Assembly (NCBI RefSeq): GCF_964204865.1
Contig: NC_135262.1
Coordinates: forward strand, 14,260,001-14,324,000
Length of the DNA stretch: 64,000 bases
Source of the DNA: Styela clava
Taxonomy: Eukaryota; Chordata; Ascidiacea; Stolidobranchia; Styelidae
Direction: 5' to 3'
Shown one piece after another: positions 1 to 64,000 of the stretch (positions are counted from its first letter, which is position 1; each line of letters starts with the position of its first letter). A program made the position numbers and the translations under genes. The notes under the pieces are model-generated. The model saw nothing but the letters and a program-made list of their open reading frames with translations. It did not search any database and had not been told where the DNA came from.

Positions 1-700
1 ATCTACTTTGCCGGTCTTTTTAGGATTTAGAGGAGTGTATGTATTATGAGTCGTTTTAGATTACTGTTAGCTCACTATTTAGTAGGAATCATTATGTTAG
101 AATATGCTGGGATTTATCTGTGTGTTAATATTTACCAATTGTTTTTTTTTATTCAGTTATTTAATCCCGGAATCTATCAATATTTGAAATCAAGCTTATG
201 CTTTCAAACTATAACTTACACCTTTGACTGTTTAATCTACAAAATGGCTATTCTCTACGTGGGAGTATTATCGCCATATTGTTCTGTCGTGTATTCGAGT
301 TGGAATATTACAACAAAGTTCTTTCAGTTGGTGTGATCTTCTGAGGTGTTGGGGTTCAAAAGTTCAGTGGTTCAAGACTGTGAGTGCGGGACTGAATATT
401 ACGAGTTTGCATTGCAAATTGTAGGAAAACCGGGAAGTGGTACTTGACAGTGGTTGGGTATAAACGTAGCGCAGTTTGAGACTCCAATCCGTGCGTTACA
501 CAATTTCAAATATAGATTTATCTCCAACGTTTTTACGTAGAGAATTTCAGATATTTAGATCGTCTCCCGGTCAATTTCAAATATATGTGATTGTCTCTTA
601 CTGTCGACAATTTCAAATAAAGATTAATTGCCTTCTACCGTGGACAATTTTCTAGTACAGAATAAAGCTATTCAGATTGCAAGATGTCTGATGAAGATTG
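1..700 (+). repeat. BEL/Pao leader, extra tandem copy (LTR/5' untranslated region and first gag codons)
   Basis: This stretch is practically identical to 2355-3054 and to 49947-50653, and in all three places it is followed directly by the same hAT terminus. It ends with a start codon at 684-686 and five further codons that are the beginning of the BEL gag. It must therefore hold the retrotransposon leader and probably part of its LTR, but no 3' LTR is left in the window, so the LTR borders cannot be fixed. The 96-codon reading frame at 46-336 is hydrophobic but lies inside this non-coding leader, and I do not regard it as a gene. Confidence 0.65.
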
Positions 701-1405
701 CAGTGGCGGCGCGTGGTCATTTTGACAACCGGGGCAAGCTACTGCGGGACCAAGTCACCCCATCTACGGGGACAGGATGCGCGCTGTAAGTTCTCCCATC
801 ATTTTATGAGTATAAAAACCATTCCATCGGTAACAACCAATCGGCAAAAGCGACAATTTTTAACGATAAGAAAGTGTCTTTAAAACCGGTCCAAGTCAAG
901 GGATTAATAAATATAGACATAGTTTATTTTGAAACCTCTTACAAAAGGAAAGGCAATATTTACCCAGATAAATACAATGACATATTAACAGAAACTTCGG
1001 GAAAGCAGACAAAACCTAAAATAAGGTTTAAAACGTAACTATGAAGAAAGAAACGGTAATGCAAAGATAAGGACATGCGTCGCTCACTCATAGATATATA
1101 TGCTGCTAGACTTCTACTGCTTGAACATATGTGCAACACGCCGCGGTTTCTTGGAAGCAAAATGCTCAATAACGCGCTGATTAAAGTCATGCATCCCAGA
1201 AATAACGTCTCTTTGAATGGATAAAACAGCCAAGGAATTTAATCTATCTTGCTTCATTGTGTTTCTGAGATACGTTTTAATACGCTTCAGCGTGCTGAAT
1301 GTTCGCTCTGCATCGGCGGAAGAAATAGGCGTCGTCAAAATGATGTCCAGAAATTTTGCAGACGCCGCAAAAGTAGTTACTAGAGTGTTATCTATGAGGA
1401 ACCCA
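701..1405 (-). pseudogene. hAT element fragment with C-terminal transposase remnant
   Basis: It begins with the hAT terminal inverted repeat CAGTGGCGGCGCGT and copies 3055-3759. The minus-strand frame from about 1405 down to the stop at 1114 encodes the end of the transposase. It contains the hAT dimerisation signature around DAERTFSTLKRIKTYLR. The element is cut at 1405, where the next base comes from the flank upstream of the BEL leader. The fragment has only one terminus and no N-terminal half, so it cannot be active. Confidence 0.8.
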
Positions 1406-2354
1406 CCAAGTACCAGTATGGTAGTTACGACGATAAGTACTACAATTCCATGGCTTTTCATTATTTTATTGCTTTTATTATTTCACCATATTAACAAGTC
1501 CTTGATCAAAGAAAGCCCGCTATCAACTAATGGAATGTCTGCTACATTGACTCACTCGCATTTTTTTCTTAGTGACAGCAAAATAACAAGTAACCTCGAG
1601 TTGGTATCATCATTAAATAGGCACCATCGGACTTATAATGGAACAACATTAGGCACTTGTTACGTTTAATCAGGGGTTTAAAACACTTTTGAAACATCAA
1701 TACCGCGGTTCTACGAAGCAAAATTGATAGTTGGAATTAAAAAAAAACTGAGATGACAACTGTACAATATCGTTATTTATCGGGTATAGTAGGCTAAGTT
1801 TCTAATTAATCCCGTTTTTAATCTAATTAATTCGAGCCAGGATGCACTACTGCTATTATAATAGTATACACTTCCTGTGCCATATACTATTACAAACAAA
1901 TTTAAAAGATGTGGTTTGTCTGATAGTGTTACATTGTCAAGTTCCTACGATCAGTGTAAGTAATGTACATAGTCAGCGCCTATGGCTTTAAAATTTCCCA
2001 CAAATTAGGCATACGAAAAACAGCAGCATGTGATTTCAGAGCACTTATTTAACAATTTAATTTAATTTCAAATATAGATTTTAATTACGTATTTTTATGA
2101 CATGAATATATTTTCAAATCATGCCGCTAGAATGAAAAGGGGCAGCCTATAGGATATTTAATTACCTTTAATCAAGTGCGCAAAATTTATTGTATTCGAG
2201 AGAGTGAAATTAGCTATGGTGCAATATGTGTTTACCTTGCACGCCATTGGCTGCGGCAATCGACCGACGACGACGCTTGCTCTGTAGTTAGTATCTTGTA
2301 TTACTCTCTGTTGTGCGTGAGCGAGGCGAGCTAGTTATGGTGCAACCTGCTATT
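1406..2354. repeat. Flank upstream of the BEL leader, tail of the 2,354-bp tandem unit
   Basis: This AT-rich stretch matches 48918-49946 apart from small indels, including about 110 bp present near 49675-49790 and missing here. It joins the broken hAT at 1405 to the second copy of the BEL leader at 2355. No convincing gene was seen; short frames such as that at 1217-1669 run across the hAT/flank junction. TGTATTCGAG at 2191 is a possible BEL LTR start, but this rests only on its TGT. Confidence 0.6.
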
Positions 2355-3054
2355 ATCTACTTTGCCGGTCTTTTTAGGATTTAGAGGAGTGTATGTATTA
2401 TGAGTCGTTTTAGATTACTGTTAGCTCACTATTTAGTAGGAATCATTATGTTAGAATATGCTGGGATTTATCTGTGTGTTAATATTTACCAATTGTTTTT
2501 TTTTATTCAGTTATTTAATCCCGGAATCTATCAATATTTGAAATCAAGCTTATGCTTTCAAACTATAACTTACACCTTTGACTGTTTAATCTACAAAATG
2601 GCTATTCTCTACGTGGGAGTATTATCGCCATATTGTTCTGTCGTGTATTCGAGTTGGAATATTACAACAAAGTTCTTTCAGTTGGTGTGATCTTCTGAGG
2701 TGTTGGGGTTCAAAAGTTCAGTGGTTCAAGACTGTGAGTGCGGGACTGAATATTACGAGTTTGCATTGCAAATTGTAGGAAAACCGGGAAGTGGTACTTG
2801 ACAGTGGTTGGGTATAAACGTAGCGCAGTTTGAGACTCCAATCCGTGCGTTACACAATTTCAAATATAGATTTATCTCCAACGTTTTTACGTAGAGAATT
2901 TCAGATATTTAGATCGTCTCCCGGTCAATTTCAAATATATGTGATTGTCTCTTACTGTCGACAATTTCAAATAAAGATTAATTGCCTTCTACCGTGGACA
3001 ATTTTCTAGTACAGAATAAAGCTATTCAGATTGCAAGATGTCTGATGAAGATTG
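2355..3054 (+). other. BEL leader copy 1 with gag start codon
   Basis: This is the second tandem copy of the leader. The gag start codon is at 3038-3040. Five complete codons and two bases follow before the hAT terminus at 3055. On the other side of the hAT, at 6938, the gag reading frame resumes in the matching phase, which supports this start. No poly-purine tract or primer-binding site could be assigned with confidence. Confidence 0.6.
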
Positions 3055-3467
3055 CAGTGGCGGCGCGTGGTCATTTTGACAACCGGGGCAAGCTACTGCG
3101 GGACCAAGTCACCCCATCTACGGGGACAGGATGCGCGCTGTAAGTTCTCCCATCATTTTATGAGTATAAAAACCATTCCATCGGTAACAACCAATCGGCA
3201 AAAGCGACAATTTTTAACGATAAGAAAGTGTCTTTAAAACCGGTCCAAGTCAAGGGATTAATAAATATAGACATAGTTTATTTTGAAACCTCTTACAAAA
3301 GGAAAGGCAATATTTACCCAGATAAATACAATGACATATTAACAGAAACTTCGGGAAAGCAGACAAAACCTAAAATAAGGTTTAAAACGTAACTATGAAG
3401 AAAGAAACGGTAATGCAAAGATAAGGACATGCGTCGCTCACTCATAGATATATATGCTGCTAGACTT

Positions 3468-6412
3468 CTACTGCTTGAACATATGTGCAACACGCCGCGG
3501 TTTCTTGGAAGCAAAATGCTCAATAACGCGCTGATTAAAGTCATGCATCCCAGAAATAACGTCTCTTTGAATGGATAAAACAGCCAAGGAATTTAATCTA
3601 TCTTGCTTCATTGTGTTTCTGAGATACGTTTTAATACGCTTCAGCGTGCTGAATGTTCGCTCTGCATCGGCGGAAGAAATAGGCGTCGTCAAAATGATGT
3701 CCAGAAATTTTGCAGACGCCGCAAAAGTAGTTACTAGAGTGTTATCTATGAGGAACCCATAGAGCGGGCAAGTTGATGTGATGTTCAAAAAAGTTTGATT
3801 GGTGTATATACATCGCAATTCATTTTCCAATTTACCCACGTTTAGCATGGGGAAAAATTTGGAGACAGTAGTCAACAAATGGATGGAAAATTGACGTGCA
3901 AATTTGATTTACCAGAATGTCACAGCATACCTTTGCAGACAAAATCAAACGCTGCGTTGTTTGCCCGGGGCGTAAAGAAGCACTCCATGTGTCGTCGTAT
4001 TTTATTGTTTCCCGGGTACGAGATACAGCATCGCAGAAGTCTGAAATACACGACTGCACAGACGCTCCATCCATTAGCCTTGACTGCAATGCGCCGTATA
4101 ATACATCCACGTGATAGAATATTGTGGAGAAAAAAGCGAGAAAAAATTAAAACTCACCATCTTCTAGCAGACGCTTTAGACCTGCCGCCTCCCTCACAGA
4201 GCGGTCGTCCCAAACCGGAGAGCTCTGAATGCCATTGAAACACTCAATGAGCTCAGACCTAATTTCGGACACGCCCTGCACCACGCGATCATTTTGGATA
4301 TTCTTAAATGTCCCTTTCGAAACAGTTGCGGCATCAAGATGATCTCTCAATACTGTATCTAGGGATGCGGTGTATTCCACCATATCCAAAAATACCCCTC
4401 TATTAGAAGAGCCAGCCCGTTCATCGTGCCCACGGAGGGACAGCTCGTGACAACCAATGAACTTCAGAACCTATATCAATCGACCGAGAACATGGCGGTT
4501 TTTCTCGACGTTTTGGTTGTGCCGACGAATAGAAACCGCGCGTCCTTCATCCAACTGTGCTGCAATATTAACATTTCCGAATGTTCGGTATTTTACTGCA
4601 TTGTCCAGATGCTCCATAGAAGATTGATGATCCCTTGCACGCTCGGAAAGATGTTTAAGATCTCTAAAACCAAATCTACACCAACGTGAGTCACGGGCGG
4701 TAGCAAAAAGTAGGCAATAAAAACAAAAAAGTGCATTGTTGTCCTCGCTGTAACACAACCATTCGTTTGAAAAAATTTTGGGGTTCATCAAAGAGAACGC
4801 GGCAAGGTGTTCAGTGCGCAGAAGATTGCCTATTTGATTTATCAGAATGTCACAGGATACCTTTGCAGACAAAATCAAACGCTGCGTTGTTTGCCCGCGG
4901 CGTAAAGAAGCACTCCATGTGTCGTCGTATTTTATTGTTTCCCGGATACGAGATACAGCATCGCAGAAGTCTGAAATACACGACTCCACAGACGCTCCAT
5001 CCATTAGCCTTGACTGCAATGCGCCGTATAATACATCCACGTGATAGAATATTGTGGAGAAAAAAGCGAGAAAAAATTAAAACTCACCATCTTCTAGCAG
5101 ACGCTTTAGACCTGCCGCCTCCCTCACAGAGCGTTCGTCCCAAACCGGAGAGCTCTGAATGCCATTGAAACACTCAATGAGCTCAGACCTAATTTCGGAC
5201 ACGCCCTGCACCACGCGTGATTGGAAGTTCCAACGTGTTAGTGCACAAGCTGGGAAACGGCGGCTACATATCTGGCGAAGGAGGTCAGAGCGCTTCGGCG
5301 AAACGGAAAAAAATGAAGAAAACCCCGAAACATTTGCAAAAAATATACGGACGAGAGGGGTATCAAGACACATATTTTTAATAACGAGGTTAAATTGGTG
5401 TGCATAACAATGTAAAAAATGCGAGGAAAATCTTCTTTTATATAAATTGAACACCATGTTTCGACCCACTCATGACTGCCGCGCCGTCATAACTTTGAGC
5501 TATCAATTTTGACTTCGCGTTGTAAGGCTGTAACACTTCTTCCAGTACAGCCGATATCCTGCAAGCCGTGCGATCAACGATTGGTACAAAGCTGTGAAAT
5601 CTCTCGGTAGGTTTACCATCTTTCACAAACCGAAAAATCACAGCCAGTTGGGAAACGCACGTGATGTCAGTTGTCTCGTCAGACTGAATCGAAAGGAACT
5701 GGCAATTCTCAATTTCCAGAGCCAAATGTTGTAAATAAAATTTATACATTGAGTCGAGCAAATCATTTTGGATATTCTTAGATGTCCCTTTCGAAACAGT
5801 TGCGCCATCAAGATGATCTCTCAATACTGTATCTAGGGATGCGGTGTATTCCACCATATCCAAAAATACCCCTCTATTAGAAGAGCCAGCCCGTTCATCG
5901 TGCCCACGGAGGGACAGCTCGTGACAACCAATGAACTTCAAAACATCTATCAATCGACCGAGAACATGGCGGTTTTTCTCGACGTTTTGGTTGTGCCGAC
6001 GAATAGAAACCGCGCGTCCTTCATCCAACTGTGCTGCAATATTAACATTTCCGAATGTTCGGTATTTTACTGCATTGTCCAGATGCTCCATATAAGATTG
6101 ATGATCCCTGGCACGCTCGGAAAGATATTTAAGATCTCTAAAACCAAATCTACACCAACGTGAGTCACGGGCAGTAGCAAAAAGTAGGCAATAAAAACAA
6201 AAATGTGCATTGTTGTCCTCGCTGTAACACAACCATTCGTGTTTTTTATACCAAGTTTCTGCGCAGAATGTACGCCGACGCTTTCCTCCGTCATGGGATT
6301 GTTCCAGTGAACAATTTTTCGGTTGATAAGGCCCAAGAGGTTGTACCTCTAATTTTTGTTCCAGCGGCAGCTGCGAAAACGGAGTGCGAAGTAGTGCGTC
6401 GACTTTATTCAT
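3468..6412 (-). pseudogene. hAT-family transposase (zinc finger MYM-1/DUF4371-like), broken
   Basis: Read on the minus strand it starts at 6412 with MNKVDALLRTPFSQLPLEQK. It has a TTF/BED-like zinc-binding segment (FCFYCLLF, about residue 75), then the DUF4371-type core with SIQSDETTDI and AQSYDGAAVMSG, whose aspartates are the likely catalytic ones. It ends with the hAT dimerisation region (ADAERTFSTLKRIK) and a stop at 3468. Frameshifts near 5450 and 5050, plus a displaced duplicate of the middle of the gene at 3904-4766, destroy the frame. The protein would have cut and joined DNA at the element's ends in the nucleus; this copy cannot make it. Confidence 0.85.
3904..4766 (-). repeat. Chimeric internal duplication within the hAT
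   Basis: Bases 3904-4287 match 4834-5217 (offset 930), and bases 4288-4766 match 5762-6240 (offset 1474). The intervening 545 bp of the parent sequence are missing from the duplicate. The block is thus a deleted second copy of the transposase middle placed in tandem with the full one. It is absent from the hAT copies at 40683 and 50654, so it arose after, or separately from, the large segmental duplication. Confidence 0.8.
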
Positions 6413-6937
6413 TATGAGGTCTAAGGCTACGAAATGCGAAACCGGAAAGAAGTGAGGAGCTCAAAAGGAATGTGGAAAATCGAAAGCAAATGGACTAAAG
6501 GTCTCTAACTGATTCAAATAGCGAAACAAGCGACAAAAACGAAGGCGAGGATACTATCAACTCTTCAAGCAACCAACGAACGAGAAGGAATGCGTAAATA
6601 TGTCAACACGTTGTTGTAAGAAACGTCGGCATTGTGTCGTCATAATTTGGGGCTAGCCCCGATGATTTAGTAAAAGAAACAGAAAACAAACGAGACGCGG
6701 CGAGTGGAAGATAAAAGAGAGAATAAGATATACAATGAGCAACCGGGGCAAAATCGGCGTCGCCCCGTCGACGTTCGGCGAAGGCTTTGCGAGCGAAAAA
6801 TGAACCATGTCGGGAGAATATGGCTAGTGTAGACAGTCTGTGCAACCGATATTGGGGTATTTTTCGAATATTTTTTATTATACCGAAAAAACAACCGGGG
6901 CATTGCCCCGGTTGGCCCTATTGACGCGCCGCCACTG

Positions 6938-8287
6938 GAAGCTGAGAATGAAAAAGGAAAGATCTCGTGCGGGATATGAAAGCCACTTTACAAAGCTCTT
7001 GAAAACTATTGAGAATGTAATGCTTGACCCACAGAAATACAAAGAAGTTGTGGGTACAAAAGAAGCTGTGGATGCTGCATTTGAGAACTGTATTAAAGCA
7101 TGTGAAGACGTTCGAAATTCTGTCACTACTGGTCTGGAAATGGAAAACTTGAGTTTGAAAAAGCGACTGTAAAGCGTGATGAAATCGCCAGGAAGAAAGC
7201 GGTATGTGATAAATTATATGGTGAATATTTGCAGCGATACAATGCTGCTGCCAGCAAGAATAACTCAGTATCTAGTAAATCAAGAAAAACAAGTGTTGCT
7301 TCGCATCGAAGTAAATCTTCGAATAAATCATCTGTAAGATCATCTGTAGCTGCTAGAGCTCGACTGGATGCTAGACTAGCTGACCTTAAAGCAAAACGTG
7401 AACGGAACAAGCAATTTTGGAGAAGGAGAAATTAGATGACGAAGTGAACATTGAAAAAAAGGGTTTAGAAACAGAATTAAGTGTGGAAAAACGAGCACTT
7501 GACACAGAGCATCTTGCAGATGAAGCAAAACTGATAGCTCAGAGTTACGAAGAAACTGAAGGATCTATCATGAGTTCTAATTTGGATAGCAATCCACAAT
7601 TGGAATATACAAGTTGTGCCTAAAACAAACCTAAATTTGTGAACATTTATGAGCCTAAATCTAACGTGCCTATTATAAAGACTGGACTCTGCATTGCAGT
7701 CAAAGCCTGTTGTGGTTTCCCCTGTAATGAAAGATCTTTCTGATGATCGTGTGCCATTGATGACTTCAACATTGACTGGTGCTATAAACATGTCTAATCC
7801 TGGACTGCTGAGATCGTCCGAGGTTCCTGTTACATCGTTTGTACAATCTGGACATTATGTTTACAATCCGGTAATGAGTAGCATGCCGGTGTCGAGTTAT
7901 GCCCCGGCCACAGGTGGTGTGTCGGTGGCGAGCCATTTCCCAGTCACGAGTGGCGTGTCTGGAATGGGTGAATCTCAACGTGGGAGCAGTGTTCCTGTCC
8001 AGAATGTTTACGGTTCGAGTGTACCAGCGACATCTTTGAGCTATTCTGCAGTTCCTGTGTATCCGGTGATTCCGACATGTCCAGCATCAATGGGTGAACA
8101 TCTGAAAGTTGATCCACCTGAGTTTGATGGTGATCAACTGAAGTATCCAGAGTTTCTGAGTGAATTTACAGCTGCAGTTGATGTGGAAAACATCCCAGCA
8201 AATCGTAAGCTTATCATTCTGTACGAAGGACATTGCCAAAAAGGCAATTCGGTCATGTGTAATTATAAGCGGGGTCCTCTTTTGTGA
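6938..8287 (+). pseudogene. BEL/Pao gag, copy 1, frameshifted
   Basis: The frame resumes immediately after the hAT and encodes a lysine/glutamate-rich helical region. A serine-rich stretch, a second charged helix and a Val/Ser/Pro-rich linker follow, and then a short DUF1759-like segment (PEFDGDQLKYPEFLSEF). Frameshifts occur near 7150, 7430 and 7690. The DUF1759 domain breaks off near 8230 after NRKLIIL and passes into unrelated codons before the zinc knuckle, so most of its usual length is missing. The same break is present in copy 2. Gag would form the particle that packages element RNA in the cytoplasm. Confidence 0.75.
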
Positions 8288-8296
8288 CCGATTCTA

Positions 8297-9210
8297 ATGC
8301 TATACCTAGTAGGGGGGTCATTGCCAAGTTTGATTGTCTTTTTTTTTGGGTCGGGTAATCAACATCCTTTGTGGAAATGCCTGAAGTTTAAGAAAATGAC
8401 TCCAAAAGAGAGGTCATTGTGGGTGGGCAAAAATGATTTGTGTTATAATTGCCTTTTAAATGGTCACATAGCAAATGAGTGTACTCGCAATGTGGTATGT
8501 AACGTTGATGGATGCGGCAAAAAGCACAATGTGCTGCTGCATTTCCCACCTCGGCAGAAGCCGGGTGGTTCTACTAATTCTGGGAGTTTTTGTTCAGGTA
8601 ATAAGACGAGTGCTCCGGTCAGTGGGGCCGGTGAGAAATCTACGTGTGGAGCAACTTCTTGTAGCGTGGAGGCTACGGGAGAGGTTGGGAATGTTAGATT
8701 TAAAGTGTTACCAGTCACGGTCAGGGGTAAGGCCATAGGAGATAAGGAGATATCGACCTATGCCCTGTTAGACCCAGGATCTACGGTGTCCCTTTGTACC
8801 AATGGGCTCATGAGGGAGCTAGGTATAAGTGGGGTAAAAACCAAATTTTCTGTGCAGACTGTGACTGGTCATAAAATCCAAGAGGGGTTTGAGTTATCGT
8901 TGACTGCCATGGCTTCAGGCAACTTTCTAGTGCTAGATAGAGTTCTAACTGTTGAGCGATTGCCCAACTTGAAATCGAGTATTCCCAGTGTACGTGATAT
9001 ACTGAAGTGTATTCACATTTTTCCCATGTTGATATTTCTGATTCTATTCATAAGGAGGTTGGGCTTCTTATAGGCTCAAAGGCCCCGGATGCCCATGATG
9101 TGTTTGAGGTTAAACGTGGGAAAAGGGGACAGCCCAGAGCGGTGAAACCATGTTGGGGTGGACACTGTTTGGCCCTGAGAGTGATTCTAATTGTGATAAT
9201 AATATTGTGA
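8297..9210 (+). pseudogene. BEL/Pao pol, zinc knuckle and aspartic protease segment, copy 1
   Basis: A CCHC knuckle (CYNCLLNGHIANEC, C-x2-C-x4-H-x4-C) lies near 8443-8484 and a second Cys/His cluster follows it. The retropepsin active-site motif appears as LLDPGSTVSLC near 8765, the DUF1758 type found in BEL elements, with Pro where most retropepsins have Ser or Thr. After a frameshift near 9010 the frame carries LLIGSKAPDAH and related residues that mark the entry to the reverse transcriptase. Another shift lies near 9160. No continuous frame remains. Confidence 0.8.
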
Positions 9211-10133
9211 ATTTTATTCATTGTGATGATAATATTTTACATCGTCAATTGTGTCAGATTTAGGAGCATGATTTTATTGATAATGCACGTGAATCTGCAT
9301 CCTCACATTCTGTTGAAGACAAGCGGGCATTGTCTATCATGGAAAAGACTATTCGAAAAGTTACTAGACATTATGAGGTGGGACTCCCATGGAAAAATAA
9401 AGAGGTGAAACTTCCTAATAATTGTGCCATGGTGGAGAAACAATTAGTGTACCAAAAGAGGAAATTTATTCGAGACCCAGAATTATTTGAGCGTTATAAG
9501 AGCGTGATAAATGATTATCTGGATAATGGGTATGCAAGAAAAATACCTAATGATGAATTGGTGACTAGTAACAAAACTTTTTATTTGGGGCATTATAGTA
9601 CGAAACAATCAAAATTTCGTGTAGTTTTCAATGGGGCCGTAACTTTTCGTGGGGTTTTATTGAACGATAATTTATTACAAGGACCAGATTATGCGAATAA
9701 TTTGGCGGGAGTTTTGTTGGGGTTTCGACAAGAAAGAATTGGTGTGATGGCAGATATCAAGGCTATGTTTCATCAGCTGAGAGTGAGGCCAGAAGATTGC
9801 GACTCGCTTCGGTTTTTGTGGTGGCCAAATGGTGATTTGTCATCTCCAGCAAGTGACTATTCCATTTTGGTACACATATTTGGAAGCCGTTCAAGCCCAT
9901 CAGTTGCAGGTTTCGCTTTGAGGAGATGTGCTTCAGATAATGAGCCAGGTGTTGACCAATCTGTAGTTGATACTGTGCTGAAGAATTTCTATGTTGACGA
10001 TTTGTTGAAATCCTTGGCAAAGAGTGATTACGCTATCAATTTAGTGAAGCAGTTATCTATTCTACTAGAAAGCGGTGGGTTCCATCTAACAAAATTTATC
10101 AGCAATTGTCGAGAGGTGCAAAGACCTTGGTGA
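9211..10133 (+). pseudogene. BEL/Pao reverse transcriptase, copy 1
   Basis: The longest frame, 9330-10133, contains fingers-domain residues (KFRVVFNGA), motif A as MADIKAMFHQLRV near 9747, and the catalytic YVDD motif (NFYVDDLL) near 9990. The order and spacing fit Pao-type reverse transcriptases. The domain copies element RNA into DNA. The catalytic core looks intact here, but the upstream and downstream frames are shifted, so no full polyprotein can be made. Copy 2 lacks the stretch holding YVDD. Confidence 0.85.
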
Positions 10134-10850
10134 ATGAAAGGTTTCTATTCCTCGTTGTTTGAAATGTTCGGATACGAATGACCCTCGTGAGATTCAAATG
10201 CATATTTTTTGGGATGCAAGTGAAATTGGATATGGATGTGCATGCTATTTGCAAATGTTGAATAAGTCCGATGGATCGGTGCATTGTAGTTTTGTTATGG
10301 GAAAGTCAAGAGTGACACCTTCAAAACCAGTGACTATACCAAGGCTAGAGTTGACTGCGGCAGTGGTTGCAGTGAAGTTCGGTCAGTTAATGAAGACTCA
10401 ACTAGAGTATAAAATTGATAAAAGCATTTATTGGACCGATTCAATGTCAGTGTTGCAGTATATCACTAATACGACAAGACGCTTTCATACCTTTGTGGCG
10501 CATCGTCTTGCTGTTATTCATGAAGGATCAGAGCCTTCGCAGTGGAGACATATTGACACAAAATGTAACCCGGATGATATTGCATCTCGAGGTTTGAAAC
10601 CGTGTCAGTTGGACAAATCAAAGATCTGATTTGAAGGTCCTGCGTTTTTGATAAAGGAAGAACGCATGTGGCCAAAATTAAAACCTTTTCATGGCATATC
10701 AAATAGTGATCGTGAATTGAAACAGGATTTGACTGTATATTGTGTTAAAGATAACTTGAAGGAAAATACAATCAAACGTTTGCTTTCGAAATATTCTAAA
10801 TTGGAGAAACTTCAGAGATCGACAGCTTGGCTGTTGAGATATTGATCTTA
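10134..10850 (+). pseudogene. BEL/Pao RNase H, copy 1
   Basis: The frame 10159-10629 shows the RNase H triad in typical settings: FWDASEIGYGC (Asp), IPRLELTAAV (Glu) and YWTDSMSVLQYI (Asp). It then reads DIASRGLKPCQL, a motif usual at the end of the BEL RNase H domain. A stop at 10627-10629 interrupts the frame where copy 2 reads through with a Trp codon. The enzyme removes RNA from the RNA-DNA hybrid during reverse transcription. Confidence 0.82.
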
Positions 10851-12135
10851 TCTCAGAGGGAAGGTGGCTAAATCTCGAGGTGATGGAGATATTAATTAGT
10901 CTGCTGAAACGAGGACATCTTGAGATTCGTGAATTGAATTGTGCGATTGATTGCATAGTAAAATTTGTGCAATGAGAGCAGTTTGGAAAACAATTTGATG
11001 CATTGCATAATCATTCATCTTTGGAAGAAAAGATCATCAGAACGCCGAAGAGGTCATTCTCGAGAAATGAGCAGATGAAATCAATACAGAAATTGAATCC
11101 TATTGTTGTAAAAGGGATTCTGGGAGTCGGTGGTCATTTTGATCGTTCACATATGCCATTGGAAAGTAGATATTCAGTAATTTTGCCGAGTGATAGTCAT
11201 ATTACAAATTTGGTGATTGATTTGTATTATGAAAGAGAAGGTCACAGTGGTACTCTGCATGTTTTATCTGCAATTCGTGAGAAATTTTGGATTATCAAGG
11301 GGCATGCAACTGTGCGTCGAAGGTTGAGCAAATGTTTTACTTGTCGTCGATGGAATTCTAAAGTGGGGGAGCAAGTGATGGCACCGTTACCAAAAGTTCG
11401 AGTGACACCTAGTGGAATGCTTTTATGGAAACTGCCTGTGATTATTTTGGACCAATACTGGTGAAGAGAGGCAGGAGTGAGGAGAAAAGATATGGGTGTA
11501 TGTTCAGCTGTATGGCTACTCGAGCGGTTCATATCGAGATGGCTAATTCGCTGGATACTTCGTCGTACATTAATGTGTTTCAGAAATTTATAAACAGGCG
11601 TGGGCGACCCAGGAAAATGTACAGTGACAATGGAACGAAGTTTACGGGGCTGAGAGAGAACTTCGTTAAGGGATTCAAAATTGGAATCAAAATCAGATTT
11701 GTAAAGTTATGCAGCAGCAAAACATTGAATGGAGGTTTCTGTGCCTTTAGCTTCTCATACAAATGGAGCTTGGGAGAGAATGATAAGATCTTTCCGGAAA
11801 TTGATGAGAGCAATTGCTGGGGAGAGGTTGTTGGATGACGATGCTCTACATACATTGACAACACAGTGTGAAAGCATTTTAAATGGGAGACCAATTTGTC
11901 CGGTTGGAGATAGCCCGGATGATCTCGCAACTTTGAGTCCTAATATGTTGTTACTTGGTCGGCCTAATCCGAATCTTCCTCCTGATCAATTCATGAAAGC
12001 GGATGGATATAAGAAGTCATGGCGACAGGTACAATTGATGACAGATTGTTTCTGGAAGAGGTGGTTGAAAGAATATCTGCCAACATTGCAGTTAAGGCAG
12101 AAATGGCACAAACCTGTGAGAAACTTCGCAGTTGG
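10851..12135 (+). pseudogene. BEL/Pao integrase, copy 1, C-terminally truncated
   Basis: A zinc-binding HHCC region (GHSGTLH then CFTCRR) lies near 11240-11350. The catalytic core follows: DYFGPI in a shifted frame near 11440, YSDNGT near 11620, and the Glu in TNGAWERMI near 11765. The Pao-typical RPICPVGDSPDDLATLSPNM and LPTLQLRQKWH segments come next. Frameshifts occur near 11420 and 11735. Similarity stops at about 12135, where family members continue for perhaps a hundred residues. The integrase would insert element DNA into the chromosome; this one is dead. Confidence 0.83.
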
Positions 12136-12635
12136 ACCATCGCGCAGCTTTCCATATTCACTGTTTAGGCTTTTCATTTTTGCGTTCAAATCAATACAGA
12201 CCGATTACGCCATGTTTGGAAATAGCAACAAATGTCATGCACTTTACTGAGTGTAAAAGTCTCTGTAAGACTTCATTTATATGTGCAGTGCCGCAGTAAA
12301 CACTATCATGTCCTGACAGACGGAAGTGCGCTTCTACAAAAAACCAAATGAGTGATCTGTTTTGATGACAAAAAAATTTCTTCCATGTCTTCCATGTACA
12401 AAAATGAACTATGTTTTTCACGTTTCCCATGAAAAATTCGTGCTCCGTGATCAGAAAAGGTAAACATAATTTGAGTCTTACACATGGCTTGACAGAATTA
12501 AGTTATTGTGTGTGACCATTACCAAAAGTAAATTATTTAATTAATTTAATTATTCTAATGACTTCCACATATTTTTAGATTTGCCTGGAGCAAAATTGTA
12601 AATGGAAGAAATTTTTTTGGCATCATAACATGGTT
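12136..12635 (+). promoter_or_regulatory. Upstream region of sushi gene A
   Basis: This 500-bp stretch separates the truncated BEL from the TATA box. The same stretch, almost unchanged, precedes gene C at 58630-59128. It contains no believable coding frame: the frames entering from the left are read-through from the BEL. It is the obvious place for upstream control elements, but I recognise no specific sites. Confidence 0.45.
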
Positions 12636-12641
12636 TATAAA
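12636..12641 (+). promoter_or_regulatory. TATA box of sushi gene A
   Basis: TATAAA lies 47 bp before the start codon. With the usual 25-30 bp spacing the transcript would start near 12665, leaving a 5' untranslated region of only about 20 nt. The same hexamer is kept at the same distance in gene C (59129-59134). This assignment is inferred from sequence and spacing only. Confidence 0.5.
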
Positions 12642-12682
12642 CGACGTCTCAGTTGACAGCGAGCACGATATAGGCTAATATC

Positions 12683-15600
12683 ATGGAGAAGCAGTTCTGG
12701 GAAGTTTCCTACGTTTTGATTGCTTTATTTTTGCATCTAACAGAAGGTTGGTATTTAGTTAGTTTCATTTTGGCAATGCACTTTTTTTAAATACTTAAAT
12801 GATCTCATCCATTTTTTTAAAAAAAAATACGTTCCAAAAAATTTAATACAGAAATTTATATTTGGATTGGAATATGCTACTGCACAATTTGTTTTTGTTA
12901 TTTCGATATTGATTTTAGAAGCAATGAATTGCCTGGTTCCAATGCTATTTGGTTATTTGTTGTATTAAGTAGTATTGATTATCAGCCATTGGCTCCTCTC
13001 TGTATATAGGTAATTACCATAGATGAACAAGCCCGCCGGCATTTTGCTCGTCCGCAGGCATTGACCATTGCGGTGTGCACCATTATAGTTCTCTTCGGTT
13101 TTTGTAGTTCTTGCGCATTTTAGTGGTCGTCACAAATAGGTTCAAAAACTATTTTTTTAAAGCAAGTTTTATTGGTTGCTAATATGCTATTTTTGGAGAA
13201 CTGGATAACGTGATATGACACCTTGCGCAAAAATCTTTTTTCTGATATAAAAGGTTGATTTATCACCAATCACACGTGAAAAACATCTTCCCCGTGAAAT
13301 GCTCGAAAATGATTCATGTAGCGCTAAAATGCCGAGTGGTGCTGGATTTTTATAGCTGTGTACGACATTGAGTGTCTTTGTGTGGTATCGCGTAATATAT
13401 TAGAGCCAGTGGCCAGCGGGTTAAATGGTAGAAGCAGCTCATGCTAAATAAATGTCTAAAATTCCGCTAGTTAATTTGTATTGCTCCAGTGGACAAGTTA
13501 CAACTTGTTTACATGTTATAAGATTATGTTGCTGGGGAATGGCAAAATGTATTTTCCCCTAGTTTAATGTTCATTACAGTATTTTTGAGAATGAGGTAAA
13601 ATAAAGCGAAAATTTCTAAATAAAGATATGAGTACTAATTTGACTGATTATTTAGCCTTGTCTGGTCCGGACATTGAGCGATGGGGTTGTCGGCTGCTAT
13701 TGCAAAAAAAATTTGATTGACCCGATTAAAACGGCAGTTTTTTAAAGTAGTTGTCAGTAGAGGTTGGACAACTTTCATTACTTTCTCAGTGCACTAGTGT
13801 GTGCCTTAGCACTAGTGGATTCGTATGCATATCATGCATTTTTTTAAGTCAAATTAAACGGCATAATTGTTCTTTTCTTGTCATTGTTGTAAACTGCTTG
13901 TCTGAGGAAGTCTAATTTTGGTCAGACAAAACGTTACAGAAATAAATTTGTTTTTAGTATGCAGCAATACTTTGAACTGTGTAGTTTTAAAATAGTAGTA
14001 TTATTTCGAAAAGTTAGATATACACAAAAACTTGCCTCAAGAAAATATTAGGAATAAATAAAATCGGGTATTTGGACGGTGAATATGTGATTGTATGGCG
14101 TCACTAAATGAATGGAAATTGACTTGAACTAAATTTGAACTTTATTCTTTATAACCTGATGGTGATATGGCCTCGAGTTAAACTCAAACATTTCCATCAT
14201 AAAACACGTATTAGCAGTTTCTAATTTTGAAACTTCCCGTCGGGCGCTTTCTTTCCTGAGGTCATTTTGCATAGGTCATTTTAAATTTTTTCATCCCTAA
14301 ATCTTCACTCATGGATTGTTTAAAACGTGTGCTAGAGTTCTATTTGGGTATATAACTTTAAAAAGTAATTCTCCAATAATAGTCTACTTATGCGACCTAA
14401 TGCCCCAAAATTTGAAAAAAAAACTCGATCTTGAGAGATGTTGTGTCTAAAGTAAACTACCATAGTAGAGGGTTAATAACTGATTACATCTGATTGATTT
14501 TTACGTTTTTTCATGTGATTTTCCAACAAAACATTACCACAACCATTAATATAGCTAAAATCGTTACCGAGAATTCACAACTGTATTTGTGAAATTTATA
14601 AAAATTTGTAAGAAAAATCTTTTTATAAAAACTGGCATATATATTCGCTTCTTTTTTCTCATTAATAGCTGGTAGTATATTAGGGTTTAAGCAAAATTAC
14701 TAAAAAATTGATGACATATTAAACAAAATCCGATCTTCAAATCATATTATATTATAATTTATTGTTCTATAATATTCGAAAAGTACATCTAAATATCTCA
14801 GCGCGATACCCCAAGGTGAGCGGTATTGAAAATAATGATTTTGTTATCCATATTTAGGTGGATAATTGTAACTGGTAGTCCTGAAATATACTCGACACTT
14901 GAGTTACGCATCTGTCATATAAATCAAAACACGTTCAATTTGAGTACTTCAAACTGACAGTTTGACATAAAAATGATTTTATCATTATCAGTTTAAAAAC
15001 TAACAAAGACATGATAAATCACACTAACAATTTTATAAAAGGATCTATAGGTCTACATTTTTATTCATTAATCTAACATTTAGCAACAGCTGAGATTTAG
15101 TGGTTTCCTATTCATCATTTAACCATAATCGTTTTCTTCGATCAAGGCCTGCACCCACTATTCTACACTTGATCTGTCTGCTAATTTTGCACTAGAAGCC
15201 ATATGCATTATACTTTTTAATATTTAAAATTGACCAGATGTCACAGAAAGTCGAAAAAAAATTATGAAATATTAATATTCAATTTACTTGCAAATTTATC
15301 AATTTATCCAGGAAATCATTGTCCACCAACTGGATATTCAAAACCGGGACTCATTGAAGATTGTACCAAATCTTACTTTCACGGGAGTATCTGCTCGTGA
15401 GTATATTTTAGTTCGATGAAGTATGGTTAGACGCGCATTGTTGTTGCAGGCATTGTTCACCAGCAATTTCTGATCTCATTTTACTAAACCATTTGGTCTG
15501 TCTCATGTCTACGTTTGAGAGCATTTATTGTTGATTTTTCTGCTTTCATTATTTTCACGTTAGATGAATTTTTATTTTTGAAAACTACTTTATCCCTTTT

Positions 15601-18600
15601 TTTAATTTTTTACTCCAATATAGCATTCCAGAATGAAACTGTAAATGTACCGTCCATAAAAACATTTAAATTTTTATTATACATATTGCAAAATTGATAT
15701 CAATTGACATGTCAGACAAACAGGCTCTGAAATCTGGTAAAAAGAGATAATAATCAGGGTATTGCAGATGCATACCCCCATCTTCATTATTAACGCAATA
15801 ACAGCAATAACCAACTAACCAACTCCACAAATACTCTTTGTCTTAAAATGATGTTCTGTGATATTTGAAGGTATTTTTCACCATGAACAACTATTTAGAT
15901 TGGTAAACTCAGTATTATATAGTGACTACAAAAATGTATGTGTTGTCGTTTTATAGATATACCTGTTCAGGCGGTTATGTGCTCGATGGACTAACAAGCA
16001 TCACTTGTATCGGCCCAGTCAACTCCGCATATTGGGACGGAAAGCCCCCTGGATGCAACCGTATGTAGTTTTACTACAATAAGTGTAAATTAATCACATT
16101 TATAAAAATGAAATGAACTTATATAATGAGTTGAACTGAAATATAACTACCACAAACATAGAACGATTTAAAGTTGAATGTTTCTCTACACTCTGTACCA
16201 AACATGATGTGGTAATACTGACTTTTGTGAAGATTTGTTAGTAAATCATGTATGTTGAGTTGACATTTCAGCTTTTAACTCCATGGTTTATATCTTTTAG
16301 CAATTGAGTGTACTCCATTTCAAAGTTTTGATGATAAATTTGGAACACGATCCTGAGGTGAATAATACCCATGCATACACGATGTGAAGTATACAATACT
16401 TTATTGAAAATGTTTATTTACTACTCTATTTTATTTCCTATATCATTTTGGTTGAGTTTTCAGAAAAACAACTAAAAAAACTCTTCATTTTCAGCCATAT
16501 GCGAGGATTTGAACTTTGCAGGCGAAATAACTTGTACGGCAGGCCCCCCAGTCCCTCCTCCTCATGCATGCACGTGAGTTATTTATTATAGTGTTTATTT
16601 GCACTTCCATTTGATAGTTTTAAACTTTGCTTTGAACCAACCGTTATTTAAAAGAATGAGAGATGCACATATTTTGATACATTGTCCAGACTTCACATTT
16701 TTTTCTGCACAAACTGTAATCTAGATCCGAATATCATTTCAGTATATTTATATATATATATGATATTAAATTATTCTTTAGTTTCAAATGCCCGAAAGGA
16801 GAAGAAATAGTGTCAGGAGAACGTATTATTATGTGCCAAGAAGATGGACAATGGTCTGCAGCTGTACCTACATGTAAAGGTATTCGATTTGCGTGTTGGC
16901 ATAGTGTTTTGCTTTTAATGATTCTACATTACCGCCCATAATACTGACGAGGACATTAGTTTTGTGTGTATAAGATGCACCGCTCTTATTTGTGTATCGT
17001 ATATGACAAATTCTATTAATGAAAAAATTTCCATTTCCAAATTTGCCACCCGATCTTGATTTAAGGGCCTGGTTGAATAGCCGCCCGTGTGAACAGAACA
17101 TAAAAATAAATAAGGGCCGGTGCTTGAATATCCGCCCGATGTTAAAGCTGATTTTTCAGTGGTAGAGAACAATAGGAAGTAAGAAGCGCTTTTGTCTCAA
17201 CGCTGTTGAATTTTAAGCGCTGGTAGATAACACTACGCCTTAGGCGTCTAATTACATAACAGATAGCATTGATTACGTAACACCGTGGTTTCGCTCCAAT
17301 GTATGATTTACACTAAATATAAATATAAAATTATTAGTTTTTTTATGAGATATGTTATTTGATTTCAATATTATCGTAATGTTAATTTATTGTGAATTAT
17401 CATTTACAGCCAGGATGTGCCAGCCACTGACGTTTCCTGATGGTAGCGTTGTTTGTGAACCAAACAACTATGATTACGAGACAACGTGCAGGTGACATAT
17501 TTAATATTACTGGCGTTGGCCAGTATTACAAAATAAAATTTCTTATAGCTTAGATTTTCTACCAGCTGAGCTGGGATTAAAATTGATCGGGGGGTTTTAT
17601 CTTTAATCATTTTTATCTCTACATTTTGCATAGGAATACGCGTTCTTGATTGCCACTTTTTTTTATAATAGCCTGATTAACTTCCCAAGTTTACTGACTA
17701 ATAATGATTAATACATCAATAGGAATCTTCCTAAGTAAACTTGAAATTGACATAATGACAATTGCAGAAGCGTGTTACAGATCAAAATAATGAATATTTT
17801 CTTAGTGAAGTTCTTTTATATATTCTAGCCCAGGGGTGGGCAACCTTTTTCGGCTCGCGTGCACAAACCGGCTAAATTTAACGACAAAATTCTTCCGCGT
17901 GCCGATCAAGATTAAAAACAATGCCTTGTTACTTTTAAAGCAAAAATACACAATAATAAACCTTCTAAACATGTAAGCTACAGACAGATTCACTATTCGG
18001 GAAAGTATCAGCCCGACAAATAGATTTGATTACTTTTCTTATTCTATATAAGCAAAGACTTCTTCTGCTGCATTACCGTTGATGGAGATTTCATTGGGAT
18101 TATATTTTGTAACTTTCATAGAAATATACGAACTACTGGTTATATTTCTTTTAAAATCAATTTATTTCAGCAACTTAGCAAGTAACTCTAACCAACATGG
18201 GTTGTACAACCGTAGTAGTTTATATTTACGGTACAACTTCATAAATCAATCAGAAATGAAGAAAAATAGTGGCACAGACGAACTATATATTACGTAACAA
18301 TGCACCCCCAATGAATGCTGTGTCTCGTCACAATTCGTCGAGAGCTAACTCAGTTGTCACGTCATAATATATTTCTTTGTAGCCACATGTCATGAAAAGA
18401 CAAAAAAGGGGTTTAAAATTTTAAATGAATACAGATTGTTAACAAACGATAATGAATAAACAAACACCGAGTTTCATCAGATAAATCAGAGCCACCAAAC
18501 CTTCTTATCTGAAAAAGAATGATCTCGTTTATGAGTTCTCGCTCTCGTTCCGAATAAATGGGCTCGCGTGCCAAGTTTGGCACGAGCGCCAGGGGTTGCC

Positions 18601-21600
18601 CACCCCTGTTCTAGCCTATCCCGATACGAGCCCACAACACGAACTTTCAAGTTACACGAAAAAAACTAACATGCATTGATAGTAACTACAGTATAATACT
18701 AACTAATCTTTTTTATTTTTTCACTAGTTTTGAGTGCCCTATGGGTTACGAACCTGACATACCTGGACTGACAATGACATGTGAACTGGACAAAACATGG
18801 TCCGGCAGTATGCCATCTTCGTGTGACCGTAAGTAGAAAATTTGAAACACATACTATAAATAGCAATTGTAGGTGCTAGGGTTGACAAGTCCGGAATTGA
18901 GTGACCTACATATTTTCGCGCACACCAAGACATCATTTGCCTTTGTTTTATGATTTTGCTATGAAGAATATTCTTTGTTTATGAGAGATTAGGCAAGAAA
19001 AGTATTCAACGAATTCGCCGTTGCTTGATGACTTGATCACGAGCAACTCTTAAAATGCGGCTAAAAGGGATGGGCAAGGAGTACCGTCGACAAAACTGCA
19101 ATATCCAACTATCCTGTGTTACACAACATCAATTATATTAGAATACATAGATACCGTTTCATTGGTTTTAGCTGTCGACTGTGGTCCATACGAAGAAGTA
19201 GAAGGTGGCAGCGCATCCTGCGATGATGGTACAACATACGAAAAAGTTTGCAGGTTGCTTTAAATTTATTATGTTACTCCTTCTTCGTATTTTATTTCTA
19301 TTTATCTTTTTGTTGATTACTGAAAGCTTACGGTAGGTCTTATAATTTTGTAAAGCAATGCACTTTAAATGCCTATAGTATTACTATTGATAAAATAATT
19401 TCGTTGGTAATGGGATTGGGGTGCTCCCGAAGTATTCGTACCAAGATGGCGCACGACCTTAACATAGTATGTGTACCGTGGTAGGGTTATGCAGATTGTG
19501 CGTCATCTTGGTACGAATACTTCCGGAGCGCCGGAATTGGTATATATATACTAAATTTCATAATTGTAACTATGTCGATATTTCTTTGAAAAAATTGACA
19601 AAAAATTGAGTATCAGACATCTCACTGCGTATTAGAACTAACATTTTGGATGAAATAATTAGATTGTATTTCTGCAAACATAAAATAATACTTTTTTGTA
19701 CTCAGTGTCGTGTGTGACGTGGGTTACAAACCAAAGCAATCTACTTCGGAATGTATGTTCGATGGAGAATGGAGCCAACCTCCCCTGGAATGCTCTAGTA
19801 AGCCTGGTTTTAATTTAAATAATCTTGCATTGCAATTTTCTAAAATCAAAAACTCTATATTAGGTATTAGTGAGTTGATATCCAGTTACCTAAGTGCATT
19901 GCTGTTATAACAAATTCTGTAGTGTAGCGAATGTGGATATAACTATGCACTATAATGTTATTTAACCCATTTGTATTAATAGTATTTAAGTTCAATATTC
20001 AGTGCTCAATTTCCTTGGTAAAGACTTATCGCGAGAAGCGAAAAGCCTGGGCAATACGTTTATTGTATCGAGCAATTTGCTACGTGTTTCCGGGTTTACG
20101 TCAGGGAGTTAAAATATAAGATTTTTCAAGTTTTGTGTGGATTAATGTTTTTGAGTTTCGACCGTATAACTTTATTAATGAGGTTCAATTGTATATTTCA
20201 ATATATCAGTTTGGATTCAATTCGATTGTGCAAATTTACAATTTTGCGGACATCTGGCATTATAATATACGGGGCTAGTTCACTAAACGCCGTGAAGTAG
20301 TTCTAGTTGGCGTGGCATAACCATTTTCGCATATGTCATTTCTAACCTCCACCTGATTACGTCATCCAAAAATTAAATCACCTCAACGTCACAGTGACGA
20401 AATAAGGTTCGTCAAAGTATACGAATCATCGTACAAAATGCGCAGACGAACAACTCGAAATCAAGCAAGCTATTTCTCTCGTTTTCCGCGTAACGATCCC
20501 GATATAAGATATCGCTAGCGTTAGCGAGTGCGTTATTGTCGGCGGAGATGCCATTTCGAGCAATGGCTTGCCTTTTTTGGCAAGCTCTATGGCGTGATTG
20601 TGACGTCGTAGTGACGTAATCTTTGGATGACGTAGCCAGGTGAGGGTTAGGAATAACATATGCAAAAATTCCCCCCCCCCCCATAGGCCTATAGTACCGA
20701 ATCACAACACCTACAAAAGATATTCCGTGTGAAACACCTCAATATATACTTGAAATTTCTTTACTTTATCAGAAATCACGTGCGGCGCTCTCGATTTTAG
20801 CAATCAACCTGGAACAATTTATTGTGACCCCCCTGATCTTGGTTATGATAGTACTTGTAGGTAAGTAACAGAAACATTATTATTTTAGTTAAACTACCTA
20901 ACAAAATAGGCTATAGTTTTGCTCTGTATCCAAAAATAATTATTTCTATTTTTAATATTTTCTTGATTTTAATTGTTCAAGTTTTACTTGTGACGATGGA
21001 TACGAATTGACGGGAAAGGCAGTTTTAAAATGCCAGGAAAGTGAAGAATGGGATGGTATTGTACCGACATGCAAGGGTATTTATATACATGTTCTTTATT
21101 TTTTAGTGTTAAATAAGTTGATAAGTTGATAAAAGCTTCGTAACCCCTTACTCCTTACTATGCTTATGTCTGAACAATTACGATATATCATCAATCCGAC
21201 AATCATAGAAGTGATTGAATTAAAATACATATGAGCTCTCCATAGAATCATAAAACCAATTTGTGTAATGAACAACAAAGAAAATTATGTATAGATAAAA
21301 GATAACAAAGCAAATTATTATAGTAATCGAGATTGGTTTTAGACGTTTTTTGTTCATCCCTGTCTTTTGATGATGGAACTGTTAAGTGCACAGAAAAAAA
21401 CGAATATAGCAGCACGTGCATGTAAGTATAAATTAATGCATTGTCTCGTCGTTTTTGTGGATTATTGCTTTTGACACCTTTCAAATTTTCAAGATATTAG
21501 GCAAATATCACGACTTTGTTAGGCTTGCATTTCATTGAGACAAGCTTGATTTCATTTCTTAATTCAAAATTGATTAACAATTATACAGAATTCGTCACAA

Positions 21601-24600
21601 TGTTTACAGATTTTTGCATGTATGGATGACTACATAAATACAGAACCAACTATTTGAGAAATTAGAAACCTGTGCGAATGCATATATATATATGTGGAAC
21701 AATTTTTAAAATACAATCATTTAATCATATTATTTTTTAAGAATGGTATTACAAAAAACAATTTTGTAATCTATTCTCTATTACACATCGATTGTAAAAC
21801 AAATTTCTTTTTCAAATTGATTAATATAATCTATTATTTAAATTGAATTTAGTTAACAGCTGGTGTTGATTCTGATAATATAGATGTTTTATGTTTCTAT
21901 CACGAAACCCAAAATTTGTATTTTTGTATTTCCAATTTATATGGCATTTTGGATAAAGGTGAGTGATCAAATACAAATAGTTTTCAAAGCCTACCAACTC
22001 GCGTTATGTAATTACTAATAAGCACTGTAAAAGCAATCCACGACTACAACCAATTGTGTATTGTTTTTGAAAAGGTTCACGTGCAGTTTTCCACTCACAC
22101 TCTATGGAGCTGAAGAGATAACCTGTTTAGCCAGCGGAGAATGGTCTAATCCAGTACCAGAATGCAAGAGTAAGTACTATGCTAATTTACTAATAACTTG
22201 GCCCGGGGTTCCAGCATACAGGGCAATTTTATTTCATTTGTGTATGAATTGAAGAAATATGCTTTTCGGAGTCAGTCATCTTAAGATCTGGAAGTAAGAC
22301 GTAGGTATCCTTACAACCTTCATTGGAATAATGTTTAGCAAGGTCCAAGATAATGTTTCTGTCATAGTGGGTTGACTCAATCTATTTGATGTTTAATCTA
22401 ATTATAATCTCATATGGTATTAATTATTGGCATTTTGCCCTTCCACACTGAAGTTGTTTGGGTTACATCTCTTGTCAGTGGTGGTCAGAGTCGTTATTTG
22501 TTTAGAGAAACAAAAACATTTCTGAAAAATTACCTTGCTTTGGTAAAAGAAATCATGTCGTAAACTTTTTGTCAAATAAATATTTTTCGATGCTTTTATC
22601 TCTGTGTCTGAATGCATTGAAGTTGTTGCTACCGGATATCCTATACCACTTCTCCCATTTCACTTCGAAATTCCATTTCACTTAGAAATTCCATTTTCAT
22701 TATGCTGTAAAAATAAACCACAGTAGTTAGCCTACTTAATGTGTGGTTTTGCAGTGTTTGATCCCAAGTGTGAAGATGCACTCGATCCTCTAGCTTGTGC
22801 TGATAATTGTAACAACAATCTTGACTGTGATGAATCCGAAGTTTGTTGTCAAAGTTCGTGTGGACTTACATGCAAAAAAATCAAGGTTTCTTCCAAAAAG
22901 CCCTTACTCAGTAAGTAAAACGTCAATTCGGTATTTATCTTTTTGTGTTCTTTACTATAAAATGCAATTGAAAATGGCTCGCAACGCAGAAACGTTAATC
23001 TGATTTGATTGTGCTCAATTTTTTTTTAAATAAATGCTTAAATATTTTTTTAAATTGATGTAGTTTTTGAGACTTAAATTAAATTTATGTATGTAACCAA
23101 TAATGCATCTGAGACTCTGAAGAGCAAACCAATGGTATATATATTTACTGAAAATCTTATGTCTTCCGACTCTCTTGCCACTTATTAATATCAATATCAT
23201 GATTAAATGATGTATAGCAGCTAAACTTTGATTTAAGAGCCAAATGTACCAAGCTTTCAGATAAAACAACGCAAGTTAAAATGTCTCTGAATTACCTCAT
23301 ATACGAGGTGATCTCATATGTATACATCACAAACTTCACAGGAAGTTTGGATTCAAATTCATCCGATTCATTTCTCCTGCGAACTGACCTTTGCGTTTAT
23401 TTTGTGTTAGCCCTAGTTTATCGCGCCAAGCGAAACTAGGTTTATGAAAATAAATAGATATAATAATATAAATTCTAACTGAATTATAACATATTTCTTT
23501 TTTATAAATTTCAGATTTAGATAAAAATGCATTGCTTGGTCTATTGCTGGCTTCTTCCATGAAGCGCCCCGGACCAGTATGCCCAAGATGTGATAGAAAT
23601 TTTAATGCATGTTATTATTCAACTTGTCCAAGATATCTCAATGCGTTTTGTGGAACAGGCTGCAATGGATGTACAGCACATTACTATAACCCCTATAATA
23701 AGAAAGAAAGTATTCATTGTAAGTGACTGGTTCTATGTTTTTCTAACTTATTTTATTTGTATAAAGAGTTATTTCTAATGGATTTATGTACGTTAGCTTT
23801 GCATGATTGCATTTGTGACGACATTCCCACAAACGTGACATCAATTATAGCTGAAATTTGGTCCTGTGTGTTAAAAAATAAAGATTATCTTTTTTTCCGT
23901 CAGTCCAGCCTATGAAGCCATGGGAAATGTTTTATGTCTGTAAAATATATTTGTGTTCAGTGCAATTCTGTAACTACTTTAGCTTATTTTATCATATTGT
24001 AACTGCTCAGGTGGTTGTCCACCTCACACTCCACCAAACCCAAATTGTGCTGGATATATGTGTAACGGAGTTGGATGTGCAAACTTCCCACAAGCTCAGT
24101 GTCGTGTGTACGGTTGCGGACCAACATGCTATTTACAGTTTTTCGATCGATTTGGACGAAGAGTACAGTGCAGAGAGGAAGGTATTTATTTTGTCCTCGT
24201 CTCAACTTAAAGTTATTGGAACCAGTATATACAAATATCCTCCATTATATATAACTTACCTGTTTTGACTCGACTTCAAATGACGAAGTATGCTTTTCCG
24301 CCCACGCAGTTGTTACAATTGTATTTTTTTGCATAAAATTACAGATGTATTCAGCGGTAATCAGAAACCTTTACATAAAATTTTTAATAATTAATATATT
24401 TTTACTCTTATAATATAACCAACTCAACGTCAACTTTAGGATAAAACTATTATTGTATTGTCTCCTAATTCGGCAAATGTTTAAGTTGACTTTGCGTACC
24501 CATGCAACATTATTAAATTAAACCACAATAGAGTGTTAAAAGATGAATGCATTTGGTAACGTTTCGTTCTTGAAATAATGCTCAAATGATTGAAAAGATT

Positions 24601-24870
24601 TCAATATTTTTGTGCTATTGTGCAATTTGTTCATTTCTATTTATAATATATTTTTTCAAATCTGTTTCATAACTGTATTATATTTTATATTTAGCAACTT
24701 GTCAGCCTGGAATAAACGCGGTTGGTCTTTGTAGCAGAGGATGCCTTGTTGCTTCTTGTCCAAAGTATCCCACAGCTCATTGTCGAGTCCGGTGCCCTGG
24801 ATGTCCTCCTGAATTCTACGACCAAAAGACCAATCGGCCCATTGTTGATTGCAATCAATATAATGGTTAA
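12683..24870 (+). CDS. Secreted sushi (x6)-WAP-Cys-rich (x3) protein, gene A, 17 exons
   Basis: Exons: 12683-12746, 15312-15396, 15957-16060, 16495-16573, 16782-16879, 17410-17491, 18728-18828, 19172-19253, 19706-19797, 20773-20860, 20982-21076, 21343-21421, 22075-22169, 22755-22910, 23515-23718, 24011-24181, 24695-24870. All introns are GT-AG, and the total of 1,851 nt closes exactly on TAA (616 residues). Residues 1-22 are a signal peptide (MEKQFWEVSYVLIALFLHL). Sushi modules lie at about 23-84, 85-143, 144-204, 205-262, 263-323 and 324-381. Each has the core Trp and ends in Pro-x-Cys or similar, and each has six cysteines, as in selectin-type sushi domains, rather than four. A WAP-like eight-cysteine module (LDCDESEVCCQSSCG) occupies 382-433. 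Three related Cys-rich modules occupy 434-501, 502-558 and 559-616. No membrane segment or anchor is seen, so the product should be secreted. Sushi and WAP modules suggest extracellular binding, protease inhibition or defence; the actual role is unknown. The exon model is by eye. Confidence 0.85.
12747..15311 (+). other. Intron 1 of gene A
   Basis: This 2,565-bp AT-rich intron separates the signal-peptide exon from the first sushi module. The donor reads GTTGGT (weak) and the acceptor CCAG. It has no convincing coding frame. The same intron, with small indels, is at 59240-61812 in gene C. Confidence 0.7.
15397..17409 (+). other. Introns 2-5 of gene A with no further features
   Basis: Introns 15397-15956, 16061-16494, 16574-16781 and 16880-17409 lie between sushi exons 2-6. 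They are AT-rich and contain only short chance frames. Intron 5 holds a GC-richer patch near 17040-17160 that reappears in gene C at 63590-63710. There about 60 bp (63535-63595) are present that are lacking here. Confidence 0.6.
17831..18608. mobile_element. hAT-type non-autonomous transposon in intron 6
   Basis: The ends are CAGGGGTGGGCAACC and, inverted, GGGTTGCCCACCCCTG, followed inward by CGGCTCGCGTGC and its near-complement. A perfect 8-bp target duplication TTCTAGCC lies at 17823-17830 and 18609-18616. The terminal sequence and 8-bp duplication are typical of hAT elements. At 778 bp with no transposase, it needs an enzyme supplied in trans. Confidence 0.9.
19417..19536. mobile_element. 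Short MITE-like inverted repeat in intron 8
   Basis: About 120 bp are bounded by arms of nearly 40 bp that read GAAGTATTCGTACCAAGATG on one side and its inverted form with few mismatches on the other. Most of the element is therefore terminal repeat and could fold into a hairpin. The homologous position in copy B is at 27678-27785, where the left arm has lost about 20 bp. The target duplication was not clear. Confidence 0.7.
20278..20690. mobile_element. MITE with long terminal repeats in intron 9, right end lost
   Basis: It begins GTTCACTAAACGCCGT and contains the first arm of the element seen whole in copy B (28687-29125). The inverted counterpart of CCACCTGATTACGTCATCC is visible near 20625. 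The outer part of the right arm is missing and is replaced by a run of 12 C at 20671-20682. The interior has CpG-rich sequence unlike the surrounding intron. Confidence 0.65.
21077..24694 (+). other. Introns 11-16 of gene A
   Basis: Between the exons listed for gene A these introns are AT-rich and contain short simple repeats such as (TA)n near 21685. The open frames over exons 13 and 14 that begin with ATG are the exons themselves read on into the introns. No other gene was recognised. Confidence 0.6.
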
Positions 24871-25020
24871 TGTGGTTTTACAGTCGTTTCTGTTCTGCAT
24901 CTGTTTTCGGTGACTTGGTCTCAATACCACCTCACGTGAACCAGTTTTTCTTTGAAAACAAATTTGCTCTGAAACAAATTTACTATTGGATTATTCAACT
25001 TATTCATAAGTGATATATTC

Positions 25021-25026
25021 AATAAA
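25021..25026 (+). terminator. Polyadenylation signal of gene A
   Basis: AATAAA lies 151 bp after the stop codon and is followed about 15 bp later by a T-rich stretch. The same signal is kept in copy B at 33701-33706, although that copy is degenerate. It is the first canonical signal downstream of the stop. Confidence 0.6.
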
Positions 25027-25145
25027 TTGTATAATTTTATTGCACAACGTTTACAATATATGAACATTTGGCAACTTATTACTGGGTGATATATTGAACT
25101 CCGAGCGATTCAGAATTAAGAATATTTCCAACAAAGATTTTAAAT

Positions 25146-26683
25146 AACGCAAAGCAAATAGCACAACGTTGAGAGAAAGTTACGCTAAAAGACAATTATA
25201 TTTCTTTAAAATTTAATGAGGGAAATACGAAATAACGCAAATATAAGGTAAATAACTGAGAATAAATTAGTACAATTTTTTAGTACTTCTTGTGTGAAAT
25301 ACATATTTCAAGAAAGTGGAACCAGTTTAAACTTAAGAATAAACGAGGAAGGGAAAATGATACAGAAAACGAAATTTGCTGTCACCTAACGATTGTAAAA
25401 AATACTACATAAACCAAGCTATATGGCGTAGAAGTCGGAGGCGAAAAACTTGATCGACAAGCATCAAGTTCACTAAGCGTTTTCAACAGTATATTGAAGG
25501 CTTGCATGCGCAGATTTTCTCGTTTTCCGTAGTTTGAGTTGGGAGTCGAAATTTTAAACCGAGAATCGGAAGTTATTTTCCTCAATGCGGCATAAATGCG
25601 CATTCGCATTTGCCAAGGTTAACAAAAGCGCACGCCGCACAGTAAGTCCTTGACGATGACTTTAGTAGGTGTATACTAATTTGCTAAAGAAGTTATATTA
25701 CCCTCTTCCTTGGAATACTAAATTGTACAAAAACAATGAAACTGGATGCTATCACAAAAGTTTAACTTCGTCCATTTTGTAAATTCAAATTCCAGATTAG
25801 TGTAACATTAGTGTTGAATTATCGCGAAATAAAATAATAGATAATTCCGAGTTCTTTCCCTGTTGATAATAGGCAACCTTTTGATACAGTTTTATTATAT
25901 CAACTCAAGTCATAGGAAATTACATTTTCTGTAATTTCCAATTATTTTTAATCGTATAGCTTTGAGCTTGAGCCATGAATCGGTGATTTGTATTTTTAAC
26001 ATAATGCGATAATCAATGTTCAATTTTTTAAACCCCACTAATTGCCACATGTGCAAGATTAATTATTTAATTATAGTCCCAATTATTGGCATAATCAGAG
26101 TCTCGAACTTGACCATGAAAAAATCTGTTTATCATTTAGTAATCTGTTGACAGTCATGCATGAACCGTATATTTCCAGGCGTCATTAACTGAGGATAAAA
26201 GTAGTAGATCAATCACCCATTATCGATAATATATCACGATATCGTCGTCTATCTTTGGTCTGGTGTTAAATCCGTTGGTTACAGTTGATAATTTTACCAT
26301 AAACAGACTTGCGTAATTCAAAACTGGGGCCTAGTATGCCCCGCAGGCAAAAACGCTCCAATGTAAAGTACCGGACGAAGGATTAACTTAAATACACTAA
26401 TAATGATGGTAACAGACATTTATATTAAGTTTGCTTCACAGTCTGAGCGTATTTATTTGTTAATCAGCGAGGCATAATCTTTTACAAGCTTTACGTCAAT
26501 CGTACGATTTAGATAGGCATAAATACATTTTCCTTTGCAATTAATATTATTTGCGTTAAGGGAAGGTACAGGCATAAGATAGTATCGTTTTCCAGGCAAC
26601 AACAGAAGTACAGAGTTTGTTCTGTTTGTCACTCTTGGCGAGACGCGGTTAATATAATTAGAGGCATAGTAATGTGTATAGAG
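25146..26683. other. Intergenic region after gene A
   Basis: These 1.5 kb are AT-rich and hold no gene that I can support. The minus-strand frame at 25382-25609 has no recognisable motif. Homology between gene A and copy B ends at about 25145, so this region is outside the duplicated unit. Confidence 0.5.
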
Positions 26684-27461
26684 CAGTGGTTCACAAACTT
26701 TTTAGAGTTGGGACCCACTATTTATTACCACAGCTTATGGCGACCCATTTAACTTTTTATGTCATAACACAGAACACAGCAATGGCTAATCATTGCAAAA
26801 CTACCGTATTTCCTCGAAAATAAGACCTAATTTGAGTTTTCAAAATGATTTTAATTAAACCCTACCCCTAAAATAAATTTAAAATGTGTGGGAGAGGAAA
26901 GGTTCAATGACCTGAAGTAAGGTGAAGATCATCATTATTCAAGATTGTGTGATGTCACAATCACAATTATGATATTTGTCACTTAATTTTTGTATAGGAA
27001 ATACAAATAAAAACATTGAATGTCGGTTTTATATAATGTTTTTGAAAAATCTCGTGATTTTCTACAATGTAATTTTATTTTTGATAAATGAGCACGAAAG
27101 ACCTCTTCCAATAAAAACCATGGTGTTATTCTTCAAAGAAAATAAATCTTAATCCTGTCTAAATTTTGGGAAAACACGGTAAGAAGTGCTTTACAAAACT
27201 GCTATACGTAAAAAAGCCACATAGTCATCCTTTGTATAGCAAATTTTGTCCCTTTGAGAAGATCGTAAAAAGGAAACTTTCACAGATTAGAATTTAAATT
27301 CAATTTAATTTATTTTGTTTTTTGAAGATTTACGTATTCAAGTCGCCACCGATCCTAATAACTAGTATAATTAATCAAAACTTTCTTCATCTTTTTACGA
27401 CCCGCTAAGATTCCTTTTGCGACCTACCAGTTGGTCGCGACCCATAGTTTGGGAACCGCTG
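26684..27461. mobile_element. hAT-type non-autonomous transposon (778 bp)
   Basis: The ends are CAGTGGTTCACAAACTTTTT and, inverted, ATAGTTTGGGAACCGCTG; inside them GGGACCCAC faces GTCGCGACCC. A perfect 8-bp target duplication GTATAGAG lies at 26676-26683 and 27462-27469. The CAGNGGTTC...AAACT end and the 8-bp duplication identify it as hAT-derived. It has no transposase and itself contains another small element. Confidence 0.92.
26804..27179. mobile_element. Nested mariner-like MITE
   Basis: The ends are CCGTATTTCCTCGAAAATAA and, inverted, an imperfect match ending in GGGAAAACACGG. It is flanked by TA on both sides (26802-26803 and 27180-27181), the target duplication of Tc1/mariner elements. 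It lies wholly inside the hAT-type element and so is younger. It has no coding capacity. Confidence 0.7.
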
Positions 27462-27677
27462 GTATAGAGTATTTATTTTTTAATCATAATCAGCCCTAGA
27501 GCAATGCAATGAAGATTATAACAAGGATTAAACATGTTAGTCCTTCTTCATATTTTCTTTCTATTTATCTTTTTGTTGATTACTGTAAGCTTACGGTGGG
27601 TCTTATAATTTTGTAAAGCACTGTACTTGAAATGCCTAGTATTACTATTGATAAAATAATTTTGTTGGCAATGGAAT

Positions 27678-27785
27678 TGGGGTGCTCTAAGATGGCGCAC
27701 GACCTGAACATAATATGTGTACCGTGTTAGAATTGTTCAGATTGTGCGTCATCTTGGTACGAATACTTTCGGAGCGCCCGAATTG
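27678..27785. mobile_element. Damaged copy of the short MITE
   Basis: This corresponds to 19417-19536, but the left arm lacks the GAAGTATTCGTACC portion, so the two arms no longer pair fully. The right arm (CTTGGTACGAATACTTTCGG) is intact. Confidence 0.6.
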
Positions 27786-28114
27786 GTATATACTAAATTT
27801 CAAAATTTCATAATATGCACTTTCAGTACGTGTCTTCCTTAATAATATCGTTTTACTCTTCTTAATGATGATCCTTTATTTAGACATTGGAATTAATTAT
27901 GCCAGAAATTTTGCAAGACAATCTATACATATTTAGCATATTCAATTTTATATTGGTGAAAGAATCATACCGCTTCTATGATTAGGTCTATTTATGTAAC
28001 TATGTCGATATTTCTTTGAAAAAATAGAAAAGTATTAGGCATCTCACTGCGTACTAGGACTAAAATTTTGGATGAATGATCAGACAAAATATAATGATAC
28101 TTTTTTGTACTCAG

Positions 28115-31100
28115 TGTCGTGTGTTACGTGGGTTACAAACCAAAGCAATCTAATTCGGAATGTATCTTCAATGGAGAATGGAGCCAACCTTCTCTGGAAT
28201 GCTCTAGTAAGCCTGGTTTTAATTTAAATAATCTTGCATTGCAATTTTCTAAAATCAAAAACTTTATATTAGGTATCAGTGGGTTGATATCCAGTTTTCT
28301 AAGTGCATTGTTGTTATAACAAATTCTGTAGTGTAGCGAATGTGGATATAACTATGGACTATAATGTTATTTAACCCATTTGTATCAATAGTATTTAAGT
28401 TCAATAATTAGTGCTCAATTTCCTTGGTAAAGACTTATCGCGAGAAGCGAAAAGCCTGGGCAATACGTTTATTGTATCGAGCAATTTGCTACGTGTTTCC
28501 GGGTTTACGTCCGGGAGTTAAAATATAAGATTTTTCAAGTTTTGTGTGGATTAATGTTTTTGAGTTTCGACCGTATAACTGTATTAATGAGGTTCGATTG
28601 TATATTTCAATATATCTGTGTGGATTCAATTTGATTGTGCAAATTTACAATTTTGCGGACATCTGGCATTATAATATACGGGGATAGTTCACTAAACGCC
28701 GTCAAGTAGTTCTAGTTGGCGTGGCATAACCATTTTCGCATATGTCATTTCTTAGCTCCACCTGATTACGTCATCCAAAAATCAAATCACCTCAACGTCA
28801 CAGTGACAAAATAAGGTTTGTCAAAGTATACGAATCATCGTACAAAGTGTGCAGACGAACACTCGAAATCAAGCAAGCTATTTCTCTCGTTGTCCCGCGT
28901 AACGATCCCGATATAAGAGAGATCGCTAGCGTTAGCGAACGAGTGCGTTATCGTCAGCGGAGATGCCATTTCGAGCAATTGTACCCTTTTTGGCAAGCTC
29001 TATGGCGTGATTGTGACGTCGTAGTGACGTAATATTTGGATGACGTAGCCAGGTGGGGGTTAGGAATAACATATGCAAAAATGTTTGTGCCACACAACTA
29101 GAAGTACTTACGGCATTTAGTGAACATGTGCCCACGGGAGTGTGAACACACAGAGTTAGGAGGCTACGTTAATCCCCTATAGTACTGAATCACAACACCA
29201 TTTTTTTTTATTTAAATCAATTTTTACAAAAGATATTCCGTGTGAAACATCTCAATATATACTTGAATATTCTTTACTTTATCAGAAATCAAGTGCGTCG
29301 CTCTCGATTTTAGCAATCAACCTGGAACAATTTATTGTGACCCCGCTGATCTTGGTTATGATAGTACTTGTAGGTAAGTAACAGAAACAGTATTATTCCA
29401 ATTAAATATTACATAACTACCTAACAAAATAGGCCATAGTTTTGCTTTGTATTCAAAAATAATTATTTCGATTTTTATTATTTTCTTGATTTTAATTGTT
29501 TAAGTTTTACTTGTGACGATGGATACGAATTGACGGGAAAGGCAGTTTTGAAATGCCAGGAAAGTGAAGAATGGGATGGTATTGTACCGACATGCAAGGG
29601 TATTTATATACATGTTCTTTATTTTTTAGTGTCAAATAAGTTTATAAAAGCTTCGTAACCCCTTACTCCTTACTATGCTTATGTCTGAACAATTACGATA
29701 TATCATCAATCAGGCAATCTTAGAAGTGATTAAATTAAAATACATATGAGCTCTCCATAAAATCATAAAACCGATTTGTGTAATGAACAACAAAGAAAAT
29801 TATGGATAGATAAAAGATAACAAAGCAAATTATCAAAGTAATCGAACTTGGTTTTAGACGTTTTTTGTTCATCCCTGTCTTTTGATGATGGAACTGTTAA
29901 GTGCACAGAAAAAACGAATATAGCAGCACGTGCATGTAAGTATAAACTAATGCATTGTCTCGTCGTTTTTGTGGATTATTGCTCTCGACACCTTTTAAAT
30001 TTTCAAAATATTAGGCAAATATCACGACTTTGTTAGGCTTGCATTTCATTGAGACAAGCTTGATTTCATTTCTTAATTAAAAATTGATTAACAATTATAC
30101 AGAATTCGTCACAATGTTTACAGATTTTTGCATGTATGGATGACTACATAAATACAGAACCAACTATTTGAGAAATTAGAAACTTGTGTTAATGCATATA
30201 TATATATATGTGGAACCATTTTTAAAATATTTTTTAAGAATGGTATTACACAAAACATGTTTGTAATCTCTTCTCTATTACACATCGATTGTAAAACAAA
30301 TTTCTTTTTCAAATTGATTAATATAATTTATTATTTAAATTGAATTTAGTTAACAGCTGGTGTTGATTCTGATAATATAGATGTTTTATGTTTCTATCAC
30401 AAAACCCAATATTTGTATTTCCAATTTACATGGCATTTTGGATAAAGGTATGTGATCAAATACAAAAAGTTTTCAAAGTCTACCAACTCACGTTATGTAA
30501 TTACTAATAAGCACTGTAAAAGCAATCCACGACTACAACCAATTGTGTATTGTTTTTGAAAAGGTTCACGTGCAGTTTTTCACTCACACTCTATGGAGCT
30601 GAAGAGATAACCTGTTTAGCCAGCGGAGAATGGTCTAATCCAGTACCAGAATGCAAGAGTAAGTATTATTCTAATTTACTAATAACTTGGCCCAGGGTTT
30701 CAGCATACAGGGCAATTTTATTTCATTTGTGTATGAATTAAAGAAATATGCTTTTCGGAGTCGGTCATCTTAAGATCAGAAAGTAAGGTATCCTTACAAC
30801 CTTCATTGGAATAATGTTTAGCAAGGTCCAAGATAATGTTTTTGTCATAGTGGGTTAACTCAAAGTATTTGATGTTTATTCTAATTATAATCTCATATGG
30901 TATTAATTATTGGCATTTTGCGCTTCCACACTGAAGTTGCTCGGGTTACATCTCTTGTCAGTGGTGGTCAGAGTCGTTTCAGAGTCGAAACGAAAGCATT
31001 TTTGAAAAATTACCTTGCTTTGTTAAAAGAAATCATGTCGTAACCTTTTTATCCAATAAATATGTTTCAATGCTTTTATCTCTGTGTCTGAATGCATTGA

Positions 31101-33431
31101 AGATGTTGCTACCGGATATCCTATACCACTCCTCCCATTTCACTTTGAAATTCCATTTCACTTAGAAATTCCATTCGTGATTTGATACTATACCCTTCAT
31201 GTACAGTTCTATTTTTTCATTATGCTGTAAAAATATACCACAGTAATTAGCCTACTTAATGTGTGGTTTTGCAGTGTTTGATCCCAAATGTGAAGATGCA
31301 CTCGATCCTCTAGCTTGTGCTGATAATTGTAACAACAATCTTGACTGTGATGAATCCGAAGTTTGTTGTCAAAGTTCGTGTGGACTTACATGCAAAAAAA
31401 TCAAGGTTTCTTCCAAAAAGCCCTTACTTAGTAAGTAAAACGTCAATTCGGTATTTATCTTTTTGTGTTCTTTACTATAAAATGCAATTGAAAATGGCTC
31501 GCAACACAGAAACGTTAATCTGATTTGATTGTGCTCAATTTTTTTTTTTAAATAAATGCCTAATTAATTTTTTGAATTGATGCAGTTTTTGAGACTTAAA
31601 TTAAATTTATGTATGTAACCAATATTGCATCTGAGACCCTAAAGAGCAAATATATTTCACCAATGGTATAGAAATTTACTGAAAATCCTATGTCTTCCAA
31701 CTCTCTTGCCACTTATTAATATTATTATTATGCTTATGATGAAGCATAGCAGCTAAACTTTGATTTAAGAGCCAAATGTAGCAAGCTTTCAGATAAAACA
31801 ACGCAAATTTAAAGGTCTCTGAAATACCTCATATACGAGGTGATCTCATATGTATACACCACAAACTTCACATAAAGTTTGGATTCAAATTCATCCGATT
31901 CATTTCTCCTGCGGACTAACCTTTGAGTTTACTTTGTGTTAGCCCTAGTTTATCGAGCCAAGCGAAACTAGGTTTATGAAAATAAATAGATATAATAATA
32001 TAAATTCTAACTGAATTATAACATATTTCTTTTTTACAAATTTTCAGATTTAGATAAAGAGGCATTGCTTGGTCTATTGCTGGCTACCTCCATGAAGTGC
32101 CCCGGACCAGTATGCCTAAGATGTGGTAAAAATTTCAATGCATGTTATTATTCAACTTGTCCAAGATATCTCAATGCGTTTTGTGGCTGCAATGAATGTA
32201 CAGCACATTACTATAACCCCTATAATAAGAAAGAAAGTATTCATTGTAAGTGACTGGTTTTATATTTTTCTAACTTATTTTATTTGTATAACGAGTTATT
32301 TCTAATGGATTTATGTACTTTAGCTTTGCATGATTGCATTTGTGACGATACTCCCACAAACGTGACATCAATTATAGCTGAAATTTGGTTTTGTGTGTTG
32401 TCATTTTCTTATACCATGGCTCAGAATAAATTCTTTAAAATAAATTATCTTGTTTATATCTTATCATCAAATATACAAGTTCCCGGTTCGCTCATTCCAA
32501 CCAATTCTACTACAGATAATTTATCATTATATAAAAAAAAAAATAATAAAATAGATTATCTTTTTCTCTGTCAGTCCAGTCTCTGAAGCCGTGGGAAATG
32601 TTTTATGTCTGTAAAATATATTTGTGTTCAGTGCAATTCGGTAACTACTTTAGCTTACTTTGTCATATTGTAACTGCTCAGGTGGTTGTCCACTTCACAC
32701 TCCACCAAACCCAAATTGTGCTGGATATATGTGTAACGGAGTTGGATGTGCAAACTTCCCACAAGCTCAGTGTCGTGTGTACGGTTGCGAACCAACATGC
32801 TATTTACAGTTTTTCGATCGATTTGGACGAAGAGTACAGTGCAGAGAAGAAGGTATTTATTTTGTCTTTGCCTCAACTTAAAGTTATTGAAACCAGTATA
32901 TACAAATGTTCTCCAATATATATACCTTACCTGTGTTGACTTGACTTCAAATGACGAAGTATGCTTTTCCGCCCACGCAGTTGTTACAATTGTAATTTTT
33001 TGCATAAAATTACAGGTGTATTCAGAGGTAATCAGTGACCTTTACATAAATTTTATTATTTCATATATTTTTTACTTCTATAATATAACCAATCCAACGT
33101 CAATATAGGATAAAACTATTATTGTATTTTCTCCTAATTCGGCAAATGTTGACTTTGCGTTCCCATGCAACATTATAAAATTAAACCACAATGAGGTGTT
33201 AAAAGATGAGTGCATTTGGTATCGTTTCGTTCTTGAATTAATGCTCAAATGATTGAAAAGATTTCAATATTTTTGTGCTATTGTGCAATTTGTTCATTTC
33301 TATTTATAATATATTTTTTCAAATCTGGTTTATAACTGTATTATATTTTGTGTTTAGCAACTTGTAAGCCTGGAATAACCGTGGTTGGTCTTTGTAGCAG
33401 AGGATGCTTTGTTGCTTCTTATCCAAAGTAG
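28115..33431 (+). pseudogene. Sushi-WAP-Cys-rich pseudogene, copy B (exons 9-17 only)
   Basis: Exon counterparts: 28115-28206, 29286-29373, 29505-29599, 29858-29935, 30564-30658, 31275-31430, 32048-32245, 32682-32852, 33358-33431. Splice sites are kept. It lacks the signal peptide and the first three and a half sushi modules. Exon 12 has six A where gene A has seven (after GTGCACAG), so it is 78 instead of 79 nt and the frame shifts; a stop follows in exon 13 near 30608. The last exon has lost 5 bp and meets TAG at 33429-33431, before the final module is complete. Exon 15 has a harmless 6-bp deletion. Replacement changes are frequent even in exon 9. Splicing of gene A exon 8 into exon 9 here would be in phase but would end at the same frameshift. 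A consensus error in the A run cannot be excluded, but two separate lesions make a pseudogene likely. Confidence 0.8.
28687..29125. mobile_element. MITE with terminal repeats of about 100 bp
   Basis: The left arm starts GTTCACTAAACGCCGT and the right arm ends with the inverted ACGGCATTTAGTGAAC. The match runs inward through TTCTAGTT, GCATATGT and ACGTCATCC. The full element is 439 bp and no transposase is present. Its homologue in intron 9 of gene A has lost its right end. Confidence 0.75.
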
Positions 33432-33855
33432 AGCTCATTGTCGAGTCCGGTGCCCTGGATGTCCTCCTGAATTCTACGACCAAAAGACCAATCGTCCCAT
33501 TGTTGATTGCAATCAATACAATGGTTATTGGGTTTTTTCAATCAGCTCTGTTCTGCATCTGCTTTTGGTGACTTGGACTCAACAGCAGCTCACGTGAACC
33601 AGTTTTTCTATGGAAACAAATTTGCTACTGAAACAAAATTTACTATTCAATATTTCAACTTTGTAACATTTGCAACTTATTCTTTACGGATGATATATTA
33701 AATAAATTGAATGATTTTATTGCAGAAAGTTTACAATACATGAACATTTGGCAATTTATATGGGTAATATATTGAACTCCAGGCGTGCTAGAACTAAGCA
33801 TATTTCCAGCAGAGACTTTAAAGAATTTTACTGTACAGTACCATTGTATTTCTTG

Positions 33856-35349
33856 TGTGACGACCCTTGTTTTATCTTTTAAATGATGTCATGTGATAAT
33901 ATTGCTATATTATATAGGGCGCTGTGACACTGTCGATCTGTTTTTTAGTATCCTGTTAGTCTATGCTGTGGTTTGCAGCAGTGCAGTTGTGATTGTTCCA
34001 GTTAGATTTTGAGTGTTTAATGGTATTTTATATCTGTAAAAGTGCCTCTAAGTCTTAGGTAGGTTATCAAAGATGTTTCTCTTGGTTTTATGACTATTAG
34101 ATTGGGAGTGTTAGATATTTTGATGCTAGACAGTAGGATGATATTATTGTTTTAGTACCGGTACAGTGCAATTACAGTTGTTTTGACGTTGTATTTTTAG
34201 TTTATTCTTGAAATTGGCTATCAACAGCGCTGTTCGAATCTTGTGCACCTGTGGAATTGTTTGTGGTTGTTTTAAAGTGCCCGTCATGGGTTATTACCGA
34301 CCGCCGTCGCGTGCGCACGTGGCTACCTCGAGCCGGAGATATGCATTCGAGAAGTGAAACCCAGACTTAATGACATCAATAAACAAATAACAGAAATAGC
34401 AGATTTTTTAATGATGGACTGGAAATGTGCAACATGGGTGCAAAATGGAAGATTTTGTGATGGACGAAATTATGCTCTGCTCAAATATGGAGAAGACCGG
34501 ATATACAAATGTTAAACCGTAAATATATACTACTACGGTTAAACTGCACGAACTGATATTTGAAAATTCGATTTTTACGACTTTTTACGATCGATTTTTA
34601 CATTGGTGTGTTAACGTTTTAGTAGATTTTACTAGATATATGTTTGAGCATGGAACGGAAACATGCATTCGCACCTCCTACTAGGATTTTTCGGAGTGTT
34701 TGTTTACATGCCGCATCACACGCACAGCGGATATATAATTCACTTTTTTGTTTTTGAAAAGATTGCACGCAACCTGATTACCAAGTGAAACGCCTGAGTA
34801 ATGACTGCCGTCAATATTCATGTTTATTTGTTTGTGTTTGTGACTCGTTTCTTTCTTCTTTGGTAAGTGAACGCGTTTAATACGTTTTAAACCTATTTTA
34901 TTAGGTTTTGTTCACTTTCCAGATTCTTCGCCTTAATCTTTTGTGTATATATGTTTATTTTGTTTTTGCGAATGAATCGAAATAAAATCTCATCTTAAAA
35001 AATCTTATCTTATTCTCAGACTATTTTGCAAATTGTAAGTAGCTGGTTTAGTGTACCGGATTATATGGGTAATTTTGGCTGCTATTGAAAGTTGTCTTCG
35101 ATTTCAGGGTCCGTCTTTAATTTTTATTGTTTTCTCATATTGTACTGCCTGGTATTTGTTATTTTTTTTATTGTATGCTTTTTGTTTCATTGATTTCATT
35201 GGAGTATTTGGTTGTATTAAGATTGTAATTAATAAATAGAACAAAATAGTATAGATTGAAGTGAATATTGAAAGGAAACTTGACGTCAGATCATATTGGA
35301 AGATATTCTGAACATGGATAATTATTACATAGACTGCCGGTACGCTACA
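33856..35349 (+). repeat. Probable 5' LTR of the Gypsy element
   Basis: It opens with TGTGACGACCC just right of the sushi duplication and may end with GCTACA at 35349. It has polyadenylation-like AATAAA motifs near 34981 and 35231. AAATTTGGCGAGAGCGCGCC follows, where a primer-binding site is expected. Without the 3' LTR for comparison, the borders and the 1.5-kb length remain a guess. Confidence 0.4.
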
Positions 35350-35390
35350 AAATTTGGCGAGAGCGCGCCAGGACATCTTCTAAACATAAT

Positions 35391-35889
35391 ATGTCACGCA
35401 GAAATAGAAAGAACGCTTAAATGAAGGGTGAGGATGACTTCGTTGCTCGAATGAAGGTACTCGAGGCTAAATGGACAACAATGGAAGCGCGAGTAGAAGG
35501 GATCGAAGGAGCAGTAGATGAACTTGGGAATGATGTAAAACAGTGTGATGGTCCTTAGTCAAGATGTGAGAGATTGGCAAGAGGGAGCTGCAAGTGACAC
35601 TGCATGGTCTTCAGGAAAACGTGATTGAGACATTAGTGAAAAGCAAAACTGCCGAAGTCGGTTTGAACGAATCCGGAAGAATGGCTGAAGTGGCAGGCGA
35701 AATGGCACCACAGAGTTATGTGATGAAGGAGGACCAGAGTGACAAGGCAGAGCACACTGAGTCAAAAGTTACACCACCTGACAACAACTGCGGGAGTAGA
35801 CCGATGCCGGAAATGGAGTCTCCACCTATCATGCCCAGGTATCCGGTTGGTTTTTCTACCCCTATGACAAAGGATTGTACCATGGTTAA
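35391..35889 (+). pseudogene. Gypsy gag, N-terminal part
   Basis: The first ATG at 35391 meets a stop after nine codons. A frame from 35421 encodes a charged coiled-coil-like stretch (MKGEDDFVARMKVLEAKW) and stops at 35559. After a shift, 35580-35889 encodes HGLQENVIETLVKS and a Pro-rich linker ending near PRYPVGFSTP. The frame then enters TTAA at 35886-35889. The phase there matches the gag frame that continues after the second TTAA at 44469-44472, so this is the same gene, interrupted. Confidence 0.65.
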
Positions 35890-35909
35890 CTGAATATAGT
35901 TCGCCCACG

Positions 35910-38900
35910 GCGCTTTCGCTACGCATGAGCAATGCGTTACTACGTCATCAGTTTGCTATATACTGAAGCTTATGGTAGAAGATTTCCTTTCAAATTTATT
36001 TGCATATTTGGAATGGTTTTATTGATGGAAATAACTGAAAATATATACTGAGGCATTAGGATAAGGTAGGGGTCGTGGCATCTGTCAGTCATCCCTGCGT
36101 CGGTACCGTACCGTAAGTTGTGAAAGTCTGAAAGTGGGAGTAGAGGCATAGTAATTCTGCTTTTTTGCGATTTATTGGATAGTAATTGAAAGTTTATACC
36201 AGGATTATAGCACAGTACTAAGAATTTAGATATTCCCGGGCCTACAGAAGTACTGGTACTGTATATTTCCAGATTATCTGGTATGCAGTCAGCCCCTCAG
36301 GCCTCAGAGCTTAAGATAAGGTTCGAATATGCAGCTCTCAAATTTTGGAGTATCTATATTAAAAGAATGGATGGAGTGCTTCAATCGCAATAAAAATTAC
36401 TAGCTAATTATTGGTTGAATACTGAAGTACTGCTGTGTAGCAAAATCTCTTTTTAAGTCCCGTCCCATGTTTTGGCAAACTCAGATGCTGCAAATGTATA
36501 AAACAAGAAACAGTTATAACAAAGAAAAATGCCTGAAATAATCGTCAGTGAATAAAACAGATCTGAAAATGGTCTGTTAAAAGTTTTTTCGAATCTCAAT
36601 AATAACAAAATAATTCTCTAGCCAGAATGAGTTTCTATTTAGTATATTTATTATTGCGGAAATAAGTTTGTAATACTACTAAACTGCATTTGATCATTTG
36701 TCCTGCTGGTGAAACAATTTCACCACATTCTAACCTTGTATTCACTGATATATAGTAGCTTATATATTTTTTTTCTCTCCATATATTGTTATTCACAATC
36801 GCCTAATGCCGATGGAAATTTATTTGTATTCATTACTCAGGTATTAATTGACTAACTCCAAAATTGCTTAATTGCTGAAATACCAGAATATGGAATTCTG
36901 AGTCAGCTGTTACGAATCAATGTAAACTAGTAAGCTATACTCAGATGCTGGAGTTTTTATAGAATGAAAATTACTTTTGCTTGACACACCTTTCAATATG
37001 TTGTTGTGATCACCACACCTTTTAATAACCTGTAAGTCGTTCTTCAGTCATTTTTACTCGTATTTTACCTACAATGCAGAATACTATTTAAATTCTCTAA
37101 CGAAGCAGATATTTATTTGCTGCATCAATTATTCAAAATGGCACTAGTGAATACTTGACACCAGACGTGATAGATGAGTTGATGCACACTGAAATGGATG
37201 GGGTATGTGCAATAAAGGTTGACTCCAATACGGAAGAATTATCTCTATATCAGTTAAATCTGTACATGGTTTGATGTGCTGACACCCTCCACCCCTTGTC
37301 ATTGTCAGCTCAACACTTGACTTCACCCACAGTCCACAGTAACTGAAATAGATAGAGACTCTGTAAATATTGAACTTGTTATTTCCCCCACCGTGTCAGT
37401 GCATAGCCATGTGCCACTCATACAATAACCAAACTATTCATCTTGCCAACATCAGGCTCAGACGGGTTATCTTGGATCCAAACCATACCGGTATACCGGT
37501 GGGTCACTTCACCCATGATCCATAATTTTGGTCTCAGATTGTGTACAAATACTTAGCTATCTTTTATGTCTTTGTCAAGTGCCAGTATACTCACCAATTT
37601 CAAAATTTTAATGATATTGCAACTTACTAAATTGATGTCTTTTCCATATGCTGTTTGCTTGGGTACCGACACCGTACAGTGTTTACTGCATTCATGTTTT
37701 CAATGATGGACTAAAATTTTCTAATATACTAGTTTCTTTATGTACATATTTTGTCTAACTAGCAATACTATTTACTTCCACATTTATTTATTTTGTCGAT
37801 TATTTTCAATCGCCAATTAAATTTTATTATTTTTTACCTGTTAACGTCAGGTTGGGTCCTTAGGCTTTTCCCTCTTCACACGACGTCTCTGGCACCAAAG
37901 CATTTTACCACTATACTTCCACTTGTTTACACACTCTCGTATCCCTAACTGCGACAAACAAAACTATTTTATATTAATATAAATATGCCAAGTTATCGGC
38001 TTCCCCTCGCGGGATAAACATGAATTCAAGCTAAACTCAGGCAGCGTCTGTATTCCGCAGTATAAGATTTCGCTGACGTTGCCATGGTTACTCACAAGAC
38101 GGTGCTCGGAGTCGTTATCCGTTTCTCCTTGGATCGAATGTCTTTTGGGTATGCAGGTCGCCTCGACTTACCTCAACGTAAACCTGTTCTTCTATTTATT
38201 GTTTGTTTGATTTATATATTACTGTTATTTATCTATTACTGTTAGACTTGTCATGGGTGTCGCTGCTCGATCACCAGTCTTGGTGTCTCGCGCCTCCCTT
38301 CACCCTAAAGTACCATATTTCCTATTTCTTGTATTGTGTATTCACATTGTGTGCTTTGGAATGGTGAAAAAATAAATTACTGATTACTGGTTTGATGGGG
38401 AGTATACAGCTTTTGGTGTGAATACGTTGAAAGGGTGGATGGAGTGCTTTGGTTGCAATAAAAAGCAGGAGTTATTTGTTGGTCAGATACCAAAGTACTG
38501 TTGTAAAACGAAATATTTCTTCAACTTTCATGTTCTGACAGGCTCAGAAGCTGCAAATTCATCAAACGAAATCATAGAAAAAGTTGATAACAAAGAAAGA
38601 AAAAACGCCCGACAAAATTGCGAGTGAAATAACCAGATTTGGAAATGATATCTTAGAATTCCTTGGAGGTGCAATTTCGTAAAAAAAAATGAATTCCGCG
38701 GTCATCCAGAGACTGCCTGCCACAATTCTCAAGGCTCGTTGATACCCCTCATGAACAAAGGATCAGATTCACTTCCATTCTTGTGCTCATCTCCAGAATA
38801 CTTGTTATTTATTCAGCATATCTACATTAAATTTTCCAAAGGAACTTGTGAAAATCCCAATAATATTTAGTGCAGATGTTTCTGGTGGACAATATTTCAG

Positions 38901-40150
38901 AAACTTTGTAATACACTTTGAAAAGCAGTGTGATGGGAATTGTCAGATAATATAGAAAGAGTGATGTTATACGGTGTTAACCTGTTGGTTCGAATATTGT
39001 CTTACACATTTTCAAAAAAGCTTTTTCTACATATGCTGGGATCTATTTGCTTTCTTTTCAATTCGCTAATAAAACAATGCTTTGGCCGAAATAAACTGTA
39101 TCTCAATTGAATCCACTGCGGACTCGAATAAGATGTTGGACCTTCGAAAAGGGATAGTTATTTTATTCCTAATATGAGGGTTGAATAGATGGTATTATGG
39201 AGGTAACATGTTTGTATTTAAACTGCCGGTCGATATTGGTAACAAGCCAACACACCACGACAAGGTTTCGACCACTGTGTTGGGATTTATCCTTGCATAG
39301 ATAGGCAGAATCGCTATGCAAGGAAAACACATGAATGAACGACTCACTTGATTTTTTTTCTCGATTTCTTAATCGCGAGAGGATCATTGCACACTGTTGT
39401 CCAACCATTCGCTTCCGCATACGTGGTGTTACCTCCCCCCTCTCTGCTGAACAAGCTTCAGAGCTCATTTGTGACCCTGGGCAAAGCATTTTCAAGTTGC
39501 TTAACATAATTTTTTTTATTACGGTAGATAGCGCCCAAATAAAATATTATTCTCATATTAGTTTCTGTATCAGATCATGATTATTAATCATTTATTTAAT
39601 TACCCCCAATTGAAAAGTAATATTAAACAGAGAAGTTATAAAGACATACAATACCAAATTATCAATCAAAAATATATACTGTACTCATTTCATCCATGCC
39701 CATTTAAAGTCAAGTATAGTTGATACATGTCATCATTTCAATATATAATTATATTACCATTATCAATAATTAATTTGCATGGAAAAAGAGACTTGTTCAA
39801 AAAAATTGTTAAGAATAGGAAAAATTTCATGTCACTGATCCACAATAAATAGATACCTTTGAAAATTAAATGAAATAACACTATACAAACTTAAGCATAA
39901 CAGATTTATCAAGTAACACATCAATGATTCATCGCTCATTTCTTTTCAATTTTCTTTCTTCTCCATATATTTGATTGCAGCTTTCAGCTTGCATTTGATC
40001 ATTGTTCGCAGGGTTGATTGGTAAGTATCCTCTTGCTCGAATATAATTTTAATTAGTCCCTAATTGGTAACACATTTTGTATCGAAAAATTATAGTCCTA
40101 ATATTGAAATAACGAGGTGCTAGGAACACCTGAGAGATATGCATTACTTC
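35910..40150. other. Interior of the TTAA element, no recognised gene
   Basis: About 4.2 kb without a frame I can assign. Two blocks, about 36366-36600 and 38430-38650, share diverged sequence beginning GGATGGAGTGCTT and ending in (A/G)AT(C/T)TG(A/G)AAATG. The segment 37840-38395 ends AATAAATTACTGATTACTG, which looks like the 3' end of a retroposon. A perfect hairpin CCTTGCATAG/CTATGCAAGG lies at about 39290-39325. The frame 38418-38627 falls within the repeated block and has no recognisable domain. Confidence 0.4.
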
Positions 40151-40682
40151 CTTATTAATTAAATTATCCAGTATCCATTATGCCAGTATTTTTTTTCATA
40201 CATTATATGCATAGAGTTGTTATTAATAACAATTTTTATTCTATCAGTAAAACTTCTACTATACACAGTATGATATCGAAAAATTCTTCTCTCATAAACA
40301 ATTTTACTATCAATAGACAATGAGTTCCACTCAACATGACCAATGAAATTTGGAGCAACATTAACACAATTTTTTTTGAAAAATGTTTCTAACATAAATG
40401 ATATTTCCTTTTATCCAATTCCCTACATGTTCTGGGTGAATAGACAATGGGATAAGAGGATTCCACCATAATATTTCATTCACTATTTAATTTTTATCAA
40501 ATACAACTTTTCTTGAAAGTTCAAACTTGCAAAATGTTAAACAATGGTTGTATAAAATTTGGGTATTTTACCATTTTTTAAATTATGATTAGAAAGATGA
40601 AACGTTTTTAAATTTGAGGTTACCAGCCGTTTGCCATAATTATTTATAAATACACTTGCTCTGGAGCTCTACTACATTTTAG

Positions 40683-43600
40683 CAGTGGCGGCGCGTCAAT
40701 AAGGCCAACCGGGGCTTTTCGATATAATAAAAAATATTCGAAAAATACCTCAATATCGGTTGCACAGACTGTCTACACTAGCCATATTCTCCCGACATGG
40801 TTCATTTTTCGCTCGCAAAGCCTTCGCCGAACGTCGACGGGGCGACGCCGATTTTGCCCCGGTTGCTCATTGTATATCGTATTTTCTCTTTTATCTTCCA
40901 CTCGCCGCGTCTTGTTTGTTTTCTGTTTCTGTTACTGAATCATCGGGGCCGATCCGGGCTAGCCCCGAAATTATGACGACACAATGCCGACGTTTCTTAC
41001 AACAACGTGTTGACATATTCGCGCATTCCTTCTCGTTCGTTGGTTGCTTGAAGAGTTGATAGTTTCCTCGCATTCGTTTTTGTCGCTTGTTTCGCTATTT
41101 GAATCAGTTAGAGACCTTCAGTCCATTTGCTTTTGATTTTCCACATTCCTTTTGAGCTTCTCACTTCTTTCCGGCTTCGCATTTATTAGCCTTAGACCTC
41201 ATAATGAATAAGGTTGATGCACTACTTCGCACTCCGTTTTCGCAGCTGCCGCTGGAACAAAAATTAGAGGTACAACGTCTTGGGCCTTATCAACCAAAGA
41301 ATTGTTCACTGGAACAATCCCATGACGGAGGAAAGCGTCGGCGTTTATTCTGCGCAGAAACTTGGTATAAAAAAACACGAATGGTTGTGTTACATCGAGG
41401 ACAAAAATGCACTTTTTTGTTTTTATTGTCTACTTTTTGCTACCGCCCGTGACTCACGTTGGTGTAAATTTGGTTTTAAAGATCTTAAACATCTTTCCGA
41501 GCGTGCCAGGGATCATCAATCTTCTATGGAGCATCTGTACAATGCAGTAAAATACCGAACATTCGGAAAAGTTAATATTGCAGCACAGTTGGATGAAGGA
41601 CGCGCGGTTCCTATTCGTCGGCACAACCAAAACGTCGAGAAAAACCGCCATGTTCTCGGTCGATTGATAGATGTTTTGAAGTTCATTGGTTGTCACGAGC
41701 TCTCCCTCCGTGGGCACGATGAACGGGCTGGCTCTTCTAATAGAGGGGTATTTTGGATATGGTGGAATACACCGCATCCCTAGATACAGTATTGAGAGAT
41801 CATCTTGATGCCGCAACTGTTTCGAAAGGGACATCTAAGAATATCCAAAATGATTTGCTCGACTCAATGTATAAAATTTATTTACAACAATTGGCTCTGG
41901 AAATTGAGAATTGCCAGTTCCTTTCGATTCAGTCTGACGAGACAACTGACATCACGTGCGTTTCCCAACTGGCTGTGATTTTTCGGTTTGTGAAAGATGG
42001 TAAACCTACCGAGAGATTTCACAGCTTTGTACCAATCGTTGATCGCACGGCTTGCGGGATATCGGCTGTACTGAAAGAAGTGTTACAGCATTACAACGCG
42101 AAGTCAAAATTGATAGCTCAAACCTATGACGGCGCGGCAGTCATGAGTGGGTCGAAACATGGTGTTCAAGTTTATATAAAAGAAGATTTTCCTCATGCGC
42201 ATTTTTTACATTGTTATGCACACCAATTTAACTCGTTATTAAAAATATGTGTCTTGATACCCCTCTCGTCCGTATATTTTTTGCAAATGTTTCGGGGTTT
42301 TCTTCATTTTTTTCCGTTTCGCCGAAGCGCTCTGACCTCCTTCGCCAGATATGTAGCCGCCGTCTCCCAGCTTGTGCACCAACACGTTGGAACTTTCAAT
42401 CACGTGTGGTGCAGGGCGTGTCCGATTAGGTCTGAGCTCATTGAGTGTTTCAATGGCATTCAGAGCTCTTCGGTTTGGGACGAACGCTCTGTGAGGGAGG
42501 CGGCAGGTCTGAAGCGTCTGCTAGAAGATGGTGAGTTTTCATTTTTCCTCGCTTTTTTCTCCACAATATTCATTCACGTGGATATACGGCGCATTGCAGT
42601 CAAGGCTAATGGATAGAGCGTCTGTGCAGTCGTGTATTTCAGACTTCTGCGATGCTGTATCTCGTATCCGGGAAACAATAAAATACGACGACACATGGAG
42701 TGCTTCTTTACGCCGCGTGCAAACAACGCAGCGTTTGATTTTGTCTGCAAAGGAATGCTGTGACATTCTGGTGAATCAAATAGGCGTTCGTCTGCGCACT
42801 GAACACCTTGCCGCGTTCTCTTTGATAAACCCCAAAAATTTTTCAAAATTTGCACGTCAATTTTCCATCCATTTGTTGGCTACTGTCTCCAAATTTGACC
42901 CCATGATAAATGTGGGTAAATTGGAAAATGAATTGCGATGTATATACACCAATCAAACTTTTTTGAACATCACATCAACTTGCGCGCTCTATGGGTTCCT
43001 CATAGATACCACTCTAGTATACCACCTTTGCGGCGTCTGCAAAATTTCTGGACATCATTTTGACGACGCCTATTTCTTCCGCCGACGCAGAGCGAACATT
43101 CAGCACGCTGAAGCGTATCAAAACGTATCTCAGAAACACAAGGAAGCAAGATAGAATAAATTTCTTGGCTGTTTTATCCATTCAAAGAGACGTTATTTCT
43201 GGGATGCATGACTTTAATCAGCGCGTTATTGAGCATTTTGCTTCCAAGAAACCGCGGCGTGTTGCTTATATGTTTAAGCAGTAGAAGTCTAGCAGCATAT
43301 ATATCTATGAGTGAGCGACGCATGTCCTTATCTTTGCATTACCGTTGCTTTCTTCATAGTAACGTTTTAAACCTTATTTTAGGTTTTGTCTGCTTTCCCG
43401 AAGTTTCTGTTAATATGTCATTGTATTTATCTGGGTAAATATTGCCTTTCCTTTTGAAAGAGGTTTCAAAATAAACTATGTCTATATTTATTAATCCCTT
43501 GACTTGGAACGGTTTTAAAGACACTTTCTTATCTTTAAAAATTGTCGCTTTTGCCGATTGGTTGTTACCAATGGAATGGTTTTTATACTCATAAAATGAT

Positions 43601-43697
43601 GGGAAAACTTACAGCGCGCATCCTGTCCCCGTAGATGGGGTGACTTGATCCCGCAGTAGCTTGCCCCGGTTGTCAAAATGATCACGCGCCGCCACTG
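40683..43697 (+). mobile_element. Complete-ended hAT transposon (3,015 bp)
   Basis: Terminal inverted repeats CAGTGGCGGCGCGT are perfect over 14 bp. A perfect 8-bp target duplication CATTTTAG lies at 40675-40682 and 43698-43705. This fixes the family as hAT and gives exact borders for the related copies in the BEL elements. It is inserted in the LINE. The ends look mobile, but the transposase gene is broken. Confidence 0.95.
41204..43284 (+). pseudogene. hAT transposase, least rearranged copy
   Basis: It starts MNKVDALLRTPFSQLPLEQK; the order then is a zinc-binding FCFYCLLF, a DUF4371-like core (SIQSDETTDI, AQTYDGAAVMSG), HFLHCYAHQF, a C-terminal ADAERTFSTLKRIK and the end YMFKQ. Frameshifts lie near 41375, 41750, 42225, 42420, 42590 and 43020. 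The GTGAGT at 42530 looks like a splice donor, but the frame reads straight through here (EFSFFLAFFSTIF), so I treat it as coding. The full protein would have been about 690 residues. Confidence 0.85.
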
Positions 43698-44472
43698 CAT
43701 TTTAGTAACCAAAATATTCATTTAATTTGAATATTTTTAATTTGAGTTACCATATCCATACAACCTAGTCCACAATACAGTTTTCTACAGCAATATATTA
43801 TCCTAGTCACTAACTTACGTTTTCCATCCCACTGTTCCCTAAAAAATTCCAAATTAGTTCAGTGACATTTTTTGAAATATCCATTGGGACACATTCAAAT
43901 GCAGATAGGTACCATACCTTTTATAACATAAAAGTCTTGGCTTTAATAATTTTTCCAGTCATGATCATATTTCTGTTTTTCAAAATATTTTTCTTGCTCT
44001 TAAACCCAACTTTCTTCTATGGCATTTTCAGTATTTCCCATTCACTAAACAAGAATTCCTATTTTATATTTAGATACGGTAATCCCACCAATTCCAAATA
44101 GTTGGTTTTGCTTTATTAAAGGTCGCAAAATAAAACCTGTGATTTTCATTATTAATCCAGTAATCAGTGTTCCAATCCTCTTACTCGATCCTAAATTTCT
44201 CCGATGAGTCAGTAAGTATCCATTCGTGAGAATAGCAGCGTTAATCTTGCTATACAGTGTTTTTATCATAGATATAAAGTTTTTCTCCAAACTTGAATCG
44301 CTCTATAATTTTCCATAAAAATATCCTATCTATACTGTCATAAATTCTTCACCGATAGCCCAGGACCGCACGCGCCAGGAATACCATAACGCATCGCTCA
44401 AGCGTAACGAGAGAACAGTGTTACATAAATAAACAAAGACGAAAAAGACGTGAGCTAACTATATTCGGTTAA

Positions 44473-45340
44473 CCATGGTTGTACTAGTGCATGTGGGATT
44501 ATGTTCAGGCCAGAAAGGCAGCCGGAGAAGTTTGATGGATCGGAGCCTTGGGGCTCATTTCTGTACCATTTTAAAGCTATAGCCAAGTCTAATGATTGGG
44601 ATATGGACACGATGGGTAGCGAATTAGGCCTTTGCATGGTATGCAATGCCCTGAGTCATTTATTAGAATTGTCTATGGATGAGCGTGAATGTTTTGAGTT
44701 GATCGTACGCCATTTTGAGAAGTATTTTGAAGTGGAAGAAGTATTGAAGCGCTTCGAGCCGCTTTTAGTCAGCGCGTAAAGTTGGCAAAAGAAACCTATA
44801 ATGAATTCGGCGTTGCATTGAGACAGCTTGCTAGGCGAGCTTATCCATACTTGAGACCCGCTGACCGAGATGACTTGGCAAAATCGCAATTTTTGCGAGG
44901 ATTAGACGACAAAGTTCGTTTGCACATTGGTCTTTTGCAACCCGGCACATTGGAAGATGCAATGTCGTTGGCTACCAGATATCAATATTATGAGAAGTCA
45001 TGGGAACCCGCCAAAGAGGTGATCAAACCAAGGGCTATTGTTGCAAAGATTTCTAGCGATAAGGCCAAGGTGACATTTGGAGCTGATATAATCCTGGAGA
45101 TTTTAAACCGCCTGGCACAACTGGAGGCCTTAGTTGCGGAAACGTCGAAATCCCACGTATCTCCGACTTATCGTACCTCTTGTTTCAGATGCGGACAGGT
45201 GGGGCATAGGATCAGTGATTGTCGCAGTCCACAAGCTCTTACACTACCGTCCACACCATGTCCCCGCTGTAAGCAAACGGGTCATTGGACTCGAGATTGT
45301 CCAAACAACACGGGTGAGATGACTTGTTTCCGATATTAGC
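44473..45340 (+). pseudogene. Gypsy gag, capsid and zinc-knuckle part
   Basis: The frame from MFRPERQPEKFDG at 44501 gives a capsid-like region. It is shifted by one near 44778 and goes on as AKETYNEFGVALRQLARRAY. Two CCHC knuckles follow: CFRCGQVGHRISDC near 45181 and CPRCKQTGHWTRDC near 45258. The upstream half lies on the other side of the TTAA element. The knuckles bind element RNA. Confidence 0.82.
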
Positions 45341-45423
45341 CGAAACTGTTCCCAGACCACTAATCAAAGACCAGTAAGTAGGGCTTCCACTCCCAATCAG
45401 TCTTTAAACTCGGAACAGCAGGG

Positions 45424-46272
45424 ATGAGGTCCGCACTCCCTGCTTACATGATTTTAGATGATGATATGGACCCACTTCTCTCGACTATGATTTATTCTCT
45501 TACATGGACTAATGAATGGCATGTCAAGGCTTTGGTCAATAACGTGCCTATTTTGTTTTTGCTTGATACCGGTGCGGGTGTCTCGCTCATTGACACCGCT
45601 GTTTACGCGATGTTACAGGAAAATTCTGACATTCCAGAACTGCATTCTTTTCAAGTACCACTGCGTACTGCAAGTGGTGAGTCATTAGTGTCTCATGGTG
45701 CACTTGATGTCAACCTGACGATTGAAAGCTGGTCTGTGGAGCAAACGGTTGTTGTCGATGATCTAGGGTCACGGATTGGTATTCTAGGTATGGACTATCT
45801 TGGCAAATGGGACTGTGTTCTGTATCCCTCGTCGGGTCGCTTTGTTCTTGAGGGACAAGATGTTACTGTGCAGCACCAAACATCGGTTCCTTGCTGTCGT
45901 GTGACTGTAGAGGAGAATGTGGTTATACCGGCCCGCTCTGAAATTGTTGTACTCGCTCGGCTACAGCAGCCGTGGCCCGTCCAGGGACCTAACATAGTAG
46001 CCGTTGTTGAGCCAGTGGAGATAGGCAACATCAATTTGGTCGCTTCGCTGACGTTGGTTGACCCATCTAAGATGGAGGTAAACGTTTGGATGAACAATGA
46101 GACGGACTATGATGCTGTTCTACCAACAGGATCTTTAATTGGCATAGCTCAACCATACTTTGTCCGTGAAACAATGGTGACGCCAGTCTCTGAAAAGTCG
46201 GAAGAATTCAATGGATTACATCGAAGGAAGGACTTTCGGCTGATCATTACCGACAATTGTCTTCTTTGTTAA
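45424..46272 (+). pseudogene. Gypsy aspartic protease and linker
   Basis: The retropepsin motif FLLDTGAGVSLI lies near 45556-45591, and the second conserved hydrophobic-Gly part, GILGMDYLGKWDC, follows about 75 codons later. The rest up to 46272 is a linker preceding the reverse transcriptase. The frame itself is open for 282 codons, but both the upstream junction to gag and the downstream junction to the reverse transcriptase are shifted. Confidence 0.82.
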
Positions 46273-47570
46273 GAGAGTTTAAGGGCATAATTGACGGCCC
46301 CGATGGAGAACTCGGGCGTACATCGGTTGCTCGCCATCACATAGTAACTACAACACCGCAGACTATTCGGCAGGCTCCGCGACGTCTGGGCTTGGCGAGG
46401 AGACAAATAGCAGAGGATGCTGTAGACAAGATGCTGGATCAAGGGGTTTTTAAGCTGAGTGACAGCCCATACTCGTCACCCATTGTTCTGATATCAAAAA
46501 AAAAGACGGCACTACTCGTTTTTGTATCGATTTCAGATTACTTAATTCAATTACGTACAAGGACCCTTACCCTTTACCTCGTAACGATGACATCGTGGAG
46601 TCCCTTAGCGGGTCAAGTTGGTTCTCGACGCTTGACTTGGCTAGCGGCTACTGGCAGGTGGAAGTTGATCCGTTGGACAGAGCAAAAACTGCTTTCAGTC
46701 TTCCGGGAAAAGAACACTATCAATTTGTAGTCATGCCCTTTGGTCTATCCAATGCACCTGCAACCTTCGAGCGGATGATGGATCGAGTGTTGGGTGGAAT
46801 TATCGGGAAAGGATGTTCTAATTATTTGGATGATGTTTTAGCCCACGGATCCGATTTTGACACTTCATTGAGCAGTTTGCGGGAGGTTTTCCTTCGACTT
46901 CAGAGTGCTGGTTTGAAACTCAAGCCGACTCAAAGCCAGTTGTTTCGTAGATCAGTTACCTACCTGGGGTACGAAATTTCTGCTGAATGTGTTCGCTGTG
47001 ACTTCTCTCACAATGTAGCAGCTATAGTTGAGTGGGAAACACCTCAGGGGGTATCATATGTTAGAAGTTTCTTGGGAACTGCCAACTATTATAGACGTTT
47101 TGTACCAGGTTATTCCACTATAGCGTCGCCTTTAGATGTGAAATTTGAGTGGAGTGTTGACTGTCAGGAAGCATTTGGAATCATTAGCGTCTTTTGACAT
47201 CTGCTCCTATCCTGGCTTTTCCATTGGTTCAGGGAGAGTTTATTTTGGACACCGACGCAAGTGGTGCTGTGTTGCATCACAATTGCAAGATGGGGAAGAA
47301 CGTGTTATTGCTTATTTCAGCAGAACTCTATTCAAGACGGAACGCCGATACTGTACCACTGAAAAGGAAATGTTGGCAGTGATTCAATCCGTACGATATT
47401 ATTATATATATTATATTATATTCGCCATTATTTGGAGGGAAAGCACTTTTTGATTCTCACTGATCATGGTCCCTTGAAGTGGCTTTTAAATTTTCGAGAA
47501 CCCGAAAGAAAGGTGGCTCGCTGGATCTCTACACTGCAAATTATAAGAAGTTGAAAAATAAATTTGGATA
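46257..47570 (+). pseudogene. Gypsy reverse transcriptase and partial RNase H
   Basis: Entry to the reverse transcriptase (LDQGVFKLSDSPYSSP) is in one frame. A shift falls in the A run at about 46495-46503, and the next frame has motif A in FSTLDLASGYWQVE, then FGLSNAPATFERMMD and the catalytic SNYLDDVL near 46830. RNase H begins LDTDASGAV near 47247, shifts, and continues as VIAYFSRTLF and ERRYCTTEKEMLAV. A TA-rich run of about 25 bp near 47398-47424 interrupts it. Similarity fades at about 47570, and no integrase follows. Confidence 0.87.
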
Positions 47571-47592
47571 TTCTGTACGAAGCCCCACCAAA

Positions 47593-47741
47593 AAAAAAAC
47601 ATCCCCGTGACCGATCGAAATAGGAAAATTAGTAATTACAGTTATGGTTATGGTGAGCGATAGAAATGCAGATTACGCTGAATATTCAAATTTTCATAAT
47701 TACTAATTTGTTATTTAAAAACGTAGCAGGGATGTTTTTTT
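47593..47741. repeat. Inverted repeat of about 150 bp at the Gypsy break point
   Basis: AAAAAAACATCCC at 47593-47605 faces GGGATGTTTTTTT at 47729-47741. Inward, AAATTAGTAATTACAG faces CATAATTACTAATTT. It has the form of a small MITE and begins where the Gypsy coding sequence stops. No target duplication was identified. Confidence 0.55.
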
Positions 47742-48917
47742 CAGATCTAACTTTTTTGTATTAGTAACATTTTGCTTTGTACAAAAGATTAATTTACTTT
47801 TGCCATTACCATATGCTGAGTCGTTCGAACGAATTTGAATAGCCCCGTTCCAGACGTATCATTCTTAGCCATTGAACACTAAAGTTTTCTCCATTCCTTA
47901 CCAGCTTCTATCATATAAAATGTTTTTAAAACCTTACACTTAATCGAATCTCTCGTATAAAACGTCATCATCGAACGCATTCAAATATTTCATAATTTTG
48001 AACTCTTGTTCACTGTCTACGTGAATATTTGAGTGTAATTGACCATTTGTTGCTTTAACTGTATTTAGGGTTCAAAAACATTACAGTATGTTATACTGAA
48101 CCACATATTTATTATTTTATGTTCCACCTAATTCAATATCAAATCGACGGTCATTTTATTTGATGTTACCGATCCACAATGATATAAAGGTTATGAAAAA
48201 CTGGTTTAAATAGTCGTTTTCCGTTGCTCAATATATAACCAATTCGTGATATTCAAGTTTTACAGTGCAAGACACCTCGTTTATTCCACACAAACTTATA
48301 TAGTTGGATACAAAAAATCGGAAACGCTCGTTTGTCCAAAGAAAAAAAGACTGTTTAACAGAAGAGTAAGCGTAAATATGAAGAAGTTCACCATCAGTAC
48401 TGGGCTATTGCGTTGGAAACATTAAATTACCAACCAATTTTTTAACAGTTGTTTCCTCAGGGCATCTTGAAACAGATATTGATATGCGCTGTCAAATATT
48501 ATCCAATGAAAGTTCCGAGTCATCAAAGTAATGTGAGCATCATCATGTCTTTGGAAATATGGATAGATTTGTTGAAATGTATGACGAAATGCAGATGTGG
48601 TCGTAAGCAGTTTCTTTTATTACAGAAGTGAATCTCTGCTAAAATTGTTGGCTGTTTATGTGAACATTTGTCGCCAATTCAAAGTTGACGTTCACGCATG
48701 CCTGGTGGATCTCTTCCAACGCGATAATGTTTATCTTCGGAATGAACGGTGTATATAAGTGCCACCAAGTACCAGTATATATGGTAGTTACGACGATAGT
48801 GTCGGAAGTGTTTACTGTAAACTTACGTTTTCTTTTGCACACTGTCGTTAATTGCCTGGGGAATTAGTCCTACGCTATAATGTTTATAGTCGAAATTACC
48901 GGAATGTATAGGTGCCA
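47742..48917. other. AT-rich stretch with a short diverged tandem repeat, no gene seen
   Basis: No recognisable gene. The segment near 48724-48800 (ATAATGTTTAT then GTGCCACCAAGTACCAGTAT and TGGTAGTTACGACGATA) recurs near 48878-48947 with differences. The right repeat coincides with the left edge of the large segmental duplication. The frame 48449-48631 has no known motif. Confidence 0.45.
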
Positions 48918-50653
48918 CCAAGTACCAGTATGGTAGTTACGACGATAAGTCCTACAATTTCGTGGCTTCTCATTATTTCATTGCTTTTATTATTTCACCA
49001 TATTAACAAGTCCTTGATCAAAGAAAGCCCGCTATCAACTAATGGAATGTCTGCTACATTGACTCACTCGCATTTTTTTCTTAGTGACAGCAAAATACCT
49101 GTAACAAGTTGGTATCATTAAATAGGCACCATCGGACTTATAATAAAACAACATGATTGTTTAGGCACTTGTTACGTTTAATCAGGGGTTTGAAACACTT
49201 TTGAAACATCAATACCGCGGTTCTACGAAGCAAAATTGATAGTTGGAATTAAAAATATCGTTATTTATCGGGTATAGTAGGCTAAGTTTCTAATTAATCC
49301 CGTTTTTAATCTAATTAATTCGAGCCAGGATGCACTACTGCTATTATAATAGTATACACTTCCTGTGCCATATACTATTACAAACGAATTTAAAAGATGT
49401 GGTTTGTCTGATAGTGTTACATTGTCAAGTTCCTACGATCAGTGTAAGTAATGTACATAGTCAGCGCCTATGGCTTTAAAATTTCCCACAAATTAGGCAT
49501 ACGAAAAACAGCAGTATGTGATTTCAGAGCACTTATTTAACAATTTAATTTAATTTTAAATATAGATTTTAATTACGTATTTTTATGACATGAATATATT
49601 TTCAAATCATGCCGCTAGAATGAAAAGGGGATATTTAGGATATTTAATTACCTTTAATCAAGTGCGCAAAATTTTGATTTAAAACTATTAAATTATTCTA
49701 AAGAATAAAAATTGGGAACGTCTGTAAATATCGTAATAATACTGTAATGGACGCAGGTCGCATTTATGTATTTCTTTACTATTGTATTCGAGAGAGTGAG
49801 ATTAGCTATGGTGCAATATGTGTTTGCCTTGCACGCCATTGGCTGCGGCAATCGACTGACGACGACGCTTGCTCTGTAGTTAGTATCTTGTATTACTCTC
49901 TGTTGTGCGTGAGCGAGGCGAGATAGTTATGGTGCAACCTGCTATTATCTACTTTGCCGGTCTTTTTAGGATTTAGAGGAGTGTATGTATTATGAGTCGT
50001 TTTAGATTACTGTTAGCTCACTATTTAGTAGGAATCATTATGTTAGAATATGCTGGGATTTATCTGTGTGTTAATATTTACCAATTGTTTTTTTTTTATT
50101 TAGTTATTTAATCCCGGAATCTATCAATATTTGAAATTAAGCTTATGCTTTCAAACTATAACTCACACCTTTGACTGTTTAATCTACAAAATGGCTATTC
50201 TCTACGTGGGAGTGTTATCGCCATATTGTTCTGTCGTGTATTCGAGTTGGAATATTACAACAAAGTTCTTTCAGTTGGTGTGATCTTCTGAGGTGTTGGG
50301 GTTCAAAAGTTCAGTGGTTCAAGACTGTGAGTGCGGGACTGAATATTACGAGTTTGCATTGCAAATTGTAGGAAAACCGGGAAGTGGTATTTGACAGTGG
50401 TTGGGTATAAACGTAGCGCAGTTTGAGACTCCAATCCGTGCGTTACACAATTTCAAATATAGATTTGTCTCCAACGTTTTTACGTTTTACGTAGAGAATT
50501 TCAAATATTTAGATCGTCTCCCGGTCAATTTCAAATATATGTGATTGTCTCTTACTGTCGACAATTTCAAATAAAGATTAATTGCCTTCTACCGTGGACA
50601 ATTTCAAGTACAGAATAAAGCTATTCAGATTGCAAGATGTCTGATGAAGATTG

Positions 50654-53604
50654 CAGTGGCGGCGCGTGGTCATTTTGACAACCGGGGCAAGCTACTGCGG
50701 GACCAAGTCACCCCATCTACGGGGACAGGATGCGCGCTGTAAATTCTCCCATCATTTTATGAGTATAAAAACCATTCCATCGGTAACAACCAATCGGCAA
50801 AAGCGACAATTTTTAACGATAAGAAAGTGTCTTTAAAACCGGTCCAAGTCAAGGGATTAATAAATATAGACATAGTTTATTTTGAAACCTCTTTCAAAAG
50901 GAAAGGCAATATTTACCCAGATAAATACAATGACATATTAACAGAAACTTCGGGAAAGCAGACAAAACCTAAAATAAGGTTTAAAACGTAACTATGAAGA
51001 AAGAAACGGTAATGCAAAGATAAGGACATGCGTCGCTCACTCATAGATATATATGCTGCTAGACTTCTACTGCTTGAACATATGTGCAACACGCCGCGGT
51101 TTCTTGGAAGCAAAATGCTCAATAACGCGCTGATTAAAGTCACTCATCCCAGAAATAACGTCTCTTTGAATGGATAAAACAGCCAAGGAATTTAATCTAT
51201 CTTGCTTCATTGTGTTTCTGAGATACGTTTTAATACGCTTCAGCGTGCTGAATGTTCGCTCTGCAGAAATTTTGCAGACGCCGCAAAAGTATTTACTAGA
51301 GTGTTATCTATGAGGAACCCATAGAGCGGGCAAGTTGATGTGATGTTCAAAAAAGTTTGATTGGTGTATATACATCGCAATTCATTTTCCAATTTACCCA
51401 CGTTTAGCATGGGGTAAAATTTGGAGACAGTAGCCAACAAATGGATGAAAAATTGACGTGCAAATTTTGAAAAATTTTTGGGGTTCATCAAAGAGAACGC
51501 GGCAAGGTGTTCAGTGCGCAGACGATCGCCTATTTGATTTACCAGAATGTTACAGCATACCTTTGCAGACAAAATCAAACGCTGCGTTGTTTGCCCGCGG
51601 CGTAAAGAAGTACTCCATGTGTCGTCGTATTTTATTGTTTCCCGGATACGAGATACAGCATCGCAGAAGTCTGAAATACACGACTGCACAGACGCTCCAT
51701 CCATTAGCCTTGACTGCAATGCGCCGTATAATACATCCACGTGATAGAATATTGTGGAGAAAAAAGCGAGAAAAAATTAAAACTCACCATCTTCTAGCAG
51801 ACGCTTTAGACCTGCCGCCTCCCTCACAGAGCGTTCGTCCCAAACCGGAGAGCTCTGAATGCCATTGAAACACTCAGACCTAATTTCGGACACGCCCTGC
51901 ACCACGCGTGATTGGAAGTTCCAACGTGTTGGTGCACAAGCTGGGAGACGGCGGCTACATATCTGGCGAGGGAGGTCAGAGCGCTTCGGCGAAACGGAAA
52001 AAAATGAAGAAAACCCCAAAACATTTGCAAAAAATATACGGACGAGAGGGGTATCAAGACACATATTTTTAATAACGAGGTTAAATTGGTGTGCTTAACA
52101 ATGTAAAAAATGCGAGGAAAATCTTCTTTTATATAAATTGAACACCATGTCTCGACCCACTCATGACTGCTGCGCCGTCATAAGTTTGAGCTATCAATTT
52201 TGACTTCGCGTTGTAAGGCTGTAACACTTCTTCCGGTACAGCCGATATCCTGCGAGCCGTGCGATCAACGATTGGTACAAAGCTGTGAAATCTCTCGGTA
52301 GGTTTACCATCTTTCACAAATCGAAAAATCACAGCCAGTTGGGAAACGCACGTGATGTCAGTTGTCTCGTCAGACTGAATCGAAAGGAACTGGCAATTCT
52401 CATTTTCCAGAGCCAAATGTTGTAAATAAATTTTATACATTGAGTCGAGCAAATCATTTTGGATATTCTTAAATGTCCCTTTCGAAACAGTTGCGGCATC
52501 AAGATGATCTCTCAATACTGTATCTAGGGATGCGGTGTATTCCACCATATCCAAAAATACCTCTCTATTAGAAGAGCCAGCCCGTTCATCGTGCCCACGG
52601 AGGGACAGCTCGTGACAACCAATGAACTTCAAAACATCCATCAATCGACCGAGAACATGGCGGTTTTTCTCGACGTTTTGGTTGTGCCGACGAATAGAAA
52701 CCGCGCGTCCTTCATCCAACTGTGCTGCAATATTAACATTTCCGAATGTTCGGTATTTTACTGCATTGTCCAGATGCTCCATAGAAGATTGATGATCCCT
52801 GGCACGCTCGGAAAGATGTTTAAGATCTCTAAAACCAAATCTACACCAACGTGAGTCACGGGCGGTAGCAAAAAGTAGGCAATAAAATCAAAAAAGTGCA
52901 TTGTTGTCCTCGCTGTAACACAACCATTCGTGTTTTTTATACCAAGTTTCTGCGCAGAATGTACGCCGACGCTTTCCTCCGTCATGGGATTGTTCCAGTG
53001 AACAATTTTTCGGTTGATAAGGCCCAAGACGTTGTACCTCTAATTTTTGTTCCAGCGGCAGCTGCGAAAACGGAGTGCGAAGTAGTGCGTCAACTTTATT
53101 CATTATGAGGTCTAAGGCTACGGAATGCGAAACCGGAAAGAAGTGAGGAGCTCAAAAGGAATGTGGAAAATCGAAAGCAAATGGACTAAAGGTCTCTAAC
53201 TGATTCAAATAGCGAAACAAGCGATAAAAACGAAGGCGAGGATACTATCAACTTTTCAAGCAACCAACGAACGAGAAGGAATGCGTGAATATGTCAACAC
53301 GTTGTTGTAAGAAACGTCGGCATTGTGTCGTCATAATTTGGGGCTAGCCCCGATGATTTAGTAAAAGAAACAGAAAACAAACGAGACGCGGCGAGTGGAA
53401 GATAAAAGAGAGAATACGATATAGAATGAGCAACCGGGGCAAAATCGGCGTCGCCCCGTCGACGTTCGGCGAAGGCTTTGTGAGCGAAAAATGAACCATG
53501 TCGGGAGAATATGACTAGTGTAGACAGTCTGTGCAACCGATACTGAGGTATTTTTCGAATATTTTTTATTATACCGAAAAAACCCTATTGACGCGCCGCC
53601 ACTG
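50654..53604 (-). mobile_element. hAT transposon in BEL gag (copy 2)
   Basis: The terminal repeats are the same as those at 3055-6937, and so are the insertion point and flanks (GAAGATTG left, GAAGCTGA right). It is 2,951 bp long and lacks the chimeric duplication. It has lost about 37 bp in the dimerisation coding region (near 51265) and about 20 bp at the right subterminal region that carries the inverted CCGGGGC motif in copy 1. Confidence 0.9.
51067..53103 (-). pseudogene. hAT transposase, copy 2, broken
   Basis: Read on the minus strand from MNKVDALLRTPF at 53103 to the stop at 51067. The DUF4371-like core (SIQSDETTDI, AQTYDGAAVMSG) lies in the frame 52782-52129. A frameshift near 52890, a stop after LLEDGEF at 51777, and the deletion that removes the ISSADAERTF part inactivate it. 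It adds no domain beyond those in the other copies. Confidence 0.83.
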
Positions 53605-54990
53605 GAAGCTGAGAATGAAAAAGAAAAGATCTCGTGCGGGATATGAAAGCCACTTTACAAAGCTCTTGAAAACTATTGAGAATGTAATGCTTGACCCACA
53701 GAAATACAAAGAAGATGTGGGTACAAAAGAAGCTGTGGATCCGGCATTTGAGAACTGTATTAAAGCATGTGAAGAGGTTCGAAATTCTGTCAATACTGGT
53801 CTGGAAATGGACAAACTTGAGTTTGAAAAAGCGACTGTAAAGCGTGATGAAATCGCCGGGAAGAAAGCGGTATGTGATAAATTATATGGTGAATATTTGC
53901 AGCGATACAATGCTGCTGCCAGCAAGAATAACTCAGTGTCTAGTGAATCAAGAAAAACAAGTGTTGCTTCGCATCGAAGTAAATCTTCGAATAAATCATC
54001 TGTAAGATCATCTGTAGCTGCTAGAGCTCGACTGGATGCTAGACTAGCTGACCTTAAAGCAAAAAGTGAACGGAACAAGCAATTTTGGAGAAGGAGAAAT
54101 TAGATGCCGAAGTGAACATTGAAAAAAAGGGTTTAGAAACAGAATTAAGTGTGGAAAAACGAGCACTCGACACAGAGCATCTTGCAGATGAAGCAAAACT
54201 GATAGCTCAGAGTTACGAAGAAACTGAAGGATCTATCATGAGTTCTAATTTGGATAGCAATCCACAATTGGAGCATACAAGTTGTGCCTCTAAAGAATTT
54301 GGTGATGTGAATGGAACAGAAACATTGACAAATCCTAAATTTGTGAACATTTATGAGCCTAAATCTAACGTGCCTTTTATAAAGACTGGACTCTGCATTG
54401 CAGTCAAAGCCTCTTGTGGTTTCCCCTGTAATGAAAGATTTTTCTGATGGTCGTGTGCCATTGATGACTTCAACATTGACTGGTGCTATAAACATGTCTA
54501 ATCCTGGACTGCTGAGATCGTCCGAGGTTCCTGTTACATCGTTTGTACAATCTGGACATTATGTTTACAATCCGGTAATGAGTAGCATGCCGGTGTCGAG
54601 TTATGCCCCGGCCACAGGTGGTGTGTCGGTGGCGAGCCATTTCCCAGTCACGAGTGGCGTGTTGGAATGGGTGAACCTCAACGTGTGAGCAGTGTTCCTG
54701 TCCAGAATGTTTACGGTTCGAGTGTACCAGCGACATCTTTGAGCTATTCTGCAGTTCCTGTGTATCCGGTGATTCCGACATGTCCAGCATCTATGGGTGA
54801 ACATCTGAAAGTTGATCTACCTGAGTTTGATGGTGATCAGCTGAGGTATCCAGAGTTTCTGAGTGAATTTACAGCTGCAATTGATGTGGAAAATATCCCA
54901 GCAAATCGTAAGCTTATCATTCTGTACGAAGGACATTGCCAAAAAGGCAATTCGGTCCGGTGTAATTATAAGCGGGGTCCTCTTTTGTGA
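53605..54990 (+). pseudogene. BEL/Pao gag, copy 2
   Basis: This is less damaged at its start than copy 1: one frame runs through the N-terminal helix and serine-rich region (RYNAAASKNNSVSS) to 54103. Shifts follow near 54085, 54400 and 54660. It retains about 40 bp near 54286-54330 (CASKEFGDVNGTETL) that copy 1 has lost. It ends with the same truncated DUF1759-like segment (PEFDGDQLRYPEFLSEF). Confidence 0.75.
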
Positions 54991-57900
54991 CCGATTCTAA
55001 TGCTATACCTAATAGGGGGGTCATTGCCAAGTTTGATTGTCTTTTTTTTGGGTCGGGTAATCAACATCCTTTGTGGAAATGCCTGAAGTTTAAGAAAATG
55101 ACTCCTAAAGAGAGGTCATTGTGGGTGGGCAAAAATGATTTGTGTTATAATTGCCTTTTAAATGGTCACATAGCAAATGAGTGTACTCGCAATGTGGTAT
55201 GTAATGTTGATGGATGTGGCAAAAAGCACAATGTGCTGCTGCATTTCCCACCTCGGCAGAAGCCGGGTGGTTCTACTAATTCTGGAAGTTTTTGTTCAGG
55301 TAATAAGACGAGTGCTCCGGTCAGTGGGGCCGGTGAGAAATCTACGTGTGGAGCAACTTCTTGTAGCGTGGAGGCTACGGGAGAGGTTGGGAATGTTAGA
55401 TTTAAATTGTTACCAGTCACGGTCAGGGGTAAGGCCATAGGAGATAAGGAGATATCGACCTATGCCCTGTTAGACCCAGGATCTACGGTGTCCCTTTGTA
55501 CCAATGGGCTCATGAGGGAGCTAGGTATAAGTGGGGTAAAAACCAATTTTTCTGTGCAGACTGTGACTGGTCATAAAATCCAAGAGGGGTTTGAGTTATC
55601 GTTGACTGCCATGGCTGCAGGCAACTTTCTAGTGCTAGATAGAGTTCTAACTGTTGAGCGATTGCCCAACTTGAAATCGAGTATTCCCAGTGTACGTGAT
55701 ATACTGAAGTGTATTCACATTTTTCCCATGTTGATATTTCTGATTCTAGCTTCTTATAGGCTCAAATGCCCCGGATGCCCATGATGTGTTTGAGCTTAAA
55801 CGTGGGAGAAGGGGACAGCCCAGAGCGGTGAAACCATGTTGGGGTGGACACTGTTTGGCCCTGAGAGTGATTCTAATTGTGATAATAATTTTGTGAATTT
55901 TATTCATTGTGATGATAATATTTTACATCGTCAATTGTGTCAGATTTATGAGCGTGATTTTATTGATAATGCATATGAATCTGCATCCTCACATTCTGTT
56001 GAAGACAAGCGGGCATTGTCTATCATGGAAAGACTATTCGAAAAGTTACTAGACATTATGAGGTGGGACTCCCATGGAAAAATAAAGAGGTGAAACTTCC
56101 TAATAATCGTGCCATGGTGGAGAAACAATTATTGTACCAAAAGAGGAAATTTATTCGAGACCCAGAATTATTTGAGCGTTATAAGAGCGTGATAAATGAT
56201 TATCTGGATAATGGGTATGCAAGAAAAATACCTAATGATGAATTGGTGACTAGTAACAAAACTTTTTATTTGGGGCATTATAGTACGAAACAATCAAAAT
56301 TTCGTGTAGTTTTCAATGGGGCCGGAACTTTTCGTGGGGTTTTATTGAACGATAATTTATTACAAGGACCAGATTATGCGAATATTTTGGCAGGAGTTTT
56401 GTTGAGGTTTCGACAAGAAAGAATTGGTGTGATGGCAGATATCAAGGCTATGTTTCATCAGGTGAGAGTGAGACCAGAAGATTGCGACTCGCTTCGTTTT
56501 TTGTGGTGGCCAAATGGTGATTTGTAATCTCCAGCAAGTGACTATTTCATTTTAGTACACATATTTGCGGTGGGTTCCATCTAACAAAATTTATCAGCAA
56601 TTGTCGAGAGGTGCAAAGACCTTGGTGAATGAAAGGTTTCTATTACTCGTTGTTTGAAATGTTCGGATACGAATGACCCTGGTGAGATTCAAATGCATAT
56701 TTTTTGGGATGCAAGTGAAATTGGATATGGATGTGCATGCTATTTGCAAATGTTGAATAAGTCCGATGGATCGGTGCATTGTAATTTTGTTATGGGAAAG
56801 TCAAGAGTGACACCTTCAAAACCAGTGACTATACCAAGGCTAGAGTTGACTGCAGCAGTGGTTGCAGTGAAGTTGGGTCAGTTAGTGAAGACTCAACTGG
56901 AGTATAAAATTGATAAAATCATTTATTGGACCGATTCAATGTCAGTGTTGCAGTATATCACTAATACGACAAGACGCTTCCATACCTTTGTGGCGAATCG
57001 TCCTGCTGTTATTCATGAAGGATCAGAGCCTTTGCAATGGAGACATATTGACACAAAATGTAACCCGGCTGATATTGCATCTCGAGGTTTGAAACCGTGT
57101 CAGTTGGACAAATCAAAGATCTGGTTTGAAGGTCCTGCGTTTTTGATAAAGGAAGAACGCATGTGGCCAAAATTAAAACCTATCCGTGGCATATCAAATA
57201 GTGATCGTGAATTGAAACAGGATTTGACTGTATATTGTGTTAAAGATAACTTGAAGGAAAATCCAATCAAACGTTTGCTTTCGAAATATTCTAAATTGGA
57301 GAAACTTCAGAGATCGACAGCTTGGCTGTTGAGATATTGATCTTATCTCAGATGGAAGGTGGCTAAATCTCGAGGTGATGGAGATATTAGTCTGCTGAAA
57401 CGAGGACATCTTGAGATTCGTGAATTGAATTGTGCGATTGATTGCATAGTAAAATTTGTGCAATGAGAGCAGTTTGGAAAACAATTTGATGCATTGCATA
57501 ATCATTCATCTTTGGAAGAAAAGATCATCAGAACGCCGAAGAGGTCATTGTCGAGAAATGAGCAGATGAAATCAATACAGAAATTGAATCCTATTGTTGT
57601 AAAAGGGATTCTGAGAGTCGTTGGTCATCTTGATCGTTCACATATGCCATTGGAAAGTAGATATCCAGTAATTTTGCCGAGTGATAGTCATATTACAAAT
57701 TTGGTGATTGATTTGTATTATGAAAGAGAAGGTCACAGTGGTACTCTGCATGTTTTATCTGCAATTCGTGAGAAATTTTGGATTATCAAGGGGCATGCAA
57801 CTGTGCGTCGAAGGTTGAGCAAATGTTTTACTTGTCGTCGATGAAATTCTAAAGTGGGGGAGCAAGTGATGGCACCGTTACCAAAAGTTCGAGTGACACC

Positions 57901-58629
57901 TAGTGAAAATGCTTTTATGGAAACTGCCTGTGATTATTTTGGACCAATACTGGTGAAGAGAGGCAGGAGTGAGGAGAAAAGATATGGGTGTATGTTCAGC
58001 TGTATGGCTACTCGAGCGGTTCATATCGAGATGGCTAATTTGCTGGATACTTCGTCGTTCATTAATGTGTTCCAGAGATTTATAAACAGGCGTGGGCGAC
58101 CAAGGAAAATGTACAGTGACAATGGAACGAACTTTACGGGGCTAAGAGAGAACTTCGTTAAGGGATTCAAAATTGGAATCAAAATCAGATTTGTAAAATT
58201 ATGCAGCAGCAAAACATTGAATGGTGGTTTTCTGTGCCTTTAGCTTCTCATACAAATGGAGCTTGGGAGAGAATGATAAGATCTTTCCGGAAATTGATGA
58301 GAGCTATTGCTGGGGAGAGGTTGTTGGATGATGATGCTCTACATACATTGACAACACAGTGTAAAAGCATTTTAAATGGGAGACCAATTTGTCCGGTTGG
58401 AGATAGCCCGGATGATCTCGCAACTTTGAGTCCTAATATGTTGTTACTTGGTCGGCCTAATACGAATCTTCCTCCTGATCCATTCATGAAAGCGGATGGA
58501 TATAAGAAGTCATGGCGACAGGTACAATTGATGACAGATTGTTTCTGGAAGAGGTGGTTGAAAGAATATCTGCCAACATTGCAGTTAAGGCAGAAATGGC
58601 ACAAACCTGTGAGAAACTTCGCAGTTGGA
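54987..58629 (+). pseudogene. BEL/Pao pol, copy 2, with a deletion in the reverse transcriptase
   Basis: Knuckle CYNCLLNGHIANEC and protease LLDPGSTVSLC lie in the frame 54987-55784. Reverse-transcriptase motif A (MADIKAMFHQVRV) is near 56432. About 190 bp matching 9882-10070 of copy 1 are missing at 56570, including the YVDD motif. RNase H is better kept than in copy 1: a single frame, 56654-57340, holds FWDASEIGYGC and YWTDSMSVLQYI with no internal stop. Integrase has GHSGTLH, a stop at 57842, YSDNGT, TNGAWERMI and the same 3' break. Confidence 0.83.
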
Positions 58630-59128
58630 CCATCGCGCAGCTTTCCATATTCACTGTTTAGGCTTTTCATTTTTGCGTTCAAATCAATACAGACCGATTA
58701 CGCCATGTTTGGAAATGGCAACAAATGTCATGCACTTTACTGAGTGTAAAAGTCTCTGTAAGACTCCATTTATATGTGCTGTGCCGCAGTAAACACTATC
58801 ATGTCCTGACAGCCGGAAGTGCGCTTCTACAGAAAACCAAATGAGTGATCTGTTTTGATGACAAAAAAATTTCTTTCATGTCTTCCATGTACAAAAATGA
58901 ACTATGTTTTTCACGTTTCCCATGAGAAATTCGTGCTCCGTGATCAGAAAAGGTAAACATAATTTGAGTCTTACACATGGCTTGACAGAATTAAGTTATT
59001 GTGTGTGACCATAACCAAAAGTAAATTATTTAATTAATTTAATTATTCTAATGACTTCCACATATTTTTAGATTTGCCTGGAGCAAAATTGTAAATGGAA
59101 GAAATTTTTTTGGCATCATAACATGGTT
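58630..59128 (+). promoter_or_regulatory. Upstream region of sushi gene C
   Basis: This nearly matches 12136-12635. The conservation follows from the recent duplication and is not evidence of constraint. No coding sequence was seen. Confidence 0.45.
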
Positions 59129-59134
59129 TATAAA
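59129..59134 (+). promoter_or_regulatory. TATA box of sushi gene C
   Basis: TATAAA lies 47 bp before the ATG, as in gene A. The initiation site would be near 59158. This is inferred from sequence and spacing. Confidence 0.5.
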
Positions 59135-59175
59135 CGACGTCTCAGTTGACAGCGAGCACGATATAGGCTAATATC

Positions 59176-62100
59176 ATGGAGAAGAAGTTCTGGGAAGTTT
59201 CCTACGTTTTGATTGCTCTATTTTTGCATCTAACAGAAGGTTGGTATTTAGTTAGTTCCATTTTGGCAATTCACTTTTATTAAATACTTAAATGATCTCA
59301 TCCATTTTTTAAAAAAAAAATACGTTCTAAAAAATTTAATACAGAAATTTATATTTGGATTGGAATATGCTACTGCACAATTTGTTTTTGTTATTTCGAT
59401 ATTGATTTTAGAAGCAATGAATTGCCTGGTTCCAATGCTATTTGGTTATTTCTTGTATTAAGTAGTATTGATTATCAGCCATTGGCTCCTCTCTGTATAT
59501 AGGTAATTACCATAGATGAACAAGCCCGCCGGCATTTTGCTCGTCCGCAGGCATTGACCATTACGGTGTGCACCATTATAGTTCTCTTCGGTTTTTGTAG
59601 TTCTTGCGCATTTTAGTGGTCGTCACAAATAGGTTCAAAAACTATTTTTTTAAAGCAAGTTTTATTGGTTGCTAATATGCTATTTTCGGAGAACTGGATA
59701 ACGTGATATGACACCTTGCGCAAAAAATCTTTTTCCTGATATAAAAGGTTGATTTATCACCAATCACACGTGAAAAACATCTTCCCCGTGAAATGCTCGA
59801 AAATGATTCATATAGCGCTAAAATGCCGAGTGGTGCTGGATTTTTATAGCTGTGTACGAGTGTTTTTGTGTGGTATCGCGTAATATATTAGAGCCAGTGG
59901 CCAGCGGGTTAAATGGTAGAAGCAGCTCATGCTAAATAAATGTCTAAAATTCCGCTAGTTAATTTGTATTGCTCCAGTGGACAAGTTACAACTTGTTTAC
60001 ATGTTATAAGATTATGTTGCTGTGGAATGGCAAAATGTATATTCCCCTAGTTTAATGTTCATTACAGTATTTTTGAGAATGAGGTAAAATAAAGCGAAAA
60101 TTTCTAAATAAAGATATGAGTACTAATTTGACTGATTATTTAGCCTTGTTTGGTCCGGACATTGAGCGATGGGGTTGTCGGCTGCTATTGCAAAAAAAAA
60201 TTTGATTGACCCGATTAAAACTGCAGTTTTTTAAAGTAGTTGTCAGTAGAGGTTGGACAACTTTCATTACTTTCTCAGTGCCTTAGCACTAGTGGATTCG
60301 TATGCATATCATGCATTTTTTTAAGTCAAATTAAACCGCATAATTGTTCTTTTCTAGTCATTGTTGTAAACTGCTTGTCTGAGGAAGTCTAATTTTGGTC
60401 AGACAAAACGTTACAGAAATAAATTCGTTTTTAGTATGCAGCAATACTTTGAACTGTGTAGTTTTAAAATAGTAGTATTATTTCGAAAAGTTAGATATAC
60501 ACAAAAACTTGCCTCAAGAAAATATTAGGAATAAATAAAATCGGGTATTTGGACGGTGAATATGTGATTGTATGGCGTCACTAAATGAATGGAAATTGAC
60601 TTGAACTAAATTTGAACTTTATTCTTTATAACCTGATGGTGATATGGCCTCGAGTTAAAAATATGGCCTCAAACATTTCCATCATAAAACACGTATTACA
60701 GTTTCTAATTTTGAAACTTCCCGTCGGGCCGCTTTCTTTCCTGAGGTCATTTTGCATAGGTCATTTTAAATTTTTTCGTCCCTAAACCTTCGCTCATGGA
60801 TTGTTTGAAACGTGTGCTAGAGTTCCATTTGGTTATATACCTTCAAAAAGTAATTCTCCAATAATAGTCTACTTATGCGACCTAATGCCCCAAAACTTGC
60901 AAGAAAAACAACCTCGATCTTGAGAGATGTTGTGTCTATAGTAAACTACTATAGTAGAGAGGTAATAACTGATCACATCTGATTAATCTTTACGTTTTTT
61001 CATATGATTTTCCAACAAAACATTACCACAACCATTAATATAGCTAAAATCGTTACCGAGAAATCACAACTGTATTTGTGGAATTTATAAAAATTTGTGA
61101 GAAAAATCTTTTTATAAAAACTGGCATATATATTCGCTTCTTTTTTTCTCATTAATAGCTGGTAGTATATTAGGGTTTGAGCATAATTACTAAAAATTTG
61201 ATGACATACTAAACAAAATCCGATCTTCAAATCCTATTATATTATAATTTATTTTTCTCTAATATTCGAAAAGTACATCTAAATATCTCAGCGCGATACC
61301 CCAAGGTGAGCGGTATTTAAAATAATGATTTTGTTATCCATATTTAGGTGGATAATTGTAACTGGTAGTCCTGAAATATACTCGACACTTGAGTTACACA
61401 TCTGTCATATAAATCAAAACACGTTCAATTTGAGTACTTCAAACTGACAGTTTGACATAAAAATGATTTTATCATTATCAGTTTAAAAACTAACAAAGAC
61501 ATGATAAATCACACTAACAATTTTATAAAAGGATCCATAGGTCTACATTTTTGTTCATTAATCTAACATTTAGTAACAGCTGAGATTTAGTGGTTTCCTA
61601 TTTATCATTTAACCATAATGTATTCGATTCGTTTTCTTTGATCAAGGCCTGCACCCACTATTCTACACTTGATCTGTCTGCTACTTTTGCACTAGGAAGC
61701 CATATGTATTATACTTTTTAATATTGAAAATTGACCAGATGTCACAGAAAGTCGAAAAAAAATTATAAAATATTAATATTCAATTTACTTGCAAATTTAT
61801 CAATTTATCCAGGAAATCATTGTCCACCAACTAGATATTCAAAACCGGGACTCATTGAAGATTGTACCAAATCTTACTTTCACGGGAGTGTCTGCTCGTG
61901 AGTATATTTTAGTTCGATGAAGTATGGTTAGACGCGCATTGTTGTTGCAGGCATTGTTCACCAGCAATTTCTGATCTCATTTTACTAAACCATTTTGGTC
62001 TGTCTCATGTCTACTTTTGAGAGCATTTATTGTTGATTTTTCTGCTTTCATTATTTTCACGTTAGATGAATTTTTATTTTTGAAAACTACTTTATCCCTT

Positions 62101-64000
62101 TTTTAATTTTTTACTCCAATATAGCATTCCAGAATGAAACTGTAAATGTACCGTCCATAAAAACATTTAAATTTTTATTATACATATTGCAAAATTCATA
62201 TCAATTGACATGTCAGACAAACAGGCTCTGAAATCTGGTAAAAAGAGATAATAATCAGGGTATTGCAGATGCATACCCCCATCTTCATTATTAACGCAAT
62301 AACAGCAATAACCAACTAACCAACTCCACAAATACTCTTTGTCTTAAAATGATGTTCTGTGATATTTGAAGGTATTTTTCACCATGAACAACTATTTAGA
62401 TTGGTAAACTCAGTATTATACAGTGACTACAAAAATGTATGTGTTGTCGTTTTATAGATATACCTGTTCAGGCGGTTATTTGCTCGATGGACTAACAAGC
62501 ATCACTTGTATTGGCCCAGTCGACTCCGCATATTGGGACGGAAAGCCCCCTGGATGCAACCGTATGTAGTTTTACTACAATAAGTGTAAATTAATCACAT
62601 TTATAAAAATGAAATGAACTTATATAATAAGTTGAACTGAAATATAACTACCACAAACATAGAACGATTTAAATTTGAATGTTTCTTTACACTCTGTACC
62701 AAACATGATGTGGTAATACTGACTTTTGTGAAGATTTGTTAGTAAATCATGTATGTTGAGTTGACATTTCAGCTTTTAACTCCATGGTTTATATCTTTTA
62801 ACAATTGAGTGTACTCCATTTCAAAGTTTTGATGATAAATTTGGAACACGATCCTGAGGTGAATAATACCCATGCATACACGATGTGAAGTATACAATAC
62901 TTTATTGAAAATGTTTATTTACTACTCTATTTTATTTCCTATATCATTTTGGTTGAGTTTTCAGAAAAACAACTAAAAAAACTCTTCATTTTCAGCCATA
63001 TGCGAGGATTTGACCTTTGCAGGCGAAATAACTTGTACGGCAGGCCCCCCAGTCCCTCCTCCTCATGCATGCACGTGAGTTATTTATTATAGTGTTTATT
63101 TGCACTTCCATTTGATAGTTTTAAACTTTGCTTTGAACCAACCGTTATTTAAAAGAATGAGAGATGCACATATTTTGATACATTGTCCAGACTTCACATT
63201 TTTTTCTGCACAAACTGTAATCTAGATCCGAATATCATTTCAGTATATTTATATATATATATGATAATAAATTATTCTTTAGTTTCAAATGCCCGAAAGG
63301 AGAAGAAATAGTGTCAGGAGAACGTATTATTATGTGCCAAGAAGATGGACAATGGTCTGCAGCTGTACCTACATGTAAAGGTATTCGATTTGCGTGTTGG
63401 CATAGTGTTTTGCTTTTAATGATGCTACATTACCGCCCATAATACTGACGAGGACATTAGTTTTGTGTGTATAAGATGCACCGCTCTTATTTGTGTATCG
63501 TATATGACAAATTCTATTAATGAAAAAATTTCCATTGCACAAATAAAACATATTGCGCCAGTTAACATTAAGTACCGTATATGCTCGTTTTGCCACCCGA
63601 TCTTGATTTAAGGGCCTGGTTGAATAGCCGCCCGTGTGAACAGAACATAAAAATAAATAAGGGCCGGTGCTTGAATATCCGCCCGATGTTAAAGCTGATT
63701 TTTCAGTGGTAGAGAACAATAGGAAGTAAGAAGCGCTTTTGTCTCAACGCTGTTGAATTTTAAGCGCTGGTAGATAACACTACGCCTTAGGCGTCTAATT
63801 ACATAACAGATAGCATTGATTACGTAACACCGTGGTTTCGCTCCAATGTATGATTTACACTAAATATAAATATAAAATTATTAGTTTTTTTATGAGATAT
63901 GTTATTTGATTTCAATATTATCGTAATGTTAATTTATTGTGAATTATCATTTACAGCCAGGATGTGCCAGCCACTGACGTTTCCTGATGGTAGCGTTGTT
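59176..64000 (+). CDS. Sushi-WAP-Cys-rich family protein, gene C, 5' part (cut by window edge)
   Basis: Exons: 59176-59239, 61813-61897, 62458-62561, 62996-63074, 63283-63380, and 63957 onward. All have the same lengths and splice phases as gene A, with no frameshift or stop. They encode the signal peptide (MEKKFWEVSYVLIALFLHL), two complete six-cysteine sushi modules and the start of a third. Against gene A, exons 1-5 carry six amino-acid replacements (Gln to Lys, Gly to Arg, Ile to Val, Val to Leu, Asn to Asp, Asn to Thr) and two silent changes. No cysteine is affected. Whether the rest is intact lies outside the window. It probably encodes a secreted paralogue of the gene A protein. Confidence 0.8.
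59240..61812 (+). other. Intron 1 of gene C
   Basis: This is the counterpart of 12747-15311, with small indels. The minus-strand frame at 61000-61230 has no recognisable motif and is broken in gene A, so it is not called a gene. Confidence 0.65.

What the first reader, a model, noticed from the sequence alone, without database searches (positions are those of the whole stretch)
12683..24870. A complete 616-residue secreted mosaic protein: six sushi, one WAP and three Cys-rich modules
Seventeen exons joined at GT-AG sites give 1,851 nt that close exactly on a stop codon. The combination of six-cysteine sushi modules, a WAP module and a block of unfamiliar Cys-rich modules in one secreted protein is one I do not recognise as a described family. 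Sushi modules bind partners and WAP modules often inhibit proteases or microbes, so a humoral defence or matrix role is a reasonable guess.
Basis: partly seen in the sequence, partly recalled or inferred. Interest (0 to 1): 0.75.

Follow-up and report, generated by a model that had tools for sequence, protein, structure and literature searches.

The report
Tunicate sushi–WAP secreted protein family
A sea-squirt genome carries a real, repeatedly duplicated family of proteins, probably secreted, made of six sushi domains, one WAP domain and three copies of an eight-cysteine module that has no entry in the domain libraries searched; it looks like a new mix of mostly known building blocks, and its function is untested.

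Summary
Seventeen exons (12683-24870) join at GT-AG sites into 1,851 nt, 616 aa, ending on a stop. Two further full-length copies lie in the same tandem array without an exon indel. Ten of 13 more diverged stretches put sushi exons directly before WAP and eight-cysteine (CR8) exons. All 68 cysteines belong to modules: 6x6 sushi, 8 WAP, 3x8 CR8. Selection keeps most of the protein: dN/dS 0.13-0.22 between full copies over exons 9-17, against 1.72 between two broken half-copies of the array; 0.18-0.30 against six diverged paralogues, two more saturated. Only the outermost sushi reaches 1 or more (small counts). Cellulose synthase and GH6 matches 2 kb apart mark a tunicate. Sushi and WAP pass Pfam; CR8 has no convincing match in Pfam, NCBIfam or solved structures. 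Nine paper searches found no named family; no other animal genome could be searched. Most likely: a soluble multi-copy protein with a changing sushi tip on a conserved WAP-CR8 stem, in blood, tunic or egg-coat recognition. Function is inferred. New variant of a known kind.

The parts
12683..12746 (+). exon 1: start codon and signal peptide (aa 1-22)
   Evidence: present in c3; hydrophobic stretch
15312..15396 (+). exon 2: sushi 1, first half
15957..16060 (+). exon 3: sushi 1, second half
16495..16573 (+). exon 4: sushi 2, first half
16782..16879 (+). exon 5: sushi 2, second half
17410..17491 (+). exon 6: sushi 3, first half
18728..18828 (+). exon 7: sushi 3, second half
19172..19253 (+). exon 8: sushi 4, first half
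19706..19797 (+). exon 9: sushi 4, second half
20773..20860 (+). exon 10: sushi 5, first half
20982..21076 (+). exon 11: sushi 5, second half
21343..21421 (+). exon 12: sushi 6, first half
22075..22169 (+). exon 13: sushi 6, second half
22755..22910 (+). exon 14: WAP domain (8 Cys)
   Evidence: Pfam PF00095 23.7 bits for the exon alone
23515..23718 (+). exon 15: hydrophobic/basic linker and CR8 module 1
   Evidence: hydrophobic stretch in 12 of 12 sequences examined (two further rows left out, see report)
24011..24181 (+). exon 16: CR8 module 2
   Evidence: AF2 model mean pLDDT 83.6
24695..24870 (+). exon 17: CR8 module 3 and stop codon
   Evidence: AF2 model mean pLDDT 75.9; AATAAA 151 nt after the stop
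28115..33528 (+). broken 3' half-copy (exons 9-17 only): 1-nt deletion in exon 12, 6-nt deletion in exon 15, 5-nt deletion in exon 17
59176..64000 (+). 5' part of the next full copy c3 (exons 1-5 and part of exon 6; continues beyond the window to C17:14331466)

Best explanation
SHOWN: a real 17-exon gene, one of three full-length tandem copies and of a wider family in a tunicate genome, encoding a protein without a membrane helix beyond the signal peptide: six six-cysteine sushi modules, a short-loop WAP, a hydrophobic/basic linker and three copies of an uncurated eight-cysteine module (CR8), most of it kept by purifying selection. INFERRED: the protein is secreted into blood, tunic or egg-coat space; the sushi arm binds a partner with its outer end, which changes fastest between copies, while the WAP and CR8 block is a disulfide-locked stem that assembles or anchors the protein. 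Copies multiply by tandem segmental duplication and are partly homogenised, so the binding tip drifts or is selected to change while the stem stays fixed.
For: Exon chain and frame; full copies without exon indels, and c1-c2 exons 2.76% against introns 7.87% divergent, 0 against 714 gapped columns; the intron figure includes a poorly alignable stretch in intron 6. dN/dS over exons 9-17: c1-c2 0.22, c1-c3 0.19, c2-c3 0.13, against 1.72 for the two half-copies; Fisher p 0.042 (c1-c2 only) or 0.023 with c2-c3 added, pairs not independent. dN/dS 0.18-0.30 to six of eight paralogues, two saturated. c1-c2 dN is 0.056 in residues 1-204 but 0.0047 in 205-381 and 0.0073 in 382-616. Sushi 1 alone: about 9.5 non-synonymous and 1.5 synonymous changes c1-c2, dN/dS near 1.9 (1.0 and 1.2 for the other pairs, worked out), and its exons differ more than the introns around them (11 of 189 against 47 of 1,799, p 0.021). 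Sushi matches complement receptors 1 and 2, factor H, E-selectin. Tunicate: PF03552 at C9:16177457 and PF01341 at C9:16179895, same strand; CesA is in all sequenced tunicate genomes and absent from other metazoan ones (PMC6523144, abstract seen).
Against: No expression, protein or binding data. The sushi 1 signal was picked after looking, is uncorrected, and the same exon-against-intron test is p 0.090 for c1-c3 and 0.25 for c2-c3. dS is also higher in residues 1-204 between c1 and c2 (0.10 against 0.02-0.03) and dN/dS there is 0.56, so recombination or homogenisation explains part of the pattern. The half-copy contrast rests on 13 and 15 substitutions. Diverged paralogues say little about the outer sushi modules: nearly all fetched stretches begin inside the gene, and only C17:13.60 Mb reaches well upstream of exon 5; exons 2-4 were not recovered there, while two extra sushi second-half exons were. 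Secretion is read from hydropathy only.
Confidence: 0.45

Rival explanations
1. A structural or adhesive matrix protein (tunic, larval papilla, egg coat): all modules serve assembly, and sushi divergence is drift.
For: 68 Cys, all in modules, and no recognisable enzyme domain; a hydrophobic stretch opening exon 15 in 12 of 12 sequences examined, possibly for assembly; CCP modules occur in Oikopleura house proteins (PMC3390340, passages), and WAP and sushi modules, in different proteins, in limpet adhesive (PMC7333891, passages).
Against: No expression site known. Three near-identical full copies plus a dispersed family would be unusual for a single structural part, though not excluded.
Confidence: 0.3
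2. A WAP-driven secreted protease inhibitor or antimicrobial, with sushi modules for targeting.
For: WAP scaffold with all 8 Cys invariant in 13 of 13 sequences; Pfam WAP match in 9 of 13.
Against: Only three residues stand between Cys 2 and Cys 3; nearest solved relatives are anosmin-1 (E 0.0079) and nawaprin (0.048), both weak. That the inhibitory loop of elafin and SLPI lies there and is longer is recalled, not tested.
Confidence: 0.15
3. The neighbouring full copies c2 and c3 are two alleles placed in tandem by the assembler, so copy number is overstated.
For: c2-c3 introns differ by only 1.26%, a level that alleles of marine invertebrates can reach (recalled); 412 nt identical at 17042/63589.
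Against: c1 differs from both by about 8% in introns, and a half-copy pseudogene sits after c1 and c2 but none was found after c3; dispersed paralogues on other chromosomes remain regardless.
Confidence: 0.25
4. Not a functional gene: a chance exon chain or a pseudogene.
For: Two half-copies nearby are broken.
Against: Conserved exons, frame, splice sites, cysteines and low dN/dS in copies and paralogues.
Confidence: 0.02

Closest known systems
Complement-control / selectin-type sushi proteins (CR1, CR2, factor H, E-selectin)
   Same: Runs of sushi modules; strongest PDB sequence matches are CR1 and CR2. The E-selectin match spans the two extra cysteines of sushi 6 (residues 12-58 of the query); that selectin sushi modules have six cysteines is recalled.
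   Different: No membrane helix, no C-type lectin or EGF match; carries WAP and CR8 modules.
Tunicate CCP proteins: Ciona vCRL1, Botryllus fester and fester co-receptors
   Same: Tunicate and sushi-bearing; the Ciona products come from hemocytes and vary between individuals (PMC5465252 passages); fester and its co-receptors are multigene (PMC12065747 passages).
   Different: Fester and co-receptors have Ig domains and transmembrane segments; here no Ig match, no membrane helix, and a WAP-CR8 end.
Anosmin-1 (WAP module)
   Same: Best solved match of the WAP profile; same C-x3-C-x5-C-x5-CC-x3-C-x3-C spacing in the alignment shown.
   Different: E only 0.0079; anosmin-1 pairs its WAP with fibronectin type III modules (recalled), not sushi.
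Bivalve 'type-B P-selectins' (CCP-only proteins)
   Same: Expanded invertebrate sushi genes (PMC9484242 passages).
   Different: Only CCP domains there; no WAP or CR8 in the passages seen.

Membership tests
Sushi/CCP domain (PF00084) | matches the curated profile above cut-off | tested here: met
   114.9 bits against 20.7, six stretches
WAP domain (PF00095) | matches the curated profile above cut-off | tested here: met
   exon 14 alone 23.7 against 20.8 bits; within the whole protein 15.4 bits, below
WAP domain (PF00095) | eight conserved cysteines with a CC pair | tested here: met
   invariant in 13 of 13 sequences
Elafin/SLPI-type WAP inhibitor | long inhibitory loop after Cys 2 and protease inhibition | tested here: inconclusive
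   three residues between Cys 2 and 3 here; the comparison length is recalled and no assay is possible
Fester / fester co-receptor | Ig domain and transmembrane segment | tested here: not met
   only Sushi and WAP at E up to 10; best 19-residue mean hydropathy 1.0
Ciona vCRL1 | variable receptor with CCP domains | tested here: inconclusive
   CCP present, no membrane helix by hydropathy; vCRL1 sequence not available for comparison
Selectin | C-type lectin and EGF domains | tested here: not met
   neither found at E up to 10
A curated family or known fold for the CR8 module | match in Pfam, NCBIfam or a solved structure | tested here: inconclusive

The most novel reading that the evidence does not exclude
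A soluble tunicate recognition family: a constant disulfide-locked stem (WAP plus CR8 modules, CR8 being an undescribed domain) carries a sushi arm whose outermost module is under selection to change and spreads by tandem duplication and recombination, a secreted counterpart to the sushi-bearing tunicate receptors.
Probability: 0.15. Interest if true: 0.65.

Novelty: new variant of a known kind. Interest (0 to 1): 0.36.

Why it matters
It adds an eight-cysteine module unlisted in the libraries searched and a sushi-WAP-CR8 architecture to the extracellular toolkit of the animals closest to vertebrates. The tandem array, with intact copies beside broken half-copies as a neutral control, is a ready system for asking whether secreted sushi proteins diversify in tunicates. 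Much of it is nonetheless ordinary module shuffling.

Full report
What is there. Exon 1 carries the signal peptide; each of six sushi modules is split over two exons (2-13); the WAP domain fills exon 14; exons 15, 16 and 17 each hold one eight-cysteine module, here called CR8. Cysteines count 6 in every sushi, 8 in WAP and 8 in each CR8: 68 in all, none left over. No N-glycosylation sequon occurs. A poly(A) signal AATAAA follows the stop by 151 nt, and by 164 and 162 nt in c1 and c3.

It is a family. The window is C17:14260001-14324000 of a 376.6-Mb assembly. Copies c1 (to 14236248), c2 (the finding) and c3 (14319176-14331466) are full-length, 1,851 nt each, without one exon indel; the first 5 bases of c1 were not fetched. 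After c1 and after c2 lies a 3' half-copy with exons 9-17; none was found between c3 and 14.347 Mb. Both half-copies share a 1-nt deletion in exon 12 and a 5-nt deletion in exon 17. Window repeats show the ~46.5-kb duplication directly. Genome-wide, 84 places match the CR8 block (E up to 1) and 34 the WAP exon (E up to 0.1), both lower bounds; of the 34, 13 are at least 60% identical over at least 47 of the 51 residues.

Diverged paralogues. I modelled 13 stretches. Ten have sushi exons directly upstream of WAP; two start too close to WAP to tell (C5, C2) and one (C17:17.11 Mb) shows CR8, CR8, WAP, CR8, CR8 and no recovered sushi. Six have all three CR8 exons after WAP. C16:19.27 Mb lacks a recovered exon 15. 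A second group (C9, C10, C5, C2 and one at C17:14.347 Mb) has two CR8 exons and no recovered exon 17; the C10, C5 and C2 stretches are short, 2-4 kb. Of 98 internal exon matches, 67 have both splice sites at exactly the predicted bases and 97 have an in-frame pair nearby; chance for the exact case is 53 of 19,400. Cysteine counts agree in 104 of 104 exon peptides.

Selection. Between full copies, exons 9-17 give dN/dS 0.13-0.22; between the half-copies 1.72 (2 synonymous, 13 non-synonymous); Fisher p is 0.042 using c1-c2 alone and 0.023 adding c2-c3, which shares a sequence with it. Numbers are small. Over the whole frame c1-c2 is 0.43, c1-c3 0.34 and c2-c3 0.47, so constraint is weaker in the 5' part. 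Against six paralogues 44-66% identical over the exons compared, c2 has dN/dS 0.18-0.30, the lowest at dS 3.1; two more pairs are saturated. Between c1 and c2, exons 1-7 differ by 3.5-8.2% and exons 8-17 by 0-3.2%. Intron divergence runs from 1.1% to about 42% by segment and falls from 9.3% to 1.1% across exon 8, so a recombination or conversion boundary probably lies there; introns beside exons 2 and 3 differ by only 2-4%. In that quiet stretch the sushi 1 exons differ at 11 of 189 bases against 47 of 1,799 in the introns (p 0.021), and sushi 1 dN/dS, worked out, is about 1.9, 1.0 and 1.2 in the three pairs. The same test gives p 0.090 (c1-c3) and 0.25 (c2-c3). It was chosen after looking and is a lead, not proof of positive selection.

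The modules. Sushi passes Pfam at 2.1e-33 and its best solved matches are complement receptors 1 and 2, with factor H and E-selectin further down. WAP is below Pfam's cut-off in the whole protein (15.4 against 20.8 bits) but above it alone (23.7), and 9 of 13 family WAP exons match at E up to 1. Its profile is nearest anosmin-1 and nawaprin, weakly. In this protein CR8 has the pattern C-x(2-9)-C-x(3-6)-C-x4-C-x7-C-x(3-4)-C-x(2-3)-C-x3-[FY]-[FY]; the first seven cysteines are invariant in 25 of 25 aligned. Pfam and NCBIfam give only one stray match each. AF2 gives, for exon 16, a short helix and two longer strands at pLDDT 84, and, for exon 17, a helix and two short strands at pLDDT 76, pTM 0.59 for both, without a convincing solved counterpart. 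I recall similar repeats in other invertebrate proteins; no call tests that. At the start of exon 15, twelve of twelve sequences examined (the window and 11 of 13 rows) have an 8-residue stretch of mean hydropathy 2.46 or more; 11 of 12 have at least one basic residue before the first cysteine. Left out were a near-identical copy (C17:4.58 Mb) and one of the two rows from C17:17.11 Mb, which begins at its first cysteine and has no such stretch. It is too short for a membrane helix.

Organism. Cellulose synthase (PF03552, C9:16177457-16177855) and GH6 (PF01341, C9:16179895-16180164) lie on one strand 2 kb apart, both over cut-off. CesA is reported in all sequenced tunicates and absent from other metazoan genomes (PMC6523144, abstract). 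So this is a tunicate; the species is not known to me.

How it probably works. A secreted, disulfide-dense rod: sushi modules as binding arm, WAP-CR8 as fixed stem. Exons 16-17 are 73-82% identical to those here in the nearest paralogues, 63% at C16, and exon 16 is 39-40% in two members of the second group; exon 7 is also well kept (60-84%), so the gradient along the arm is not smooth. Whether outer sushi modules differ among diverged paralogues is hardly tested: only C17:13.60 Mb reaches well upstream of exon 5, and there exons 2-4 were not recovered but two extra sushi second-half exons were. Blood, tunic and egg coat all fit. Everything in this paragraph beyond conservation is inference.

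Novelty. Sushi and WAP are old modules; the combination, the CR8 module and the array are not described in anything I found, in nine searches of an open-access library only. I file it as a new variant of a known kind: a mosaic extracellular protein family.

Noticed in passing
window 1-17453 against 48915-64000: Tandem segmental duplication of about 46.5 kb, pieces 93-100% identical and mostly 97-98%, that carries a BEL/Pao-type element (Peptidase_A17 match at 10159-10626) and the 5' part of the gene.
   Followed up: partly
window 28115-33528 and C17:14239515-14244991: Two broken 3' half-copies sharing the same small deletions in exons 12 and 17: an internal neutral control for the gene.
   Followed up: yes
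window 17831-18608 (intron 6): Insert bounded by inverted ends starting CAGGGGTGGGCAACC and flanked by an 8-base direct repeat TTCTAGCC, read directly, as in hAT-type elements (hAT signature recalled). c1 aligns poorly here.
   Followed up: no
window 3468-6412 (-), 41280-43154 (+), 51240-52782 (-): Broken transposase-like frames in direct and inverted copies; two of those scanned match DUF4371; hAT kinship is recalled.
   Followed up: partly
window 44782-47197: Retroelement fragment with zinc knuckles, aspartyl protease and reverse transcriptase matches.
   Followed up: partly
window 1-1405 and 2355-3759: 1,405 nt repeated at 100% identity in tandem: very recent duplication or assembly artefact.
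   Followed up: no
L043 (C17:17112501-17117500): A relative with four recovered CR8 modules and a WAP but no sushi recovered: CR8 and WAP seem to travel together without sushi.
   Followed up: partly
window 15312-16060 (sushi 1): Sushi 1 exons differ more between c1 and c2 than the introns around them, mostly by amino-acid-changing substitutions.
   Followed up: partly
L045, L046 (C9:16177457-16180164): Cellulose synthase and GH6 matches side by side, marking the genome as a tunicate's.
   Followed up: yes
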